Source of the DNA: Bimastos eiseni
Lineage: Eukaryota; Annelida; Clitellata; Crassiclitellata; Lumbricidae
Length of the DNA stretch: 64,000 nt
Direction: 5' to 3'
Assembly: GCA_959347315.1 (NCBI GenBank)
Contig: OY365817.1
Span: forward strand, 250,501 to 314,500
In this document: positions 1-64,000 of the stretch, piece by piece
Numbering within the stretch: position 1 is the stretch's first letter
Layout: each line of letters starts with the position of its first letter
Made by a program: the position numbers and the translations under genes
Notes under the pieces: generated by a model
Database searches by the model: none
Told to the model about the DNA's origin: nothing
Seen by the model: only the letters and a program-made list of their open reading frames with translations

Positions 1-650
1 TGATCCCCGTCGGTTGATCCCCCTTCGGTTGATCCACGTCAATTGATCCCCACGTCAATTGATCCCCACGTCAATTGATCCCCTTCCCATTCATCCTAAG
101 TGAATCTCTAGGCTGCGTGTCACAGACTTGTGGCTGAGACCATTAGTAAACAAAAGATTGATTTCACAGATTTGGAAAATAACAAAGCAATGCCCAGGGT
201 TCATGTCACTCGTCCAGGCTTCATATTTTAGTTTGGAGTTTCAAAGAAGAGAATCACTTCTACCTTGGTTGATTCTAAGGAATTAAGCAGACATGAACAT
301 AACCGAGTGAACGAAAATGTCAACCGTGCTGTTATAACGCCTACGGCCGGTCGGAGAATCTGTTACATCTCCGAGTTTGACTCATTTATCCCATGCATAG
401 ACACTTATGCTTAGGACTTTATGCTCATTAATTAATCATATTATGATTCTCAATTACGCTTTGGTAATTTCTTATCATTTTTAAATTTCGTGCTCTGTTA
501 CGTCGCTCTTTTAATAAATGGAGAAGGTCGTAAGTGGAACATGAAGGTTGGATCAACTGGGCTGGGTTCAATAGACAGGGGATCAATTGACGAGGGGATC
601 AATTGGCTAGGGGATCAACAGACGGGGGATCTAAAGACGTAGAACCCCTT
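1..650. mobile_element. Foldback (TU-like) element, possibly cut by the window start
   Basis: Positions 1-90 are tandem units of about 16 bp containing TTGATCCCCACGTCAA. Positions 545-645 carry the same units inverted (GGGGATCAATTGACGA). About 450 bp of unrelated sequence lies between. Inverted arms made of short tandem repeats define foldback transposons, and TU elements of sea urchins have about 15-bp units. It lies in intron 7 of gene A; no such array was seen in intron 7 of gene B. The left arm may continue upstream of the window. Confidence 0.65.
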
Positions 651-800
651 GCATGGCTACCGACGGTTAAATTCGATCCCTGTAACTTGGAAGCATTCGT
701 TCATACTGTGCTTGTATTTATACCGCAGTTTGTAAGCTTGAAATTAAACGAATATTATCATTATCATTGTCAATAATTAAACATAATAATGTTCTCACAG

Positions 801-936
801 CACCATTCTACTTAATATCCCAGGAGTATACTTGTTGGAACTACTGGTGGGATTTACTGGTCTGACCGTCGTTGCTTATTACTCTCGCATCCAATGCGAT
901 CCTTTGGCAAATAACGAGATCTACAACGAAAATCAA
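801..936 (+). CDS. Gene A exon 8
   Basis: Acceptor TTCTCACAG precedes it and donor GTAATT follows CAA. It enters in phase 2 and leaves in phase 0. It encodes the TM8 helix around LLELLVGFTGLTVVAYYS and the loop ending NENQ. Same length (136 bp) as the gene B counterpart 48103-48238. Confidence 0.88.
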
Positions 937-3900
937 GTAATTATATTACATGTATGATAGGCTACTTGCCACTCAGCTCAGCTTCGTCTTGAATTGGATT
1001 TTGAACTCAGCGATTGCGTTACTTTGCCCCTGAAATTGTTTCGGTGTAGGTCAATCCAATCGGGAGTGTCTTTGTAACCAACGTACATGTACCTGATTTG
1101 CAGTTAGATTTAACGTAGCCTTCAGATGATACGAATTAAAGCAAAAATATTGTTCAAATAGTGTAGTGGCTATTCAAACATTGTATTTAGTACGAAGGTT
1201 AGCTCTAGTAGAAGTTACACTGATGAATAGAATTCTTGCTTAAATAGAAGTTTATTGATGAAAATAAACCTTGCTTAAATTGAATTATTGAATTATGCGA
1301 AATGTTACAACGTAAGTGGATTGATTAAACTATTTTACAGTACAAGTTGAGCTGGATTGATGAGAAATCGCAATGTCAGTTGAAGTTGGATTAAGATTGA
1401 TTAATGGCAAAACTTTTAGTGTTAATAGAAGTTAGATGGAGGTTCAAGCAAAAAGTGATTCAATGGACGAATGATAAAATAGATAGAACGCTAGACTAAC
1501 CAAAGAAGTGTAAGGCCGCTAAGGCGCCTACCATCAAGTTTACATGAAAGAATGGTTAAACCGGCATTAAACTCGACGTGGAAATAATTTCGTATCTCAT
1601 AGTCCAATCTGATGAGAGTAAATAGAAGTCTGAGAGTCGCTGAGAGTCAAATGTATCCATCACAAGACAGTAGAGGTCTCTTGAAAGACAAACATTATTA
1701 ACTATTATTTACAACGAATCTCATTAGCGGGGCTGTGGCTGTAAAATATGTATGCTGGCTTGTGATAGGCTGAAAACTTATATGTACTGTTGCCGATGCC
1801 ATGAAAAGCTTTAGACAAATGTTTACGATTTATTGGACTTTTGGACGACTTACCTCATTACCTTGCATCCGATGACTTAAATTGCATGTGTTGTACGTAA
1901 GCTAAGATTAGATGATAAGAGACTATATTATAATTATCAGCCCCATATTCGATGGGAATCCGTATATTAGAATCCAGTTTACCTTCTACAAAACATTTGA
2001 AAGAACTGTAACCATTCTGAGGTAGATGTTGTTGCTCTTATTCAGAATATACTTTCATCAGTTGTTGGTTGTTAATCTGGTTTCAGTTACTTCCTCATTT
2101 TGTGATGACCGTGTTTAGAAACGCTCCTGGTTTCGCCGGTTTGTTTCTGGCAGCGCTTTATGGAGGAGCCTTAAGGTAAGGCGAATACAATAAAACTACT
2201 CTATACTTATACTGGGTCTGACGTGGATAGACTTTTGTAAACTAATAAGCGACATAAAAACGATTCATCGCTTTCTACTAATCGATTAAGAAGACTCAAA
2301 TAATACTTGATTGATCGACATTTGACTTGATTACGTCTCAGAAAGCGGAATAATTTTGAGAATTCAATTGCCACCATCATAATATAGTTTGCGATTAGTC
2401 ATGAATCGTCGTGCTTGCTCACCTGCAGAGAGCCGCTCCGTTGAAAATGGTTCTGGGTTACGAGTGTTTTAAATTTAAATCTTTTTTTTACACAAATGTT
2501 TCAAGAGAAGGGAAAAGAGAGAGGAAGGTTCAGATAATGACATTAATAGTAACTAATGAAATTACAAGCAAACTGACACCGCCACAAATGTATGATTGTG
2601 ACATGAAATGAACGAATGAACAATGACTGTACGGTAGTCGGATTCTGTTTACGTCAACAATGCAAGGCGCCCATCACATCATTCATCTATTATGACCAAC
2701 ACCGCCGTTTAACGAATGCTAGTCAACATTATTAGCTGGCAGGGATCGAAATCGCTATTCTACTGCTAATTTCTACTGCTCTGGCAGTCATTACTCCACG
2801 CCGCTCTCCCATGATATCCCGTCCTACTATGGGTGATAAAACACGAAGTTTGAAAAATAAATTTGCACGATACAACCATAGCAGATAAGGAGGGTTATAA
2901 TAAAACCTGTTGAAAACTTTGCTTATTCGTATTCTGTATTGCCTAACGCTCAAGCTCTCACCTGAAGTTTCATGAAGTAATTATATAACATTTCAACTCT
3001 GTTTGAAATTCTGCAGGGATATGTACAATGTTCTTCTCTGCCCCAAGTAATATTTGCACACGATTACTTAAGTGACAAAGACATAAAAATATTTGCGTTA
3101 ACCAGCTTTAACTAATTTTCATCGATGCATGCTTCAGAGGCATATGAATACGTTTTCATTTAATATTGCCCCGTGAATTGCTCAATGCAACGACTTGAGT
3201 CGGGTCATAGATATCTTGAATTCGTCATTTGTAAAATGTTAATCAATGTTTTGAATTAATTCATCTTGACAGCTCTATATCATCTGGTCTAAGCGGTTCA
3301 GCAGCAAACTGTTGGGAAGATTTTCTTAGTGCGACATTCAATGACCTTCTTGAATCCAGGAAGGCCATTATCAACCGGATATTAGGTACTGTTTACTAAA
3401 ATCATTAAAATGTTAAATAAACATTATGTCCTGTCATGTTTCCTTTTGTGCATCTACCCATATAACTGTATTAATAAAAATAACATAATATGAGTCCAGA
3501 CAGTGTGTTGAAGGTTTGTGTGTATTTTACACATGATGAACTTTATACTTAAAGTTTGTTATATTCTGTGTATATTAATCTTTTGCGTAAGTGTTCTTTG
3601 TGTTTATAATACATAAAAAAATGTTTCATGGTTAATGGGCATTTTCTAATAAATAAATAAATGGATCAATTTATCTCCAGCCATATCTTAGTCTGAGAGT
3701 TTTCCAGCTCAGGTTAATGGCCGTTCCTAAAGGACGTCACGCAATTTTGGAAGATTTTGGACCCCTACCCCTTCGTTACAAGTTGTGACAGATGCCATGA
3801 CCCCCACAAATATGACTTCACAACTCTCTGACCTCCCCATCAGAAAAACCAAATGCCCAGAATGTAATTTAGATTTTCTTATAATTATCAAAAGAGTAAT

Positions 3901-6900
3901 TATAACTATAAAATACTTTAAAAGTACTAGAACAAAGAAAAATAAATAAAGTATAATTATTACCATCTTATGCATTCCTCAATATGAAAGGCTCTGGCAG
4001 AATTAATAAAAAATTAATAAAAAATTTTTAGTAACAATAACTCGAAACAATTCAAACCTCTCCATTCTCCCACGATGAAGTAATATGCTCCCTCAGGGAA
4101 TAAATAATATCCACACACTTTCCATTTTATTCGTTTCAGCGACTCTGTGACCCTGTGCGCTTGGGCTGAACAATTGATTCCTGCGTGTGTGTTACAGAAT
4201 GGCTGCCTCACTTCCAAAACCCCAAAAATGACAGAGTGTGAAGCAAACATTCCAAAAATTAGTAATGCAATAATCATAATTAGTGCTGTTAAATTGAGAT
4301 AACAATAATTGTTAGCTATGCGAAACTTGTTTCATTATTTAAAGTTTTTAATAAAGTTACGGATTTTTATGTTTGATGCAATGATGTTACGTCACATTTC
4401 GTCGACCTCCATGCCCCTCGTCATACATCATCACAAATGTGTGACTCTCCTCCTCCATTGGCGCGTGACGTCGTGTATGGACTGCCCTTTACACGCTCCT
4501 AAACAACCAGTAAAGTTCATCTTTAAGCCAAACATATGAATACATACATACGTATGTAAGTGAAAAAAACTATTCTACGATATTCGTCTAATTGGAAACT
4601 TAGATATACGCTCTCGAGAGCAAAGCTCTTGGCATTGTACATTGTTTTGTTTTCATTCATTATTTGCAGTCTTGGTCTTCGGCATCGTAGCAACTTCAGT
4701 AGCATTCCTTGCAGCATTTATGCCTGGTCCAATTTCACAGGTAAGTGAATTTCATAAGATAAAGATACATATCAAATATTTGGGAGGCTTTTCTTGCACA
4801 TCATTTAGGCTATTAGTAGGTCATTTGCCAATTAAAGAGCAATTTGCTAAATAAAATGCAAGTTAACAACAGTCTACCCACCACGGGTACTCACGCGTCG
4901 TATGCCAGTTTGAGTCGACGGCAAAATGACAAGCTACAGTCAGTACAGGAATAATTAATGTGCCTGCAACCGATATGGACTCGGGTATGTCTTACAACAG
5001 CCACAGTTTGTGGACCTCCATGGGTAGGGGTCCACAGACAACCCAATGAGGCTTACATGCACCAAATTGAAATGCTCTTTAGATACGATTGACGACGAAA
5101 TGATGGCATAATAATGATTCATGAAGATTTGTTAATTTTCTACATTAAATCGAACAGTCTTTCAAACAGGTTATGGGCCCAGTAACACAAGAGTAAGATT
5201 AAAAAACGAAATGTTGTGAAATGCGTGACTTTTTTGAAATCATAGCAATCGAAAAGGTTCCGTGTCTATAGTCCGAAGGTTCGATAGTTCGAACATTACA
5301 GTGGTGTTCGGTCGATAGGTGATAATATTACGGCTTTAATGGAAGCTTGTTGATGTAAAGAATCATGCTTTAGCTGGAAGCTGGATTGCACCATTTTCTT
5401 CATTCATTCAGCTTCCATTTAGGCATGATTCTTTTCGTATCAATCCAGTTCCCAGTTTTACACATTCTTTTCATCAATCAATCCAGCTTCTATTTAAATT
5501 AATGTCGGAGTTTAGAATCTTCGGATTATCGAACCTTCGAACCATCCGGACTATCGAACCTTCGGACCATCGAACCTTCGGACTATCGAGCGGACACCAT
5601 CGAAAATCGCTGACGGATTAAAGATGGCGCCTAAGGAAAGCAGTAAGATAATAAAACTGAATTAAAAAATTTTCAATCGTGGGACTTTAAAATGGAATTA
5701 TTACTCAATTAAAAGGAATTATGGAAAACGACTGATGCAGTAACTGTGGAATGGATAATAGAGGACGGTAAAGTACGGGCAACAATAAGATTACAAGTTG
5801 AGGACAATCAACTTCATCTCATCAGAAAACAAACGACAGCATAGGCGACTTAGATAAACTACAGAAATACCACGAAAAAGCAACCCCGTCTAGCGAAGTA
5901 AGCTTGGTAAAGAAACCATGCAATTAAAGACTTGCAGAACAAGGCAATGTGGAGAATAATCTGAATGAAATTTAAAGCTGATTGATCAGTTGGCATCTCT
6001 TGGAGAACCATTAGCAGGGCGCTTATTATGTGGCACTATTCCTCAACATTCTACCAGAGAGCCGTGCTCCGCTAATTGCAGCATTAGAAACGAGACCAGA
6101 AGAAGATCTCACTACAGAACTAGTAAAAAGCAAGCTACTAGAAGAATTCAAGAGAAAATCCAATCCTTCAATGAAAGAGGAAACGTGTAACTCTTTACGA
6201 GTGACTAAAAGAGAAATAAAGCCACAATTGCTTCTCACGTGTTTCTTTCGCAAGAAACCCAATCACTTGAAGTAAGAATGTCGAAAATTCAGTGAGAGGA
6301 AAAATAAAACTCCCGAGTCCATGGCTAAAACTCTGGCAATGTATGGCTTTAGCATCTCAAAAATTTGGTAAAGCAAATACTCAATAAAAACGCAGAACTG
6401 TCCCAAAATAGTATAATTCATTTCATCAATCCAGTTTCTACTTAGATATATGATCCTTTTCATCGATCCAGCATCCATTCAGGTTTATTTCTTATGGTAA
6501 AAGAGTACTTTGATGCGAGAATGCCGATGCGACGGGTGTAAACAGAGTCGTTTACACGCAAAAACTCGATTGATGAAAGGAAATTATACCTAAATGGAAT
6601 CTCGATTGATGAAATGAAATATACCTAATGGAAGCTGGATCAATTAAAATAACATTGCTTAAATAGAAGCCGTATCGAATTATTATTTGATAGTCTTTTC
6701 ACTTGTGACTTAAAGCATGCATATATTTCTTGAGACGCTAAAACTTAAATTGCCAAAACTCTAATGCAGAATGAGGTTAAAGAGAATTTAGAAAATAATC
6801 CGGGCAACTACTCACTACTCATGCTTCAAAATGAGTGATGTAGACGTCGATGATGGGTGACACATTGACTACGGCGCCACGATACACATGTTTAGCAACC

Positions 6901-9900
6901 TAAACTTTTTTGAAACGTTAGATATAAGAGGAGGAGAAAGACAGCGCCTTAAACGTGGTTGTTAGGTCGTGGACAAACCAAAGGACAGCTAGCTGCTGCT
7001 GGTAGTATACTGATGAAGAGACAACAGCAATAGCAGTACTGTATGCTGTTGAGCGGGACATTATCTCCAGAGGTACATGTATTCACGTGTTCAAAGCCAA
7101 GGATTCCATGTCTGGTGATTTCTAAAAGGTTGAAAGAAGAGTTTCTCGCCTGAAAAGTGATGCCGCCAGTATCGCACAATTGGTTAAAGTTTTCGGTGAC
7201 ACCGTGACAAACCTTGATAGAACGCCTACTGACCAGTTACACGTAACCAACAAATGATATGTTGATGACATCGGCACTGCAACAAGACAGCGCGCAATTG
7301 AGCTGCTTTGGTCATAATATGCGAATCAGAAGGATGCAGCATTGAGAACAGCTTGTCTCAATTGTTTGAAAGCTTTAGAAGGAGGACAGATTTAAGCAAC
7401 TTCTTGACGAGGTTGAGAAGTATCGTGAAATGAAGGATGACGCAAGTCTGTAGGCGAGTCGATTAACGAAGATATTGAAACAGATTTAGTCAAACAAGGC
7501 CACCAAGCGGCAAAAGAAGGATTTTTAAAACGGCTGCAAGTTTCAAAGTCAATTTAGAATTAAACTCTGTATGCTTGACTGATTCGGCGTTGCATGGCTC
7601 CTCTTACTCCGACGACCACTCGAAAAACCGTTGAAGCTTTATTTTATTTAGGCGATTTTGTGCCCGTTGTTTTGATCCCAGCCTCGTGAGTGGTGGCTCG
7701 GCTGGGGTGCAAACGATTTTTGCACAACGCATGGCCCCACATGCTTACTGAGAAAAATAACGTTAGCGAGCTTCTACTGTGGCGTGGCCCAAAATCCCCT
7801 TGTGAGGTATGGGTAACCCATGGTGATCTTGGAGGCGATGGACAATGCGTGCCTGCCGGGAGGGATGATGCTTCTATGGTGTAGTGGTCCAAAGAGCTTC
7901 CATAGCGCCGTGGTCTAAAGTACCTATATGACGCGTGGGGGCTTGGTGATGGGTAGACTGCATATCATGAAAGCACATTCACTTTTGCTCATCTAAAATA
8001 CTTGTTTGCTCAATTGAAATTCATGTTAGCCATCTTCTGTCCATCTACTATTCATATTTTCCCAGTCTGTAATTCATATCTGCCAATTCGAAATGTACGT
8101 ATGCCCTAGCTATTATTCGTGTTTTCCCATCTGAAATTCATATTTGCTCAATTGCAATTCATATTTGCTCAAATGAAATTCATATTTGCCTGTCTGAAAT
8201 TTCATGTTTGTCCATCTGAATCCCAGAAAAACTTTTTAGATTCAATCCCATGCCGGCCTTGACATCTCATTGTTTTTATGGTAATCTGAAACATTGTCCC
8301 GATGATGATATGTTGGATAGATTTAATGATTATTCATTTTCAGTGAATTAGGCTGCTTTTAAACTTTATCAGAAGAGTTTGGAAAAGCATGAGTGTGTTG
8401 TTATTCTGTGTAATTAATTCCATATTCCGTTATAATTCAGATAGCATGGGCGTTAGATGGATCGGTGGTTGGTCCACTCTTTGGCATCTTCCTCTTGGGT
8501 GGAGTTTCAAGAATCGCCAATTGGAAGGTTTGAATCTAAGCAACGCTTCACTTGTCTTTCATACTGATGAATACTGATTTTTGTGAGTTGAATTTGTTCT
8601 AGCAAGTTATTACGCATTAAACTGCACAAAGGTTCTCCGCTCAGGCTGTGCAAAGGGCCTCGATAGATCTTAAATTTGTGTGGTTTAGTTACTAAATAAG
8701 ATGTAGACGGATTTTGCAAGAAAATGGCTACCGTCTTCAAAAGATTCTAGCTGCGCGTTTGGCAATCATTTGCTTTCCAATCATCGTGCTTTTATTGTTG
8801 TCATTTATCAAGGGAGCCTTGACTGGTGCGGCTGTTGGTATGATCTTGAGCATTTGGCTGGCAGTGGGATCGATGAGTGTCCCAAATAAATATCCTTCTC
8901 TGCCACCAATCTCAGTCAACTGTTGCATGGATAATTGGAATGCTACCGTCTTTGGATCAATTGATGGTAGCAACTGTGCTCATACCACCCAACCAGCAAA
9001 TGACTCCCTCGGAAAGCCGTCTAGTGTAAGTTCATGTGAAATGGCATTCCAGTATGTATGTCCGTCTATCTGTCTGTCTGTCTGTCTATCTGTCTGTCTT
9101 GTGTAGGTATGATTGTGTCGGAGCATTACTTCAACGTCTTTTAGGAATCTCCCTATAGATAGAGCTTTCGGTAATTCTTCATCATCTTCATCATCACGCA
9201 TCATGGGCACTGTTCCCGTTTTATTATGTCCGATGTCATTTTTATCAGGTTCTTACACTGTTGGCTGTCTGAAACCGAGTTCGTTTCTCCTGAAGTTGTT
9301 TTTTACCTCGGTCAACAATATCATCCAGCCACTCTGTGTGGACGAACTCTTTTGTCTGAACCACCATCCTGCTGAACATCACTGTTTTGTTGTCGTTGAT
9401 TCTACACTTGTGGCCGACTAGCCCCAGCTTTCTCTGAACCACGTTCTGCATCAGATTTGATTTTCGTTGACACAGCTCCTAGTTGCTAATTCACATTATC
9501 CAACCTATTCAACATTGGAACTTTCCTGTAGCGTTTTCTCTCAAAGGCCATGATTCTCTTTTCGATGTCTCTTTTTATTACCCATTTTTCAGTAATTGGC
9601 AATCGAAAAATTGGCGGATGAAGAAATGAATTTGTGTTGTACGATTATTAGGGTGTGAAATTGTTTGCATTTATCATTCATGCGACTCCAGATAATTGTT
9701 CATATGCATTTATGCATACACACTCATGCATGTATGATATGATGTGATGATGGACTTCGTAACTTCTTTTGTTCTCCCGATATTAAATATTAGTTCAATT
9801 TAAATTCATGCTTTTCTTCAATACGTCATAGAAACATTGTGTAGCGCCGTTGCTTGCCGTGTAAGTAATTATAGTCACGTAAACTGACATAAGAGGATGC

Positions 9901-11518
9901 CAGTGACAAGATAGTAAATCAGATGTAGCGTAACAAAGTCATTCGCAGGAACGGTCAGTCAGATGCGATCTGTCAAACGTCACAGTCAATATTGACAATT
10001 TTACAGCCTATGGTATAATGTTCGAAGTAGAAAATATCGAGTAGAAATTTTTTCCTACGTGGCCCATAATTTCACACGTTCGGAGTTCGCTAGTGTTGCC
10101 GTTGAGAAAGTAAGTGAAGTAATGTGGTTTGAATTTGGTAGCTGTGAGACTATCAATGTATGCAACAAACGCTCATGATGAAAAAGGGAAAGAAAATTAA
10201 TCATTCTGGTTCGACATTGATCGGATGGTAGCCCCATTGACGATCTCGAGTAATTTATATAAATTTAGTTCATTATAGAGAACTATTTTGTGTGTGTTTC
10301 GTATCTGCAGACAGAGTTTCATGGTCTGGAGAAGTTTTACTGTCTGTCCTATTTGTGGTACATGCCCTTTGGACTGATGACAACGTGGATAGTTGGGATG
10401 ATCGTTTCCTTGATATTCAGTAGGTTATCACTTCATACAAGGCATTTGAGCTCACGCCGCTTAACCGTGGTCATCGTTGACTCATCGCTAAGATTTCTTT
10501 GCTACGATTTTTCTTAGCTACTGAAATTATGCCGTGAGAATTATACGTTATGCAGTATCAATTATGTGCTAAAATCATTCGCTGCTTGTCGCTGAAGGTT
10601 TAATGTGGCTGCAATTTGGACCAATGTAGTTTAACTATTGGACAAAGGATGCCTTAGCCCAATGTGGTGTCTACAAGATATAAATATCACCAGTTATGAG
10701 TCGTTGCTTATTGCAATGACAGATTTAGATGATGATAGAGAGAAACGTTGCGGTCAAATCGTTTACCTGAACAGAATTCTCACTCTGAGTCATTTCGTAG
10801 TAATAATTAAATTGATTCCACCTTACATACAGCACTTTCTAATTACATTGTAAATACGGCGTAGGATATGCAACTGCACTATAAAGAAATTTAGTCTGAC
10901 TTAGTGTTCCATAGGCGAACGTTCAACCCGCTACGCCACTACATCTTAGTCTGCGTACTTCGTCCCTGAAATTTCTTCCCGATAGCGAATGTTCCATTGG
11001 CAAGCGCATCGAGTGACTCAATCGTGTTTAATTAATGCGTCTGAATTGCATATTGAATTAGCTCAGCATGCAGATGACATGTCGCAAATAGCTGGTAATG
11101 TTTATATTGAATGTCAGCATAAAATGTAACAATATATGAGTTTAAGCCAAAGGTTAAGCGTGTGCCGTCAATAATCACGTTGTCCTAGAAATGTACAAAA
11201 GAACGTTTTGAAAAAAATCATATCTCGCCTGAGCTTTCCGTTCGCGATCTTGTTCAGACAGATTATGGACTTCACATATTCCCCCTATCTGTAATTATAT
11301 GAGATTAAGTGACCTGTGGTTGCATGCCTGATGTTTCTTGCGAATTGTTAGGAGACAAAGTCTTGGAAGACGCCGTGGATGACAGTCTTCTCATGAGGTT
11401 CAGGAACTGCAGCTGCAGAAGTCAAAATGAGAAAGATAATCAGGCACAACCAGAAAAGACAAGCAACGGGACCTATTTCACTACAGTGCCCAAGAAGGGT
11501 ACCGAATGTGGCCCGTAA
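801..11518 (+). CDS. Gene A: SLC5-family sodium/solute symporter (SMCT-like), 3' part, exons 8-15
   Basis: This is the 3' half of a multi-exon membrane transporter gene; exons 1-7 lie before the window. Joining 801..936, 2087..2175, 3273..3385, 4670..4740, 8441..8527, 8813..9025, 10311..10419 and 11352..11518 gives 327 uninterrupted residues. Every junction is GT/AG and the phases agree with gene B. The protein runs from the TM8 region to the C-terminus and includes the serine-rich stretch GALSSISSGLSGSA, where other SLC5 proteins place Na2-site residues. It also contains GPLFGIF and a Cys-rich extracellular loop with NAT and NDS sequons. The family couples Na+ to uptake of small carboxylates or vitamins at the plasma membrane; the substrate here cannot be read from sequence. 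The tail differs completely from gene B and ends at a stop where gene B has a splice donor. Paralogue of 32833-62045. Confidence 0.88.
1130..1890. repeat. Intron 8 block with about 35-bp repeats, shared with gene B
   Basis: This block contains two to three degenerate units of about 35 bp (AGAAG...TTGATGAAAA...CTTAAAT) and then sequence that aligns across its length to 49650-51180 in gene B. Gene A has one copy of the block where gene B has about two. No coding potential was seen. Confidence 0.6.
2087..2175 (+). CDS. Gene A exon 9
   Basis: Acceptor GGTTTCAG, donor GTAAGG, phase 0 to 2, 89 bp. It encodes LLPHFVMTVFRNAPGF and the start of the TM9 helix ending GGAL, part of the ion-binding core in the SLC5 fold. 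Confidence 0.88.
2176..3272. other. Intron 9 of gene A, no further feature
   Basis: About 1.1 kb, aligning along most of its length with the 0.9-kb intron 9 of gene B (51359-52264). Short open frames on both strands are not conserved between the copies. Confidence 0.6.
3273..3385 (+). CDS. Gene A exon 10
   Basis: Acceptor TTGACAG, donor GTACTG, phase 2 to 1, 113 bp. It encodes SISSGLSGSAANCWEDF, the serine-rich end of TM9 and the following loop. The same donor sequence is kept in gene B. Confidence 0.88.
3722..4500. mobile_element. Probable non-autonomous DNA transposon
   Basis: Gene B intron 10 is continuous here (52612-52640), whereas gene A has about 770 extra bases. The extra piece has inverted ends sharing GACGTCACGC (3733-3742 and, inverted, 4463-4472), and T/C-rich tracts near CCCCTACCCC recall ends seen in invertebrate DNA transposons. 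CCTAAA flanks both sides and may be the target duplication. No transposase frame was found. Confidence 0.5.
4670..4740 (+). CDS. Gene A exon 11
   Basis: Acceptor ATTTGCAG, donor GTAAGT, phase 1 to 0, 71 bp. It encodes the hydrophobic segment VLVFGIVATSVAFLAAF. Only one residue (Met for Ile before PGPISQ) differs from gene B. Confidence 0.9.
5265..5600. repeat. Palindromic repeat element
   Basis: Outer parts are inverted: TCCGAAGGTTCGATAG at 5273 and several CGAACCTTCGGACTATCGA-like units at 5530-5590. Inside, AATCATG/TGGAAGCTGGATTG (5365-5395) is inverted at 5405-5500. The inner unit is the same about 35-bp repeat found at 6398-6690 and in intron 8. It is a small foldback or MITE-like structure in intron 11 of gene A. 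Confidence 0.5.
5640..6320 (+). pseudogene. Ty1/copia gag fossil
   Basis: Read across at least two frames, the sequence gives WDFKMELLL, ELWKT, VEDNQLHLIRKQTTA, ASLGEPLA, IAALETRPEEDLTTELVKSK and a CCHC-type zinc knuckle. This is the usual order of a copia-type Gag. It carries several stops and frameshifts, and the second knuckle Cys is replaced by Arg. No protease, integrase or RT follows, and no LTRs were recognised. It lies in intron 11 of gene A and is absent from gene B. Confidence 0.7.
6398..6690. repeat. Inverted clusters of about 35-bp repeat
   Basis: 6415-6485 carries units in one orientation (ATCAATCCAG...CATTCAGG). 6545-6690 carries them inverted (GATTGATGAAA...CCTAAATGG), period about 35. 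With 5335-5500 they flank the copia gag fossil on both sides. Confidence 0.5.
6960..7560 (+). pseudogene. Unidentified coding remnant
   Basis: I do not recognise the protein. One frame from about 7020 to 7400 reads AVLYAVERDIISRG, KVERRVSRLKSDAASIAQLV and DAALRTACLNCLKALEGGQ, interrupted by four stops. Two frame changes then continue with RFKQLLDEVEKYREMKDDA and ESINEDIETDLVKQGHQAAK before a final stop near 7560. The alternation of charged and hydrophobic residues suggests a helical or coiled-coil protein. It looks like a decayed gene or transposon ORF in intron 11 of gene A. Gene B has no counterpart in its intron 11. Confidence 0.45.
7975..8235. repeat. Minisatellite of 21-22-bp units, intron 11
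   Basis: About twelve degenerate units resembling ATTCATATTTGCTCATCTGAA. The homologous array in gene B is at 56035-56240 with fewer units, and the flanking intron sequence also aligns. The array therefore predates the duplication and has since changed in copy number. Confidence 0.75.
8441..8527 (+). CDS. Gene A exon 12
   Basis: Acceptor TATAATTCAG, donor GTTTGA (weak, but the same in gene B), 29 codons in phase 0. It encodes IAWALDGSVVGPLFGIFLL, the TM11 region with the family's GGP/GPL-type motif. Confidence 0.88.
8813..9025 (+). CDS. Gene A exon 13
   Basis: Acceptor TTTATCAAG, donor GTAAGT, 71 codons in phase 0. It encodes TM12 (GAVVG-like, SIWLAVGSMS) and a large extracellular loop with a CC pair and NAT and NDS glycosylation sequons. 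It is one codon shorter than gene B and lacks gene B's NCT sequon. Confidence 0.88.
9058..9105. repeat. TCTG/TCTA microsatellite
   Basis: Tandem TCTG and TCTA tetranucleotides in intron 13 of gene A. Gene B has a shorter, decayed version near 57365-57395, so the seed predates the gene duplication. Confidence 0.9.
9206..9640 (-). pseudogene. LINE ORF 3' end fragment
   Basis: On the minus strand, broken frames read like the C-terminal end of an endonuclease/reverse-transcriptase ORF, including QRKLGLVGH and WLDDIVDRGKK, a tail common in invertebrate LINEs. The insertion interrupts sequence that is continuous in gene B (near 57500), so it is specific to gene A intron 13. Its upstream limit is approximate. 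Confidence 0.7.
10311..10419 (+). CDS. Gene A exon 14
   Basis: Acceptor TATCTGCAG, donor GTAGGT, phase 0 to 1, 109 bp. It encodes TEFHGLEKFYCLSYLWY and the last membrane helix TTWIVGMIVSLIF (TM13). Confidence 0.9.
11352..11518 (+). CDS. Gene A exon 15, terminal
   Basis: Acceptor CGAATTGTTAG as in gene B; it enters in phase 1 and reads RDKVLEDAVDD, a Cys-containing cytoplasmic stretch, then a tail ending in TAA at 11516. After about 25 shared residues the tail no longer matches gene B. The position aligned with gene B's GAT/GTAATT donor has no GT here, so reading through to this stop looks unavoidable unless the downstream GTAAAC at the stop codon acts as a donor. No counterpart of gene B exon 16 was found before 12799. 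Confidence 0.75.
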
Positions 11519-11539
11519 ACGTTTCTACTCTAGGAGTTT

Positions 11540-11840
11540 GTCGACATTCTACTTCCGCTTCTAACCATTATCTGCGACCGATCTATCCAGAATTTTGCTC
11601 TACCGCCGTCGCAGAAACAGTCATTTCTAGTTCCTATCCTCAAGCGTAGTGGACCTGATTCATCTGATCCCGTCAATTTTCGACCAATTGCAAATGTTAC
11701 ACTTTATGTTGAAAATTACCAAAAAATTGTTGCCTAGCAGCTGATTGTTAATTTAGAGTCAAATAAGTTGCTCCGGAAATCACATAAGAGACCTTTTTAT
11801 CAGTTTCAGAATAAGCAAAATACAAATTCAAAATTTCCTT
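11540..11840 (+). pseudogene. LINE reverse transcriptase fragment
   Basis: One frame reads RSGPDSSDPVNFRPIAN and later QLIVNLESNKLL, the first RT block of CR1/L2-type LINEs (NFRPI motif), with a stop inside. It starts within tens of bases of gene A's stop codon, so gene A's original 3' UTR is probably displaced. 11840-12790 behind it shows no recognisable gene. Confidence 0.65.
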
Positions 11841-12888
11841 CTCATTGGTCTTCCTAAGGTTCGTCTCTCTCTTTCACTTCTCTTCATTCCATAGGCTACT
11901 TACGACAGCTGCTCGCTTTCCCCGTTTCTCTCGCATCTCTACCTTTATATTTGATGAACTTCATTGACGCCCTCTCCATGATCGGATACAATTTTAAATT
12001 CTTATTCTAATCTTCATGGCTCAGCTGGATCTTACTCCGTAATACGTAATACTTTGGCCTCATTCTGCTTCCTCCCTCCGTCCATTTCGCTCGTCTCTTA
12101 CACGACCTCTCGGGGTTCCTCGTTCTAGCACAGCAATTGGCTCAGTCTCGATTCCTTGCATCAATTGGCCCCTGTCTCTGAAATGCGCTCTCTCCTTCGT
12201 TCTAAAATTCTATCTGGCAGTCTCTCATCCTCTTTCGCTTTTCTCAAACCTGCTTCTTCTCGCGTGCCCTTGCGCATTGGTAGCGCTTCAGAACGGTTCA
12301 CCCTACTAAAGGCGTTCTACAAATGCTTAAAGAGACTGCGATACAGATGCCACATTTAAACAGCAAGGCATTATACAAAGCGCTGACAATTTTGAACCTC
12401 GTTACAGGCTACCTGAGCCAGCAACAAAGGTGCAAAGCATTGGCGCAAACTATTCAATATATATTTTTCATTTGTAGGCCTACTGTATTTCCGTTATCAC
12501 CGTCATATATTTATTATTATTGTTATACTTAGACGTATGTCAGCAATATAAGCATTACATTAAACTTTGGATGAACCATTAATATGCGTCAGATCTAGTG
12601 CTTCGCTTTCTGCCTGAACCGGTGACAGTTGAGCCTATTGATTATGAGATGAACCACTGACTAATGTCATGTAGATCGAATGAGTGTATACATACTTCAC
12701 ATGCACTCGACAGCTGAGAAGTGTCAATTGACTGACAATAATAACTGTTAGCGGTTCATGAGTATCAAAACGTGGACAAAGATTTTGATTGGTGTCTACA
12801 GGGTGGGCCAGTATAAATGAACAATATTTGCTAGTTATTTATACTGAATGTGTCAAATTAAAGATACTTCACTCTAGTATTAGTTTAA

Positions 12889-15379
12889 CCCTCAATGGGT
12901 CCTTGTCAGAAAGTGACGTTCCAGGTCCTTGGGGTTCAAACTGCACCCCTATTTATTTGAGAATACAAATCAAGGATATGCTCTGTTTACTGGTAATGGA
13001 ATACCATGTATTTTATATAAGCATAGTACTGTTCAATGTTTTCTTAAAATTACACATCTAAAACGTCCAGTTACATACATTTGTCACACAGTACATTTGA
13101 TACATTGACAGAGTGTGCCGGACAAGCAGGCCTACAGCACTTATTGCAGAATTTGCGTGTCAAACTGTCAAACTGTCGCGGACACAGATGACAACGTCCC
13201 TGAGTCTTCTTCACTTTAGCTGGTACCACAGTTCCTGCTTCGAATTCTCCAGAGTCCAGTTCTATAAGTTGGATTGCATCCATGATCGGTCTTCTGAGCA
13301 GGGCTGGCTTGTCCAAACGTCTTCTTATAAGTGGCTCGACAAGAGACTCTCCGAGACTGACGATGAATTGGCGACGGCGTATCGCTTTGGACGACTTGTT
13401 CCAGTCAGGGTTATTGCGCATCCAGACCACGAAACTGGCAATGGCAGCTGTGTCAAGCATGTTGAAGAACAGGACCATTGGCCACCTGTTGATCTTTCGT
13501 TTACAGGAGTAGATGCACGCCAGATGATCCATGTTATCTACACCGCTCTTAGTTGCGTTGTAATGAAGGATGATCTCTGGTTTTTGTTTCAGACCATCGA
13601 CAGCCTTGTCGTGATGCATTGTTGACAAAAGAATGACCGATTTTCCCTTTTTTGGGACATATGATACCAAAGTCTTGTTTCCATCAAATGCAAAGATCGA
13701 AAAAAATTCGTCTCTGTTTTTTGCTATCATGCTTAGAGGAATGTCTCGTTTGTTCTTGCGCATTGTTCCAACGTAGGTCATACCCTGAGTAAGCAATTCT
13801 TCTGCCAGCGCAACGCCTGTAAATAGGTTTTCTCCCACTACATTCCGTCCACTCTTGTACCAAGGTGATACCATTGCTTTCACAATACGAGCTCCCTGAT
13901 CGTGATCTCGAATTTCATTTGGCTGCCGCCCAAGATAGACCTCTGCGTTCAGTGGATAAGACGTGGCACTGTCACAGCACCACCACACCTTTATCCCATA
14001 TTTGGCGGGTTTGCTGGGTATATACTGCCTAAATGGACATCGCCCTCTGAAGGGGACAAGTTGTTCGTCCACTGTTATGTCTGTTCCCGGGATATAGTAT
14101 TTTCGTAATCTTGCAACAAACATTGTCCACAGATCTCGAATAGCAGCCAGCTTGTCGGTAGCACGCCGTTCTTCGCGAGTGTTTTTGTTGTCGAATCTGC
14201 AATAGCGCAAGATCTGTTTGAAGCGCTTTAGACTCATGGTGGCGAGAAAGATTGGTCTGCCATATTTTCTGGACCACAATTCTTCGAGTGACTCTTGATT
14301 GCCTCGATAGACGCCTGCTAATAACAATAGGCCGATAAATGCTTCGCATTCTGTCCAGTCGAATTCCTTCCAGCGTTTTTGGTTATCCTGATGAATAGAG
14401 TTCCATTCTCGATAACAACGTTCTGCTTCTCGGTTCGTTTCCTTTATGACTACAGACAGAATCTCTTCGCACAAGTAAAGTTGAAATACCTCTTTGAGTG
14501 AATCTTTGTGTCCTTCGGATGTTACTCCGGGTTGCTGCCGGATAATGTCCTGAACTTGCCGACGGTGAATTCCAGGTGGCTCAGTAGTCCATTGTCTGCC
14601 TGTTCAATCCACAATCGTGTTGGTACAACCAATGAGCTGCTCTGCAGCTGTGGGTTGTGTTGGATCTGCAGTATTGTGTGCGCCCCGTCCACGATAATAA
14701 CCATGGCGTGCTCCACGTGTACCTCTTGTAATTCCTCTTGCAGTACCAGCTCTTACAGGACCTCTTCCTCTTGTATTCCTTGTAGTAGATGGTTCATTTA
14801 CCTGCTCTTCGTCAGACGGACTGACATCTTCTGATTTGTCAAATTCCTCGGACACATGATCTTCGTCATCAGAGGCGGGACCAACTTCAGGCAAATAATC
14901 TCCATCTTCAATATCATCGGCATCCCCTTCAGCTACATTGTCTTCATCGATTTCTGAATCCTCTTCCATAATCATTCGAAGAGCTTCAGCTGTGGAATAC
15001 CTAGCCATGGTGTTATTTATTTTCTAATACTTGAAATGTAAGCAAAACAAATTGGCTGACTTCTAAAAAGGTCAAACTAATATCAGGAAATATCAAAAAT
15101 ATAAAAACATAACAAATTATTGCAGTATTTAGCACGAATTACCTGAATTTGTTCATCGCATCAACGTCATAATTTTGGGGTGCAAATTGCACCCCCGATG
15201 AACATATGCTGGCAAAAATTGACGTAAACTCTTTTGTTATCGTTTTATGCAGGTCTATAGGCAAAAATGGTACACTAATAATGTCCTAGAAGATAACTGC
15301 TGAAATTTTACTAATAACACGTGAGTCGCCAAAGAAACGGCCGTGGGGTGCAAATTGCACCCCAAGGAACCATTGAGAG
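12889..15379 (-). mobile_element. piggyBac element inserted in the mariner inverted repeat
   Basis: A 2,491-bp element between TTAA sites (12885-12888 and 15380-15383), the exact target of this superfamily. The inverted ends begin CCCTCAATGGGTCCTTG and CTCTCAATGGTTCCTTG. Nearby are subterminal GGGGTGCAAATTGCACCCC palindromes at 15171-15199 and 15343-15363. Removing it restores a mariner terminal repeat that matches the opposite end, so it arrived after the mariner element. Confidence 0.92.
13071..15008 (-). pseudogene. piggyBac transposase with one nonsense codon and an altered catalytic residue
   Basis: One frame of 646 codons from ATG at 15008 is broken only by a TGA at 14606-14604. The N-terminus (about 130 residues) is acidic, then rich in RG repeats. 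The DDE domain follows (DDE_Tnp_1_7 type). Counting from the internal Met at 14474, the first catalytic Asp is in TVDEQLVPFRGR (residue 136). The second, normally Asp in a CDNFFTS-like motif, is Glu in GENLFTG (residue 215, codon 13832-13830). The third pair is in GVDNMDHL (313 and 316). The C-terminus holds a Cys-rich zinc region (CHLCPRQF...CNKCC...CDKCM). The enzyme cuts and pastes DNA at TTAA. The copy is young, but the stop and the D-to-E change make activity unlikely. Confidence 0.9.
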
Positions 15380-15399
15380 TTAAACAAGTCGAATTGGTA

Positions 15400-15864
15400 C
15401 TAGTGTTAAATTTATGTAATTGTTTGGGAAAGCTCCAGCTGCCATATTTTTTGTCGTTTGTGATGCAAAATGGCGCCACTGAAAGACTTTGATCGAGTTT
15501 TGATAAAAATGTTGAGAACTGATAAGGGATTTGATTTGTTTCAAATGAATAAAGAGTTTCCTAACAGACGATAAAATAAAAACTTTTGGCAGTTCTGCCC
15601 AACTTCGAAACCGCAACAGAAACCATGACACTTAGCGAGAAATGTTTTCTTCCTTACAGAGGCCGTCCAGGTGTCGAATCTCGTGCTTTGCTAATTCGAT
15701 AATAGACACGATCGTTTCGTGTGTTTGTATGAGTCTGTAGCGTAAATATGTTATCATCGCAAAGCCATGCCCTTCAATTTTATCAAATCCATGCACTGCA
15801 TCAGACCCATGCATGCTTCCAGTTGCTTCTTTTCATCAGACTCGAAGAGCTGTTGGACTTTACG
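15400..15864 (-). pseudogene. mariner-like transposase, part downstream of the hAT insertion
   Basis: Directly after the hAT element, the minus strand reads LRKVQQLFESDEKKQLEAC, the expected continuation of the helix-turn-helix part, then shifts frame. Further on, MVSVAVSKLGRTAKSF resembles a block of the catalytic domain. Stops and missing length show internal deletion; the acidic catalytic residues cannot be assigned. Confidence 0.5.
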
Positions 15865-16299
15865 TAGACGAACAGGGGTAGACTGGGCGGCCGGGACACC
15901 GGGGAGCAATCCCGGTGGGCCGGAAGGAGGCATGAATCCCAGTGGGCTGCCAGGATCAGTGCTGTGATATTAAAGAACCACTACCAAACCAAAACGGCGG
16001 GTAATATTGCTCTCACTAGATGTGTCAGCGGCCTTGCAGCCAGCGGCTGGTTCTAGCATAAATGTCCTCCACTATTTTTATTTTTAGTCTATTTTAGTAT
16101 CTAGCCAGTAACACGGCAGTCGCGAAATCAACAGCTGCAATGCTAGAATTGACATCTGCCCCTCTAGTCTCTTAGATTCGCTACTTCCGATGCGCCTGCT
16201 TTGATAACAATTCTTTATTATTGTTGGTTACATAGTAATTAATATTAAATTAATAAAATAATTTACGATTGTGAGTGGTATAAATTTGAAACGTAAACG

Positions 16300-16681
16300 G
16301 TGGCGCAAAGAAAGTAAGAGATAAGCTAAAAACTCTGGTTAAAGATGGAAGTAAATGCCAAAGTCTAGTCGATTTAATTAAAGCTACTGAAATTTTTAAA
16401 AAAGACACCATTTTTGCATTTTTCTAAAAAGAACACCTCCAATAAGTACACAACCCGAAGAAAATCAAGATGATGACAACAGTCAGCATTCAGTATTGCC
16501 AGCAAACTTCATTCCCACCTTACATTTAGAAACTGAGTTAACTGACAACACAATATCTATAAAAACAACGCTGGCAGATCTAAATCCTCAAAATGACAGT
16601 GCAGAAACTTTAGTAATTGATTATATATCATTTGCGAATGCTTGGCTTGCTGAACCAGCTTCCTCAACCCTGCACGACTAG
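16300..16681 (+). pseudogene. hAT internal coding remnant
   Basis: One frame gives RDKLKTLVKDGSKCQSLVDL and a second frame TQPEENQDDDNSQHSVLPAN, running open to TAG at 16681. The arrangement recalls the N-terminal region of ZMYM1-like hAT proteins, but no BED finger or catalytic block is present. The assignment rests mainly on position inside the hAT ends. Confidence 0.4.
16458..16560 (+). repeat. Direct repeat, left copy (see 22631-22727)
   Basis: About 100 bp including CAGTATTGCCAGCAAACTTC is repeated on the far side of the gypsy element with a few small indels. It lies within the hAT coding remnant. Confidence 0.8.
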
Positions 16682-16682
16682 A

Positions 16683-17094
16683 ATATAAATAGACAAGACC
16701 AGTTGTTGTGATGATTTGATAGTTGATGCAGAGGGTAGCTCAGTCAGACCCGTTGGGCGGACATACGGTAATGACTGTAGTCGCTGCGTGTTAGAGTTGA
16801 TTCGATGTGTTGACTATCTGCTGATGTAACGTTGAATAAAGACAAGTTCGTTGATCAACGTATTGACTTCGACTATAATTCAGTGCCTTTCGATCTCGTC
16901 GCAGTCTAGTAAACCTGCGCCAGACCGGGCAGGTCTTATCCTGCGGACGATCAAGAATGCGGGAAACCTCGGCCGTGCTCGGCCTCCTGGGGTACCAGAA
17001 AATAGAGAAGGGAGCCGAACTTTCCCAGAGCTTTGGTCGAATCCTGCAACTGCTTGGCCAACGCCCTGTGTCTACCTGATAGAGGTTCGCCACA
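16683..17094 (+). repeat. gypsy 5' LTR, 3' portion
   Basis: TATAAATA at 16684 and AATAAA at 16835 sit in promoter/polyadenylation order, and the block ends ...TTCGCCACA at 17094. The last 130 bp resemble 55685-55811, an isolated LTR. The upstream (U3) part is missing. Confidence 0.6.
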
Positions 17095-17098
17095 ACTT

Positions 17099-17115
17099 TG
17101 GTACCAAAAGTGGGG
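17099..17115 (+). other. Candidate primer-binding site
   Basis: TGGTACCAAAAGTGGGG lies 4 nt after the LTR end and begins TGG, as needed to pair with a tRNA CCA end. The preceding CGCCACAACTTTGGTAC is repeated 43 bp downstream (17130). The tRNA was not identified. Confidence 0.45.
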
Positions 17116-17199
17116 TGAATTGTTTTCAGCCGCCACAACTTTGGTACGCGGAAAGACTGCTGATGGCGGACAACGGAACGATCATCTACACGCTGCTGA

Positions 17200-18401
17200 A
17201 TGTCGACGCGCCGCCTATCGATAGTTTTATGCCGGCCGGGCCGGAAAGAAGGCCAAGCACGCTCTATATATGTAGCCGACTACTGGAGAGCATCGACTTC
17301 GACAATCCGAGGCCTAATGGAGTCGGGACCGCCTAAAAATGCGGATGAACCAACTCTGATGCCGAAGCTGCTGGAGGGCGTCAGGGTTCTGCTCTGGCAA
17401 TGACTGTCACAGATGAAGCCGTTCAAGTTCGACGGGACTGGGTCGCTTGAATCGTTCTTGGCTCAGTTCGAAGTGTGTGCCAGACACAACCGATGGACCG
17501 CCATGGACCGAGTCGACTATCTACTCTGCGCTCTGGAGAAGGCCGTGACCCAGCTGCTGTCGGACTTTGGGGCTCGGCCGGATGTGACCTACGAGGAGCT
17601 TGTCGAGAGGCTGCGCCAGCGGTATGGGACGGAAGGCCAAGCCGAAACCGTCCGTGCCCAGCTCTACTACCGACGCCAACGAACGGAAGAAAGCCTGAGC
17701 GACCTGCGGCATGAAATACGTCGCCTGGTCGTCCTGTGCCAGCCAACGAGACGACCGAAATAATCGCGAAGAAATCTTTCCTGGAGGCCATGAGAGATCG
17801 TGATCTTTCACTCAAAGTTCGCGATCGAGTGCCGATGACCCTAGACGAGGCGTATCGCACTGCGCGTCGTTTGGAGGCCTATCGGGCGACGATGGACTCT
17901 GACGACCGAAGGCAGCCGTCGAACCGGGTTCGAGGAACTCAACAGACCGACGAAAGTCCGCAACTACAGGACTGGCTGGAGCGTTTCCTGACCAAGCAGC
18001 AGAAAGAACAGAGGCGATGGCAGCGGGACTTGGAGGCCAAATTCAACCGAATGCACCGGAAGCTGACGAACCGAACGACAAAGCCTGACGACCAGGGTCT
18101 GGACGTTCGTCCTGCTGGTAGCCATCGGCAAGGACGGACGGGGACCTACACTCGGCGATCCATGCCGCCTGACGACCGGGGTCTTGTAGTTCGCCCTGCT
18201 GGTGATCATCGGCAAGGACGGACGGGGCCCTGCTTTCGCTGTGGCCGGCTCGGACACCTCGTCCGCGACTGCCGATGGCGGTCGTTGACCACACCACCAG
18301 GCCGAGGGCTCCAAACCGAGCGACCAGCAACGCGGTCTACATTCGGGGAACGATCGACGGACGCCAACATTTCTGCTTGGCCGACACTGGGTCTGAGGTG
18401 A
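17200..18401 (+). pseudogene. gypsy gag remnant
   Basis: The frame runs from 17200 through an in-frame TGA (17401) into MKPFKFDGTGSLESFLAQFE, the start of the retrotransposon Gag core. It then shifts frame near 17740 to continue KSFLEAMRDRDLSLKV. A 28-residue segment is duplicated in tandem (18084 and 18168, period 84 bp) just before the zinc knuckle CFRCGRLGHLVRDC at 18230-18271. Gag would form the particle and bind RNA. Confidence 0.8.
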
Positions 18402-18580
18402 GCCTCGTGCCTGCGTCTGCTTCGGTAGTGGTACAGATTCATACCTGTAATCGTTTCTTGATGGCTGCTAACGGGTCCAACCTTAATGTACTCGGGGAGG
18501 TTAGGCTTTGGGGCCGGCGCATTATTCATTGGCCGCCAACGCATCCCCTTGGTGAGGGGCAACGGGTCCATTTGGTGTAG
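18275..18580 (+). pseudogene. gypsy aspartic protease
   Basis: The catalytic motif LADTGSEVSLVPAS is present. The frame overlaps the end of gag in the -1 frame, as expected for a gag-pol frameshift. It ends at TAG 18580, and the link to RT contains further stops. Confidence 0.75.
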
Positions 18581-18632
18581 GCGAGTAGCGGTCGCTGAGG
18601 ACGTAGTTATTTAGCCAAAATGTCAGAGTGAT

Positions 18633-19662
18633 GTGCCCGTCCGTACAATGTACGGAGACTTGGCTTCTGTAGCGCCGGCTTGGATGACTGAGGCCCAGGA
18701 AATTAAACCGTGCGTTCAACTTGCTCGAGTCGTGTTGGGAGATAGCGCCTACACAACTCGAATGCGAGTAGTTAATTTAAGTGACGACCCTATGCAGTTC
18801 GGCAAAGATCAGGTGATCGCGGGACTTCACCCAGAGGAGGTTGAGATAAGTCGGGAGGCCGATGTGGGCCGATGCTCGGGCGGTCAAGTGCCGTCGTACG
18901 AAGGAATAATGTCCGACCTTCCGGAGGAGGTGTCGCCTGATATCCGGACGCGATTGGGTGAACTGCTGCGGGAGTTTAACGATGTCTTTTCTGAAGAGGA
19001 ACTAGATCTTGAAAGGACGTCGGTCCTGAAGCATAGGATTGTCTCGGGGAACGAGCCCCCCGTAGGGCAGCCCCTACGTAGACAGTCGCTTCTCCATCAA
19101 GTGGCGATCGATGAACAGCTGAACAACTTGCTGGCGGCCGAGAGAATAGAACCAGAGGCCAGCGAATGGTCGTCTAATGTGGTGTTGGCCCGCAAAAAGG
19201 AGAGGACCTTACGGTTTTGCATAGACTATCGACAATTAAACGAGCGGACGAGGAAGGACTCTTACCCGCTTCCTCAAATAGACGAGTGCCTGGATGCCCT
19301 AGCTGATGGTGGGTGGTTCAGTACGCTGGACCTACGTAGTGGTTACCACCAGGTGGCTTTGGACCAGGACGACGCCACCAAACCGGCGTTCATGACTCGT
19401 AGGAGTACGTTCCGCTGGAAGGTGATGCCCTTCGGGCTCTGTAACGCGCCCGCTACATTTCAGAGGCTCATGGACATCGTCCTGTCCGGACTTAATTTTA
19501 GGCCTGTCTAGTTTATCTTGACGATGTAATTATTATCGGGAGGACGACAGAGCAACATCTTGAGCGATTGAGATTGGTATTAGAGCGCCTACGGGGAGCT
19601 AACCTGAAGCTGAAGCCGAGTAAGTCCCATATGCTACGTAGGACCGCTAATTTTTTGGCCAT
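18633..19662 (+). pseudogene. gypsy reverse transcriptase
   Basis: RT blocks FCIDYRQLNERTRKDSYPLP, LDLRSGYHQVALD and MPFGLCNAPATFQRLM are intact to a stop at 19511. The catalytic VYLDDVIIIG follows one frame away at 19511-19540, so a 1-nt change lies near 19500. A second 1-nt change near 19655 leads into the next part. Confidence 0.85.
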
Positions 19663-20496
19663 GTGGTGACCCCAGAGGGCATAGCTGGGGATAACGCAAA
19701 GATCCGCGATGTGGTCGAGTGGTTGGTCCCGCAGCGCTTGAAGGGTGTGCGATCTTTCCTTGGACTTTGCTCGTGTTATCGCAGATTTATTCGGGACTTT
19801 TCGATGCTGGCGTCTCCCCTGGTTGAGCTCGCTAAAAAGGGCCGAGCTTTTGTTTGGGATGACCCCTGCCAGGAGGTGTTTGATCATTTGAAGCGTTTCT
19901 TAACGACTACGCCGGTCTTGGCCCTGCCTAAAAACGAAAAGACCTATGTGTTAGACTGCGATGCCTGTGATATTGGAATCGGTGCAGTGTTGTCTCAAAG
20001 GATAGACGGGGTGGAAAGATTGATTGTCTATGAGAGTAGATTGTTGTCGCCGGCCGAAAGAAATTATTGCGTGACCCGAAAAGAATTGCTAGCGGTTGTG
20101 TACCTTGTGAAGCTGCAAAGAAAGTACCTTCTTGGGCGATCGTTCTTGCTGCGAACGGACCACGCCGCCCTGCAGTGGTTGCAACGTGATCCGGAGCCGA
20201 CTGGCCAACAAGGTCGATGGTTGGAGAAGCTCGCAGAATACGAATTCCAGTTGATTCATCTTCCTGGGAAGAAGCACGGCAACGCTGATGCGATGTCGCA
20301 GGGTCCTTGCCGACAATGTGGGTCGAAGGAATGGAGTATGACCACTGCGATCGTCGAGGCGTATGACGGGGCTCAACCGGGCTCAGAAGTCGGCGCAATA
20401 GAGCGTTTAGCTGGGGCGCAGCGTGAGAATCCCGATCTGTGTATAGTGATAAATTGGATTGAAGACGGAGCTCAGCCTGCGGACCATTTTGCTTGA
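19663..20496 (+). pseudogene. gypsy RT connection and RNase H
   Basis: SFLGLCSCYRRFIRDFS is the RT thumb/connection. RNase H follows with acidic residues in LDCDACDIGIGAVLSQ, TRKELLAVVY and LRTDHAALQWLQ, and the common end HGNADAMS. Stop at 20494-20496; the next domain is in another frame. Confidence 0.85.
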
Positions 20497-21763
20497 GAGC
20501 GAGGCTGTGAAGGTGCTCTGGCATCAAAGGAACCGGCTCTATCTACCTGACAGCGGTCTTTATAGGAATACGTCGGATGGCTTGGAACAAGCCCTGGTTT
20601 CCAAGCGGCTGAGGGAGGAGTACATGTCGTTCGCACATACAGGGTTGACCGGGGGCCATTTGCTTATGCGCCGGACCTGCTGGCAAGTGAGACGCCGAGG
20701 TTACTGGGTTGGGTGGTCCCTGGAGGTGAGGCGTTTCTGCCGACAATGTGCGCCTTGCAAAGGTACCACCATGGGCGTCCGCGCCGACAGGGAGCAGTGC
20801 GGAGAACCCTGGGAGAGCTTGAGCATCGACATTATTGGTCCTCATCTTCAAAGTTGAAGGGGGCACACTTACATTCTGACCGTGATGGACAACTTTACGA
20901 AGTTTGTTGAGGCTATAGCTATGACTAACCAGAAGGCGATCTCGGTAGCCCGAGCCTTAGTCGATAATGTAATTGTCCTGTACGGGGTCCCGCTGCAGAT
21001 ACTAACAGATCAGGGGACAAATTTTGAAGCGAGTTTATTCCAGAATTTGTGCCGGCTGCTAGACATAGATATGATCCGGACCTCTAGCTATCACCCTAGT
21101 GGGAATGGTTTAATTGAGAGGTTCCACAGGACCCTTAATGCCATGTTGGGTAAAGTCCTAAGCAGCCATCAAAGAGACTGGGATGGTTTCTTGCCCCATG
21201 TCCTGGCCGCCTATAGGGCGTCGCCGCACGAGGTGACTGGCTTTACACCGAACTTCCTCATGTTCGGTCGGGAAGCCAGGGCACCGATAAATCTGGTCTA
21301 CGGGAGACCGCCTGATGTGGAGCTCACAGACTCTACTTATCCGAGTTATGTCCGAAACTTTGCAGATCGGATGGAGGCCTCCTACCGTATGGTGCGGGAG
21401 CAGCTGAAGGTCACTGCCGAGCGTCAGAAACGGGCGTATGATCCACTCGTCCGTCCTGCGGACTTCGCACTAGGAGACCGCGTATAGTATTTTAAGCCGC
21501 GTCGCTACCAGGGCCGCAGTGCAAAATGGCAATCCATATACACAGATCCCTGGTTCGTGGGGCGTCGTTGTGGGCCGGTGAATTACAGCATACGGAGGTC
21601 CGCGAACTCGCGTCCACTCATCGGCCTTGTGGACAAACTGCAACCATGCGCCAACGACGGATTGGCTGAAGGTGGCGGACCGACGATGGCCACGCTGGCC
21701 GTCGCTGAAGTTCCTGAGAGGCGTCCTCAGCGAGTGAGGCGCCACCCTGCTCGCTTCCGGTAA
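20459..21763 (+). pseudogene. gypsy integrase
   Basis: The zinc-binding HHCC region (HTGLTGGH...CRQCAPC) is followed by the core, with catalytic Asp in SIDIIGP, Asp in LTDQGTNFE and Glu in GLIERFHRTL. One frame holds it all, with in-frame stops at 20855 (TGA) and 21485 (TAG). The C-terminal part ends at 21763. Integrase would insert the cDNA; this copy cannot do so. Confidence 0.85.
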
Positions 21764-22244
21764 GCGATGCGGTAGCACGAACGAGACTTCTGGTGAGGCT
21801 ACACGACTATGATGCATGTGGCCGATATGTTATGATGTGTCAATCATGTGTTTAATTTGTGTATTACATGTTTTTAGTTGTGCTGTGACTCTGAGTGCAT
21901 CTGAGTTATGGTTTTGACTGATTTCTTTTGTGCTGTGATCGTATGCTTAGGCATGACGGATGTTTTAGTTGTGATGGGCCACATGTATTTTGGTGTGGTG
22001 GCCTATGTTTTGATATGTGCTTGGACTTGTGACGGTTTTATCATATTGCGCTGTAGAGAGAGAGAGATTTTCCGCTTTTATTTCTGTGCTGCATAATTTT
22101 CCGGGATGAGGGCATCCCTATCAGAGGTTGGCGGGGGGAACATCGTAGCATCATGCTACGAGGTGCCATTTGCCCTGGGTCAGCGGTGGTTTCTACTGCG
22201 TGCGATTATTCGCTATGGTAATGTATTGCAGCCTGAGAGTATTT

Positions 22245-22495
22245 TCTGTTGGGCGTGTTGGCCCGTCTTGGACGGCGCGAGCCGGGTCCGGCTGGCCTGG
22301 CACGGACCGACTCTCGCCGGAGTGCCAATATCGGCACGATCCTTCCTTCCTGGGCCCGGCTCGGCACGGCTGCTGGCCCGGCACGAATCACCCTCCCCCT
22401 CACGTGGCAGCTTGGCACGGCGTGCTGGCCCAGCACGAACCGAATTCCCCCTCACGTGCCGGCTCGGCACGGCGTGCTGGCCCAGACTACCTAGC
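22245..22495. repeat. GC-rich tandem repeat, about 52-bp period
   Basis: About 2.5 units built around GGCTCGGCACGGC and CCCCTCACGTG, ending near 22490. It lies between the integrase and the hAT end, where the gypsy 3' LTR is expected, so it may belong to that LTR. Much richer in GC than the flanks. Confidence 0.65.
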
Positions 22496-22630
22496 AAGTT
22501 GATTTATAGCTTCAAAAACATTCTTGATTATATTTTTTTACAAATTATATTTGCTGTATCATTTTTGTTATTAATGCTGTTATTTGTTAAGTGACCCGTG
22601 ATGTTGAAGGCCTCAGGCTTGGATGGATGA

Positions 22631-22727
22631 CAACAAGATGATGGCAACAGTTACAGTCAGCATTCAGTATTGCCAGCAAACTTCATTCCCACCTTACACC
22701 ATTTTAGAAACTGAGTTAATTGACAAC
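22631..22727 (+). repeat. Direct repeat, right copy (see 16458-16560)
   Basis: Second copy of the repeat, placed between the gypsy 3' end and the hAT right end. It is too diverged to be a simple target duplication. It may reflect an internal duplication in the hAT element, or recombination between two hAT copies. Confidence 0.8.
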
Positions 22728-22809
22728 AGGAAAATAAAATTAAGATAGAGCCGCTTTTTATTTCTTTTCCCGGGCCGCTCGAACACCCCAGTCTACCTAT
22801 GTAGACGAA

Positions 22810-23060
22810 ATATCATCTTTAGCAATTCTCCAAACGGTGCTAATTGAAATGCCTGTTTCGCGCTGAATTAGCTGAGGGATTTGATTGTACCCAGGTTATC
22901 GTCTTGACTACAAATTAACTCTGACACACGAGCAGCGATAGCGGGTGTTCGAAATGATTCGCGTGGTTTACAACTCGTAGTCCCTGTTTCATCAGTTCTT
23001 TGCATCCGTTTAAAGGTATTTTTATTCGGTCCTCTTTAAGGAAAACTTCAATCATTTGAA
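22810..23060 (-). pseudogene. mariner-like transposase, N-terminal helix-turn-helix part
   Basis: The minus strand reads ESFRTPAIAARVSELICSQD and, in another frame, RETGISISTVWRIAKDDIS. This is a typical paired helix-turn-helix DNA-binding region of Tc1/mariner transposases. A stop and a frame change separate the two. The continuation lies on the other side of the hAT insertion. Confidence 0.65.
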
Positions 23061-23325
23061 ACGTATTGAATTTATTATTAAGTCGAGAAATTCAGATCAA
23101 ACCTCGATCATCGTTTTTCACGACACAAACGACAACAAAATATGGCAGCTTCATCTTTCCCAAATATTTACTTAAAATTAAAGCTAGTACCAATTCGACC
23201 TTTGGAGCTAATGCTATAGTGAAATATCTTTAATTTGATTCATTGAGTATAACTAAAAAAACATATTGGTGAAGTTATAATTATATGCGAGCAAAGTCGG
23301 TTCATTTGCGCTGGTCAACCCTGTA

Positions 23326-25018
23326 GATTGCAACGGGATATTTCTCGGAAATAAACTTTGGATGAACTTTAGATAATAGCCTGGCTGAATATGACTCAGC
23401 TCTAACGCCATCGCTTTTCTACGAATGCTGCATATAAATATTTGTGGTAGTTAAATAATAATACGTATATTGAGTAAATATAAAATATATTGCAAAACGT
23501 GTTTTATATTGATCTAGCTGATTATCACTTCTTATTTTAACACTAGGCCCTGCATTGTTTCCTCAAAAATGAACCTATGCTGCGTACACTTTACTCAAAC
23601 AGGCTGAGTCTAAGTTAAAACCACTCGTACTTCCAGGTTCAACACTTTTTTATATCAAGACTGCATTCACTGATTTTATCACATAGTGACTATGCTCTGA
23701 AGAAACGTCTTCGGTAGAGCCAACACGCCAATCGTTTGACAGCGTATCTTTTAATTGATCACAAGAGTTTTGATACTTTTTTCAGACATAGCTCACATTG
23801 GCAACCTTGTATTTTTCTAAGGCGTTTGAAAATATTCGGGGCGTCATTTTTTTGTAGAGCGTAGAACATTACACATATATTCGCATCCTAAAAACGTGTG
23901 ATTGGCATCTGGTCTTTTTAAGGCATGTAATAGTTTCTTACAAAGAAAGAGCGAAAGAGAGTATTAGCAGTTGTAATATTATGAAATGCTCGACCGAGGC
24001 TGGTACAGGAGGAACGCATATTAACATTCTATATACGAACTCAGATTTGAATATTCACGGGTACTAAGTTCTGCTGTTCATTGGATGATGTGGTAGGTTA
24101 ATGAATATTCATAACTAGTCACTATTCTGCGAGTAGGCTTTAGATACATACTCCTCTACCACACAGACATCGAGAGCTTCCCCCCATTCGTGCAGTTAGT
24201 GTCCTAAACTTTGGCATTCTGGTATGTCATATAGATCTAAGACAGTTTTAACGTTCGTTATTTACTAAGTTGTTTAGAATAAAATTAACAAAGGATCAAA
24301 AGCTGCTCAATACACAGTTGAAGAACATTATTTGTGCAATGCCATTTGCCAGCATCATTTTCCGATTATAATAGCTCACTTGAAAAATTAAAAACTCTTA
24401 TCTTTCACTAAACTCCTACATCAAAGTAGGTCTGGACTAATAATCTGTATTTGGCTTTAAGCTGCCATTCATTATCGCCAAATATTTCAAGAAGCAAACG
24501 TTACTAAACTAAAAGCATAGCATACATAATAATTAAAATGCCCTGCTATTCAAATGTGGATTCGTCCACTTCGACCAAACACAAAAGAGTTGTTAGGCTC
24601 TAATTGAAATTATAATTAAAATTGTGATTTCACACGAGCAATTGTCTATTACAATTGTTGTTGTTAGAATCTTTTTATAACTAGTAGGCCTACATGGTTA
24701 CCAGCATTATTAACGTGTGTCTTGCAGGCGTGGTTGGTGACGAGCATTTTGATAGAGCTGTAGATATCCAGCTGTTTGAAGGCAAATGAAGAGACATAAT
24801 GAATGTTACAGTCTTCTAATGCACAAGGCGTCAACCAATGACCCAACAAAATCCAAATCGCTATTGTGTCATATAATGCTGCCACTGTACTGTATTACCA
24901 AAAACACGCGACTTTGTGGTTGCGTTGAACTCATAGCCCTTGTTAGTTCATTGCCACATGAATCATCATTAATGATACCAATAAGAGTTTTGTTTCAGGG
25001 TCAATTGAATCATAGCCA
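23326..25018. other. Intergenic, no recognisable feature
   Basis: AT-rich sequence without a convincing open frame, repeat or RNA gene. Short frames (for example 24664-24885) look random. Confidence 0.5.
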
Positions 25019-25022
25019 TTAA

Positions 25023-25085
25023 CCCTTTAAGGACGAGCGTGTTGTATAACGTAAGGCATAACCAAAGACTCTGGTCATTAAAGGG
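25023..25085. mobile_element. 63-bp piggyBac-like MITE
   Basis: CCCTTTAAGGACGAG at the left and, inverted, CCCTTTAATGACCAG at the right, exactly flanked by TTAA (25019-25022 and 25086-25089). A decayed relative without clean ends is at 29334-29398. It is too short for a gene and could form a hairpin. Confidence 0.65.
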
Positions 25086-25430
25086 TTAAGGCCAGTGGGA
25101 AAAGTTTCATGCACAGATAGGCTATATGAACGTCAATTATTTGGAATGTAGTCGTCGACGGAACATCGGCTAATACTCATTGGTAATAGATCCAATTTTG
25201 AGCCATCTACCGGATATTGAAAGATTGCTTCGTAGTGCAACTGATCTAATTCGACCGGATGCAAATACATTGGATAAGATTGAACTCAACTGAAAGTGAG
25301 TAAGTACGCTGGATTTCATTTGACTCATTCCTAATTACGGGCGAACTCTGAAATTGGATTAAAAAACTTTAGAATCTCATGCCCCGTATTAGTCTCATGC
25401 TTTGCGTTCATTTCTCAAGGAAATAGCGTC
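25086..25430. repeat. Dispersed repeat, copy 1 of 3
   Basis: It shares GAAAGTGAGTAAGTA, the CGGAACATCGGCT motif and TAATTACGGGCGAA with 28830-29165, and GATCCAATTTTGAGC and ACCGGATATTGAAAG with 29399-29665. No protein frame is conserved among the three. Confidence 0.7.
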
Positions 25431-25447
25431 TTCCTAGCAGAGCTTCA

Positions 25448-25550
25448 CGCCGGCCGGCCGCGCCGCCGACGTTTCGTTGGCGCCGCCGCCGCCGATTTCT
25501 CGGACTCGGCGCGCCGCCGCCGCCGACAATTTGTCGGCGCGCCGTCGAAC
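25448..25550. repeat. GC-rich palindromic islet 1
   Basis: About 100 bp of almost pure G/C with GCCGCC runs, GGCGCGCC sites and short palindromes such as GCCGACAATTTGTCGGC, in an AT-rich surround. It is followed directly by a CA/TA microsatellite. Similar in composition and motifs to 27449-27556. Confidence 0.6.
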
Positions 25551-25559
25551 CCACGCTGA

Positions 25560-25690
25560 TGTGTTCACACTCACAAACACACACAAGCACGCACGCACAC
25601 ACATAATGCACGATATGCAAATCCACCTTGATGCACACACATATATGTATATAATTATATATACATACATATATATATTCATGTATTTTT
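25560..25690. repeat. CA- and TA-rich microsatellite
   Basis: ACAC/GCAC runs change into TATATA runs. Long frames across it are products of the simple repeat. Confidence 0.8.
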
Positions 25691-25719
25691 ATATTTGGCC
25701 ACATATACCGTCTGTCCAT

Positions 25720-25930
25720 GGCCTTCGTGAACTGGGCATATGTTCAATCAATCAACAACCATGCACTCATCGCCCGTAGACCTGTGTCGGATACCTTTCT
25801 AGCCACTTCTCTCCACACCGTCATTTAACTTGTGGAGACTTGTTCCACCCCATTCTTTAAAGTCATCTGCCATTCCCTATGTGGTCTTCCTCTTTCATAT
25901 GTTCCATTCATTATTCCATTATAGATATCA
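25720..25930 (-). pseudogene. LINE ORF 3' end fragment
   Basis: The minus strand reads GTYERGRPHREWQMTLKN and VWREVARKVSDTG, the C-terminal end of the same kind of LINE ORF as 9206-9640. Stops interrupt it. Confidence 0.6.
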
Positions 25931-25934
25931 ACTC

Positions 25935-27020
25935 ACAGTTCCACCAGTAAAGTTCAGTCACTGACCCCTAGATAATTTATGCCGTGGTCTTTGCACAGAC
26001 GCAAAGCGTTTTCACACAAGTCGATGTTCCTGCTGTCCCGAAAGACTATGGTCACAGGTCACAGGTCACTTACGCCTAGGCCCACAAAACTCTGTTTTCT
26101 TCATACGCAGTTTAAGCAGATACATTTCATAGGATTCTGCAGAGGACTGACTGTTAGGTATTCAATTAGCGGCTGCTGCTGCACATGGACAAATAATGAT
26201 CCACTCTGCCTTGAGTGACATTGCGAAATGGCAACTGCACTGCTGCCAAACCATCGACATCGACTCCTCAATAGTCCTACATAGGAAATCTGCCATAACC
26301 GTCAGTGTTAGGGCAATCATTAAAAGTTTTACTGATGATCCTGCGACAGAACTAATTTCGCTTGCGTGCTACTATAGCACCGTCTTCGCCGTGTAATCGA
26401 CTGCCTGAATTATTTCAAGTAGGCCTATTCACACATCATTTTGGCGGATGACAAATAAGTTTATGGAAATGTGTAAGTACCAATATACTTACATTACGTT
26501 AATAATTGTTTGTATTAGGGCAGTAATAATTGGAGACATTTTCTCTTGCTCATTGTGCATTCCAAAGCATAATGTAATAATATTAAGTCTAGATTTAAAT
26601 GACATTTAACATGCGCCATACGCTCGATAGTGTAGGCTTAATAACTATGCTGTCAATCGAGTGTTTTGGGATTCAAATCAGCGGGGGCCATCCACCCTCG
26701 TATGATGAGGCTCAGATAATGAAGTCGGTAACACTTCATATTTCAATCTCGTCAGAGGAACTGCTCCTTTTCCTCTCTTCGTTATTTTGGCTTGCTAAGA
26801 GAAAAAGACCTTGAGAGACATGCACTATAAAATGCGCTTCATTGAAACACAAGTGGACATATCGCAACAAACTAAGGCAACATAATAAAAAAGACATTCC
26901 ATCTTCATCATCACAATGAGACTCTGGGAGACCCAAGCCATTTGGTGGCGATGGATACGAATAAATGCTATCCATTGTCCTGTTGTTGTTGCTCGTCTCG
27001 TACTGTAAGTTGTTATATGT
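25935..27020. other. Intergenic, no recognisable feature
   Basis: Several frames of 60-110 codons exist on both strands, but none shows a family motif or typical composition. Confidence 0.4.
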
Positions 27021-27027
27021 TGATCCG

Positions 27028-27092
27028 ACTACTACTTCTGCTACTACTACTACTGTTGCTACTGCTGCTACTACTTCCATTGCTACAATGAC
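27028..27092. repeat. CTA/CTG trinucleotide repeat
   Basis: Interrupted run of TACTAC, TGCTAC and related trinucleotides. The valine-rich minus-strand frame over it is an artefact. Confidence 0.8.
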
Positions 27093-27448
27093 TGCTACTA
27101 TTGTGACTGGGCTGCTTAGGTTGAACGACTAGTATATAATAAGTAAGAATGATGGAAAAGGTTTCATGTTTAAGTCATTCGGGTTATTGACTAATAAATC
27201 TGGAAAGGCGGTGAATTCTGATCACGATTTACTGCTCGGTGTGCTTTGATAGAAAATGAAATTATTACTTTTGGCTTTTTATTCCTAAACGTCTGTTCTG
27301 AGTCTCTGAGAATAATTGTTTCTCTTGAATAGAAATTTGAGATCAGACAACGGCAAAACATAATGTAGAATATGCATACCAATATAATGCAAGTTACCTT
27401 GCCGAACAACTTTTCAAGCAAGTTTACTAAAACTTATAGAACACTGTG

Positions 27449-27556
27449 CCGATCACGCCGCGCCGCGCCGCAGCCGATTTTTTTGGGTCGGCTGCGCGCC
27501 GGCCGCCGCCGACCAAAAGTGACCGACGCGCCGCCTTCGAAACTTCTAGGTCGGCG
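27449..27556. repeat. GC-rich palindromic islet 2
   Basis: Second islet with GCCGCGCC, GCCGGCCGCCGCCGAC and a hairpin made of GCCGCAGCCGA and TCGGCTGCGC. Like the first it is followed by a simple repeat, here CT-rich. Confidence 0.6.
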
Positions 27557-27589
27557 CAGAGCTCTACTTCCTAGTTATTACTTACTTAA

Positions 27590-27651
27590 CCTCTCACTCC
27601 GCTCTCACTATCTCTTACTCTCCTCTCTCACACATCTTTCTCGCTCTCCCC

Positions 27652-27684
<33 letters not shown>

Positions 27685-27725
27685 ATTTCTCTTTCACTCT
27701 GTCTGTCTGTCTGTCTCTCTTTCTG
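27590..27725. repeat. CT-rich microsatellite
   Basis: Long TCTC run with CTGT interruptions near its end. Confidence 0.9.
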
Positions 27726-28239
27726 AAGACCTCAGTACCTCATGTCTTTTCTCAACTAAAGTCTGATCTTTATCCGATTGTTATTGACTTCAGAATATGG
27801 AGCAGTCAATACAATTCAGAGTATGTCCTAAAGTTATACGGCATTGCATTGTTGACCAGTACCCTGTAGACCTAAAACTAGGAGTAGATGATGCACTTGG
27901 TTAATGGACACCGTTACTCCTGCTATATATAACGTTTATCCAAGTAGTGTTGATCTCGGTGCCTGGTTGCAACCTCTGGAGGCGAATACTTCAAAAACAT
28001 CGTTTCTGTCATTCTTCCACACTTCACACCTTACACAATTCTTCGGAAGTTATTTCCCACTGCGTGTGCATAGGCTAACGTTGTAATTTAATCTGTACAA
28101 CATGCCTTTTGAAATTACCTGTAAACGCCTGAAAATTGAATGTAGATTGAAATGTGTATCTCACCTTTGTTCATCCTAAGTTCGATAACATTTACAAGAA
28201 AATACCAACTAAAAATTGTGTCATTTTCTTCTATTTTCG

Positions 28240-28400
28240 TTAATTTCATTTTAAACGTAGGCATGATCAAATGTGAGGGATTACGTAGGCCTAAGTGATG
28301 AAGGGTCGCGTGATGTATAGACATCAGGGAGTGTATTTCAAACTGTACTCCTTGCAAAGTTCAGTTGCACACAGACAAATCCTTCGGTCGTCGTTCCATT
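28240..28400. repeat. Duplicated segment, copy 1
   Basis: GGCATGATCAAATGT, CGCGTGATG, ATAGACAT and GCACACAGACAA occur in the same order at 29695-29800, although the second copy is shorter. Confidence 0.6.
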
Positions 28401-28829
28401 GTGTCCCGAATCCTCCGTTCTCTGTCACTCATGCCCTCGTTCCGTTCTGTTCCAAGCTCAAAACCCAACGGCCCTTTTTGTCTCCTAACTAGACCATATC
28501 TTCCTTCACCTTGGCCTATCATGAGTGACGGCATCAATTAAATTCTAAGTAGTTTCATCATAATTATATAAAACGTTATAATTGGTAGAACGCTAACTGC
28601 GCAATTATGAGGATGGGGAAAACCCTGACGGTGCAATGCGACACACCTCTTCCTCCCATTCCTTAGTCCTTCATCTCATCCTAAGGCCAAGTTCATTACT
28701 AATGTCTGGGAATTCAACTTACATCAAATTATGCTCCTGCGTTTGTATAGACATCATTTTCTACTTTGTGATACTTTTTACATGAGATGCTTCAGATGAG
28801 AACCATCTGGTGATAGGTTTAGATGGTCG

Positions 28830-29165
28830 CCTGTAGCAAGTCTGAATTGGAGCGATTTTGTTCAAGGTCAGTGATGCTATTCGTAGACGGAACATCGGCT
28901 GAGACACCTTGATCCAATTGACCCATCGACCGATCATAATTTTTGAAGGATTGCTTCATAATGGAATAGATCTGATTCGACTCACTTCGACCAGATTCGA
29001 ATGCATTGGATAAGATTGGGCTGAACTGAAAGTGAGTAAGTATGCTGCACTTCATTGGACTCATTTCTAATTACGGGCGAAATCTGAACTGCCACAAGAA
29101 GACTTTAGAATCTCATGTCTCGCATTAACTTAATCTTATGCAGAACGTTCATTTCTCAAGGAACA
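28830..29165. repeat. Dispersed repeat, copy 2 of 3
   Basis: It shares the CGGAACATCGGCT motif, GCATTGGATAAGATTG and AATTACGGGCGAA with the other copies. It is nearly colinear with 25150-25430 but has lost the central part. Confidence 0.7.
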
Positions 29166-29197
29166 ACGCGTCAACACTGTACTTCCAAATTCTTCAT

Positions 29198-29250
29198 GTC
29201 TCTCTCTCTGTCTCTCTCTGCCTCTCTGCCTGTCTGTCTTTGTATGTCTG

Positions 29251-29297
<47 letters not shown>

Positions 29298-29305
29298 ATA
29301 TGCGT
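29198..29305. repeat. CT-rich microsatellite
   Basis: TCTC and CTGT runs; frames over it are low-complexity. Confidence 0.9.
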
Positions 29306-29327
29306 GTTTACAAGAAAATAGCAACTA

Positions 29328-29665
29328 AAAGACTTTTTAACGACGAGGGTGTTGTATAACATAAGGCATAACCGATGACGCTGATCCTTATAGGGTTAAG
29401 ACCAGTGGAAAAGTTTCATGCACAGATAAATGAAAGTCAATTATTTGGAATGTAGTCGTCGAAAGAACATCGGCTAATTGGTAATATTGGTAATATATGG
29501 TAATTGGTAAAATTGGTAATAGATCCAATTTTGAGCAATCTACCGGATATTGAAAGACTGCTTCAGATGAGGTTGATCTAATTCTACCGAATGCAAATAC
29601 ATTGGATAAGATTGGGCTGAACTGAAAGTGAGTAAGTATGCTGCATTTCATCTGATTCATTTCTT
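29328..29665. repeat. Dispersed repeat, copy 3 of 3, with decayed MITE
   Basis: It begins with a decayed version of the 63-bp MITE (29334-29398) and continues as in copy 1. This shows that the MITE and the adjoining repeat were copied together. GGTAAT units (29480-29520) are expanded locally. Confidence 0.65.
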
Positions 29666-29689
29666 TTTGTTAGTTATCTTAGGCGTAGG

Positions 29690-29800
29690 CAGCATGATCA
29701 AATGTCGCGTGATGAAGGATCTCGTGATAAATAGACATATTAAGTAACTGTATTTAAACTGTTCTCCTTCCAAAGTTCATATGCACACAGACAACTATGA
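29690..29800. repeat. Duplicated segment, copy 2
   Basis: Shorter partner of 28240-28400. Confidence 0.6.
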
Positions 29801-29804
29801 TAGC

Positions 29805-29925
29805 AATCACCGAAGGCGCTGGGCTGTTGTTTGCGAAGGACTTTCTCAAGGTTCCTACACATTAACTGCCTCAGAGGAGGAGATTCGAACCCGGACCCTT
29901 TTAAACAATCGATCACGTCCTATAG
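29805..29925 (-). repeat. tRNA-derived SINE, truncated copy
   Basis: The minus strand contains GGGTTCGAATC, matching a Pol III B box, then a body with ACTTTCTCAAGG inverted as in the two fuller copies. The A-box part is missing or decayed. Confidence 0.55.
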
Positions 29926-30039
29926 GAATTATGCATAAGTGGAATCACTTGCGTTGTTACGTTGATATCCCATTAATGCATGAATTTTTCTACGGTGCTA
30001 TTTATTATCATATGTCTTCAGACTAAAAAATACGAGATC

Positions 30040-32832
30040 AAGTGGTAAAAAAAAATTTTCCGTTAACAAAAATGAAAAATAAAAGTGTCCTTTAAAAAGG
30101 AGGTTATGCGTTAAAGGGCCCAGGTAAATTCCATTCTGATAGTGTGAAAAGTGTGGTGTCCATAAAAAAGGACGCTATACATTAATGGGTTAAGTTTTAA
30201 GTGTATGGAATTCTAAATAATAATCAAGAGTTCAATTTGATTGTCATGATTTTGCCCAGAAATTCCAGTGTGTTCCCCTTTACTCTATGGTACCCCTCCC
30301 CAAGAATCAAACTGAAAACTACCCACAGATAAATAGTTGGAAAAAGATTCAATATAAAGAGACTCAAGAAAGGAATAGCTGAGCAGCAGTACAGCACCTT
30401 GCTTTGCGAGGAATGGAGACAGATGTACATAAAGAACACGAGCACAGTAGAAAAAACCTTGGATGAAAATTGGAAGCACATAGATGTGACACAAAAGGTA
30501 CTGGGGTCATAGAAAGCAGCGAAGGTAGGAACTTTGTATGTCACAAAAGGTAATGGGATTGAGTGATAAGGGAAGGAAGATAAAGGCAACGAGAACACAC
30601 AGTGAAGAAAATAATTATAGAAAGGTACAAGAAGGCAGCCTGAGAAATAAAAAGGAAGGCAAAACTTTGCAAAGAGCTATGGCTGGAAGAAAGAGAACAG
30701 TAAAAGAGACCAATATCCTCCTAATCCTATTAAGGCATTGAATGAAATTAGCGGAGCCATCAACCTAAGAGTGCCAACAATTAAAGACAAAAATAGGAAG
30801 CTGCTGGATGACAGGACTGATACAAAACATTGCATTGTCATGCAAGCGTGACATGTGTGCAAACTTTCAGATCTGTAGGTCGACGGGAACATACCGAAAA
30901 AAGAGTTGAAAGAACTCCGAAGAACCGACGAACCGACATTCCATTCATGACAAACTAGCCAAGCTTTAAAAAAGAGGGTATAAAAGGAAAGTCACCAGGA
31001 TAATATCACTCAGAAAAGATGCAAACCATAATGGAATGTTCACCCTAAATGATGCACATGCTGTACAACAAGATGTATCAAGAAAAAAATGTTCAGTTGA
31101 CTGTGCATTTTGAACATTATTTTATTCTGAGTCTGAACCTTCTGCCAGTTCCTACAGTTTGATATAATGATAAGAGAGAATGCAGTAATTATTGAGGTAT
31201 AAATCAGTCTGTTGAGTTTTCTTGGAAAAGTATACAAGCGATTTATGCTGTTTTCCGATTGTCATTGAATGGAAGCGCCCCTTAACTCTGTCAAAGGATA
31301 TCATCGACTAGTGAAAAATTTTCCTCTGTATTAGGCCATATTGCATATTCGACTGTTCTCAGAGCCTGACGCGATTCAAGACATCATCTCCTACTCATCT
31401 GTATTCAGAGATAAGTAGGAGATTTGTAGATGTCGTCCGCTATCCATATTTGACAATCTTATAATAAAGTTGACAAGACTCAGAACATAGCACTGGACGA
31501 TTCCAATCTTGACGTCAGCGACAGATGATATTGTGCCTGAGACCTTTGTTCTACATGTATGTTGTATCCCGTCGAGAAATCGATGATCTGGTTATTTACA
31601 TGATCGGGAAAGCATTTCGGCAAAGCTGCTCTGCTAGATTGGCGTGTCGCTTTGAATCAAGCACCGTTGAAAGTTCATGATCATCGTGTCAACATATGGA
31701 CTTGATGTGAGCATTTCTGAAGGATGATGTCCTAGGGTCAATGAAGACAGCTTATGTTGATCTGGTAGATGGGAAGACAAACTAATCCATGAGATCTTAG
31801 TTGTTCCGCACTTGAGTCAGAATGTAGTAATAAATCATCCGTACGATCGACCTTTCTAGGATACGGTACAGCGTTTATTGTAATAGAGACAGGTAGATAA
31901 GTGGCTTCACTGTCTTGCCGGTCATTGTATCTTGGTAACTAAATGTAGAAACCATGAGTTTCTATAAGTTACGCTGCAAAGTACCATTACCAAATTACCA
32001 TGATCGGCTTTATCAGCGCATATGTAAAATTATTTGCTTAGAAGCCACGGTGGCATTACGTCTTGCTCGCAGCAATTCGTCCATCCGCCCCAAGCATTTT
32101 AATGGTAGTAAGTCCGTCGATAAAAGTTCGGTCTCCGTTAGCGACGGTGGACTTAAAGTGTTACAGTGCTGATTTGTAGAGATCTCAACCTACTTACATG
32201 CATATACGGGACCTTGTACAGGTTACGGTTTTTGCATGAACTGCGTTAAGACGGGGGACTGCCAATACCAGCCCTTGATTGGAAGCTGCGCATAACTCTG
32301 TCAAAGGATATCATCGCGAGTGCAGAAAGTTGAAGCTGCCTTCTCACGTGTCGCAATTCGCATCCTTTACCAATATTTACGCTTAATTGAGAATTAACTG
32401 ACAATGCAAGACCCTGTTTCAGGTTTTAGGGCTACGCATGATTCCTGCTATATTTCATTTACAATGTTTCTTCAGGATGTAGCCTTAGCAGGATTTATGG
32501 CAGAGCTTATCATAAAAATAGTGAAGGAAACTAGAATGCCTGAAACGTGGAAACTCAATGGCGGTTGCCATGAAGCCTAATCTGGATGTCGATAAATGAT
32601 TTCTCAACGCAATCCACTCCTTTGATGCCTTTGAATTGAAGTTACAGTCAAAGAGATTACTACTATATAATAGATATGTAAAAGTCAAGAGTTAATTTAT
32701 TTTCTTATACTCACTGTCGAACGAGTAAGTGTGCTGCATAAGATGTGATCTATAACTATTTACCCGGCTGCTAAAAGCAACAAAGATTAAGACGAATAGT
32801 TAATTATTCATTTATTTGACGTATAAACCAGA
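30040..32832. other. Intergenic region upstream of gene B
   Basis: No gene was recognised. Frames at 30224-30598 (minus) and 30538-30741 (plus) have no family motif. A 40-bp segment ending TGTCAAAGGATATCATCG occurs at 31267-31306 and again at 32277-32316. No clear TATA box or initiator was seen near 32833, so the promoter of gene B and any 5' non-coding exon are unplaced. Confidence 0.4.
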
Positions 32833-33171
32833 ATGGAGTCGTTATTGAAGTGGCCGGACTACTTGATTCTGGTCGGTTTTCTGGTCACCTCGCTGGCCAT
32901 TGGTCTGTATCATTCACTGACCGGAGGCAGACAGAGGACGACAGCGGAATTCCTAATGGCTAACCGACGTCTTCAAGTCCTTCCCACAGCCATTTCATTG
33001 CTCGTCTCCTTCCAATCAGCCATCTTGGTGCTTGGAATGACTGCGGAGATATATAGCTACGGACCTCAGCAGATGATTTTCGGCGGACTTGGCTTTGCTA
33101 TCAATGCAATTCTTGTCGTGAGAATAATCATTCCCTGGATCTATCCGCTACAATTAGTCAGTATAAATGAG
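32833..33171 (+). CDS. Gene B exon 1
   Basis: 113 codons from the first Met, chosen because the frame upstream has no extension matching the family. It holds TM1 (residues 10-28), the linker FLMANRRLQVL, TM2 (49-71, core Na+-site helix) and TM3 (81-105). Donor GTAACT, phase 0. Confidence 0.88.
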
Positions 33172-36100
33172 GTAACTAGCAACTATGTTTGTTTCTGCAA
33201 GGTTAAGCGCTATGAAACTTTTCTAATGAAAATGAGCTTCCTCCATATTCAATATTAGGTCCCAATGTCTAATATTAAATCCCGTTAAGATTTAGACACT
33301 GTTTTATGAACTGCTGAATTCTTTCATTTATTGTGAATCTGAAAAGATTTTGAAGAAGTGAATTTGAAATTAATCTAGGATTTTCTGTGGTTGATGATGT
33401 AATTGCTACATGTGCACTATGCCCTTCTATTCTGACTTAATTTACGATGAATTGCATTCGGGTTTATAATATGTTTTCAGTATTTCTATCTGCGATTTGG
33501 TTCGAACTCGGTGAGATTATGTGCCAGTTTTATGGGAATGTTATGCTCGGTAAGTACATTATATTCTGTTAGAACTGGAGGATTGAAAAATTATTACTTG
33601 TTCAGAATTATGACGTCGTCATTTCATTTACAGATGAGTTGTATTGGTTTTAATTTTGTATGTGATGCAAAACTGATAATACAGTTCTTTATTGTGACCA
33701 ATATCAATAGGAAAGCGGGTATACTATTAACGCAGTTTATAGCCTGCAGTTTCAGCCAGAAACACACGAATATAATTAATCGCATGAAAGACATCAACTG
33801 ACTAGTTCGGATTAAGGTATACACTATACAGCGAGATGCATTGAAATATGGAAAATAACTCAGCTCAAAATAATAGCAATGTATGTAAGCAATGACTATT
33901 TTCAAACGGTATTATTAAACTACCTAAGAACCTTCTATATGAACTATACAGCCTCTTTCTGTTTCTATTCCACAAAGGCTTAGATACATGTTCCATTTTG
34001 TTCCAGTTTGTTCCATCGGTGCTTTAGTGAGTTAAGTCGGGAGCGTCTCTGATGAGTCTGCCATCAAGTGCCGCTATATAAAACTGCAATTACCGTTGAC
34101 ATGTAAAGGATCCTACAAGGCATCAGATTCAACAGAACAGCGTCAGGTTGTCAAAGGCAGATTCGAATCCGGTTGACACAGAGTGGCAACACTAATGAGT
34201 GGCAACATAAACCTCATCACCAGTGCATCAAAAGATTAGTTACGAGTATGGTTACAACTACCGTACTCGTTACTAATCTAGTGTTGTTGGTGGTGATGGT
34301 TGTGGATATGGTGGTGGAAAGGATAACGGTACAGCTGCTCAGAAAGGACTAAGTACCAAGTGCACTTATAGACCAGACCCTGGATTGTCATGTGTCATGT
34401 GCTTGGTTGTACAGACTTGTCAGGACTTACCGTCTCTGCCAAGAAGTCAGCGAAAAAGATCATATTTCAAAACGTATGTTGCTCATGCACATAAAACGAA
34501 TCCCACCAGTCTACACTGTCGTTGGGATGATCAGGTGTTGAGAGAGGGATTGGCCAAACGACTTCATATGCTGAGCATTAAAAAAATATGAAGTCACTGG
34601 CATTTCTTACCCATTGCCGCTTCTCGGGTTAGATCACGGAACTGTTGCAAGTAGGATAATATGGAAGTGTGGGTGGTTTGATGCATATGATCAGGTGTCA
34701 TGTATATATATATACATGATATATATATATGACATATATATGTTCTGTTAGTTCTTCGAGAGGACAGATTTGAGTGTGAAATTGAAATTTAAACTCTTGA
34801 AATTTGAAATCGCCCTTCTTCCAACATACTTTGCTCAGAAGTGCATACACACGCCTCGACGGCGCAATTTCAGTTGTACTGCAGATCAATTGTGCACGAA
34901 GTACTTGCTCAAGGTCCCTACACAGTGACTGATACCTCGGACGAGGTTTGAACCCGCTCACTCAGCACACACTGAATGTTATGGGCCGACCGCTCTAACC
35001 GATCAGCCACCGTGCCACATATAATATGTTTAGTAATACAGACGATTCATATGTTTAGTAATACTGACAAGAGACATTCGTACACAGCTGATCATTTGGA
35101 AACATTTAAATTGTTCCAAAGTAGTAGGAAACCCGTCACAATAACTTTCAAGTAATTATTGTTCATCACTGCATAACTGTTACTCTATTGCTGCATCTAG
35201 TGTGTTCCTGGCGAATGTTAACAAATTTCAACGCTAAAATTATGGGAGAATCAATCTAAAACTTTATAGGATTAGGTAAGCTCTTTCGACAGTGTCAAGG
35301 ATTTGCTCATCTTCACCTAAACAAGTCTGAAACACATTATTAAGTAATTATGTTATGAGTTTCACTAACCATGAAGTAGGTAAGATGTTGTCATAGCAGT
35401 AGGTTACCTAGCCTATGTATAGCAATCGTTTTAACTAAAATGCGTCTGCACAATGTTGAGAAAAAATCACAACCTATAGTAACAGAAAGCGAGACCAGGA
35501 TGCATCATTGACCAGTTACAAATCGCTTCGAGTACCAAGTGCATATTTTGATTCATACGGTTTTCTCTCAGAGACTTCCAACATCTCCCTTCCTCATTTT
35601 TGTAGTTAAGAAACCTGTGTTTCCTTTTAGATCATCTACATGGGCGTCTCGATGTTGGCGCCATCAGCGGCCTTGGAATCCGGTTGGTTGATATACTGTT
35701 AACACAAAATAATATGCCCCATAAATCACATTAAATAAGTGAGTTTGCAGATGATGTGTGCATGGGTTAAAGACTTATTCACGCTTGTGTGTTTGACAGT
35801 TGTAATGTTGCAGTTTAATTGCCAAAATATAATGGGCACAATTGTTAATGATCAAATGCATTCCTTAATGAATGATATTAGTCTTTCACATTCAAAAATG
35901 ACTTCTAAACAATGTGCAGCAATGAGCCATAATATCTCGATTGATATTATCCAAATGATTGCCGTCTTTGAATGTGGTTTTGCCTGAAAGCCATAATAAT
36001 ATCTCGATAGATATAATCCAAAAATTAATGATAGCTGTTCTTGAATGTGGTTTTGCCTGAAAGCCATAATGATATTACCTAAATGATTGCAGTTCTTGAA

Positions 36101-39100
36101 TGTGGTTTTGCTTGAAAGAGATAATATCTCGAATTAGAATATCCAAATGATTACCGTTCTTTAAAGTGGTTATGCCTAAAGCCATAATATCTCGAATGAT
36201 ATCATCCAAATGATTGCTCTTCTTCAATGTGGTCTTGCCTAAAGCCATGTTATCTCGAATGATATTATCCAAATGATTGCTGTTCTTCAATGTGGTTTTG
36301 TCTGAGAGGAATAGTATCTCGAATTAGAATATCCAAATGATTGCTGTTCTTCAATGTGGTTTTACCTAAAAGCCATAATATCTCGAATGATATTATCCAA
36401 ATGATTGCTGTTCCTGATTGTGGTTTGCCTAAACGTCTTGATATCTCGAATGATATTATCCAAATGATTGCTGTTCTTGATTGTGGTTTGCCTAAAAGCC
36501 ATAATATCTCGAATGATATTATCCAAATGATTGCTGTTCTTGATTGTGGATTTGCCTGAAAGAGATAATATCTCGAATTAGAATATCCAAAAAAAAGGCT
36601 GTTCTTGAATGTGGTTTTGAATAAAAGCCTTGATATCTCGAATGATATTATCCAAATGATTGCTGTTCTTCATTGTGGTTTTGCCTAAAAGCCATAATAT
36701 CTAGAATGATATTCATATTATTGCTGTTTTTGAATGTGGCTTTGCCTAAGAGTCATGGTATCTCGAATTAGAATATCCAAATGATTGCTGTTCTTGAAAG
36801 TGGTTTTACCTAAAGCCATAATATCTTGAATGATTTTATCCAAATGATTGCTGTTCTTGATTGTGGCTTTGCCTGAAAGAGATGATATCTCGAATTAGAA
36901 TATCCAAAAATGATTGCTGTTCTTGAATGTGGTTTTGAATAAAAGCCTTGAAATTTAGAATGATATTATCCAAATGGTTGCTGTTCTTGATTGTGGTTTG
37001 CCTAAAAGCCATAACATCTCGAATGATATTATCCAACAGCTTGCTGTTCTGGATTGTGCTTTTAACTATTAGCCATGATATCTCGAATGATATTATCCAT
37101 ATGATTGCTGTTCTTGAATGTGGTTTTGCCTGAAAACCATAAGATCTCGAATAATATTATCCAAACGATAGCTGTTCTTAAATGTGGTTTTGCCCGAAAA
37201 CCATCATATCTCGAATGATGTTATCCAAATGATTGCTGTTCTTGAATGTAGTTTTGGCTGAAAGACATAATATCTCAAATTATATTATCCAAATGATTGC
37301 CGTTCTTGAATTTGGTTTTGACTGAAAGACATAATGATATCTCGATTGATATAATCCAAAGATTAATTGTAGCGGTTCTTGAATGTGGCTTTGCCTGAAA
37401 GCCATAATATCTCGAATTATATTATCAAAATGATTGCTGTTCTTGATTGTGGTTTCGCCTAAAAGCCATAATATCTAGAATGATATCCAAATGATTGCTG
37501 TTGTTGATTGTGGATTTGCCTGAAAGAGATAATATCTCGAATTAGAATATCCAGAAATGATTGTTGTTCTTGAATGTGGTTTTGAATAAAAGCCTTGATA
37601 TCTAGAATGATATTATCCAAATGATTGCTGTTCTTGATTGTGGTTTCGCCTAAAAGGTATAATATCTCGAATGATATTATCCAAATGATTGCTTGCTGTT
37701 CTTCATTGTGGTTTTGCCTAAAAGGTATAATATCTCGAATTATATTATCCAAATGATTGCTGTTCTTCATTGTGGTTTTGCCTTAAAGGTATAATATCTC
37801 GAATTATATTATCCAAATGATTGCTGTTCTTCATTGTGGTTTTGCCTAAAAAGCCAAAATATCTCGATTGATATTATCCAAATGATTGCTATTCTTGAAT
37901 GTGGTTTTGCCTGAAAGCATCCATCGGTCGAAGCCTTTTTGCGCATAGGTCGACTTGTGATGTGTATTGTGTAGCTTAAGCTTATACTTGTTCTTGTGTA
38001 TAATTATTTGATACAGTTACTGGGTTTCCAACGATATTGTCGATTCCCATAATGTCCGTGGTCTGTGTGGCGTATACGACTCTGGTAAGTGCAACTCAGC
38101 CTATATATACGCTATGTTTTGTTTTAAAGATTTACATGTACCAATTTATTATCGCCTTCACCCATTTATATTGTTGTTTCATGCTTTCTCACTATGTTGT
38201 GCTCCCAGTCACCACTATTTTCAGTTTAACCTAACGATCTGTAAGCGGCTCTGCCCACTCCTTCGCGGTCACTCACCTTGACTTATGTAGCGTCCTTTAT
38301 GACGGGCTCACCGCATGCCGGATCGGGTGCTTGTTCGCACGACGGCACGTGTTCATATCCAAAGGTTCGGCCATGTCTTCGAATATTTGCGAAATGTCAT
38401 TCATTGACTCCCCTTCTCCCAGTTGATCTTATACCGAGTGTCTTCATTGGTATGACGCTGAATCGAGGGTTCAGTTCCCAGGTACCTGCAGAATCATGCA
38501 TGATCATATGTACCTTTGGTGTCTAACGCTGATGATCCCTTCGTTCTTCTTTACAGGTCGAGCTCCTTGTCCCTCGCTTTTGATATCTTCGCTAGCCTTC
38601 TCGGTTGCTTACCCTGCAACCATGATATGAGTCCACTCTCGTTCTGTGCCTTGTGCCCAATGGCCCCTTCATCGTATTATCAACCTTAAGACCTCCAATA
38701 TTTCCTGAGTTGGGTCGGGAACGCTGATCCTCATTAGATGTTCTTGAAAAGACGCTGCATGAACTCTTCCAAATAAAAATGTAATGTCGAGAGAGACAGA
38801 GACAGAGAAAGACGTAGAGAGACTGCACTGTTTCTATATGTAGACTCTGAAATGATCTTCACATTGACTCCCAACAAATTCTCAGTTCCTTCAGCGATAT
38901 GGTCACATGGTCACACTACATGGTACATGTAGTGTTGACATCTTCAGCATCAGACGCCTCTCTTAATGACCATAATTATGCGAAAGCTCTCATAGGCCTG
39001 TTGGCTCGAGAATGGTTGAGACACCAAATCTGCCCAGCCATGGAGTCCATGAATGTTCTGACAGTGGTCACTTATTTTATTGCGAATAGCAATAGCTTGC

Positions 39101-42100
39101 AATTATTGCACGTGAAATGCAATATTTATCCCTGTCAGAAACCCAAATAGAGACATTTACATAATTTTACAATTTAAAAAAAGACCCACCGATGTGACGG
39201 AAGTTGTGAAGAGTTGTACAATTATGCTTTGGTATCTCTGGCACTGCCTTAACTGGTTAGCTTCTCACCTGGTTGACCTCGATCAGCAGATGGCATTGGT
39301 TCTGAACGGTCTGGGCCCATGCTTTGCGCTGCTGGAGTACGACAGGTCCTTGGACTATTGTTATTAACAGTCTTTACTTCCCCAATCACTGGCAATCAGT
39401 CGCATAGCTAAACACTTTGGAATCCAATTACAACAGTATATGGATGATACTCAGCTCCATATTGCTCTGTCACACATAAAGCATTCTGGTAAACTAAAAC
39501 TCGAGGAATGCCTCTCATCTATGTAGGCCTATGCATGGTTCTGTTTAAATGGTTTGGTCATAAACTCAGGCGAAGTCTGACACAATTCTGTTCGGTTCAT
39601 GTCAACGCCTGCGTTCGTTCCTTTGCCCTCTAGCATCGAAATGGCGGGCACTGAAGAAACACTTGAAATTACCCTCGACAGCAAGCTCACATTTCGACTT
39701 CACATAACAGGTCGTTATAAATCCTGTTTCTATCACATCAGTGCAATACGTCACATTAGGTCGGCTCTAACTAAAAATGTGTCTGAAACCATAGCCTGAT
39801 CACTTTTCTTCTCTTGCCTTGAATTTGCTGATTCACTTTTTGTCGGTCTCTCAGACCATGAACTCAATAGGCCACAACGTATCAAAGCCACCTTAGCTCT
39901 CGTATTGCTGCGCGTCCCACTACGAACATGCTCCTCAGTCATACTCCACCAGCTGAATTGGCTTCCTGTTGAATTCAGAATAAAATTTAAGTTAGCTCGT
40001 TTGACCTACAAAGCCCTCATCACCAGTACACCTACACCTACCCAGCTATTCATGCACCACTAACTCCTTACTTCCTCCTCGTTGCTTACGATCATCAAGT
40101 ACAGGTCTTTTAGTTGAACCACGATGCAGAACAGTCATAGGCACTCATGCATTTCATGCCTCTGCTCTTAAGGAATGGAATCGACTGCCAACTCGCTCTT
40201 CGTAGCTAAAATTCACTTCCTTCCTTCATAAAGCGACCCAACACTCACTATTACTCATTAGCATTCAAGGATTTTGAAATCTAAGTGCATCTTCTACTGG
40301 CGACTCAGATTCCCATTTCGGTGTGACCTTGTGCGCGTTATAAATTTAATAAATAAATGAATAAGAAACAAATGTCCTCTAATGTTTAGGCATTCATCAT
40401 TATCATTACATTTTGAATGTTATACAAACCATAATTTTTTATTTTCGGTCATATTCACCTCGGATCGCACTGTAGGGAGCTTACGACACTCTTCAGCAGA
40501 CTACCTAGAATCCCTAGATGAATATAGGAAGAAGATAGTGGAGGTAGGGTGGAGGGAGGGGTCCAGTGGCGTAGTGAGACAAAGTGCCGCCTGGGGCGAA
40601 GGTACAAAATGCCGACCCTGTCTATTCTTCCATCACTGTATTTTTTTGTCGAAAGATAATAAAAGTACAAATAATATTAAATTAAAACAATAATAATTAT
40701 ATCCTTTCTCTCCTCATATTGAAAAGAAAGTCCTAAACAATATCATTTAATCATTAAGATAGTAAACATAGTACCTAGAATAGAATAGTAACTGGAAACT
40801 TATCCTACTTTCAATCCTACTAAACTAAAATATCCGTCAACAGTTACAATTCAATTGTAAAAAGTGCTTTTCTCTCTTTCATTGCAGCAAAATTCCTACT
40901 AATTACCTCGTCAGAGCTATTCATGCTTGCCATCGAGCGTTCAATTCGCTCATTGGATAACTTAAGTATAGGTCTAGGTTTTGAAAAGTTTTGAAAAGCA
41001 CCTATTGAATTAAATAAATGTTAGTAACAGTAATAATGCGTAAATTCTCTTTTGCGCAGTGTCTATTAACACTAGGTGCCATTCGATGGTCCTTCGGTAT
41101 GTCGTATAAAAAATTATGTTAGTTTGAAGCTAAGGAATAGCAAAAAAAGCATGGTGCTAGGTTTAGACAAGAGCAACAAGAATCTTGAAGAATGCAAGTC
41201 ATACAACAATAATTTTATTCATTTATTTTACCGAAAATGCCGCCCCTATAGGATAGGTGCGGTCAATATATTCGATAGTTTTGCGCCTACATTTATGACC
41301 TCTGAGATCTTCTATTCCTTATCAAAGACTTATCGCTTCACGAATTTCTGCACATATTTGGCTTAGCTTTGACTAGTTATAAACTGCTACTCAACTAATT
41401 GCAATGCATTGGATTGTGAAGGGTGGAATGCGAGCGGTGATATGGACAGATGTCTTCCAATTTCTCACAATGGTTGGAGGAATGGTTGCTGTGTGCATTC
41501 AGGTCAGAAACAATGCTTCATTGTTTTTGCTAACGTTATTCGCTGCGTGAATTTCATATCCTTAACCTCAGTTTCATGTATACAGCTCCTTTAATTATTT
41601 TCGCACATAAAATAATATTATATTCACCGTAGCCTGGCTTCTGGCCACTCTACCATTCACTGGTCTATTGAATTTTGATTGTGTTCCTTGTCAAAGCAAT
41701 TATCGACTGATGTCTTGGAGAATATGATGAAGGTACTTTAGAAGTAATTAGTGTTGATGCAATTATAATCATTCAGCTTATAGTAATACAGAGGTCCGGC
41801 TGCTAGAAGTATGACGTTTCACCTGATTATGCTTTAATTGTGAAACCAAATAATTATTTACTTTAGTAGCCTAATACTTGGACGGCAGGACACAGCGAAC
41901 GGTCATGGGTAGAAGCAACCAATTAAACCTATCCACGCCCAGCATCTTCTCCATAATTATAAACTTCGAAGAAACAAGAGGGTAATCGTTGCACATCATC
42001 GCGTGTGATATCGGACAAATAATAGAAGCTCTGTAGATGAGAATAAAACTAAATGAGGTAACGTAAGCTAACGTAATTGAGGTAATTGCTTATTCATCAC

Positions 42101-43384
42101 AAGAAAATTCTCGTATAATATGCAGTGTTGGATGTTCAGTTATGAATAGCCGGCTTACTGCTTAAACTCTAAAACTATATTTGGCTGAAATATGTATTCA
42201 CTCTCTATAGATAGGCGTAGTAACATTGTTAAGAGAAGGGATGGTAATTTCGCCTATAATAAGCTCGTGCTTGGCCCTTCGTATTCCTTGCTCTTGTTTT
42301 TACTTGCGCTATTCGGAGCCGCGACTGCCATTTAGCAAAAACCAACAGATGGTTTGGTGGCTTGAAACGGGCATTGGGTAATGGGTTTCGCGTATGACAC
42401 GAGTTGTGTCTAGTTTTTCGAAGTGTCCGCCGTTCTGTCGCATTATTTAAGTTTTCTGCTCTCGGTTCCACGTTATGGAACCGAGAGCAGAGGAAGGTTT
42501 TAGGCGTCTTGAACTCAGTGAATGTGAGACTATTGTACAAGGTTGTTTCGTTATCTTTTTCTTCTGGATGTGAATTATAATTTCCATTATCAAAACATCT
42601 CTATCGTGTGTTTTAGCGTAGGACCTAATATCTCCTGCCTAGACATACCACAACGTATTATCATTGACCAATAATATCATACGTCCCCCAATATGTCCCC
42701 AAGCGATGCTAACATAATATTTGATTATTTAGAAACTTTAAGCAATAAAATTTGAACAGCAGTGAATGTTTAGTGTGTTTTGCTCTTTAGGGAATTAGTG
42801 CTGTTGGAGGAATAAACAATGTCATAACATACGCCAACAGAGAAGGACGCACGAATGTAGTCGAGTTAGTATTATCATACTCTGTCACAAAAAAAGAATT
42901 TCATAAGAGCAAGGAAACCAAGAGTGACCCCAGAGGTTTTCAGAGGTATGCAGACGTAGTATTAGAATAGTCGACTATCTTTGGGCTGATGTGGACAAGT
43001 GACATTGCAAGTACATTATGGTCTGTTTGGTCGGAGAGTAATTAGTATCACTAGCGCCTCTGGAGACGGGCGAGCAGATGGTAGGAATCGACTAGCGACG
43101 CTATAGAAGCTTGTGCGTCACTTGGCCGAGATTAAAACCCAGGGTACGAACGCACTTCGCTCTCTTGGAGGGGTATCACACGGACCAGGGACGGGCACGC
43201 GCGGCCGCAGAGGCGCAATTGTTCTTCAGTTCTTTCTGGACTGAATCCAGCTGTGATTTAAAAGTGACTTCATTTTATAGCGTTAGGTTTCCGCGGCTCA
43301 TATGGGCAGTCACGATAACAAATCCCAAAGAGAATTTGACTAAAATAAATAATAATAATTTTGAAGAGAAAGAATAAATAATAA

Positions 43385-43417
<33 letters not shown>

Positions 43418-45220
43418 TCTTGTGACGAACTGATTCCGTCATATTAGTAACCGTGTTATAATAAGTTGTGAGAATCAGTAAAAATTTTACACAAAAAATG
43501 CCAAAGAGACCTTGAGTCGATATCTGATACACGTTAATATTTAACGTGTGCCAGATATCGACTCAAGGTCTCTTTGGCATTTTGTGTCTAAAAATTTTAC
43601 TGATTTCTTACATTTAATGTTTCCAGCTGGAGTTTTGATCCGACGGTGCGTCATACATTTTGGGGGATCGTGATTGGTGGCGCCTTTGCCTGGATTCCGT
43701 CCTATGGTCTCTGTCAGACTGCCGTTCAACGTTTCTCTGCAACACAAAGCCTCTCCAAAGCCAGGCTGTAAATATTATCACCAATGTTATGGTCATTCCG
43801 CATATGTAAAACAAATTAATGTGTCTGCGCTTCAAGAGGCTGAAATGAGTTTTTATTAATTTCTATCGAATATACATTGTACATACATCAACGAATCGTG
43901 ATTGTATTGTACGCACACGGTTATGGCCTACACGGATGTTGGGACATTATCGGCACGGCCAGTGACGAAATCACGAAAATTGTGTCGTTTCCGGTTGCCG
44001 AAGGTGAATGCCAGAAAGTATTGGTCGATCAAGATGACTTAGAGCTAAGTTATTACCATGGTCATGAATCTAGGTCTTGTTATGGAGATGCAAGATCGAG
44101 AATTAGATCTTCTTCAAATTCGTCGCTAGGCGCCACAATCGGCATCAAATTTCTCTATCACACGGGATCTCGCGAAAACAAGAAGATTCCCGAGCTGTAG
44201 AGAACAATTATGAGTAAGCGCGTAGCAACCTTATATAGTTGCAATGCCCCGTCTAAGCTGTGCGCATGTACGCGCGCACACGGGCCTTGGAGCCAACGAG
44301 CACAAGAATTTGCGCATACGAATATCTTTCTCAAATAAGCTAAATGGCCTATTAAGATGAACTGTAAACCAATACTTGTTTGGGAAGAGTAGAAAATTAC
44401 AAATAAATTGAAATTTTATTACGACTAAATACAATACAATACATATATATGCTCCAAGACACATTTTAGACAAAGACTTTCTTAGACAATGAACTTTCCT
44501 TGGTTATAGAACTTATCACCATAGACTTAGGCCGATAGAAAATTTTATATGGTCTTGATTTTACAATCATCGCATTGAGTTCGGACCTGTGAACCATTTA
44601 TAAGATGCTACACTCAAAACATTTCTTGCGCAATCTGTCTCCAACAAAAATGCAGAGAACATTGCTTCAGAAGGTGCGCGTTGAGATCATTGAAGGTGTT
44701 GAGTAATGTTCTATGAAAGGATTCCTCTAAGTTCCGACACGCTAACGATATCAATGGATACTCGGAGTCGTATACCTACTCTCCACGTTATGGCCATAGA
44801 GAAATTGTTTGCCTATTTGACAAAATTCAAATATTTTTATTGGTCCGCAGTATAAACGCTGACGAACAAAACGATTGCATTGCAAATAAGGGAAAAACGC
44901 AATATAAAAAGACATAATTATTATTGATTACTTAACAGAGATTATATACGCGACGGATCAAAATGAAAAGAAAGTAGAACCCAAAGGGACCCAAAAATGG
45001 GCACAAGCCTTGCTTAACTAGGGTCACCTTGTTTACTTCAATTCCGTAATGGTTAATAGGAGCAGGTCAGTCACGTCAAGCAAATTATAGAAGTTGTATT
45101 GTCTTAACTAGTTAGCTAAGCTGTTACAAGTACATGTAGACCTTGCAGGCTTATCTAGCATAATTAACTGAAAATTGCTATTTCTTGACGAGATTAAGTA
45201 GGATCAGTTCTGGTAGCAAT

Positions 45221-45252
<32 letters not shown>

Positions 45253-48200
45253 ATATTTCCTGAATTTTTATTTAAAATACTTAAATTGTGATATTGTCTC
45301 ATTTCAAGGGGCGTCTTATTCCAATCACTAAGACCCACATATTTCATGGAGAATAGACGAGTGTTCGTTCTACAAACTATTGGCCTATAATTAAATGAAG
45401 AACAGTGTAGGTATTGTAAGGGTTAGAAGATGAGATTTGGATAAAACGTTTTGAGAAAATTGCTGGTAATTAAATTTATGGTAATAACACATCTTTATAC
45501 ATAAAATCGTTAGATTGAAGCAAAGCTATTTGATGAACGCTTAAAATACGAGAATAATTAAGCAAGTCGTTGGAGGACCAGTGACAAACAATATAGGAAC
45601 CAAAGAGTACCCGGATAGCTCTTTTTTTAAGCATAGCTAATGGAATTAGTCTCTAGATGAATAATTCGAAGCCCATAATATAAGTTACAGTAAGAGATGT
45701 AACTATGAATCATGGCATAGTATAAGCTAATTAAGATGTAGGTTGAAAGAAGGTATAATGCCTATATTTGTATCAATTACTTTGATGCAATATTAGCGCT
45801 GTGCTTCTTCCATGATTGAAATTCGTCGATTAAAATGCCAAGAAATTTAGTAGTGGTAACCTTAGGAATCTGGATCCCATTAATAAAGAGCTGACCTTCA
45901 TTAGGCGGAGGGTATTTGTGGTGCGATCTAAATAATATAAAATAAGTTTTAGAAACATTTAATGATAGCTTATTAGCGAGAAACCAGTCAGTGACATGGG
46001 GCAGTTCATTGTTCATAGGTACAAATAAGGAATCATAAGATTTGTGTGGCGAAAATATTGGTACCATCTGCAAAAATGAGGAAGTGGAGTAAGACAGAGG
46101 CATTAGGTAAATCATTAATAAAAATCAAGAAGAGAAGAGGGCAAAGTATTACTCCTTGGGGAACTCCAAAACGTACAAGATTTTAAAATGATGATCGGCT
46201 ATTACAGAATACTTGCTGGTATCTATTATGATGATAGCTACGGAACCAATTCAAAGCCAAACCATGCATTCCCAAATTTTCCAACTTCAGTAAGAGTAGA
46301 TTTTGGTCGACCGTATCAAAGGCTTTAGCGAAGTCAATGAAAATGCATAAGGAGTATTCATTATTGTCGATGGCTGTCGATATATTATCTTGAAGAGTGA
46401 TCAAAGACATAGTAATAGAATGACCAGGCTGGAAGCTATGCTGAGTTGGGCATAGGATGTTCTGATTCTTAATGAAGTCATAAAGCCTCAGGTATATGGA
46501 TTTTTTTATAGTAGTTCTGCAAACAAAGGCAAGACAAAAATAGGTCTTTAGTTTTTAGCGTCATCTCTGGGTCCCTGTTTATATATCGGGGTAACTTTTG
46601 CAGTGTTTGACCTCTAAAAACTGCAATAGTTACCTCGATATATAAACAGAGACCCAGAGATGACGTTAAAAACTACAGACCCATTGCTGTCTTGTACCAG
46701 ATGTCAATGTACAGTTTATAATAGCCGATAAGGGGACGGCCAAGAGATCAAGCAACGGACTTGGGAGACAGAGATCCAAACCATCGGTTATAGAGCTGTG
46801 TGCTACCCTCAAAGATCGTCCCAGAGTAATTACCTCTTCAGGAGAAGTGGGGTAAAGTGCAACAGAGTTGAGCCTAGGAGGTTCCATGAAAGCAGCCACA
46901 GCCACAGATTCATTAGACAAAAGTATTTTAATTACTAAATCCTGAGCAACGCAAGTAAAATACATGTTAAATTTTTCAACAATACAAGTAATATCAGTTA
47001 TTTTACTCCGTTTGAAGAGATTCTTTTAATTACCGAATGCGGTTTTTAGTACTAAGTATTAATTTAATAGTTTGCCAGGGCTGTTTAAGAGTATCCTTAT
47101 ATTTTATGAATTCTATGTTGCAATAATATATTTCAGCCTTATTTCGTTGAGTTTTAAAATTATTTCTGTAAATAAGATTTGTATCTTACTATTGGCTGGC
47201 GTATGACTTGTAATAAATGTCGCATTAAGCTTTTATTTTCTTGCAAGATTTTTTATAGTCATCCAGGGATGTTTAAAAAATACTATTTCGAACGACTTAG
47301 CTTGTTAGGTAACAATGGAAATGTAGTGTCGGAAGCGGTTCTAACTGTCCGGCTAAAGACATCAAAGGCCTCTTCCAGGTCACCATTAGCACAGAATTCA
47401 GCAACATTGGTTCAATCAACCCGGTCAATGATTTTCCTAAAGTTCAATTTTGCGTTCTCGTCAATATGACGGGCAAGAGTAGATGGGAGGGAAAGCCAAG
47501 TAATAATTTTTGGTAACAAATCTATCCATATTAATATGGGAAGGTGGTCCGAGATATCATCTATTAGTACAGTAGAATCTTAAACTTTTATTAGCCTGTT
47601 AGTAAATAAATTATCAATAAGAGTCGCAGACATAGTAGTGATTCTAGTTAGTCGTGTTAATATTGCAATCATTGAACATGTGGTGTCAAGAAAATTGGCA
47701 TCCATTCAACGTATCCTCTGAGAGTTACTGAGTATAAAGCCACCAACGGAGAGAGCTGGCGCGGAATGACTCCCTTCGACACGAAATTGCGGATTTAAGT
47801 GGTCAGAAAAAATGTAAACTTCATGAAAGTCTTGAGAATTTCACTGCGCCCAAAAGAAGTCGTCAGAACTAGTTTAGTCAGAGGCGCCCTGTAGCTCTTT
47901 TGTCGCGTTCTCGTAGACTTCAATTAATTAGGCTAATTTTAATAATCCTCATTTAAAGTAGCCACATAATAATTCGCTCTTTTAAATGAAAATTAAATGC
48001 GATAATTATACGAAGAAGGATGTTCAAATAACTAAATGCAATGCATATGCGTTGAAATATATGATATGCTGGTATGTTGCTAAACATGATATGTTCTTAC
48101 AGCACCATTCTGCTTAATATTCCGGGGCTGTACTTACTGGAACTGCTGGTTGGATTTACTGGTCTGACCGTCGTTGCTTATTACTCTCGCATCCAATGCG

Positions 48201-51200
48201 ATCCTTTGGCAAATAAAGAAATCCACAATGAAAATCAGGTAAATTATACATGTATATTATTATTAGCCTTACAGCCCAACTTCTCCTTCGATTGGAGCTT
48301 GAACTCAGCGATTGCGCTACATCGCTCCTAAAATTGTTTCCGTGTTGGTTACTCCGATCGCAAGACACCTGAAGGCTGAGCAAACATTGTCGTTTCGTCA
48401 GTGTTCCGTTCTCCCGTCATTCTTGCGACACATCGAAGAAGTTGTTCCACTTTGTAGTTAGGATTACACACGACTTATGTTGCATATGTAACATATCTCA
48501 GATAATTATTATCAGCATTGGGATGTTGGCCATGTAGGCATTCGTGTACAATGCAGACCGATATTTACCGATCCACTTATAATGACGCGTTTATATCCTT
48601 CAGAAGGCGCCGAACAATGGGCAGGCCCTATCAGACAGTTAAATAGGCCTAATGGTTAGCCCTACTCAGTCAAATGAAGCATCACGAATGTCCATCGGAG
48701 CACTTGGACATGGTAGGATACTAGGATTAAGAACACGGTGGGCCACAATGAGCTCCAGTTCATGTACGAATCACCTAGGAACCAATATTATAATTTACAT
48801 GGTTTAACGCCTTCGAGAGATTCTTACAATGTATTATAAATACATACATATATACATGCTTTGTCGGTGGGTTGCTGACCAGCTAGACCCGCCATAGAGT
48901 GGAATCGAGAATTAAATCATCTGCTCAACTTTAAAATACTGCAGCGTGTGCCTCACGTGATTCGTCTTTAGCCTTGCCTTGAAATATTGTAAAATGCCTT
49001 TAGAAGTTTGTCGCATTGGTGAATTAAATCCTGGATTTAATACTAGGCTATAGCATAGTTTAATGAGCGCACACTATAGCTATCGATGTAAGCCCTATTG
49101 CACTGCGGTAATTACTTTGCGGTAATTGGCATCGTGAGACAGCCTAAAGACAGTATTGAGAACAGTGTGATGTTGGGTATAGTGGAAGAAACCCGAAGTC
49201 GTGGAAGACCCAGAATCTGCTGGTTTGACAATGTCATGGGGTGGACTGGTTTAAGAGGCACAAGCTTAATGAAGATCGTAAGAGACAGAAAGCATTGGAC
49301 ATCACTTTCCCATTCATGTAGTCAACCGTCGCGAAGCGACGATGACGATGTGACATGACAATTGGCATTGATGCTTCGTTGAAAAGTCAGCGCTGGAGTT
49401 GGATTGCTTCTGCTGCGGTATTTCCATTTTGTATATAACAAAAGTGTACATGGCAGTAGCAGCTGCAGGTCTTTCGGCTTACGATTTTAAACGAGGCTTA
49501 CCAATCGTAAATAAATGCTTGCGTGTTACTCAGCCGTGCAAATTATCTCATCATCATATTTAACTAAGTGGAAAATATCGCCTATTATAGAAAACTCTAA
49601 GTTATTTATTACAATATATCCGACTTCCCTGTTGCTCATTTTTTATGACATATTGTAATTATTGTAGTGGGTATACCTGAACATTGTATTTAGTACGAAG
49701 GTTTGATAATCCAAATGTATATAGGTGAACCTATAGTCGAAGAAGCTAAACTTATGAAGAAAATGATTTCTTAAACAGAAGTATGACTGCTGAAAATTAT
49801 CATAAATCAAATGGAAGTTTATCGAAGAAAATAATCTTCCCTTAAATTGAAGTTGAAATGATGGACAATGTTACAACGAAGTGTATTGATGAAACTATTT
49901 TATAGTGCAAGTGGAGCTGGATTGAAGAGAAATCACAATGTCAGTTGAAGTTGCATTAAGATGGATTGATACCAAAACTTGTGATGTTAATCGATTGATG
50001 CTCAGACTATAGTATGCTACAATGGATGAATGCCACAATTTTGGTGGTCAGATAAAACAAAATAAGCACCGTGGTGGCTACTCGAACATTGCATTCAGTA
50101 CGATGGTTACATCTCGCAGAAGCTACACTGATGAAGAGAATGTTTGCTTAAACCAATGATCATTTATGAAAATATACCTTGGTTAAATAGAACCACAACA
50201 TTATGCGATTGCGAGAATGGACGAAGTAAAAGATGCTGCAGGAAAAGATTGATGCCTGTGAAATATGAATATGGAGAAAGATGCTGAGGATAACGTAGAC
50301 AGACAGAAGAACAAATGACTCAGTGCTTCAAAAGAAGGGGATTAGCAACCGCACGGAAGCTTGACTTTGAAACAGAAGATAGTGTATTTCGGTCATGTGA
50401 AGCGAGCCAATGGGATGGAGAGAGATATTATGCTGGGTTGCGGTGAAGGTGTGAGGAGAAGAAGGCGTGGAACAATGAGGTGGATGGATGGAATACAAGA
50501 GAGGACAGCGTTGAGTCTGAAGGAGTTGAGGGCTACCATGACGGTCGCTATAGTTCCACGAACTGACGGCACAAGGTGACAAGGTGAAATAGAAGTTGAA
50601 ATGATGGAAAATGTTACAACGTAAGTAGATTGATGAAACTGTTTTTACAGAACAAGTGGAGCTAGATTGATCAGGAATCAGAATATCGGTTGAAGTTGGA
50701 TTAAGATGGATTGATGACACAACTTATAGTGTTAATAGAAGTTAGACTGATGCTCAAACTATATTATGCTACAATGGACGAATAATAAATGCGCTGGAAC
50801 AATAGATTAACCTACGAAGAGTAGAGCGCCTACCATTAAGTTGGCTGTTACATGAAGGAATGGTTTTTACTCTCATTAAACTTGACTTGAAAATAATTTC
50901 TTGTCTTATAATCCAATCTGACATCGCTGAGAGTGGGACGTATCCATCACAAGACAGTGTGATGGTTTCTTGAAAGATAAGCGTTATTAACTATTAATAG
51001 CAACTGATCTTATTGACTGAGGGGGAGGGCTATGGCTGTTGACTACATGTTTGCTGACTTGTGATAGGCCGAGAGACTTACAGTTGGCACTCCCATCTAC
51101 GCTTTACAATAATGCTTACGATTTGGAGTGTTTAGGGCATTTACTTCATTGCCTCGTATCGGATGACTTAGGTAGCGTGTGCTGGAACCATGTTTGAGGT

Positions 51201-54200
51201 AGATCCTGTTGTTGTGTTGCTGAATATAGGCCTACCTTCATCACTTGTCGGTTTTTAATCTATTTTCAGTTACTTCCTCATTTTGTGATAACCGTATTTA
51301 GAAATTCTCCTGGTTTCGCCGGTTTATTTCTGGCGACGCTTTACGGAGGAGCCTTAAGGTAAGACGAATATAATAGAACTATTTAATTGCTACTTATACT
51401 GGGTGGATATTCTTTTTAAAAACTACTCAATTAATCGAATTCTACAATCGATTAATAGAGGGTAAAACATAGTCGATTAATCGATATTTGACTTGTTTGT
51501 ATCTCCGAAAGTTGAATAATTTGAGAATTCAATTTCTGCCATGGCAACATACATGTAGTATTCGATTAGTTATGAATCATCGTGATTGTTCACTTGCAGC
51601 GAGCCGATCCGTAGAAAATAGTACTGGGTTAAATAAAATTATTTTTCACACGAATGTTCAAAGAGAGAAGGCAAAAGACAATAAGATAATAATATAAATT
51701 TAATATAATAACGATAACAGTAACTTTCGATAAATTGACAAACTGACACAGCCGCAATGTAAGATTAAGACATAGAATGAACGCATGATCAATGTCTGTA
51801 GTCGAATTTTATTTACGCCAACCATGCAAGTCGCCCATCACTCTATGCATCTAATATGACCAACGTCGTAAAAAACGATTATTAGTCAACATTATGGGAT
51901 TGCGGGAATCAACTGCTCCTCACGTCAATGTCTCTCAGCCATTATTCCACGTCTCTCTCCCATATTGTAGGTATTAATTATTTAAACTCTGTTTTGAAAT
52001 TCTTTACAGATACAATGTTCTTCTCAAGTTACGTTTGCACACGATTACCTAAGTGACATAGACATGAAAATATTTGTGTGAACCAGCTTTAACTAATTTT
52101 CATTGATGCCTTCAGAGGCATATAATACGTTTTCATTTAATATTGACCCGTGAATCCCTCAATGCAGCGACTTGAGTCGGGTCATACCGTCATAGTCATA
52201 GCTATCTTGAAATCGTCATTTGTAAAGTGTTAACCAATGTTTTGAATGAATTAATCATTTACAGCTCTATATCATCTGGTCTAAGCGGTTCAGCAGCAAA
52301 CTGTTGGGAAGATTTTCTTAGTGCGAAATTCAATTACCTTCCTGAATCCCGGAAAGCCATTGCCAACCGGATATTAGGTACTGTTTAGTAAAATAATTAA
52401 AATTCCAATTACGAATAATATCCTGTCATGTATCATTTTGTGCATCTACACGCAATATTACCTTGTTGCTAAAAATAACATATTATCAGACCACACAATT
52501 TGTTGAAAGTTTGTGTTTCTTTTGCACATGATGAACTCGTCATTTGCTAATGAAAAATAAATGCACCGATTTATTTCAAGCCGTATGTTAGTAAGTGAAT
52601 GTTTCCAGTTCATGTTCCTTAAAACCCTAAACAACCAGTAAAAGTTCATCTTTAAGTCAACAATTTGAATACATACATACATATGTAAATGAAAATAACT
52701 ATTCTACGATATTTGTCTATTTGGAAACTTAGATAATAATTATACGATCTTGAAAGCAAATGTTTGTACATTGTTCTGTTTTCATTCATTATTTGCAGTC
52801 TTGGTCTTCGGCATCGTAGCAACTTCAGTAGCATTCCTTGCAGCATTTATACCTGGTCCAATTTCACAGGTAAGAGAATTTAATGCGAAACATTATTGAT
52901 ATATTGATAAAATATTTTAAAGTCATTAGTAGTAAGTCAGACTCAGATTTAGGTTTATTTGCTGAAAAATGCACAAATTAACAACAAAGGGGTATCAACA
53001 CGCCATATGCCAGTTTGGAAACAGTCTCATAAAAATGGAGTAAAATTTGGTGCGGATTGGATTCTAGCTTCCAAAATCAAGCTCCGCGGTCGAATGCTCA
53101 CTGCTACGACCATCTAGCGATGTCATTAATAGAAAAAAAATTAATATTGAGCTCAATATGAGTTCTCAAAAACGCACGTGGCTTGTCGAGTTCCATGCGT
53201 CTTTTCGGGTTTAAAATACGCATTTCTATAGCACACTTGAGTTTGAAACTGGCACGTTTGAAATACAGTTCATTTGTATGTATCTTGCTAGCCTTTTCAA
53301 ATACTGAGGACCCAAAAACAATCTTACATAGAACGCTGATTTTCAGCTATCGCATCATACACTGTCACGCAAGAAGGAAATCCGTCAAAATAGTCTTCAA
53401 AAGGTAAACTATACGTAACCTATACTAATATTATTTGCCAAAATAGGCAATGTATCTATAATGTACCAATGCCTAAGAAAAAAAAGAGAGACTAATGTAA
53501 AACTAAATCTAATCCAAAACCAAGCTAAATGCAATAATTCCATAGGGTATGCAAAGGAGCAATGACCCATATCTTCCTATTGTTTCTGTATTCGATAATC
53601 TACATCCTGTCTAGTGAATACCACTCACTCTCTGTCACTATACGTTTCTCTATCGCTGGCGTCCCTTATGACAGCTGGGCTGACAAGCTATTGCACTGCA
53701 GCGTCTGATTAATTAAAACAATTAACGAAGTCGATTAGAAAAACGGTCAGGTGCCCATATGGTTACAAATACACAGTAGGCCTAGGCAAATATAGGCCTA
53801 TGTTTAAGTACTAGGTTCACATAATCTCGTCGTATCCTGTAAGTCAAATGTTCGCATGAACGAATAACAGTCACAATTTTAACTAATTAAATGATTACAA
53901 AATTACAAAAATAAAACCACTATAGCCGCCGTCAATTGCTCAGCTTTGATGTAGATTCAATTGTATAGCATTCGGGTAATAAAACCATATCGAGTTAGTG
54001 CGTCAGCGCGTGGGATCTCTCGATTGTGCGATCGAGGACGGAGTTTATAGGTAACAATCTTTAAAGGTGGCAAAGGACAACTTAGAACATGGTAAGGATT
54101 GTGTAGCACAGAAGAGAAAAGAAAGGAATCTGCACGACCACAGAGGTCGTCAAAAGTCACCTGGTCAAAAGGCAGAAACTTAGCCGTATCAGTTTACTTA

Positions 54201-57200
54201 CAATTGCTTTGAGACGCCTTCTCTGGCCAGACCATGCAGGGGAAGCATAGAGGAGGCAGGAGAGCGAGGTAGCCCGAACTACATCATATAAGCGCGTCCC
54301 CGACAGACGAGGAGCAACAAGGATGCGTAGTGCATAGAGTGATTGGCTGACCTTTGTACAGATCCGGTCAACATGTGGGTCAAAATTTAGTCTATCAGCA
54401 ATGGTTACCCCTAATATAACGGATGATACCACCTTTTCCACACCTGGCATAGGGGTGGGAGATTTGGTAACTTATCATCTCCTTAGACTTATTACCATTG
54501 AGTTTTAGATTACAAGTAAGTGCCCATGTACATGTAGCTACATTTTCAAGTTCAGAGCTTGTAGTGTCTATAGCGGAAGCGGGAATCAAAATGTAGCTGT
54601 CGTCTGCGTATTTGAGCAATCGCAGTAATCTATTGCTGCGATGCACATTTTTCAGGCCAGAAATAGTCACCACAAAGTTAGGCTGTCCAAGTCCAGATCC
54701 CTGTATGACACTAGCATTTATTTTACATGAGGCAGATACTTGGCCATGGAATTTAGTGCAATGCTGACGGTTTTACAAGAATGATAAGATCCAATTATAC
54801 AGAAAGTCAGATAATGGCAAAAGAACATGTTGCTCAGATAGGTGGGAGTGCCTAACCGTATCAAAGGCACGGGAGAAGTCCAGCGAGATGAGACGTACAT
54901 ACGGCTCTTCTTGTAACATATCTAGAATTCCATGAGTCAGAGCAACGAGGGCTGATGTGGTGGAGCCAGTGGGTCGAAATGCGTATTGGTCGCTAAGAGT
55001 GGAGTTAGTCTCAGGATCACTGAATATAGGATAGAAATAATTCCTCACAACTATTTTCTCGGCATGCGGCATAATACAGGAGTAATAGAAATGGGCCTGA
55101 AATCAGCCTCATTTTGAAGATGCGCAGTTTTAGGGACAGGCGTGATACAACTAGAACTCCATTGAGACGGCGTGTAAGAATTAGTCAGGGAGCAATTGAA
55201 GAGATAGTAGTGCTTGTATGTGAAAGTGAGTTCAGTTAGCTAAGTTCGTTTACAGTTGAGTTCGGTCAGTTAAGTTCGGGCAGTTAAGAGGGCTTGGTAG
55301 TTCAGTAGAGTCGTGTTAACTCTGAATTCGTTCGTAGTGCGAGGCTGTTGACCGTTGGCTGTCTTCTGTTACAGACGGTCGAGTTGTGCTTAGTCAAGGC
55401 AGTTGTATTAAGACATTCAGTGAGAGATTAGTCGTTTCGACTGTTAGAGAAATACATTTGGTGAACTTGTCGACATATTATCTGCTGCTGTTGAGCTGAC
55501 AGTTTATCGCATTGTGTTGAACTATCTTCGACTTCGACGTTGTTGAAAAGAATAATACAAGAAAGTGTTCGAATTGCGAGTTGGTTTCTTCTGCGTAGAA
55601 TAGTGACTTTCACCTGCGGAACAGTTTCGAAGTCTTGTGCCAAAAAGCCAAGCCTTACCTAGCGGGCCTCGAAGAATAAGGGATGACCTCAGGGCTCGAC
55701 CTCCTGAGGGTACCAGAATATAAAGGAGGAATCCAGGTTTTCCCTGGACGCTTGTTGAATCCTGTCTACGCCTGACAAGCGTACAGTGCCGACTCGAGAG
55801 AGTTCGCCACATTATTCACAGTCGCAAAGCAACGCCTACACATATACTTTTACCCGTACAGAAATTACGTTGTTGAGAGAACAATCGGTAGATGGTTACG
55901 GACACTTGGATCTCAGTATCATAGATGTGAGGTGTGGGTACTCCATCGTGGTCGACGAGGCGTCACTGGAGGTAGCTTCGCGTCCGAGACCACCATGGCG
56001 TGTGGGTACCCCATGGTAGGAAGACTGTTTAACATGAAAACAAATTCACGTTTGCTCATCTAAAATGCATGTTTGCTCAGCTGAAATTTATGTTTCCTCA
56101 ACCTAAAATCATATTGGTCATCTGAAGTTCACATTTTCGCACCTGAAATTCATCTTTGCCCTTCTGAAATCCATATATGCCGAAACTGAAATTCATGTTT
56201 GCTTATCTGTAATTCGTATTTGTCCATTTGACAACTTCTTACATACAATCATTCACACGGCCTTGATATCTCATTATTTCTATGGCAATCTGAAGCATTG
56301 TCGCGATGAAGAGTATTAATAATAATAATAATAATAATGATCATAATTATTATTATTTTTATTATTACCGAAATTTGATACCGCCCTTCTTCCAACATTT
56401 TTCCTCAGAAGTGCACACACACGCCTCGATGGCGCAATTGCTTTTGTATTGCATAGCAATGGTTCGCGAAAGACTTTCTCAAGGTCCCTACACAGTGACT
56501 GACGCCCAGGACGAGGGTCGAACCCGCGCGCTTAGCACACACTGAACGTTACGGGCTGACCGCTCTAACCGATCGGCCACTGTGCCACATAGTTAATAAT
56601 GTTTATGTTAGATAATATTAGATAGATAAAATTGATTAATGAATTAGTCTGCTTCTAGACTTAAGCAGTAGAGTTTGAAAATGCATCAGTCTGTTATCCT
56701 GCGTAATATTATTTACTCCAATTATCCGTTATGATAGATTGCGTGGGCGCTGGATGGACCTGTGGCTGGGCCACTCTTTGGCATCTTCGTCTTGGGTGGA
56801 ATATCAAAAATCGCCAATTGGAAGGTTTGAATCTTAGTGAACACTTCACTTGCGTCTTCAGTAATCGTTAAAACTTAATTTCTTAATTCGAATTAGTTCC
56901 AGCAAGTTATTACGCATTAAACCGCACAAAGGTTCTCCGCTCAATCTGCGCAAAGTGCCTCGAGATAGATCTTAAATTTGCGTGGTTTAGTTACTAAATA
57001 AGATGTAGACGGATTTTGCAAGATACTGGCTTCCGGCTTCAATAGATGCTTGTTGCTCATTTAGCAATTTGTTCGCATGTAAATTATCGTTCTTTCATTG
57101 TGAATTTATCTAGGGAGCCTTGATTGGTGCAGCTGTGGGTCTGACCTTGAGCATTTGGTTAGCAGTGGGATCGATGAGTGTCCCAAATAAATATCCTTCT

Positions 57201-60200
57201 CTGCCACCAATATCAGTCGACTGTTGCATCGATCATTGGAACGCTACCGTCTTTGGATCAATTGATGGTAACAACTGTACTGTTACCAGCCAACCAACAA
57301 ATGACTCCATCAGAACGCCGTCTGCTGGTGTAAGTTTATATGCAGTGGCATTACAGTACGTGTACGTCTGTCGGTCGGTTTGTCTGTCGTCCGTCTTATG
57401 TAGGTATGATTGTGATCGAGCATTTCATTAAAACCTTTTAGGAATCTCCCTAGAGTGCTTTCAGTAATTCATCATCATCCTCATCACGCATCATGGGCAG
57501 TTCGTGCTTTTCTTCAATACGTCATAGAAACATTTTGTAGCGCCATTGCTTGCCGTGTAAGTAATTATAGACACTTAAACTGATAAGTGGATGCGAGTGA
57601 GAAGATAGTCAATCAGATGTAGCGTAAGAAAGTCATTCGCAGGACTGGTCAGTCAGATGCGAGCTATCAAACGTCTCGGTTAATATTGACAGCCTGGAGT
57701 TGTAGAGAATGTTCGAAATGGAAAATTTCGAGCAGACAGTTTTTTGTAGGTGGTCCATAATATGATAAATAAGGTGCTAGCTGATGTTGCCGTTCATCAA
57801 ATAAGTAAAGTAATGTTGTTGAAATTTGGTATGACTATCAACTATCCTATCAAGTCATACCTTTCTTCACGCTCGTTCACTGTCAGTGCCTCTGGTTGCT
57901 CATCTAGTCTTCACAGCTTCATCCGCGGTGTTCGTCAGGGTTATGTTCTTGTGTATCTTTTAATCATTATGTACACCTCCCCACTCAGCAAAATCATAGC
58001 CTCGTTTTCTGTGGATCATCACCTTTACGCTGTTGATACACAACTGTTCTTATATTTCTTCCCTCACTCACTTACTGACGCAGTATATCACATACAAAAC
58101 ACCATCGCCCATACATCATGACCAATCCTTTATGCCTAAAACCGTCGAAACAGAATTTCTCAGCATAGGCCTCCGTGGACAATTAAACAAACTTACCTAC
58201 CCTCCGAACTTCTTCAACTAAACCTCCCTTCTCCAGTGCGCTCCAAAAGAATTCGGTCAGTGTGCTCATCCCCAAATTTCATCTCCAAATTTAACATCTC
58301 CACGCTTTCACTATCCTCCGCTACTTTCCGCTCAAGACTGAAAGCCGAACTCTTCAGAATCTACTCCTGCACCATCACCAACTACTGTCCCCTCTGCTTG
58401 GCACCCCTGAATTTCGACCTGTCTGAGAGGCTTGGCTGTTGCACAGTTGATATGGTATAACGCCGAAGAATAAGCTGGTCTCCCTGACGTGGCTTTTGTG
58501 GGCGATGAGAAATCATTCACAGAACAATAGCTCATAAGTCGATCGCTCATAGGACAATCGCTCACGGGACAATCGCTCTTAAAGACTATCGCTCATAGGC
58601 TGATAGCTCATAGGACGCTCGCTCATAGGACTATCGCTCACATCTGTTTCGTAAACCAGCTTTTCGCAACTCTGGACATTCATTCATTTGACGATTACCT
58701 AACATAATGCAAAATATTAAGTCATCTAGGAATTAGTAAACGAAAAGCAGAATGTGTGGTAATTGGTTTTTATAGTTATTGTTAAAAACGTTTTCCCAAA
58801 ATCAGATTAGCTTTAAATTTAGTCAAGCGTACACATCATTATCCAGCGTTCTATTATCATAACGACCTAAAACTACATGTAGACAGAAATCTGAAGAATA
58901 GATAACACATAATACCTAATAAGCTTTCTAAATTCGGATGTCCACTACTTGTAAGACAAGTGAGCAACAGATCGTAAATAAGTGAGAATGTCAGTTCTAT
59001 CATATGTAGCGACTGAACGACTGGCATGAATTGCCCGGTTAGCAATTTGCGGTCTTCTATACCCCACCAACTTTATTACGGAACCCGATTGCCTTTATTT
59101 GTTTGTAATCAGCGAGTAGTGGGAGAGTTGGCCTTGAAAATTTGTTACGCAATAGCGGCAATACGCATTTTCCGCATACGATGTTCATTTAACACATTTT
59201 GAAAGATGTACCATAATTTCATTTAAAGTTGAGGTTTTATCTTTTTTTGGTACGCAATTGCGTATTTTACTTCCATGCAGCCCCGCCACTAATAGCGAGT
59301 ATAAGTTCCTAATTCATCAAGCCGCGTAATCAATTCGTAAACGGGTGCAACTGTGATCTTCGTCTTTCCGTCTATTCTGATATTGTCACTTATTACTTTC
59401 TCGGTATGTTTATTTGCTTGTCTAATAACAGAAACTTAGTAATTAATCAAATTAATAAATGTGTTGAGTTAACATCTTTGTTTTTTTTAATTGCCGAAAA
59501 CTTAGCAGATTTCCAATTTAAGCAGCCAGTCTTTTATGTTATTTACTTACTACATGTTGACTTTCGTGTCGTAAAATATGAAAAATCGAGCGATCGTCCG
59601 TCCATATGAGCGAAAGTCCTATTAGCGATCTTCCCATGAGCGATCATCCTGTAAGCGAACATCCGAGGACCGACATTTTCAGAGATTTATTTGACATTAC
59701 TTTATGCCCAAGACGCTCATGATGAAAAGGAACAAAGAAAGTTTAGGAAACATTCAGACTCGATAGTGGTCGGATGGCTGACGATTCACGAGTGACAGAG
59801 GCCTATACGGATCTAGATTAATCTTCGCAACCAGATAACTATTTTGTGTGTGTTTCATATCTGCAGACAGAGTTCCATGGCCTGGAGAAGTTGTACTGTC
59901 TATCATACTTGTGGTACATGCTTTTTGGACTGATGACAACGTGGATAGTTGGGATGATCGTTTCCTTGATATTCAGTAGGTTATCACTTCATACATTTGA
60001 ATGCACGCCGCTTAACCGTTGTGATGGTCAACTCATCGCTAAGATTTCTATGCTACGATTTTTCTTAGCTTCTGAAATTATGCCGCGATATTCGTTATGC
60101 AGTATAAACAATATCCTAAAAGTCATTCGATGCTTGTCACTGAAGATTGAATGTGGTGCATGAGAATAATGATCCGGCTGCAAATTGGATGAATGTATTC

Positions 60201-62045
60201 TAACTGTTGGGCTAAAGACGGCTTTCCAATACCCCAATGTGGAACCGATATTCATGTACTGAGGATTCAAAGAAGGAGGTTCACAACACATCATTAGATT
60301 CAATGAACGCAAGATTTAATCCTTCACTGCTTATTGCAATGACAGATTTTCATGACGATAGAAAGAAGCACCGTGATCAAATCGTTTACATGAACAGAAT
60401 TCTCTTCCTGAAACATTCATGAATAGTTCGTGTATTTTTAAACATAGTTTATTATAATTATTTTAACTAGCTAATTCACCCGACATCCTAGGAAAATGGG
60501 GTGGATGAAATAACTACGCCATAAAGTTACTTTGTCTGACTTGGTATTCCATAGGCGAACGTTCCCCACTTCGCCTTAATCTGCGCCACTTCGTTCCTGA
60601 AATTTCTTCCCGATAGCGAATGTTCCATTGGCAAGCGCATCGAGTGATTCAGTCGTCTTTAACTAATGCGCCTGAATTGCATATTTAAATAACTCCGCAT
60701 TCAGATGGCGTGATTGCAAATACACGGCGTTATTTACATTGAATGCCAGAAATTGGCCAAATCGAAAGTTTAAATTTAAAAATACACGCGTTTAAAGTTA
60801 AGCGTCTGCCAAAATAGTCACTTTGACCTATATAAAAATCTTTTTATATCGCCAGAGCGTTCCGTTCGCGAGCTTTTGTTGTTCGCCTAATATATAGGTA
60901 TATATATATATGTAATTATATATGGTTAAATGACCAGTGGTTGAATGCCTGTTGTCCCTTGCGAATTGTTAGGAGACAAAGTCTTGGAGGACGCCGTGGA
61001 TGACCGTCTACTTATGAGGTTCACGAACTGCAGCTGCAGAAGTCAAAAGGAGGCACATGTGCAATCTCAACCCGAAGAGTCACGCAAAGATGCAGATGTA
61101 ATTAAATACTTTTCTTTATTAGCGTGAAACGTTACTGACCGACTGTTTGTTCCGCATACAGCTTGCGTTGCCAAGTATGACTTCTGGAGCTCAACAGTAA
61201 CAGTGTATGACAGCGCGCGCATAAAAGGAAACTGTGGGGATTAATTAGGGTATTTCATTTTTATTTATGTAGATACTTTCACAGTGTAAGAATGAAAAAA
61301 TGTAAATGATACACTTCAAACAGCAAAAAAAGTAGCTTCTGGGAAAAGCCTAATAGTTTAACCAATGAATTCAGTGGTTAACTTCAGCCAGATCTTTATC
61401 TTAAATTTGAGATTCACCACTTATAGACTGTTATATCTGCCAGCTAGAAAGGAAGAACTGTCACCTAAATGTGCTTTGCATCAGTTATCAACACTTTGCA
61501 TTTTATTTCACGTATATCATGTGTAATTCAAATAGCGATCAGAATATGTCGATTAGAAAATCGTCAGACAGATGTAGTACCTAGATTGGCAAAATGTCTT
61601 AGATCTGCCAACTCTCTCTGGGTGACCAATTTAATCCATGGTTATCTGCCCCAACAGCGAAAGATTTGATTGGTTGTGAAATATTGGAGCAAGGTATTTA
61701 ATGCTTAAACATGTCATTCATTTTGCATTGCCGTTAGCTATTTTATGTATGTGATTATGCCAGTAGGGCCTACACGTGTAGTTACGCAACTTTATAATAG
61801 ACACTTGCATGGTCCTGTGTATCAGCGTCTGTGCTTTCCATTTATCTGCACAGGTAACAAACGGGATTCTTTCGAACGGCAGGTATACCAAGAAAACTAC
61901 AAAGATCATTCCTCTGACCGCAATTGCATCTAGGTCAACTGAACATGCGGACTTGATGAACGGCGCAAAAGACATTCGAAAGAATGGCATTCAACAGCTG
62001 AGAGAAGCTGGCTTCAGTAACGATACTCATCAAATGACTGATTAG
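32833..62045 (+). CDS. Gene B: SLC5-family sodium/solute symporter (SMCT-like), complete, 15-16 exons
   Basis: Joined exons: 32833..33171, 33481..33549, 35631..35682, 38017..38084, 41422..41502, 42791..42864, 43627..43767, 48103..48238, 51270..51358, 52265..52377, 52799..52869, 56738..56824, 57114..57329, 59867..59975, 60973..61097 and 61854..62045. All junctions are GT/AG with matching phases. The product is 653 aa; stopping in exon 15 at 61127 gives 599 aa, close to the usual 600-620 aa. About 13 membrane helices are visible, with GGMRAVIWTDVFQ (TM6 entry), VRHTFWGIVIGG (TM7) and GALSSISSGLSGSA (TM9). The closest families are SLC5A8/A12 monocarboxylate and SLC5A6 vitamin symporters, which use the Na+ gradient at the plasma membrane. 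The substrate is undetermined. Tandem paralogue of gene A, with no frame damage. Confidence 0.9.
33172..34690. other. Introns 1 and 2 of gene B, no further feature
   Basis: Only exon 2 interrupts this stretch. The rest is AT-rich without repeats or frames of note. Confidence 0.5.
33481..33549 (+). CDS. Gene B exon 2
   Basis: Acceptor ATGTTTTCAG, donor GTAAGT, 23 codons. YFYLRFGSNSVRL corresponds to the conserved YLELRF-type motif before TM4. Confidence 0.88.
34697..34745. repeat. TA-rich palindromic microsatellite
   Basis: TATATATATACATGATATATATATATG-like run able to fold on itself, directly before a SINE copy. Confidence 0.8.
34785..35018 (-). repeat. tRNA-derived SINE
   Basis: The minus strand starts TGGCACGGTGGCTGATCGG with an A-box-like GGTTAGAGCGG, then a B-box-like GGTTCAAACC. 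About 130 bp of body follows, shared with 56365-56588 (CCTTCTTCCAACAT and CACACGCCTCGA on the plus strand). The head resembles a Ser/Leu-type tRNA with a long variable arm, but it is followed by an unrelated body, so it is not a tRNA gene. Confidence 0.75.
35631..35682 (+). CDS. Gene B exon 3
   Basis: Acceptor TTCCTTTTAG, donor GTTGGT, phase 0 to 1, 52 bp. It encodes IIYMGVSMLAPSAALES, TM4 of the family. Confidence 0.85.
35926..37918. repeat. Minisatellite of 63-bp units in intron 3 of gene B
   Basis: About 31 units with a 63-bp spacing (for example TCTCGAA at 36381, 36444 and 36507). The core is ATCTCGAATGATATTATCC, then AAATGATTGCTGTTCTTGA. Some units carry the variant GAATTAGAATATCC. A three-unit block containing GAATAAAAGCCTTGA recurs at about 36541, 36861 and 37507. 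Because 63 is a multiple of 3, repetitive open frames appear on both strands. They have no start, splice or family context and are not genes. Confidence 0.92.
38017..38084 (+). CDS. Gene B exon 4
   Basis: Acceptor TTGATACAG, donor GTAAGT, phase 1 to 0, 68 bp. It completes VTGF and encodes TM5 (SIPIMSVVCVAYTTL). Confidence 0.87.
38085..39170. other. Intron 4 of gene B, 5' part, no further feature
   Basis: Frames at 38278-38526 and 38899-39150 show no motif. A short GAGA run lies at 38791-38820. Confidence 0.4.
39270..40350 (+). pseudogene. CR1/L2-like LINE, 3' part
   Basis: Reading across frames gives IQLQQYMDDTQLHI (RT catalytic box, YADD changed to YMDD), ECLSSM, ITLDSKLTFRLHI, CFYHISAIRHIRSALT and HQLNWLPVEFRIKFKL, the usual order at the end of these ORFs. 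Stops and shifts are frequent. It ends in TTTAATAAATAAATGA at 40345-40360, a short tandem tail typical of such LINEs. It lies in intron 4 of gene B. Confidence 0.8.
40564..40640 (+). mobile_element. hAT-type terminal sequence
   Basis: CAGTGGCGTAGTGAG followed by GCCGCCTGGGGCGAAGG resembles hAT ends. No matching inverted end or 8-bp duplication was found, so this is a fragment at best. Confidence 0.35.
41422..41502 (+). CDS. Gene B exon 5
   Basis: Acceptor GATTGTGAAG with a poor pyrimidine tract, donor GTCAGA, 27 codons. It encodes the family hallmark GGMRAVIWTDVFQ and TM6. Confidence 0.88.
41503..42790. other. Intron 5 of gene B
   Basis: AT-rich. The only structure noted is the hairpin at 42455-42491. 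Confidence 0.5.
42455..42491. repeat. Perfect 16-bp hairpin
   Basis: TCTGCTCTCGGTTCCA, loop CGTTA, then the exact complement. GC-rich stem in intron 5 of gene B. Confidence 0.8.
42791..42864 (+). CDS. Gene B exon 6
   Basis: Acceptor TGCTCTTTAG, donor GTTAGT, phase 0 to 2, 74 bp. It encodes the loop GISAVGGINNVITYANREG. Confidence 0.85.
43355..43415. repeat. AAT microsatellite
   Basis: Run of AAT units, slightly interrupted at its start. Confidence 0.9.
43473..43606. repeat. Long near-perfect inverted repeat next to exon 7
   Basis: Arms of about 65 bp around a 3-nt centre at 43538-43540. GCCAAAGAGACCTTGAGTCG on the left is matched exactly by its complement at 43556-43575. A few mismatches sit near the centre and in the A-run. 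The right arm ends 20 bp before the exon 7 acceptor, within the usual branch-point zone. Confidence 0.88.
43627..43767 (+). CDS. Gene B exon 7
   Basis: Acceptor ATGTTTCCAG, donor GTAAAT, phase 2 to 2, 141 bp. It encodes SFDPTVRHTFWGIVIGG and GLCQTAVQRF, TM7 and the conserved Q(T)xVQR-type segment. A long hairpin ends only 20 bp upstream of the acceptor. Confidence 0.88.
43768..45215. other. Intron 7 of gene B, 5' part, no further feature
   Basis: No family motif on either strand. Frames at 43877-44200 and 44231-44473 look random. Confidence 0.45.
45218..45262. repeat. TA microsatellite
   Basis: Self-complementary TATATA run. Confidence 0.9.
45777..47880 (-). pseudogene. CR1/L2-like LINE, endonuclease and RT remnants
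   Basis: From right to left: endonuclease end (ATLIDNLFTN and ISDHLPI at about 47640-47540), linker (LNFRKIIDRVD), then RT blocks TPIYKQGPRDDAKNYRPI (about 46570), IFIDFAKAFDTVDQN (46350), GVPQG-like and FADGTN (46080, YADD-type box changed to FADG), and LSLNVSKTYFILFRSH with TTTKFLGILID (45960-45810). Stops and shifts throughout. An inverted duplication interrupts it at 46546-46690. It lies in intron 7 of gene B. Confidence 0.85.
46546..46690. repeat. Inverted duplication inside the LINE
   Basis: GCGTCATCTCTGGGTCCCTG (46558) and the following TTTATATATCG reappear inverted at 46624-46675, with a loop of about 40 bp. The duplicated stretch is the RT block around the NYRPI motif. Confidence 0.8.
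48103..48238 (+). CDS. Gene B exon 8
   Basis: Acceptor GTTCTTACAG, donor GTAAAT, phase 2 to 0, 136 bp. Differs from gene A exon 8 at only a few residues (for example GLYLL for GVYLL). Confidence 0.9.
49098..49358 (+). pseudogene. LINE ORF 3' end fragment
   Basis: Open frame with QPKDSIENSVMLGIVEETRS, RGRPRICWFDNVMGWTGL and a tail ending in a DDDD run: the last part of an endonuclease/RT ORF. It lies in intron 8 of gene B and is absent from gene A. Confidence 0.75.
49650..50790. repeat. Intron 8 block, internally duplicated, with an insertion
   Basis: 49690-50060 and 50070-50780 both align to the single block at 1180-1480 in gene A. Shared landmarks include ATGTTACAACG, AATGTCAGTTGAAGTT and GCTACAATGGA. 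The second copy is split by the LINE piece at about 50215-50590. Confidence 0.7.
50215..50590 (+). pseudogene. LINE ORF 3' end fragment
   Basis: Frame with KIVYFGHVKRANGMERDIML and MRWMDGIQERTALSLKELR, a LINE C-terminal motif from a family different from 49098-49358. It interrupts the second intron-8 block. Confidence 0.75.
51270..51358 (+). CDS. Gene B exon 9
   Basis: Acceptor CTATTTTCAG, donor GTAAGA, 89 bp. It encodes LLPHFVITVFRNSPGF and the start of TM9. Confidence 0.9.
52265..52377 (+). CDS. Gene B exon 10
   Basis: Acceptor ATTTACAG, donor GTACTG, 113 bp. It encodes SISSGLSGSAANCWEDF and LPESRKAIANRIL before TM10. Confidence 0.9.
52799..52869 (+). CDS. Gene B exon 11
   Basis: Acceptor ATTTGCAG, donor GTAAGA, 71 bp; helix LVFGIVATSVAFLAAF. 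Confidence 0.9.
52870..53950. other. Intron 11 of gene B, 5' part, no further feature
   Basis: No recognisable repeat or frame. Confidence 0.5.
53957..55205 (-). pseudogene. LINE reverse transcriptase remnant
   Basis: From right to left: SQWSSSCITPVPKTAHLQNE and DFRPISITPVL, LSDQYAFRPTGSTTSALVAL, RLISLDFSRAFDTVRHS, then the catalytic LLKYADDSYIL (about 54600), LTCNLKLNGNKSKEMI, VILGVTIADRLNF and LSCLLYASPAWSG. This is RT block order with an intact YADD box, but split by several frame changes and stops. It lies in intron 11 of gene B; an LTR abuts its upstream end. Confidence 0.82.
55211..55811 (+). mobile_element. Solo LTR related to the gypsy element
   Basis: The last 130 bp (CTCGACCTCCTGAGGGTACC, then GTTGAATCCTG and AGTTCGCCACA) match the end of the 5' LTR at 16970-17094 in order and spacing. 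Sequence after 55811 no longer matches the element, as expected for a solo LTR. The start is taken at the first TG after the LINE sequence stops. No target duplication was recognised. Confidence 0.55.
56035..56240. repeat. Minisatellite of 21-22-bp units, intron 11 of gene B
   Basis: About nine units like those at 7975-8235, at the corresponding intron position. Confidence 0.75.
56312..56366. repeat. AAT/ATT microsatellite
   Basis: AAT run followed by ATT run (self-complementary), adjoining the tail side of a SINE; absent from gene A. Confidence 0.85.
56365..56588 (-). repeat. tRNA-derived SINE
   Basis: The fullest copy: the minus strand begins TGGCACAGTGGCCGATCGG, with A box GGTTAGAGCGG and B box GGTTCGACCC, then a body of about 130 bp shared with 34785-35018, ending at the AAT microsatellite. 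Present in gene B intron 11 and missing from gene A, so inserted after the duplication, unless lost from gene A. Confidence 0.8.
56738..56824 (+). CDS. Gene B exon 12
   Basis: Acceptor CGTTATGATAG, weaker than in gene A; donor GTTTGA, 29 codons; IAWALDGPVAGPLFGIF. Confidence 0.88.
57114..57329 (+). CDS. Gene B exon 13
   Basis: Acceptor TTTATCTAG, donor GTAAGT, 72 codons. TM12 plus an extracellular loop with NAT, NCT and NDS sequons, one more than in gene A. Confidence 0.9.
57845..58480 (+). pseudogene. LINE reverse transcriptase remnant, 5'-truncated
   Basis: SYLSSRSFTVSASGCSSSLH, a changed VRQGYVL for the VPQGSVL box, YAVDTQLFLYFFPHSLTDA (YADD changed to YAVD), and later SATFRSRLKAELFRI. 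Comparison with gene A shows intron 13 is continuous there (near 10140-10170), so the insertion starts near 57845. Confidence 0.78.
58518..59668. mobile_element. Foldback (TU-like) element 2
   Basis: About eight 15-bp units like ATCGCTCATAGGACA fill 58518-58645. The inverted form (CCCATGAGCGATC, CCTGTAAGCG) fills 59586-59660, and about 940 bp of AT-rich sequence lies between. It sits directly behind a LINE remnant in intron 13 of gene B. The LINE and this element together form the 1.9-kb insertion missing from gene A. Confidence 0.72.
59867..59975 (+). CDS. Gene B exon 14
   Basis: Acceptor TATCTGCAG, donor GTAGGT, 109 bp; TM13 (TTWIVGMIVSLIF). Confidence 0.9.
60973..61127 (+). CDS. Gene B exon 15 (alternative end 61097 or 61127)
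   Basis: Acceptor CGAATTGTTAG, entering in phase 1. It can splice out at GAT/GTAATT (61097/61098, phase 0) to exon 16, or read ten more codons to the TGA at 61125-61127. GTAATT is also the donor of gene A exon 8. Which form is used cannot be decided without transcripts. Confidence 0.75.
61128..61853. other. Intron 15 or 3' flank of gene B
   Basis: AT-rich and without a recognisable element. It is an intron if exon 16 is used, otherwise 3' UTR and flank. Confidence 0.45.
61854..62045 (+). CDS. Gene B exon 16, probable true 3' exon
   Basis: A strong acceptor (CATTTATCTGCACAG) leads in phase 0 into 63 codons and TAG. The peptide starts VTNGILSNGRYTKK and ends REAGFSNDTHQMTD, hydrophilic as expected for a cytoplasmic tail. 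I do not know a homologue for certain. It depends on the 61098 donor being used. A possible AATAAA follows at about 62648. Confidence 0.55.
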   Translation, partial: VTNGILSNGRYTKKTTKIIPLTAIASRSTEHADLMNGAKDIRKNGIQQLREAGFSNDTHQMTD

Positions 62046-63410
62046 TGCTACATATAACTGTTCCAGTGTTGTTGTTTCAGTGCTGTTATATCAGAACATC
62101 GAGATAACGATTGATTAATGATTGAATCAAAACTGCCGAGTAATAATACTTTTGGCTAAAGCTTTCTTGAAGCAGTTAATTGGATTAACAATAGGCTACC
62201 AAGTAAGTATAAGCTTGAAATTAAGAGCATTCTACTCCATCTATTCTGGTCATTATAATTATGCTCAGTGTATTTAAAATCGTCACGTGCAGCCAAGAAA
62301 GTTTCTCTGCCTTGGATGACTTTTATCTCAGGCTGGTCTAAATAGGCCTAGACATGAAACTGACTGCGTAGTCTGTGTATCCGAGATCGCTTGACAGAAA
62401 CCAATGGCACTGTCCCTGACATCAACCATTTAGACCTACGTATGTATTACTTTTGTTTAAGAGATCTCGGCCACTGACCATTTACAACTATCTTGTTGAC
62501 AATCTCACTCGGTTCCGTAAAATAGAGAAAGGATGATGCTATATGTACAACGTACATTTCCGATATAAGAACCTACCAGAAGTGGAATAAATTGCCTTTG
62601 CTGTCTCATTTTTAAATGATATTATATACTTATTCTGAACAACGAACAAATAAAATTGATTCAATAAGCACTGATATAATTTGAAGATGTTCGTGACTGT
62701 TGGATTCAATTTCACAGCGAACAGCAACCGCGTTCATGCATAATTGGTATAGCACCGGTGGGCAGCTGGTCACCCTGACGTGGCTTTTGTGCTTACAGAC
62801 AGTCTAATTATTACTCTATCACTGGGTTAATAATATTATTGTATATATATATATACAATATATTGGAGCCGCTATATTTAAAAATATTATTATAATGTTA
62901 GAAAACATTCGTAACAAATATGAAGGCATTTATGGTGGTTAGGGATTCCTAGCATTATAGTTAACCTGGAATCTTTTGGGCTGTCGTCCAAGAGGTTGCT
63001 GCACCGGAATTGGTTTGAGCTACATTGTAGGCTTACGCTTGACTTACTCGTCTTTAGATAAGACTGCTCAACTAGTTAGACTTGCTCTTGACGGTTCAGC
63101 TCACCAGGTACCAGGGCCTAGGACAGAGGGGGCACCCTCACTTAATAAAGAGCCTCGTAATTACTGAATAAGGGGTTATTTAAATGAGGAATTACGGATT
63201 TAAGGAGTTATTCATTGAAATGTAGCACTAGGCAAACTCCAATTATTTCGTGACGAAATCGTTGACGTTAAATAATATAAAACTACATTTTTTGCATATA
63301 TGTTATTAGTTGTAAAATTGAAAAGTTTGGAGTTTGGGGGCAGTGTAGAACAGTGTATAGAATGAATGGGGTGGTTAATGAATTCGAGCGGAACATTAAA
63401 ATATTTTTAG
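62046..63410. other. 3' flank of gene B
   Basis: A possible AATAAA lies near 62648 and a TA palindrome at 62838-62862. CACCCTGACGTGGCTTTTGTG-like sequence at 62772 also occurs at 58481, suggesting another dispersed repeat. 63105-63140 is GC-rich (CCAGGGCCTAGGACAG) and may belong to the hAT remnant that follows. Confidence 0.4.
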
Positions 63411-63423
63411 CAATATCAGTCAA

Positions 63424-63846
63424 TTGACAAAATCGACCACACAAGTCAATTTCATTGCAAAGATAGCATATATTTCTCTGACTATATCACTTGAGTTCGT
63501 TAAAAAAATGATTTTCCTCAAAGAAAAATACAAAATAATTAATTTGAAGCTTCCTCTTTCACCAAAAAATCTACTACAAGAAATAGTGACTCAAAATCGG
63601 GTCGATCTGTTTCCAAATGTGTTTATTTCCTGGAAAATTTTCATGACGTTACCTATATCTGCTGCAGATGCCAATAGATCATTAGGTTACCAAAAAAGAA
63701 CTAAGAAATGCCTCCGTTCCACGATGGGTCAGCAGCGTCTTAATGGATTAACTATGCTAAGCATTAATTTTAATATAGCAAGAACTTTAAATTATCAAAG
63801 CATTATCGAAACATTTGTAGCTTTGAAAATGCAAACTATGATTTGA
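63424..63846 (+). pseudogene. hAT transposase C-terminal dimerisation domain
   Basis: 140-codon frame whose second half (residues about 60-135) reads VDLFPNVFISWKIFMTLPIS, AADANRSLG, LRSTMGQQRLNGLTMLS and ARTLNYQSIIETF. This is the hAT dimerisation region as in ZMYM1-like hAT proteins, with the usual AERSFS motif changed to ANRSLG. The catalytic part is not present upstream. Confidence 0.75.
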
Positions 63847-63865
63847 AACTTTCTGTTGAGTTGGC

Positions 63866-64000
63866 AGTAGTAGTAGGGTAGTAGGTGGAGTAGGGGGTGG
63901 AGTAGTAGTAGTAGTAGGGAAAGTAGGGGGGAGTAGGGGAAGTAGTAGCAGTGGAAGTAGTAGGCTAGTGGAAGTAGGGGAAGTAGTCTTCGCAGTTGTA
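63866..64000. repeat. GTA/GGGGAAGTA simple repeat
   Basis: AGTAGT units mixed with AGTAGGGG units, running to the window end. Confidence 0.92.

Follow-up and report, generated by a model that had tools for sequence, protein, structure and literature searches.

A nest of dead mobile elements in Bimastos eiseni: a fold-back mariner entered by piggyBac and hAT-ended elements, with a gypsy fragment between the hAT ends

Elements at the locus

The locus analysed in Bimastos eiseni, within a window of 64 kb (the whole stretch of DNA examined), consists of dead mobile elements nested in one another; its features follow in order, the basis of each call being given in brackets.

12797-12798, unstranded: left target TA of the mariner (sequence, resampling)
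12799-12884, plus: left end of the mariner, outer part of the inverted arm (inverted match with the right end)
12885-12888, unstranded: left target TTAA of the piggyBac (sequence, resampling)
12889-15379, minus: piggyBac element of 2,491 bp with subterminal GGGGTGCAAATTGCACCCC-type repeats (ends agreeing at 14/16, Pfam)
13071-15008, minus: piggyBac transposase frame with an in-frame TGA at 14604-14606 (Pfam, alignment)
15380-15383, unstranded: right target TTAA of the piggyBac (sequence, resampling, join test)
15384-15583, plus: inner part of the mariner left arm, repeating the 5' region in inverse orientation (self-comparison, P0121 match)
15579-15870, minus: broken mariner transposase, residues 118-215 in P0121 numbering (P0121 match to the fold-back point)
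15865-15872, unstranded: left hAT target duplication TAGACGAA (sequence, resampling)
15873-16621, plus: hAT 5' end and N-terminal coding sequence (P0140 match)
16457-16564, plus: hAT segment, left copy (recurs at 22626-22739)
16673-17094, plus: gypsy 5' LTR remnant, left border about 16622-16680 (LTR comparison; border by reading)
17095-22143, plus: gypsy internal region in three reading frames with stops (Pfam)
22144-22485, plus: putative gypsy 3' LTR remnant, 5' part only (start placed by eye)
22486-22625, unstranded: AT-rich stretch between the gypsy remnant and the hAT segment (by reading)
22626-22739, plus: hAT N-terminal coding segment, right copy (pairwise comparison, P0140)
22740-22801, plus: hAT 3' end (end match)
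22802-22809, unstranded: right hAT target duplication TAGACGAA (sequence, resampling)
22810-23323, minus: mariner right arm, inverted end and broken transposase residues 30-112 (arm and P0121 matches)
23324-23325, unstranded: right target TA of the mariner (sequence, resampling)

The outermost element was identified through its relative P0121, which aligned piecewise (best E=2.7e-26). Its relatives showed HTH and DDE_3 matches below the Pfam cut-offs, and in the three of them that were measured (3/3), 37 residues separate the second and third catalytic Asp, a region absent from the window copy. The element shares its TA target, CAGGGT ends and transposase homology with Tc1/mariner elements of the maT-like (DD37D) type and with their short non-autonomous derivatives, and, like the latter, it has lost the catalytic end. 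Unlike maT, it has the 5' region, transposase residues 1-38 included, at both ends, on long and diverged arms, so that both ends look like a 5' end. These residues recur inverted at 15470-15583, where the other copy stops at 15579, and P0121 residues 6-41 gave a weak match on the right arm (E=0.008). The two best-conserved stretches of the arms (49 and 63 nt) are each 86% alike (14% substitutions), but similarity is weaker elsewhere (76% in the outermost 38 nt and 71% over 196 columns). With its folded-back structure and a match that stops at residue 215, the copy lacks the full transposase gene, set between unlike 5' and 3' halves, of an autonomous member. The mariner is thus shown to be a dead, non-autonomous, maT-like fold-back derivative of about 1.09 kb, which would have been mobilised in trans by a transposase supplied from elsewhere before it decayed. 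Alternatively, the inverted arms could be long terminal repeats of an autonomous element that extended into the reading frame and later underwent an ordinary internal deletion. The aphid LTIR elements, related to maT, have repeats of about 460 bp, according to an excerpt of PMC5490172; however, the transposase frame starts within the repeat on both sides, which is unexpected for a terminal repeat, and we consider this origin unlikely.

The piggyBac element has the TTAA target, CCCT-type ends and DDE_Tnp_1_7 domain (Pfam, E=1.9e-72) of elements with a PGBD4-like transposase, and a profile of its relatives matched the solved transposase 6x67. In a 510-aa part compared with P0001, 478 of 507 aligned residues were identical. 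It departs from its family in a single internal stop across 631 aligned columns and in the second catalytic position: the piggyBac catalytic triad is D, D, D, and Asp occupies this position in 11/11 aligned relatives, whereas the window copy has Glu. It is a dead copy of its family.

The third element was assigned to hAT by its ends, its 8-bp duplication and its relative P0140 (E=4.6e-31); both the duplication length and the CAGGGG-type left end are those of hAT elements. The hAT coding sequence found is an N-terminal stretch only, short of the C-terminal dimerisation domain of hAT transposases, with 16299-16621 aligning with residues 12-119 of P0140, frame change included, and the Pfam match of P0140 is the zf-C17orf113 zinc finger.

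Between the hAT ends lies gypsy sequence with the Ty3/gypsy order of Pfam domains (zinc knuckle, RT, RNase H, H2C2 and integrase core), as detected by a scan of six pieces between 17404 and 21487. Unlike Ty3/gypsy elements, it has its coding sequence broken over three frames and shows neither an LTR pair nor an assignable target duplication.

Target sites and join tests

The terminal sites reported by the first-pass annotation were all found again. The mariner is flanked by TA, and its inverted ends read CAGGGTGGGCCAG... and an imperfect inverse of CAGGGTGGGCCAG...; the piggyBac has TTAA on both sides, and the hAT ends, which agree at 13/15 positions, are flanked by the identical 8-bp TAGACGAA. 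As a control, the same arrangements were sought in 60 resamples of the 12-kb region generated by a first-order Markov model. TTAA with ends agreeing at 13/16 or more appeared in 2/60 resamples and twice in the real sequence, where the second pair (12858/23230) falls within the mariner arms. An 8-bp repeat with ends of at least 12/15 was found in 1/60, and with ends of at least 11/15 in 9/60. TA with ends of at least 12/16 was present in 60/60 and with ends of at least 18/25 in 15/60, against 10 cases in the real sequence, most of them within the mariner arms. TA alone is weak evidence, and therefore the mariner call rests on the long inverted arms and the coding match. A 24-base mariner-end pattern, which was composed from both ends and so fits them by construction, occurred nowhere in the 64-kb window except at these two ends, and 100 shuffles gave no match (up to 3 mismatches). 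The hAT target agrees only at the A with the preference nTnnnnAn given for Hermes in an excerpt of PMC10368747.

The proposed order, with the mariner first and the piggyBac and hAT ends following as separate insertions, held in both join tests. Cutting out the piggyBac at TTAA rendered the mariner arm collinear with the opposite one, bringing the 49- and 63-nt pieces into line, with a join score of 155. None of 40 shifted joins scored above this value, one (right cut +4) equalled it, and the best of 200 random right halves reached 79. At the hAT join, the right arm carries P0121 residues 30-112 and the left arm residues 118-215, on one strand and in the correct order; the rejoined frame is imperfect because residues 113-117 (5 residues, about 14 nt) are absent there. 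Eight of the 19 mariner relatives found were tested, and 6/8 matched both sides of the hAT and 2/8 the left arm only, a result that is weakened by their retrieval with a query in which the two arms had already been spliced. Altogether, the fold-back mariner is shown to have received two insertions at different positions, a piggyBac and a hAT-ended element, each of which would have arrived by ordinary cut-and-paste. The piggyBac is the least decayed of the elements, which hints at its order relative to the hAT, and it may be the latest arrival.

The gypsy fragment and the hAT interior

The first-pass annotation also had the gypsy lying inside the hAT ends and arriving last. Its location was borne out; its status as a separate, last insertion was not, as neither an LTR pair nor a target duplication supports it. 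No LTR pair was detected in the sequence, no overlap of the two LTR pieces was found (score 30; highest score among shuffles 33), and no target duplication could be assigned. The 5' border of the remnant is fixed only to about 60 bp. The left piece ends in TTCGCCACA, common to an LTR remnant at 55484-55811, and the putative right piece is GC-rich, with a 52-bp tandem repeat that breaks off near 22485. The gypsy is a fragment and not a whole element, and we set aside its reading as an RNA copy because no terminal repeat common to both ends was detected. The analysis shows a fragment with one-sided LTR pieces, on either side of which stands a copy of the same hAT coding segment. Two ungapped blocks of these copies differ by 0/46 and 1/26 substitutions and a third by 1/18, as against 14% in the two best-conserved mariner arm pieces, but indels of 6 and 4 nt reduce the overall likeness, gaps included, to 85.6-87%.

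Since the LTR pieces are truncated, the target duplication is unassignable and direct hAT copies flank it, the gypsy may have entered with the hAT ends or through aberrant repair, and its arrival as the last element is therefore unproven. The rearrangement of the hAT interior would most likely go back to faulty gap repair following excision of the hAT, or to two neighbouring hAT copies having been joined, and the gypsy piece would have been caught there instead of being integrated by its own integrase. This reading of the whole locus, a mariner nest with a rearranged hAT interior and a trapped gypsy piece, is in our opinion probable. More tentatively, and with somewhat less than an even chance, the hAT ends carried or captured the gypsy fragment as cargo, as a macrotransposon or by gap-repair capture, in which case the apparent order of arrival would be reversed or simultaneous. 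A rearranged interior with foreign DNA is also found in maize Ds elements with filler DNA and in Ac macrotransposons; the cargo here, in contrast to those cases, is a gypsy fragment.

A complete gypsy could instead have integrated itself into the hAT, to lose its outer LTR halves and target duplication later through separate deletions. Its position entirely within the hAT ends and the gag-to-integrase order of its domains agree with such simple nesting, and old insertions often carry deletions. However, two deletions would be required that left LTR pieces without detectable overlap, and the recurrence of the hAT coding segment next to the gypsy would go unexplained, so that we regard it as doubtful. 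Less probable still is that a gypsy located elsewhere had a hAT copy on each side, both pointing the same way, and that these copies moved jointly with it into the mariner via their outer ends, the gypsy therefore arriving with the hAT and not after it. The occurrence of hAT coding sequence to the left and to the right of the gypsy fits this account, as does a second 3'-end-like stretch, CCCAGACTACCTA, at 22481-22493 with one mismatch. Macrotransposons of hAT type are known in maize, where, in an excerpt of PMC9910405, they excise leaving a modified 8-bp duplication. The inner 3'-end-like stretch could nevertheless be due to chance: three matches with up to 2 mismatches were found, two of them the hAT ends themselves, against 0.65 expected, and 3/100 shuffles reached three. 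Moreover, the sole inner match in 5'-end orientation (22122-22136) has 3 mismatches, a level at which the window holds 7 matches against 2.39 expected. Finally, a circularly permuted copy from a one-LTR DNA circle opened within its LTR would account for a left piece from the 3' part and a right piece from the 5' part of the LTR without detectable overlap, and GCACGA of the broken 52-bp unit recurs at 16672-16677 (by eye), but it is quite improbable, as six bases are weak evidence at uncertain borders, an intact LTR of this gypsy family was not found, and 16644-16659 resembles the 52-bp unit (13/16, by eye), which would mean an overlap of the LTR pieces and not a single cut.

The nest offers a worked example of the scope and limits of target sites for the order of arrival. 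For two of its three nestings, collinearity bears out the reading without recourse to the target sites, and the third illustrates that an element lying between the ends of another need not have been inserted after it. Both the fold-back mariner and the doubled hAT segment are modest cases, open to checking, of repair reshaping transposons, and, if the cargo reading is true, the hAT, a DNA transposon, transported or trapped a retrotransposon between repeated parts of its own sequence. Nesting of transposons is ordinary and common. Tools of the REANNOTATE type (PMC2672092) resolve nested transposon clusters, and the present nest, with an arrival order read from interruption, does not differ from these in kind.

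Surroundings and searches elsewhere

Searches for other DNA copies in viral and prokaryote contigs, from which records of the window's own genome may be missing, confirmed none. Viral contigs searched with piggyBac P0001, the gypsy RT piece and a 20-base LTR-end pattern yielded nothing confirmed. In further searches of viral contigs, 136 stretches fitted a pattern with alignment A1 and 76 with alignment A2, and none encoded a relative (0 in each); among prokaryote genome contigs, 171 stretches from alignment A2 included 0 relatives. Rfam at gathering scores gave 0 matches. When 12 pieces of the stack, taken from outside the gypsy interior 17095-21779, were compared with the window, the only matches were with the mariner arm on the other side, the duplicated hAT segment and, at 55602-55811, the LTR remnant; the whole-window self-comparison added only a tandem repeat within the gypsy.

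The stack had been placed between two tandem paralogues, and same-strand collinear blocks do lie on either side of it (778-11466 and 48081-61087). Their identity as genes is presumptive, because the sole frame of the first block that was scanned (8696-9055) had no Pfam match. An empty mariner site was sought in the duplicated block and none was found, the block stopping at 11466/61087; past these positions the best flank matches were short or of low complexity (E no better than 0.002), and the only strong one, of 67 bp, was the block's own end. Between the two blocks, a sodium:solute symporter exon was detected by Pfam at 32827-33258, exactly at the cut-off.

Target sites and the nesting of mariner, piggyBac and hAT

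The stack (12797-23325) was read and then compared with itself and with the remaining window. The TA, TTAA and 8-bp TAGACGAA target sites of the first-pass annotation were all located by sequence reading, which was accompanied by resampling controls (60 first-order Markov resamples).

Target sites, the duplicated hAT segment and matches to P0121, a mariner transposase relative
12797 and 23324, first bases of the mariner target TA
12885 and 15380, first bases of the piggyBac target TTAA
15865 and 22802, first bases of the hAT target duplication TAGACGAA
16457-16564 and 22626-22739, duplicated hAT segment
23044 to 22809, minus strand, right mariner arm, P0121 residues 30-89 and 84-112
15870 to 15579, minus strand, left mariner arm, P0121 residues 118-150 and 151-215

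Arrangements of the hAT type appeared in 1 of 60 resamples with ends of at least 12/15 and in 9 of 60 with at least 11/15, and those of the TTAA type in 2 of 60 (at least 13/16). The TA type was common (15/60 with ends of at least 18/25, 60/60 with at least 12/16), and therefore the mariner claim needs support beyond TA. The mariner call rests, besides TA, on a 24-base end pattern with two occurrences in 64 kb and none in 100 shuffles, which was derived from both ends and so fits both by construction, and on long inverted arms (stretches of 49 and 63 nt, each 86% alike in self-comparison). Elsewhere the arms were less similar, with 76% over the outermost 38 nt and 71% across 196 columns.

The left arm is split by a 2.5 kb insert, the piggyBac element. 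When this was removed together with one TTAA, the arms aligned through the join, and the only gap close by was 1 nt long. The score of 155 was exceeded by none of 40 shifted joins and tied by one (right cut +4), and random right halves (n = 200) reached at most 79. Here, the opposite arm served as an internal stand-in for the other genomic copies proposed earlier for comparison.

Querying with a read-through of the mariner pieces yielded 43 candidates, 19 of them relatives; the query had both arms spliced, yet every relative was a single unbroken protein. The pieces of the best one, P0121, run collinearly on the same strand from the right arm to the left arm across hAT, although residues 6-41 matched the right arm with E = 0.008 only. 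Six of the eight relatives tested matched both sides of hAT, and two the left arm only. As a blemish on this join, residues 113-117 (~14 nt) are absent, so mariner either had a small deletion there or shed bases afterwards. The collinear arms at the TTAA join and the order of P0121 across hAT support the claim that mariner came first, followed by piggyBac and the hAT ends at separate places.

The gypsy sequence between the duplicated hAT segments

A padded N-terminal hAT query recovered one relative, P0140 (E = 4.5e-31). Its matches lie at 16299-16412 and 16439-16621, in two frames, with a further one at 22631-22699 (E = 0.002). The hAT duplicates differed by 0/46, 1/26 and, in the third ungapped block, 1/18 substitutions, with indels of 6 and 4 nt (86-87% similarity with gaps counted). 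The AT-rich 140 bp at 22486-22625 had no further match within the window.

Between the duplicates, Pfam identified a zinc knuckle, RT, RNase H, H2C2 and an integrase core (six pieces scanned between 17404 and 21487), spread over three frames with stops. At its 3' end (17094), the left LTR piece reads TTCGCCACA, identical to the 3' end of a related gypsy LTR remnant at 55484-55811; the right piece, by reading, appears to start near 22144, behind a G-rich tract. The two pieces showed no detectable overlap (score 30 vs a shuffled mean of 25.1 and maximum of 33 in 100 shuffles), and since both outer LTR edges went undetected, the target duplication is unassignable. The proposal that gypsy arrived last was not supported, and three routes would fit.

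A full gypsy insertion followed by two deletions would leave this picture, as would capture of gypsy during repair of a hAT break. The third route would be a macrotransposon, in which a pair of hAT copies moved as a unit and carried gypsy between them. In maize, macrotransposons are described whose excision leaves the 8-bp duplication in modified form (PMC9910405), and filler DNA is present in Ds-like hAT derivatives (PMC3260210). A second stretch resembling a hAT end, CCCAGACTACCTA (from 22481 to 22493 or 22495, one mismatch), lies at the border of GC-rich and AT-rich pieces. It may represent an inner hAT end, suggestive of this last route, or a chance match. However, 3/100 shuffles likewise gave three hAT-end matches at two mismatches or fewer, and the sole inner match in 5'-end orientation (22122-22136) carries three mismatches. 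A second hAT remnant, a C-terminal dimerisation domain (Pfam E = 2.5e-05), was found at 63505-63846.

The mariner and piggyBac elements

On the plus strand, 15470-15583 matches P0121 residues 1-38 once more (71%, E = 3e-11). This copy points towards the first one, whose match stops at 15579, so the left side of mariner is an inverted second copy of the 5' region (a fold-back). Alternatively, the arms would be long terminal repeats of the family. Divergence of 14% between the best two pieces of the arms makes the fold-back look old. Without its inner elements, mariner has a calculated length of ~1.09 kb. The second-to-third Asp spacing was 37 residues in all three relatives measured, as in the maT signature reported in PMC5490172; the window copy lacks the second Asp (P0121 residue 253), which falls within its missing portion.

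The piggyBac element (Pfam DDE_Tnp_1_7, E = 1.9e-72) matched residues 1-627 of P0001, a piggyBac transposase, in a single stretch of 631 columns at 91.6% identity; its 510-aa part shared 478 of 507 aligned residues. Its second catalytic position is Glu, where Asp was found in 11/11 aligned relatives and in 84/84 proteins with a recognised motif (motif search, 120 proteins). A profile built from the relatives matched the solved piggyBac transposase 6x67. The frame is interrupted by one TGA (14604-14606), and this single stop in 631 columns ranks it as the least decayed element; ~205 residues of mariner contain three stops plus at least three frame changes, and gypsy is broken across three frames. 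This hints that piggyBac may have arrived late, but its decay is no date because elements can arrive already broken. By reading, its left end has 26 bases more than the right (12899-12931), bounded by repeated GTCCTTG.

Surroundings of the stack

As for the stack lying between two tandem paralogues, collinear same-strand blocks do flank it (778-11466 and 48081-61087), but the one frame of the first block scanned against Pfam gave no match. The exon at 32827-33258 matched a sodium:solute symporter with 22.8 bits, exactly at the Pfam cut-off. The kinds of gene and element present suggest an animal-like host. The duplicated block ends ~1.3 kb before mariner, so it gives no empty mariner site.

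Two identical copies of a 16-mer, TAAACTTTGGATGAAC, stand on either side of the stack (12561-12576 and 23352-23367), one 222 bp ahead of the left mariner end and the other 28 bp beyond the right one. Further along, the window showed a tandem array at 35922-37918 (unit ~64 bp, ~80% similarity), long palindromes at 43473-43605 and 46530-46694 (90% and 87% self-complementary), and a minus-strand reverse transcriptase fragment at 46183-46554 (Pfam RVT_1, E = 5.8e-09), probably of a non-LTR element. Finally, a dispersed repeat was found at 29829-29900, 34830-35021 and 56400-56591, with a tRNA B-box-like stretch; the repeat is possibly a SINE.
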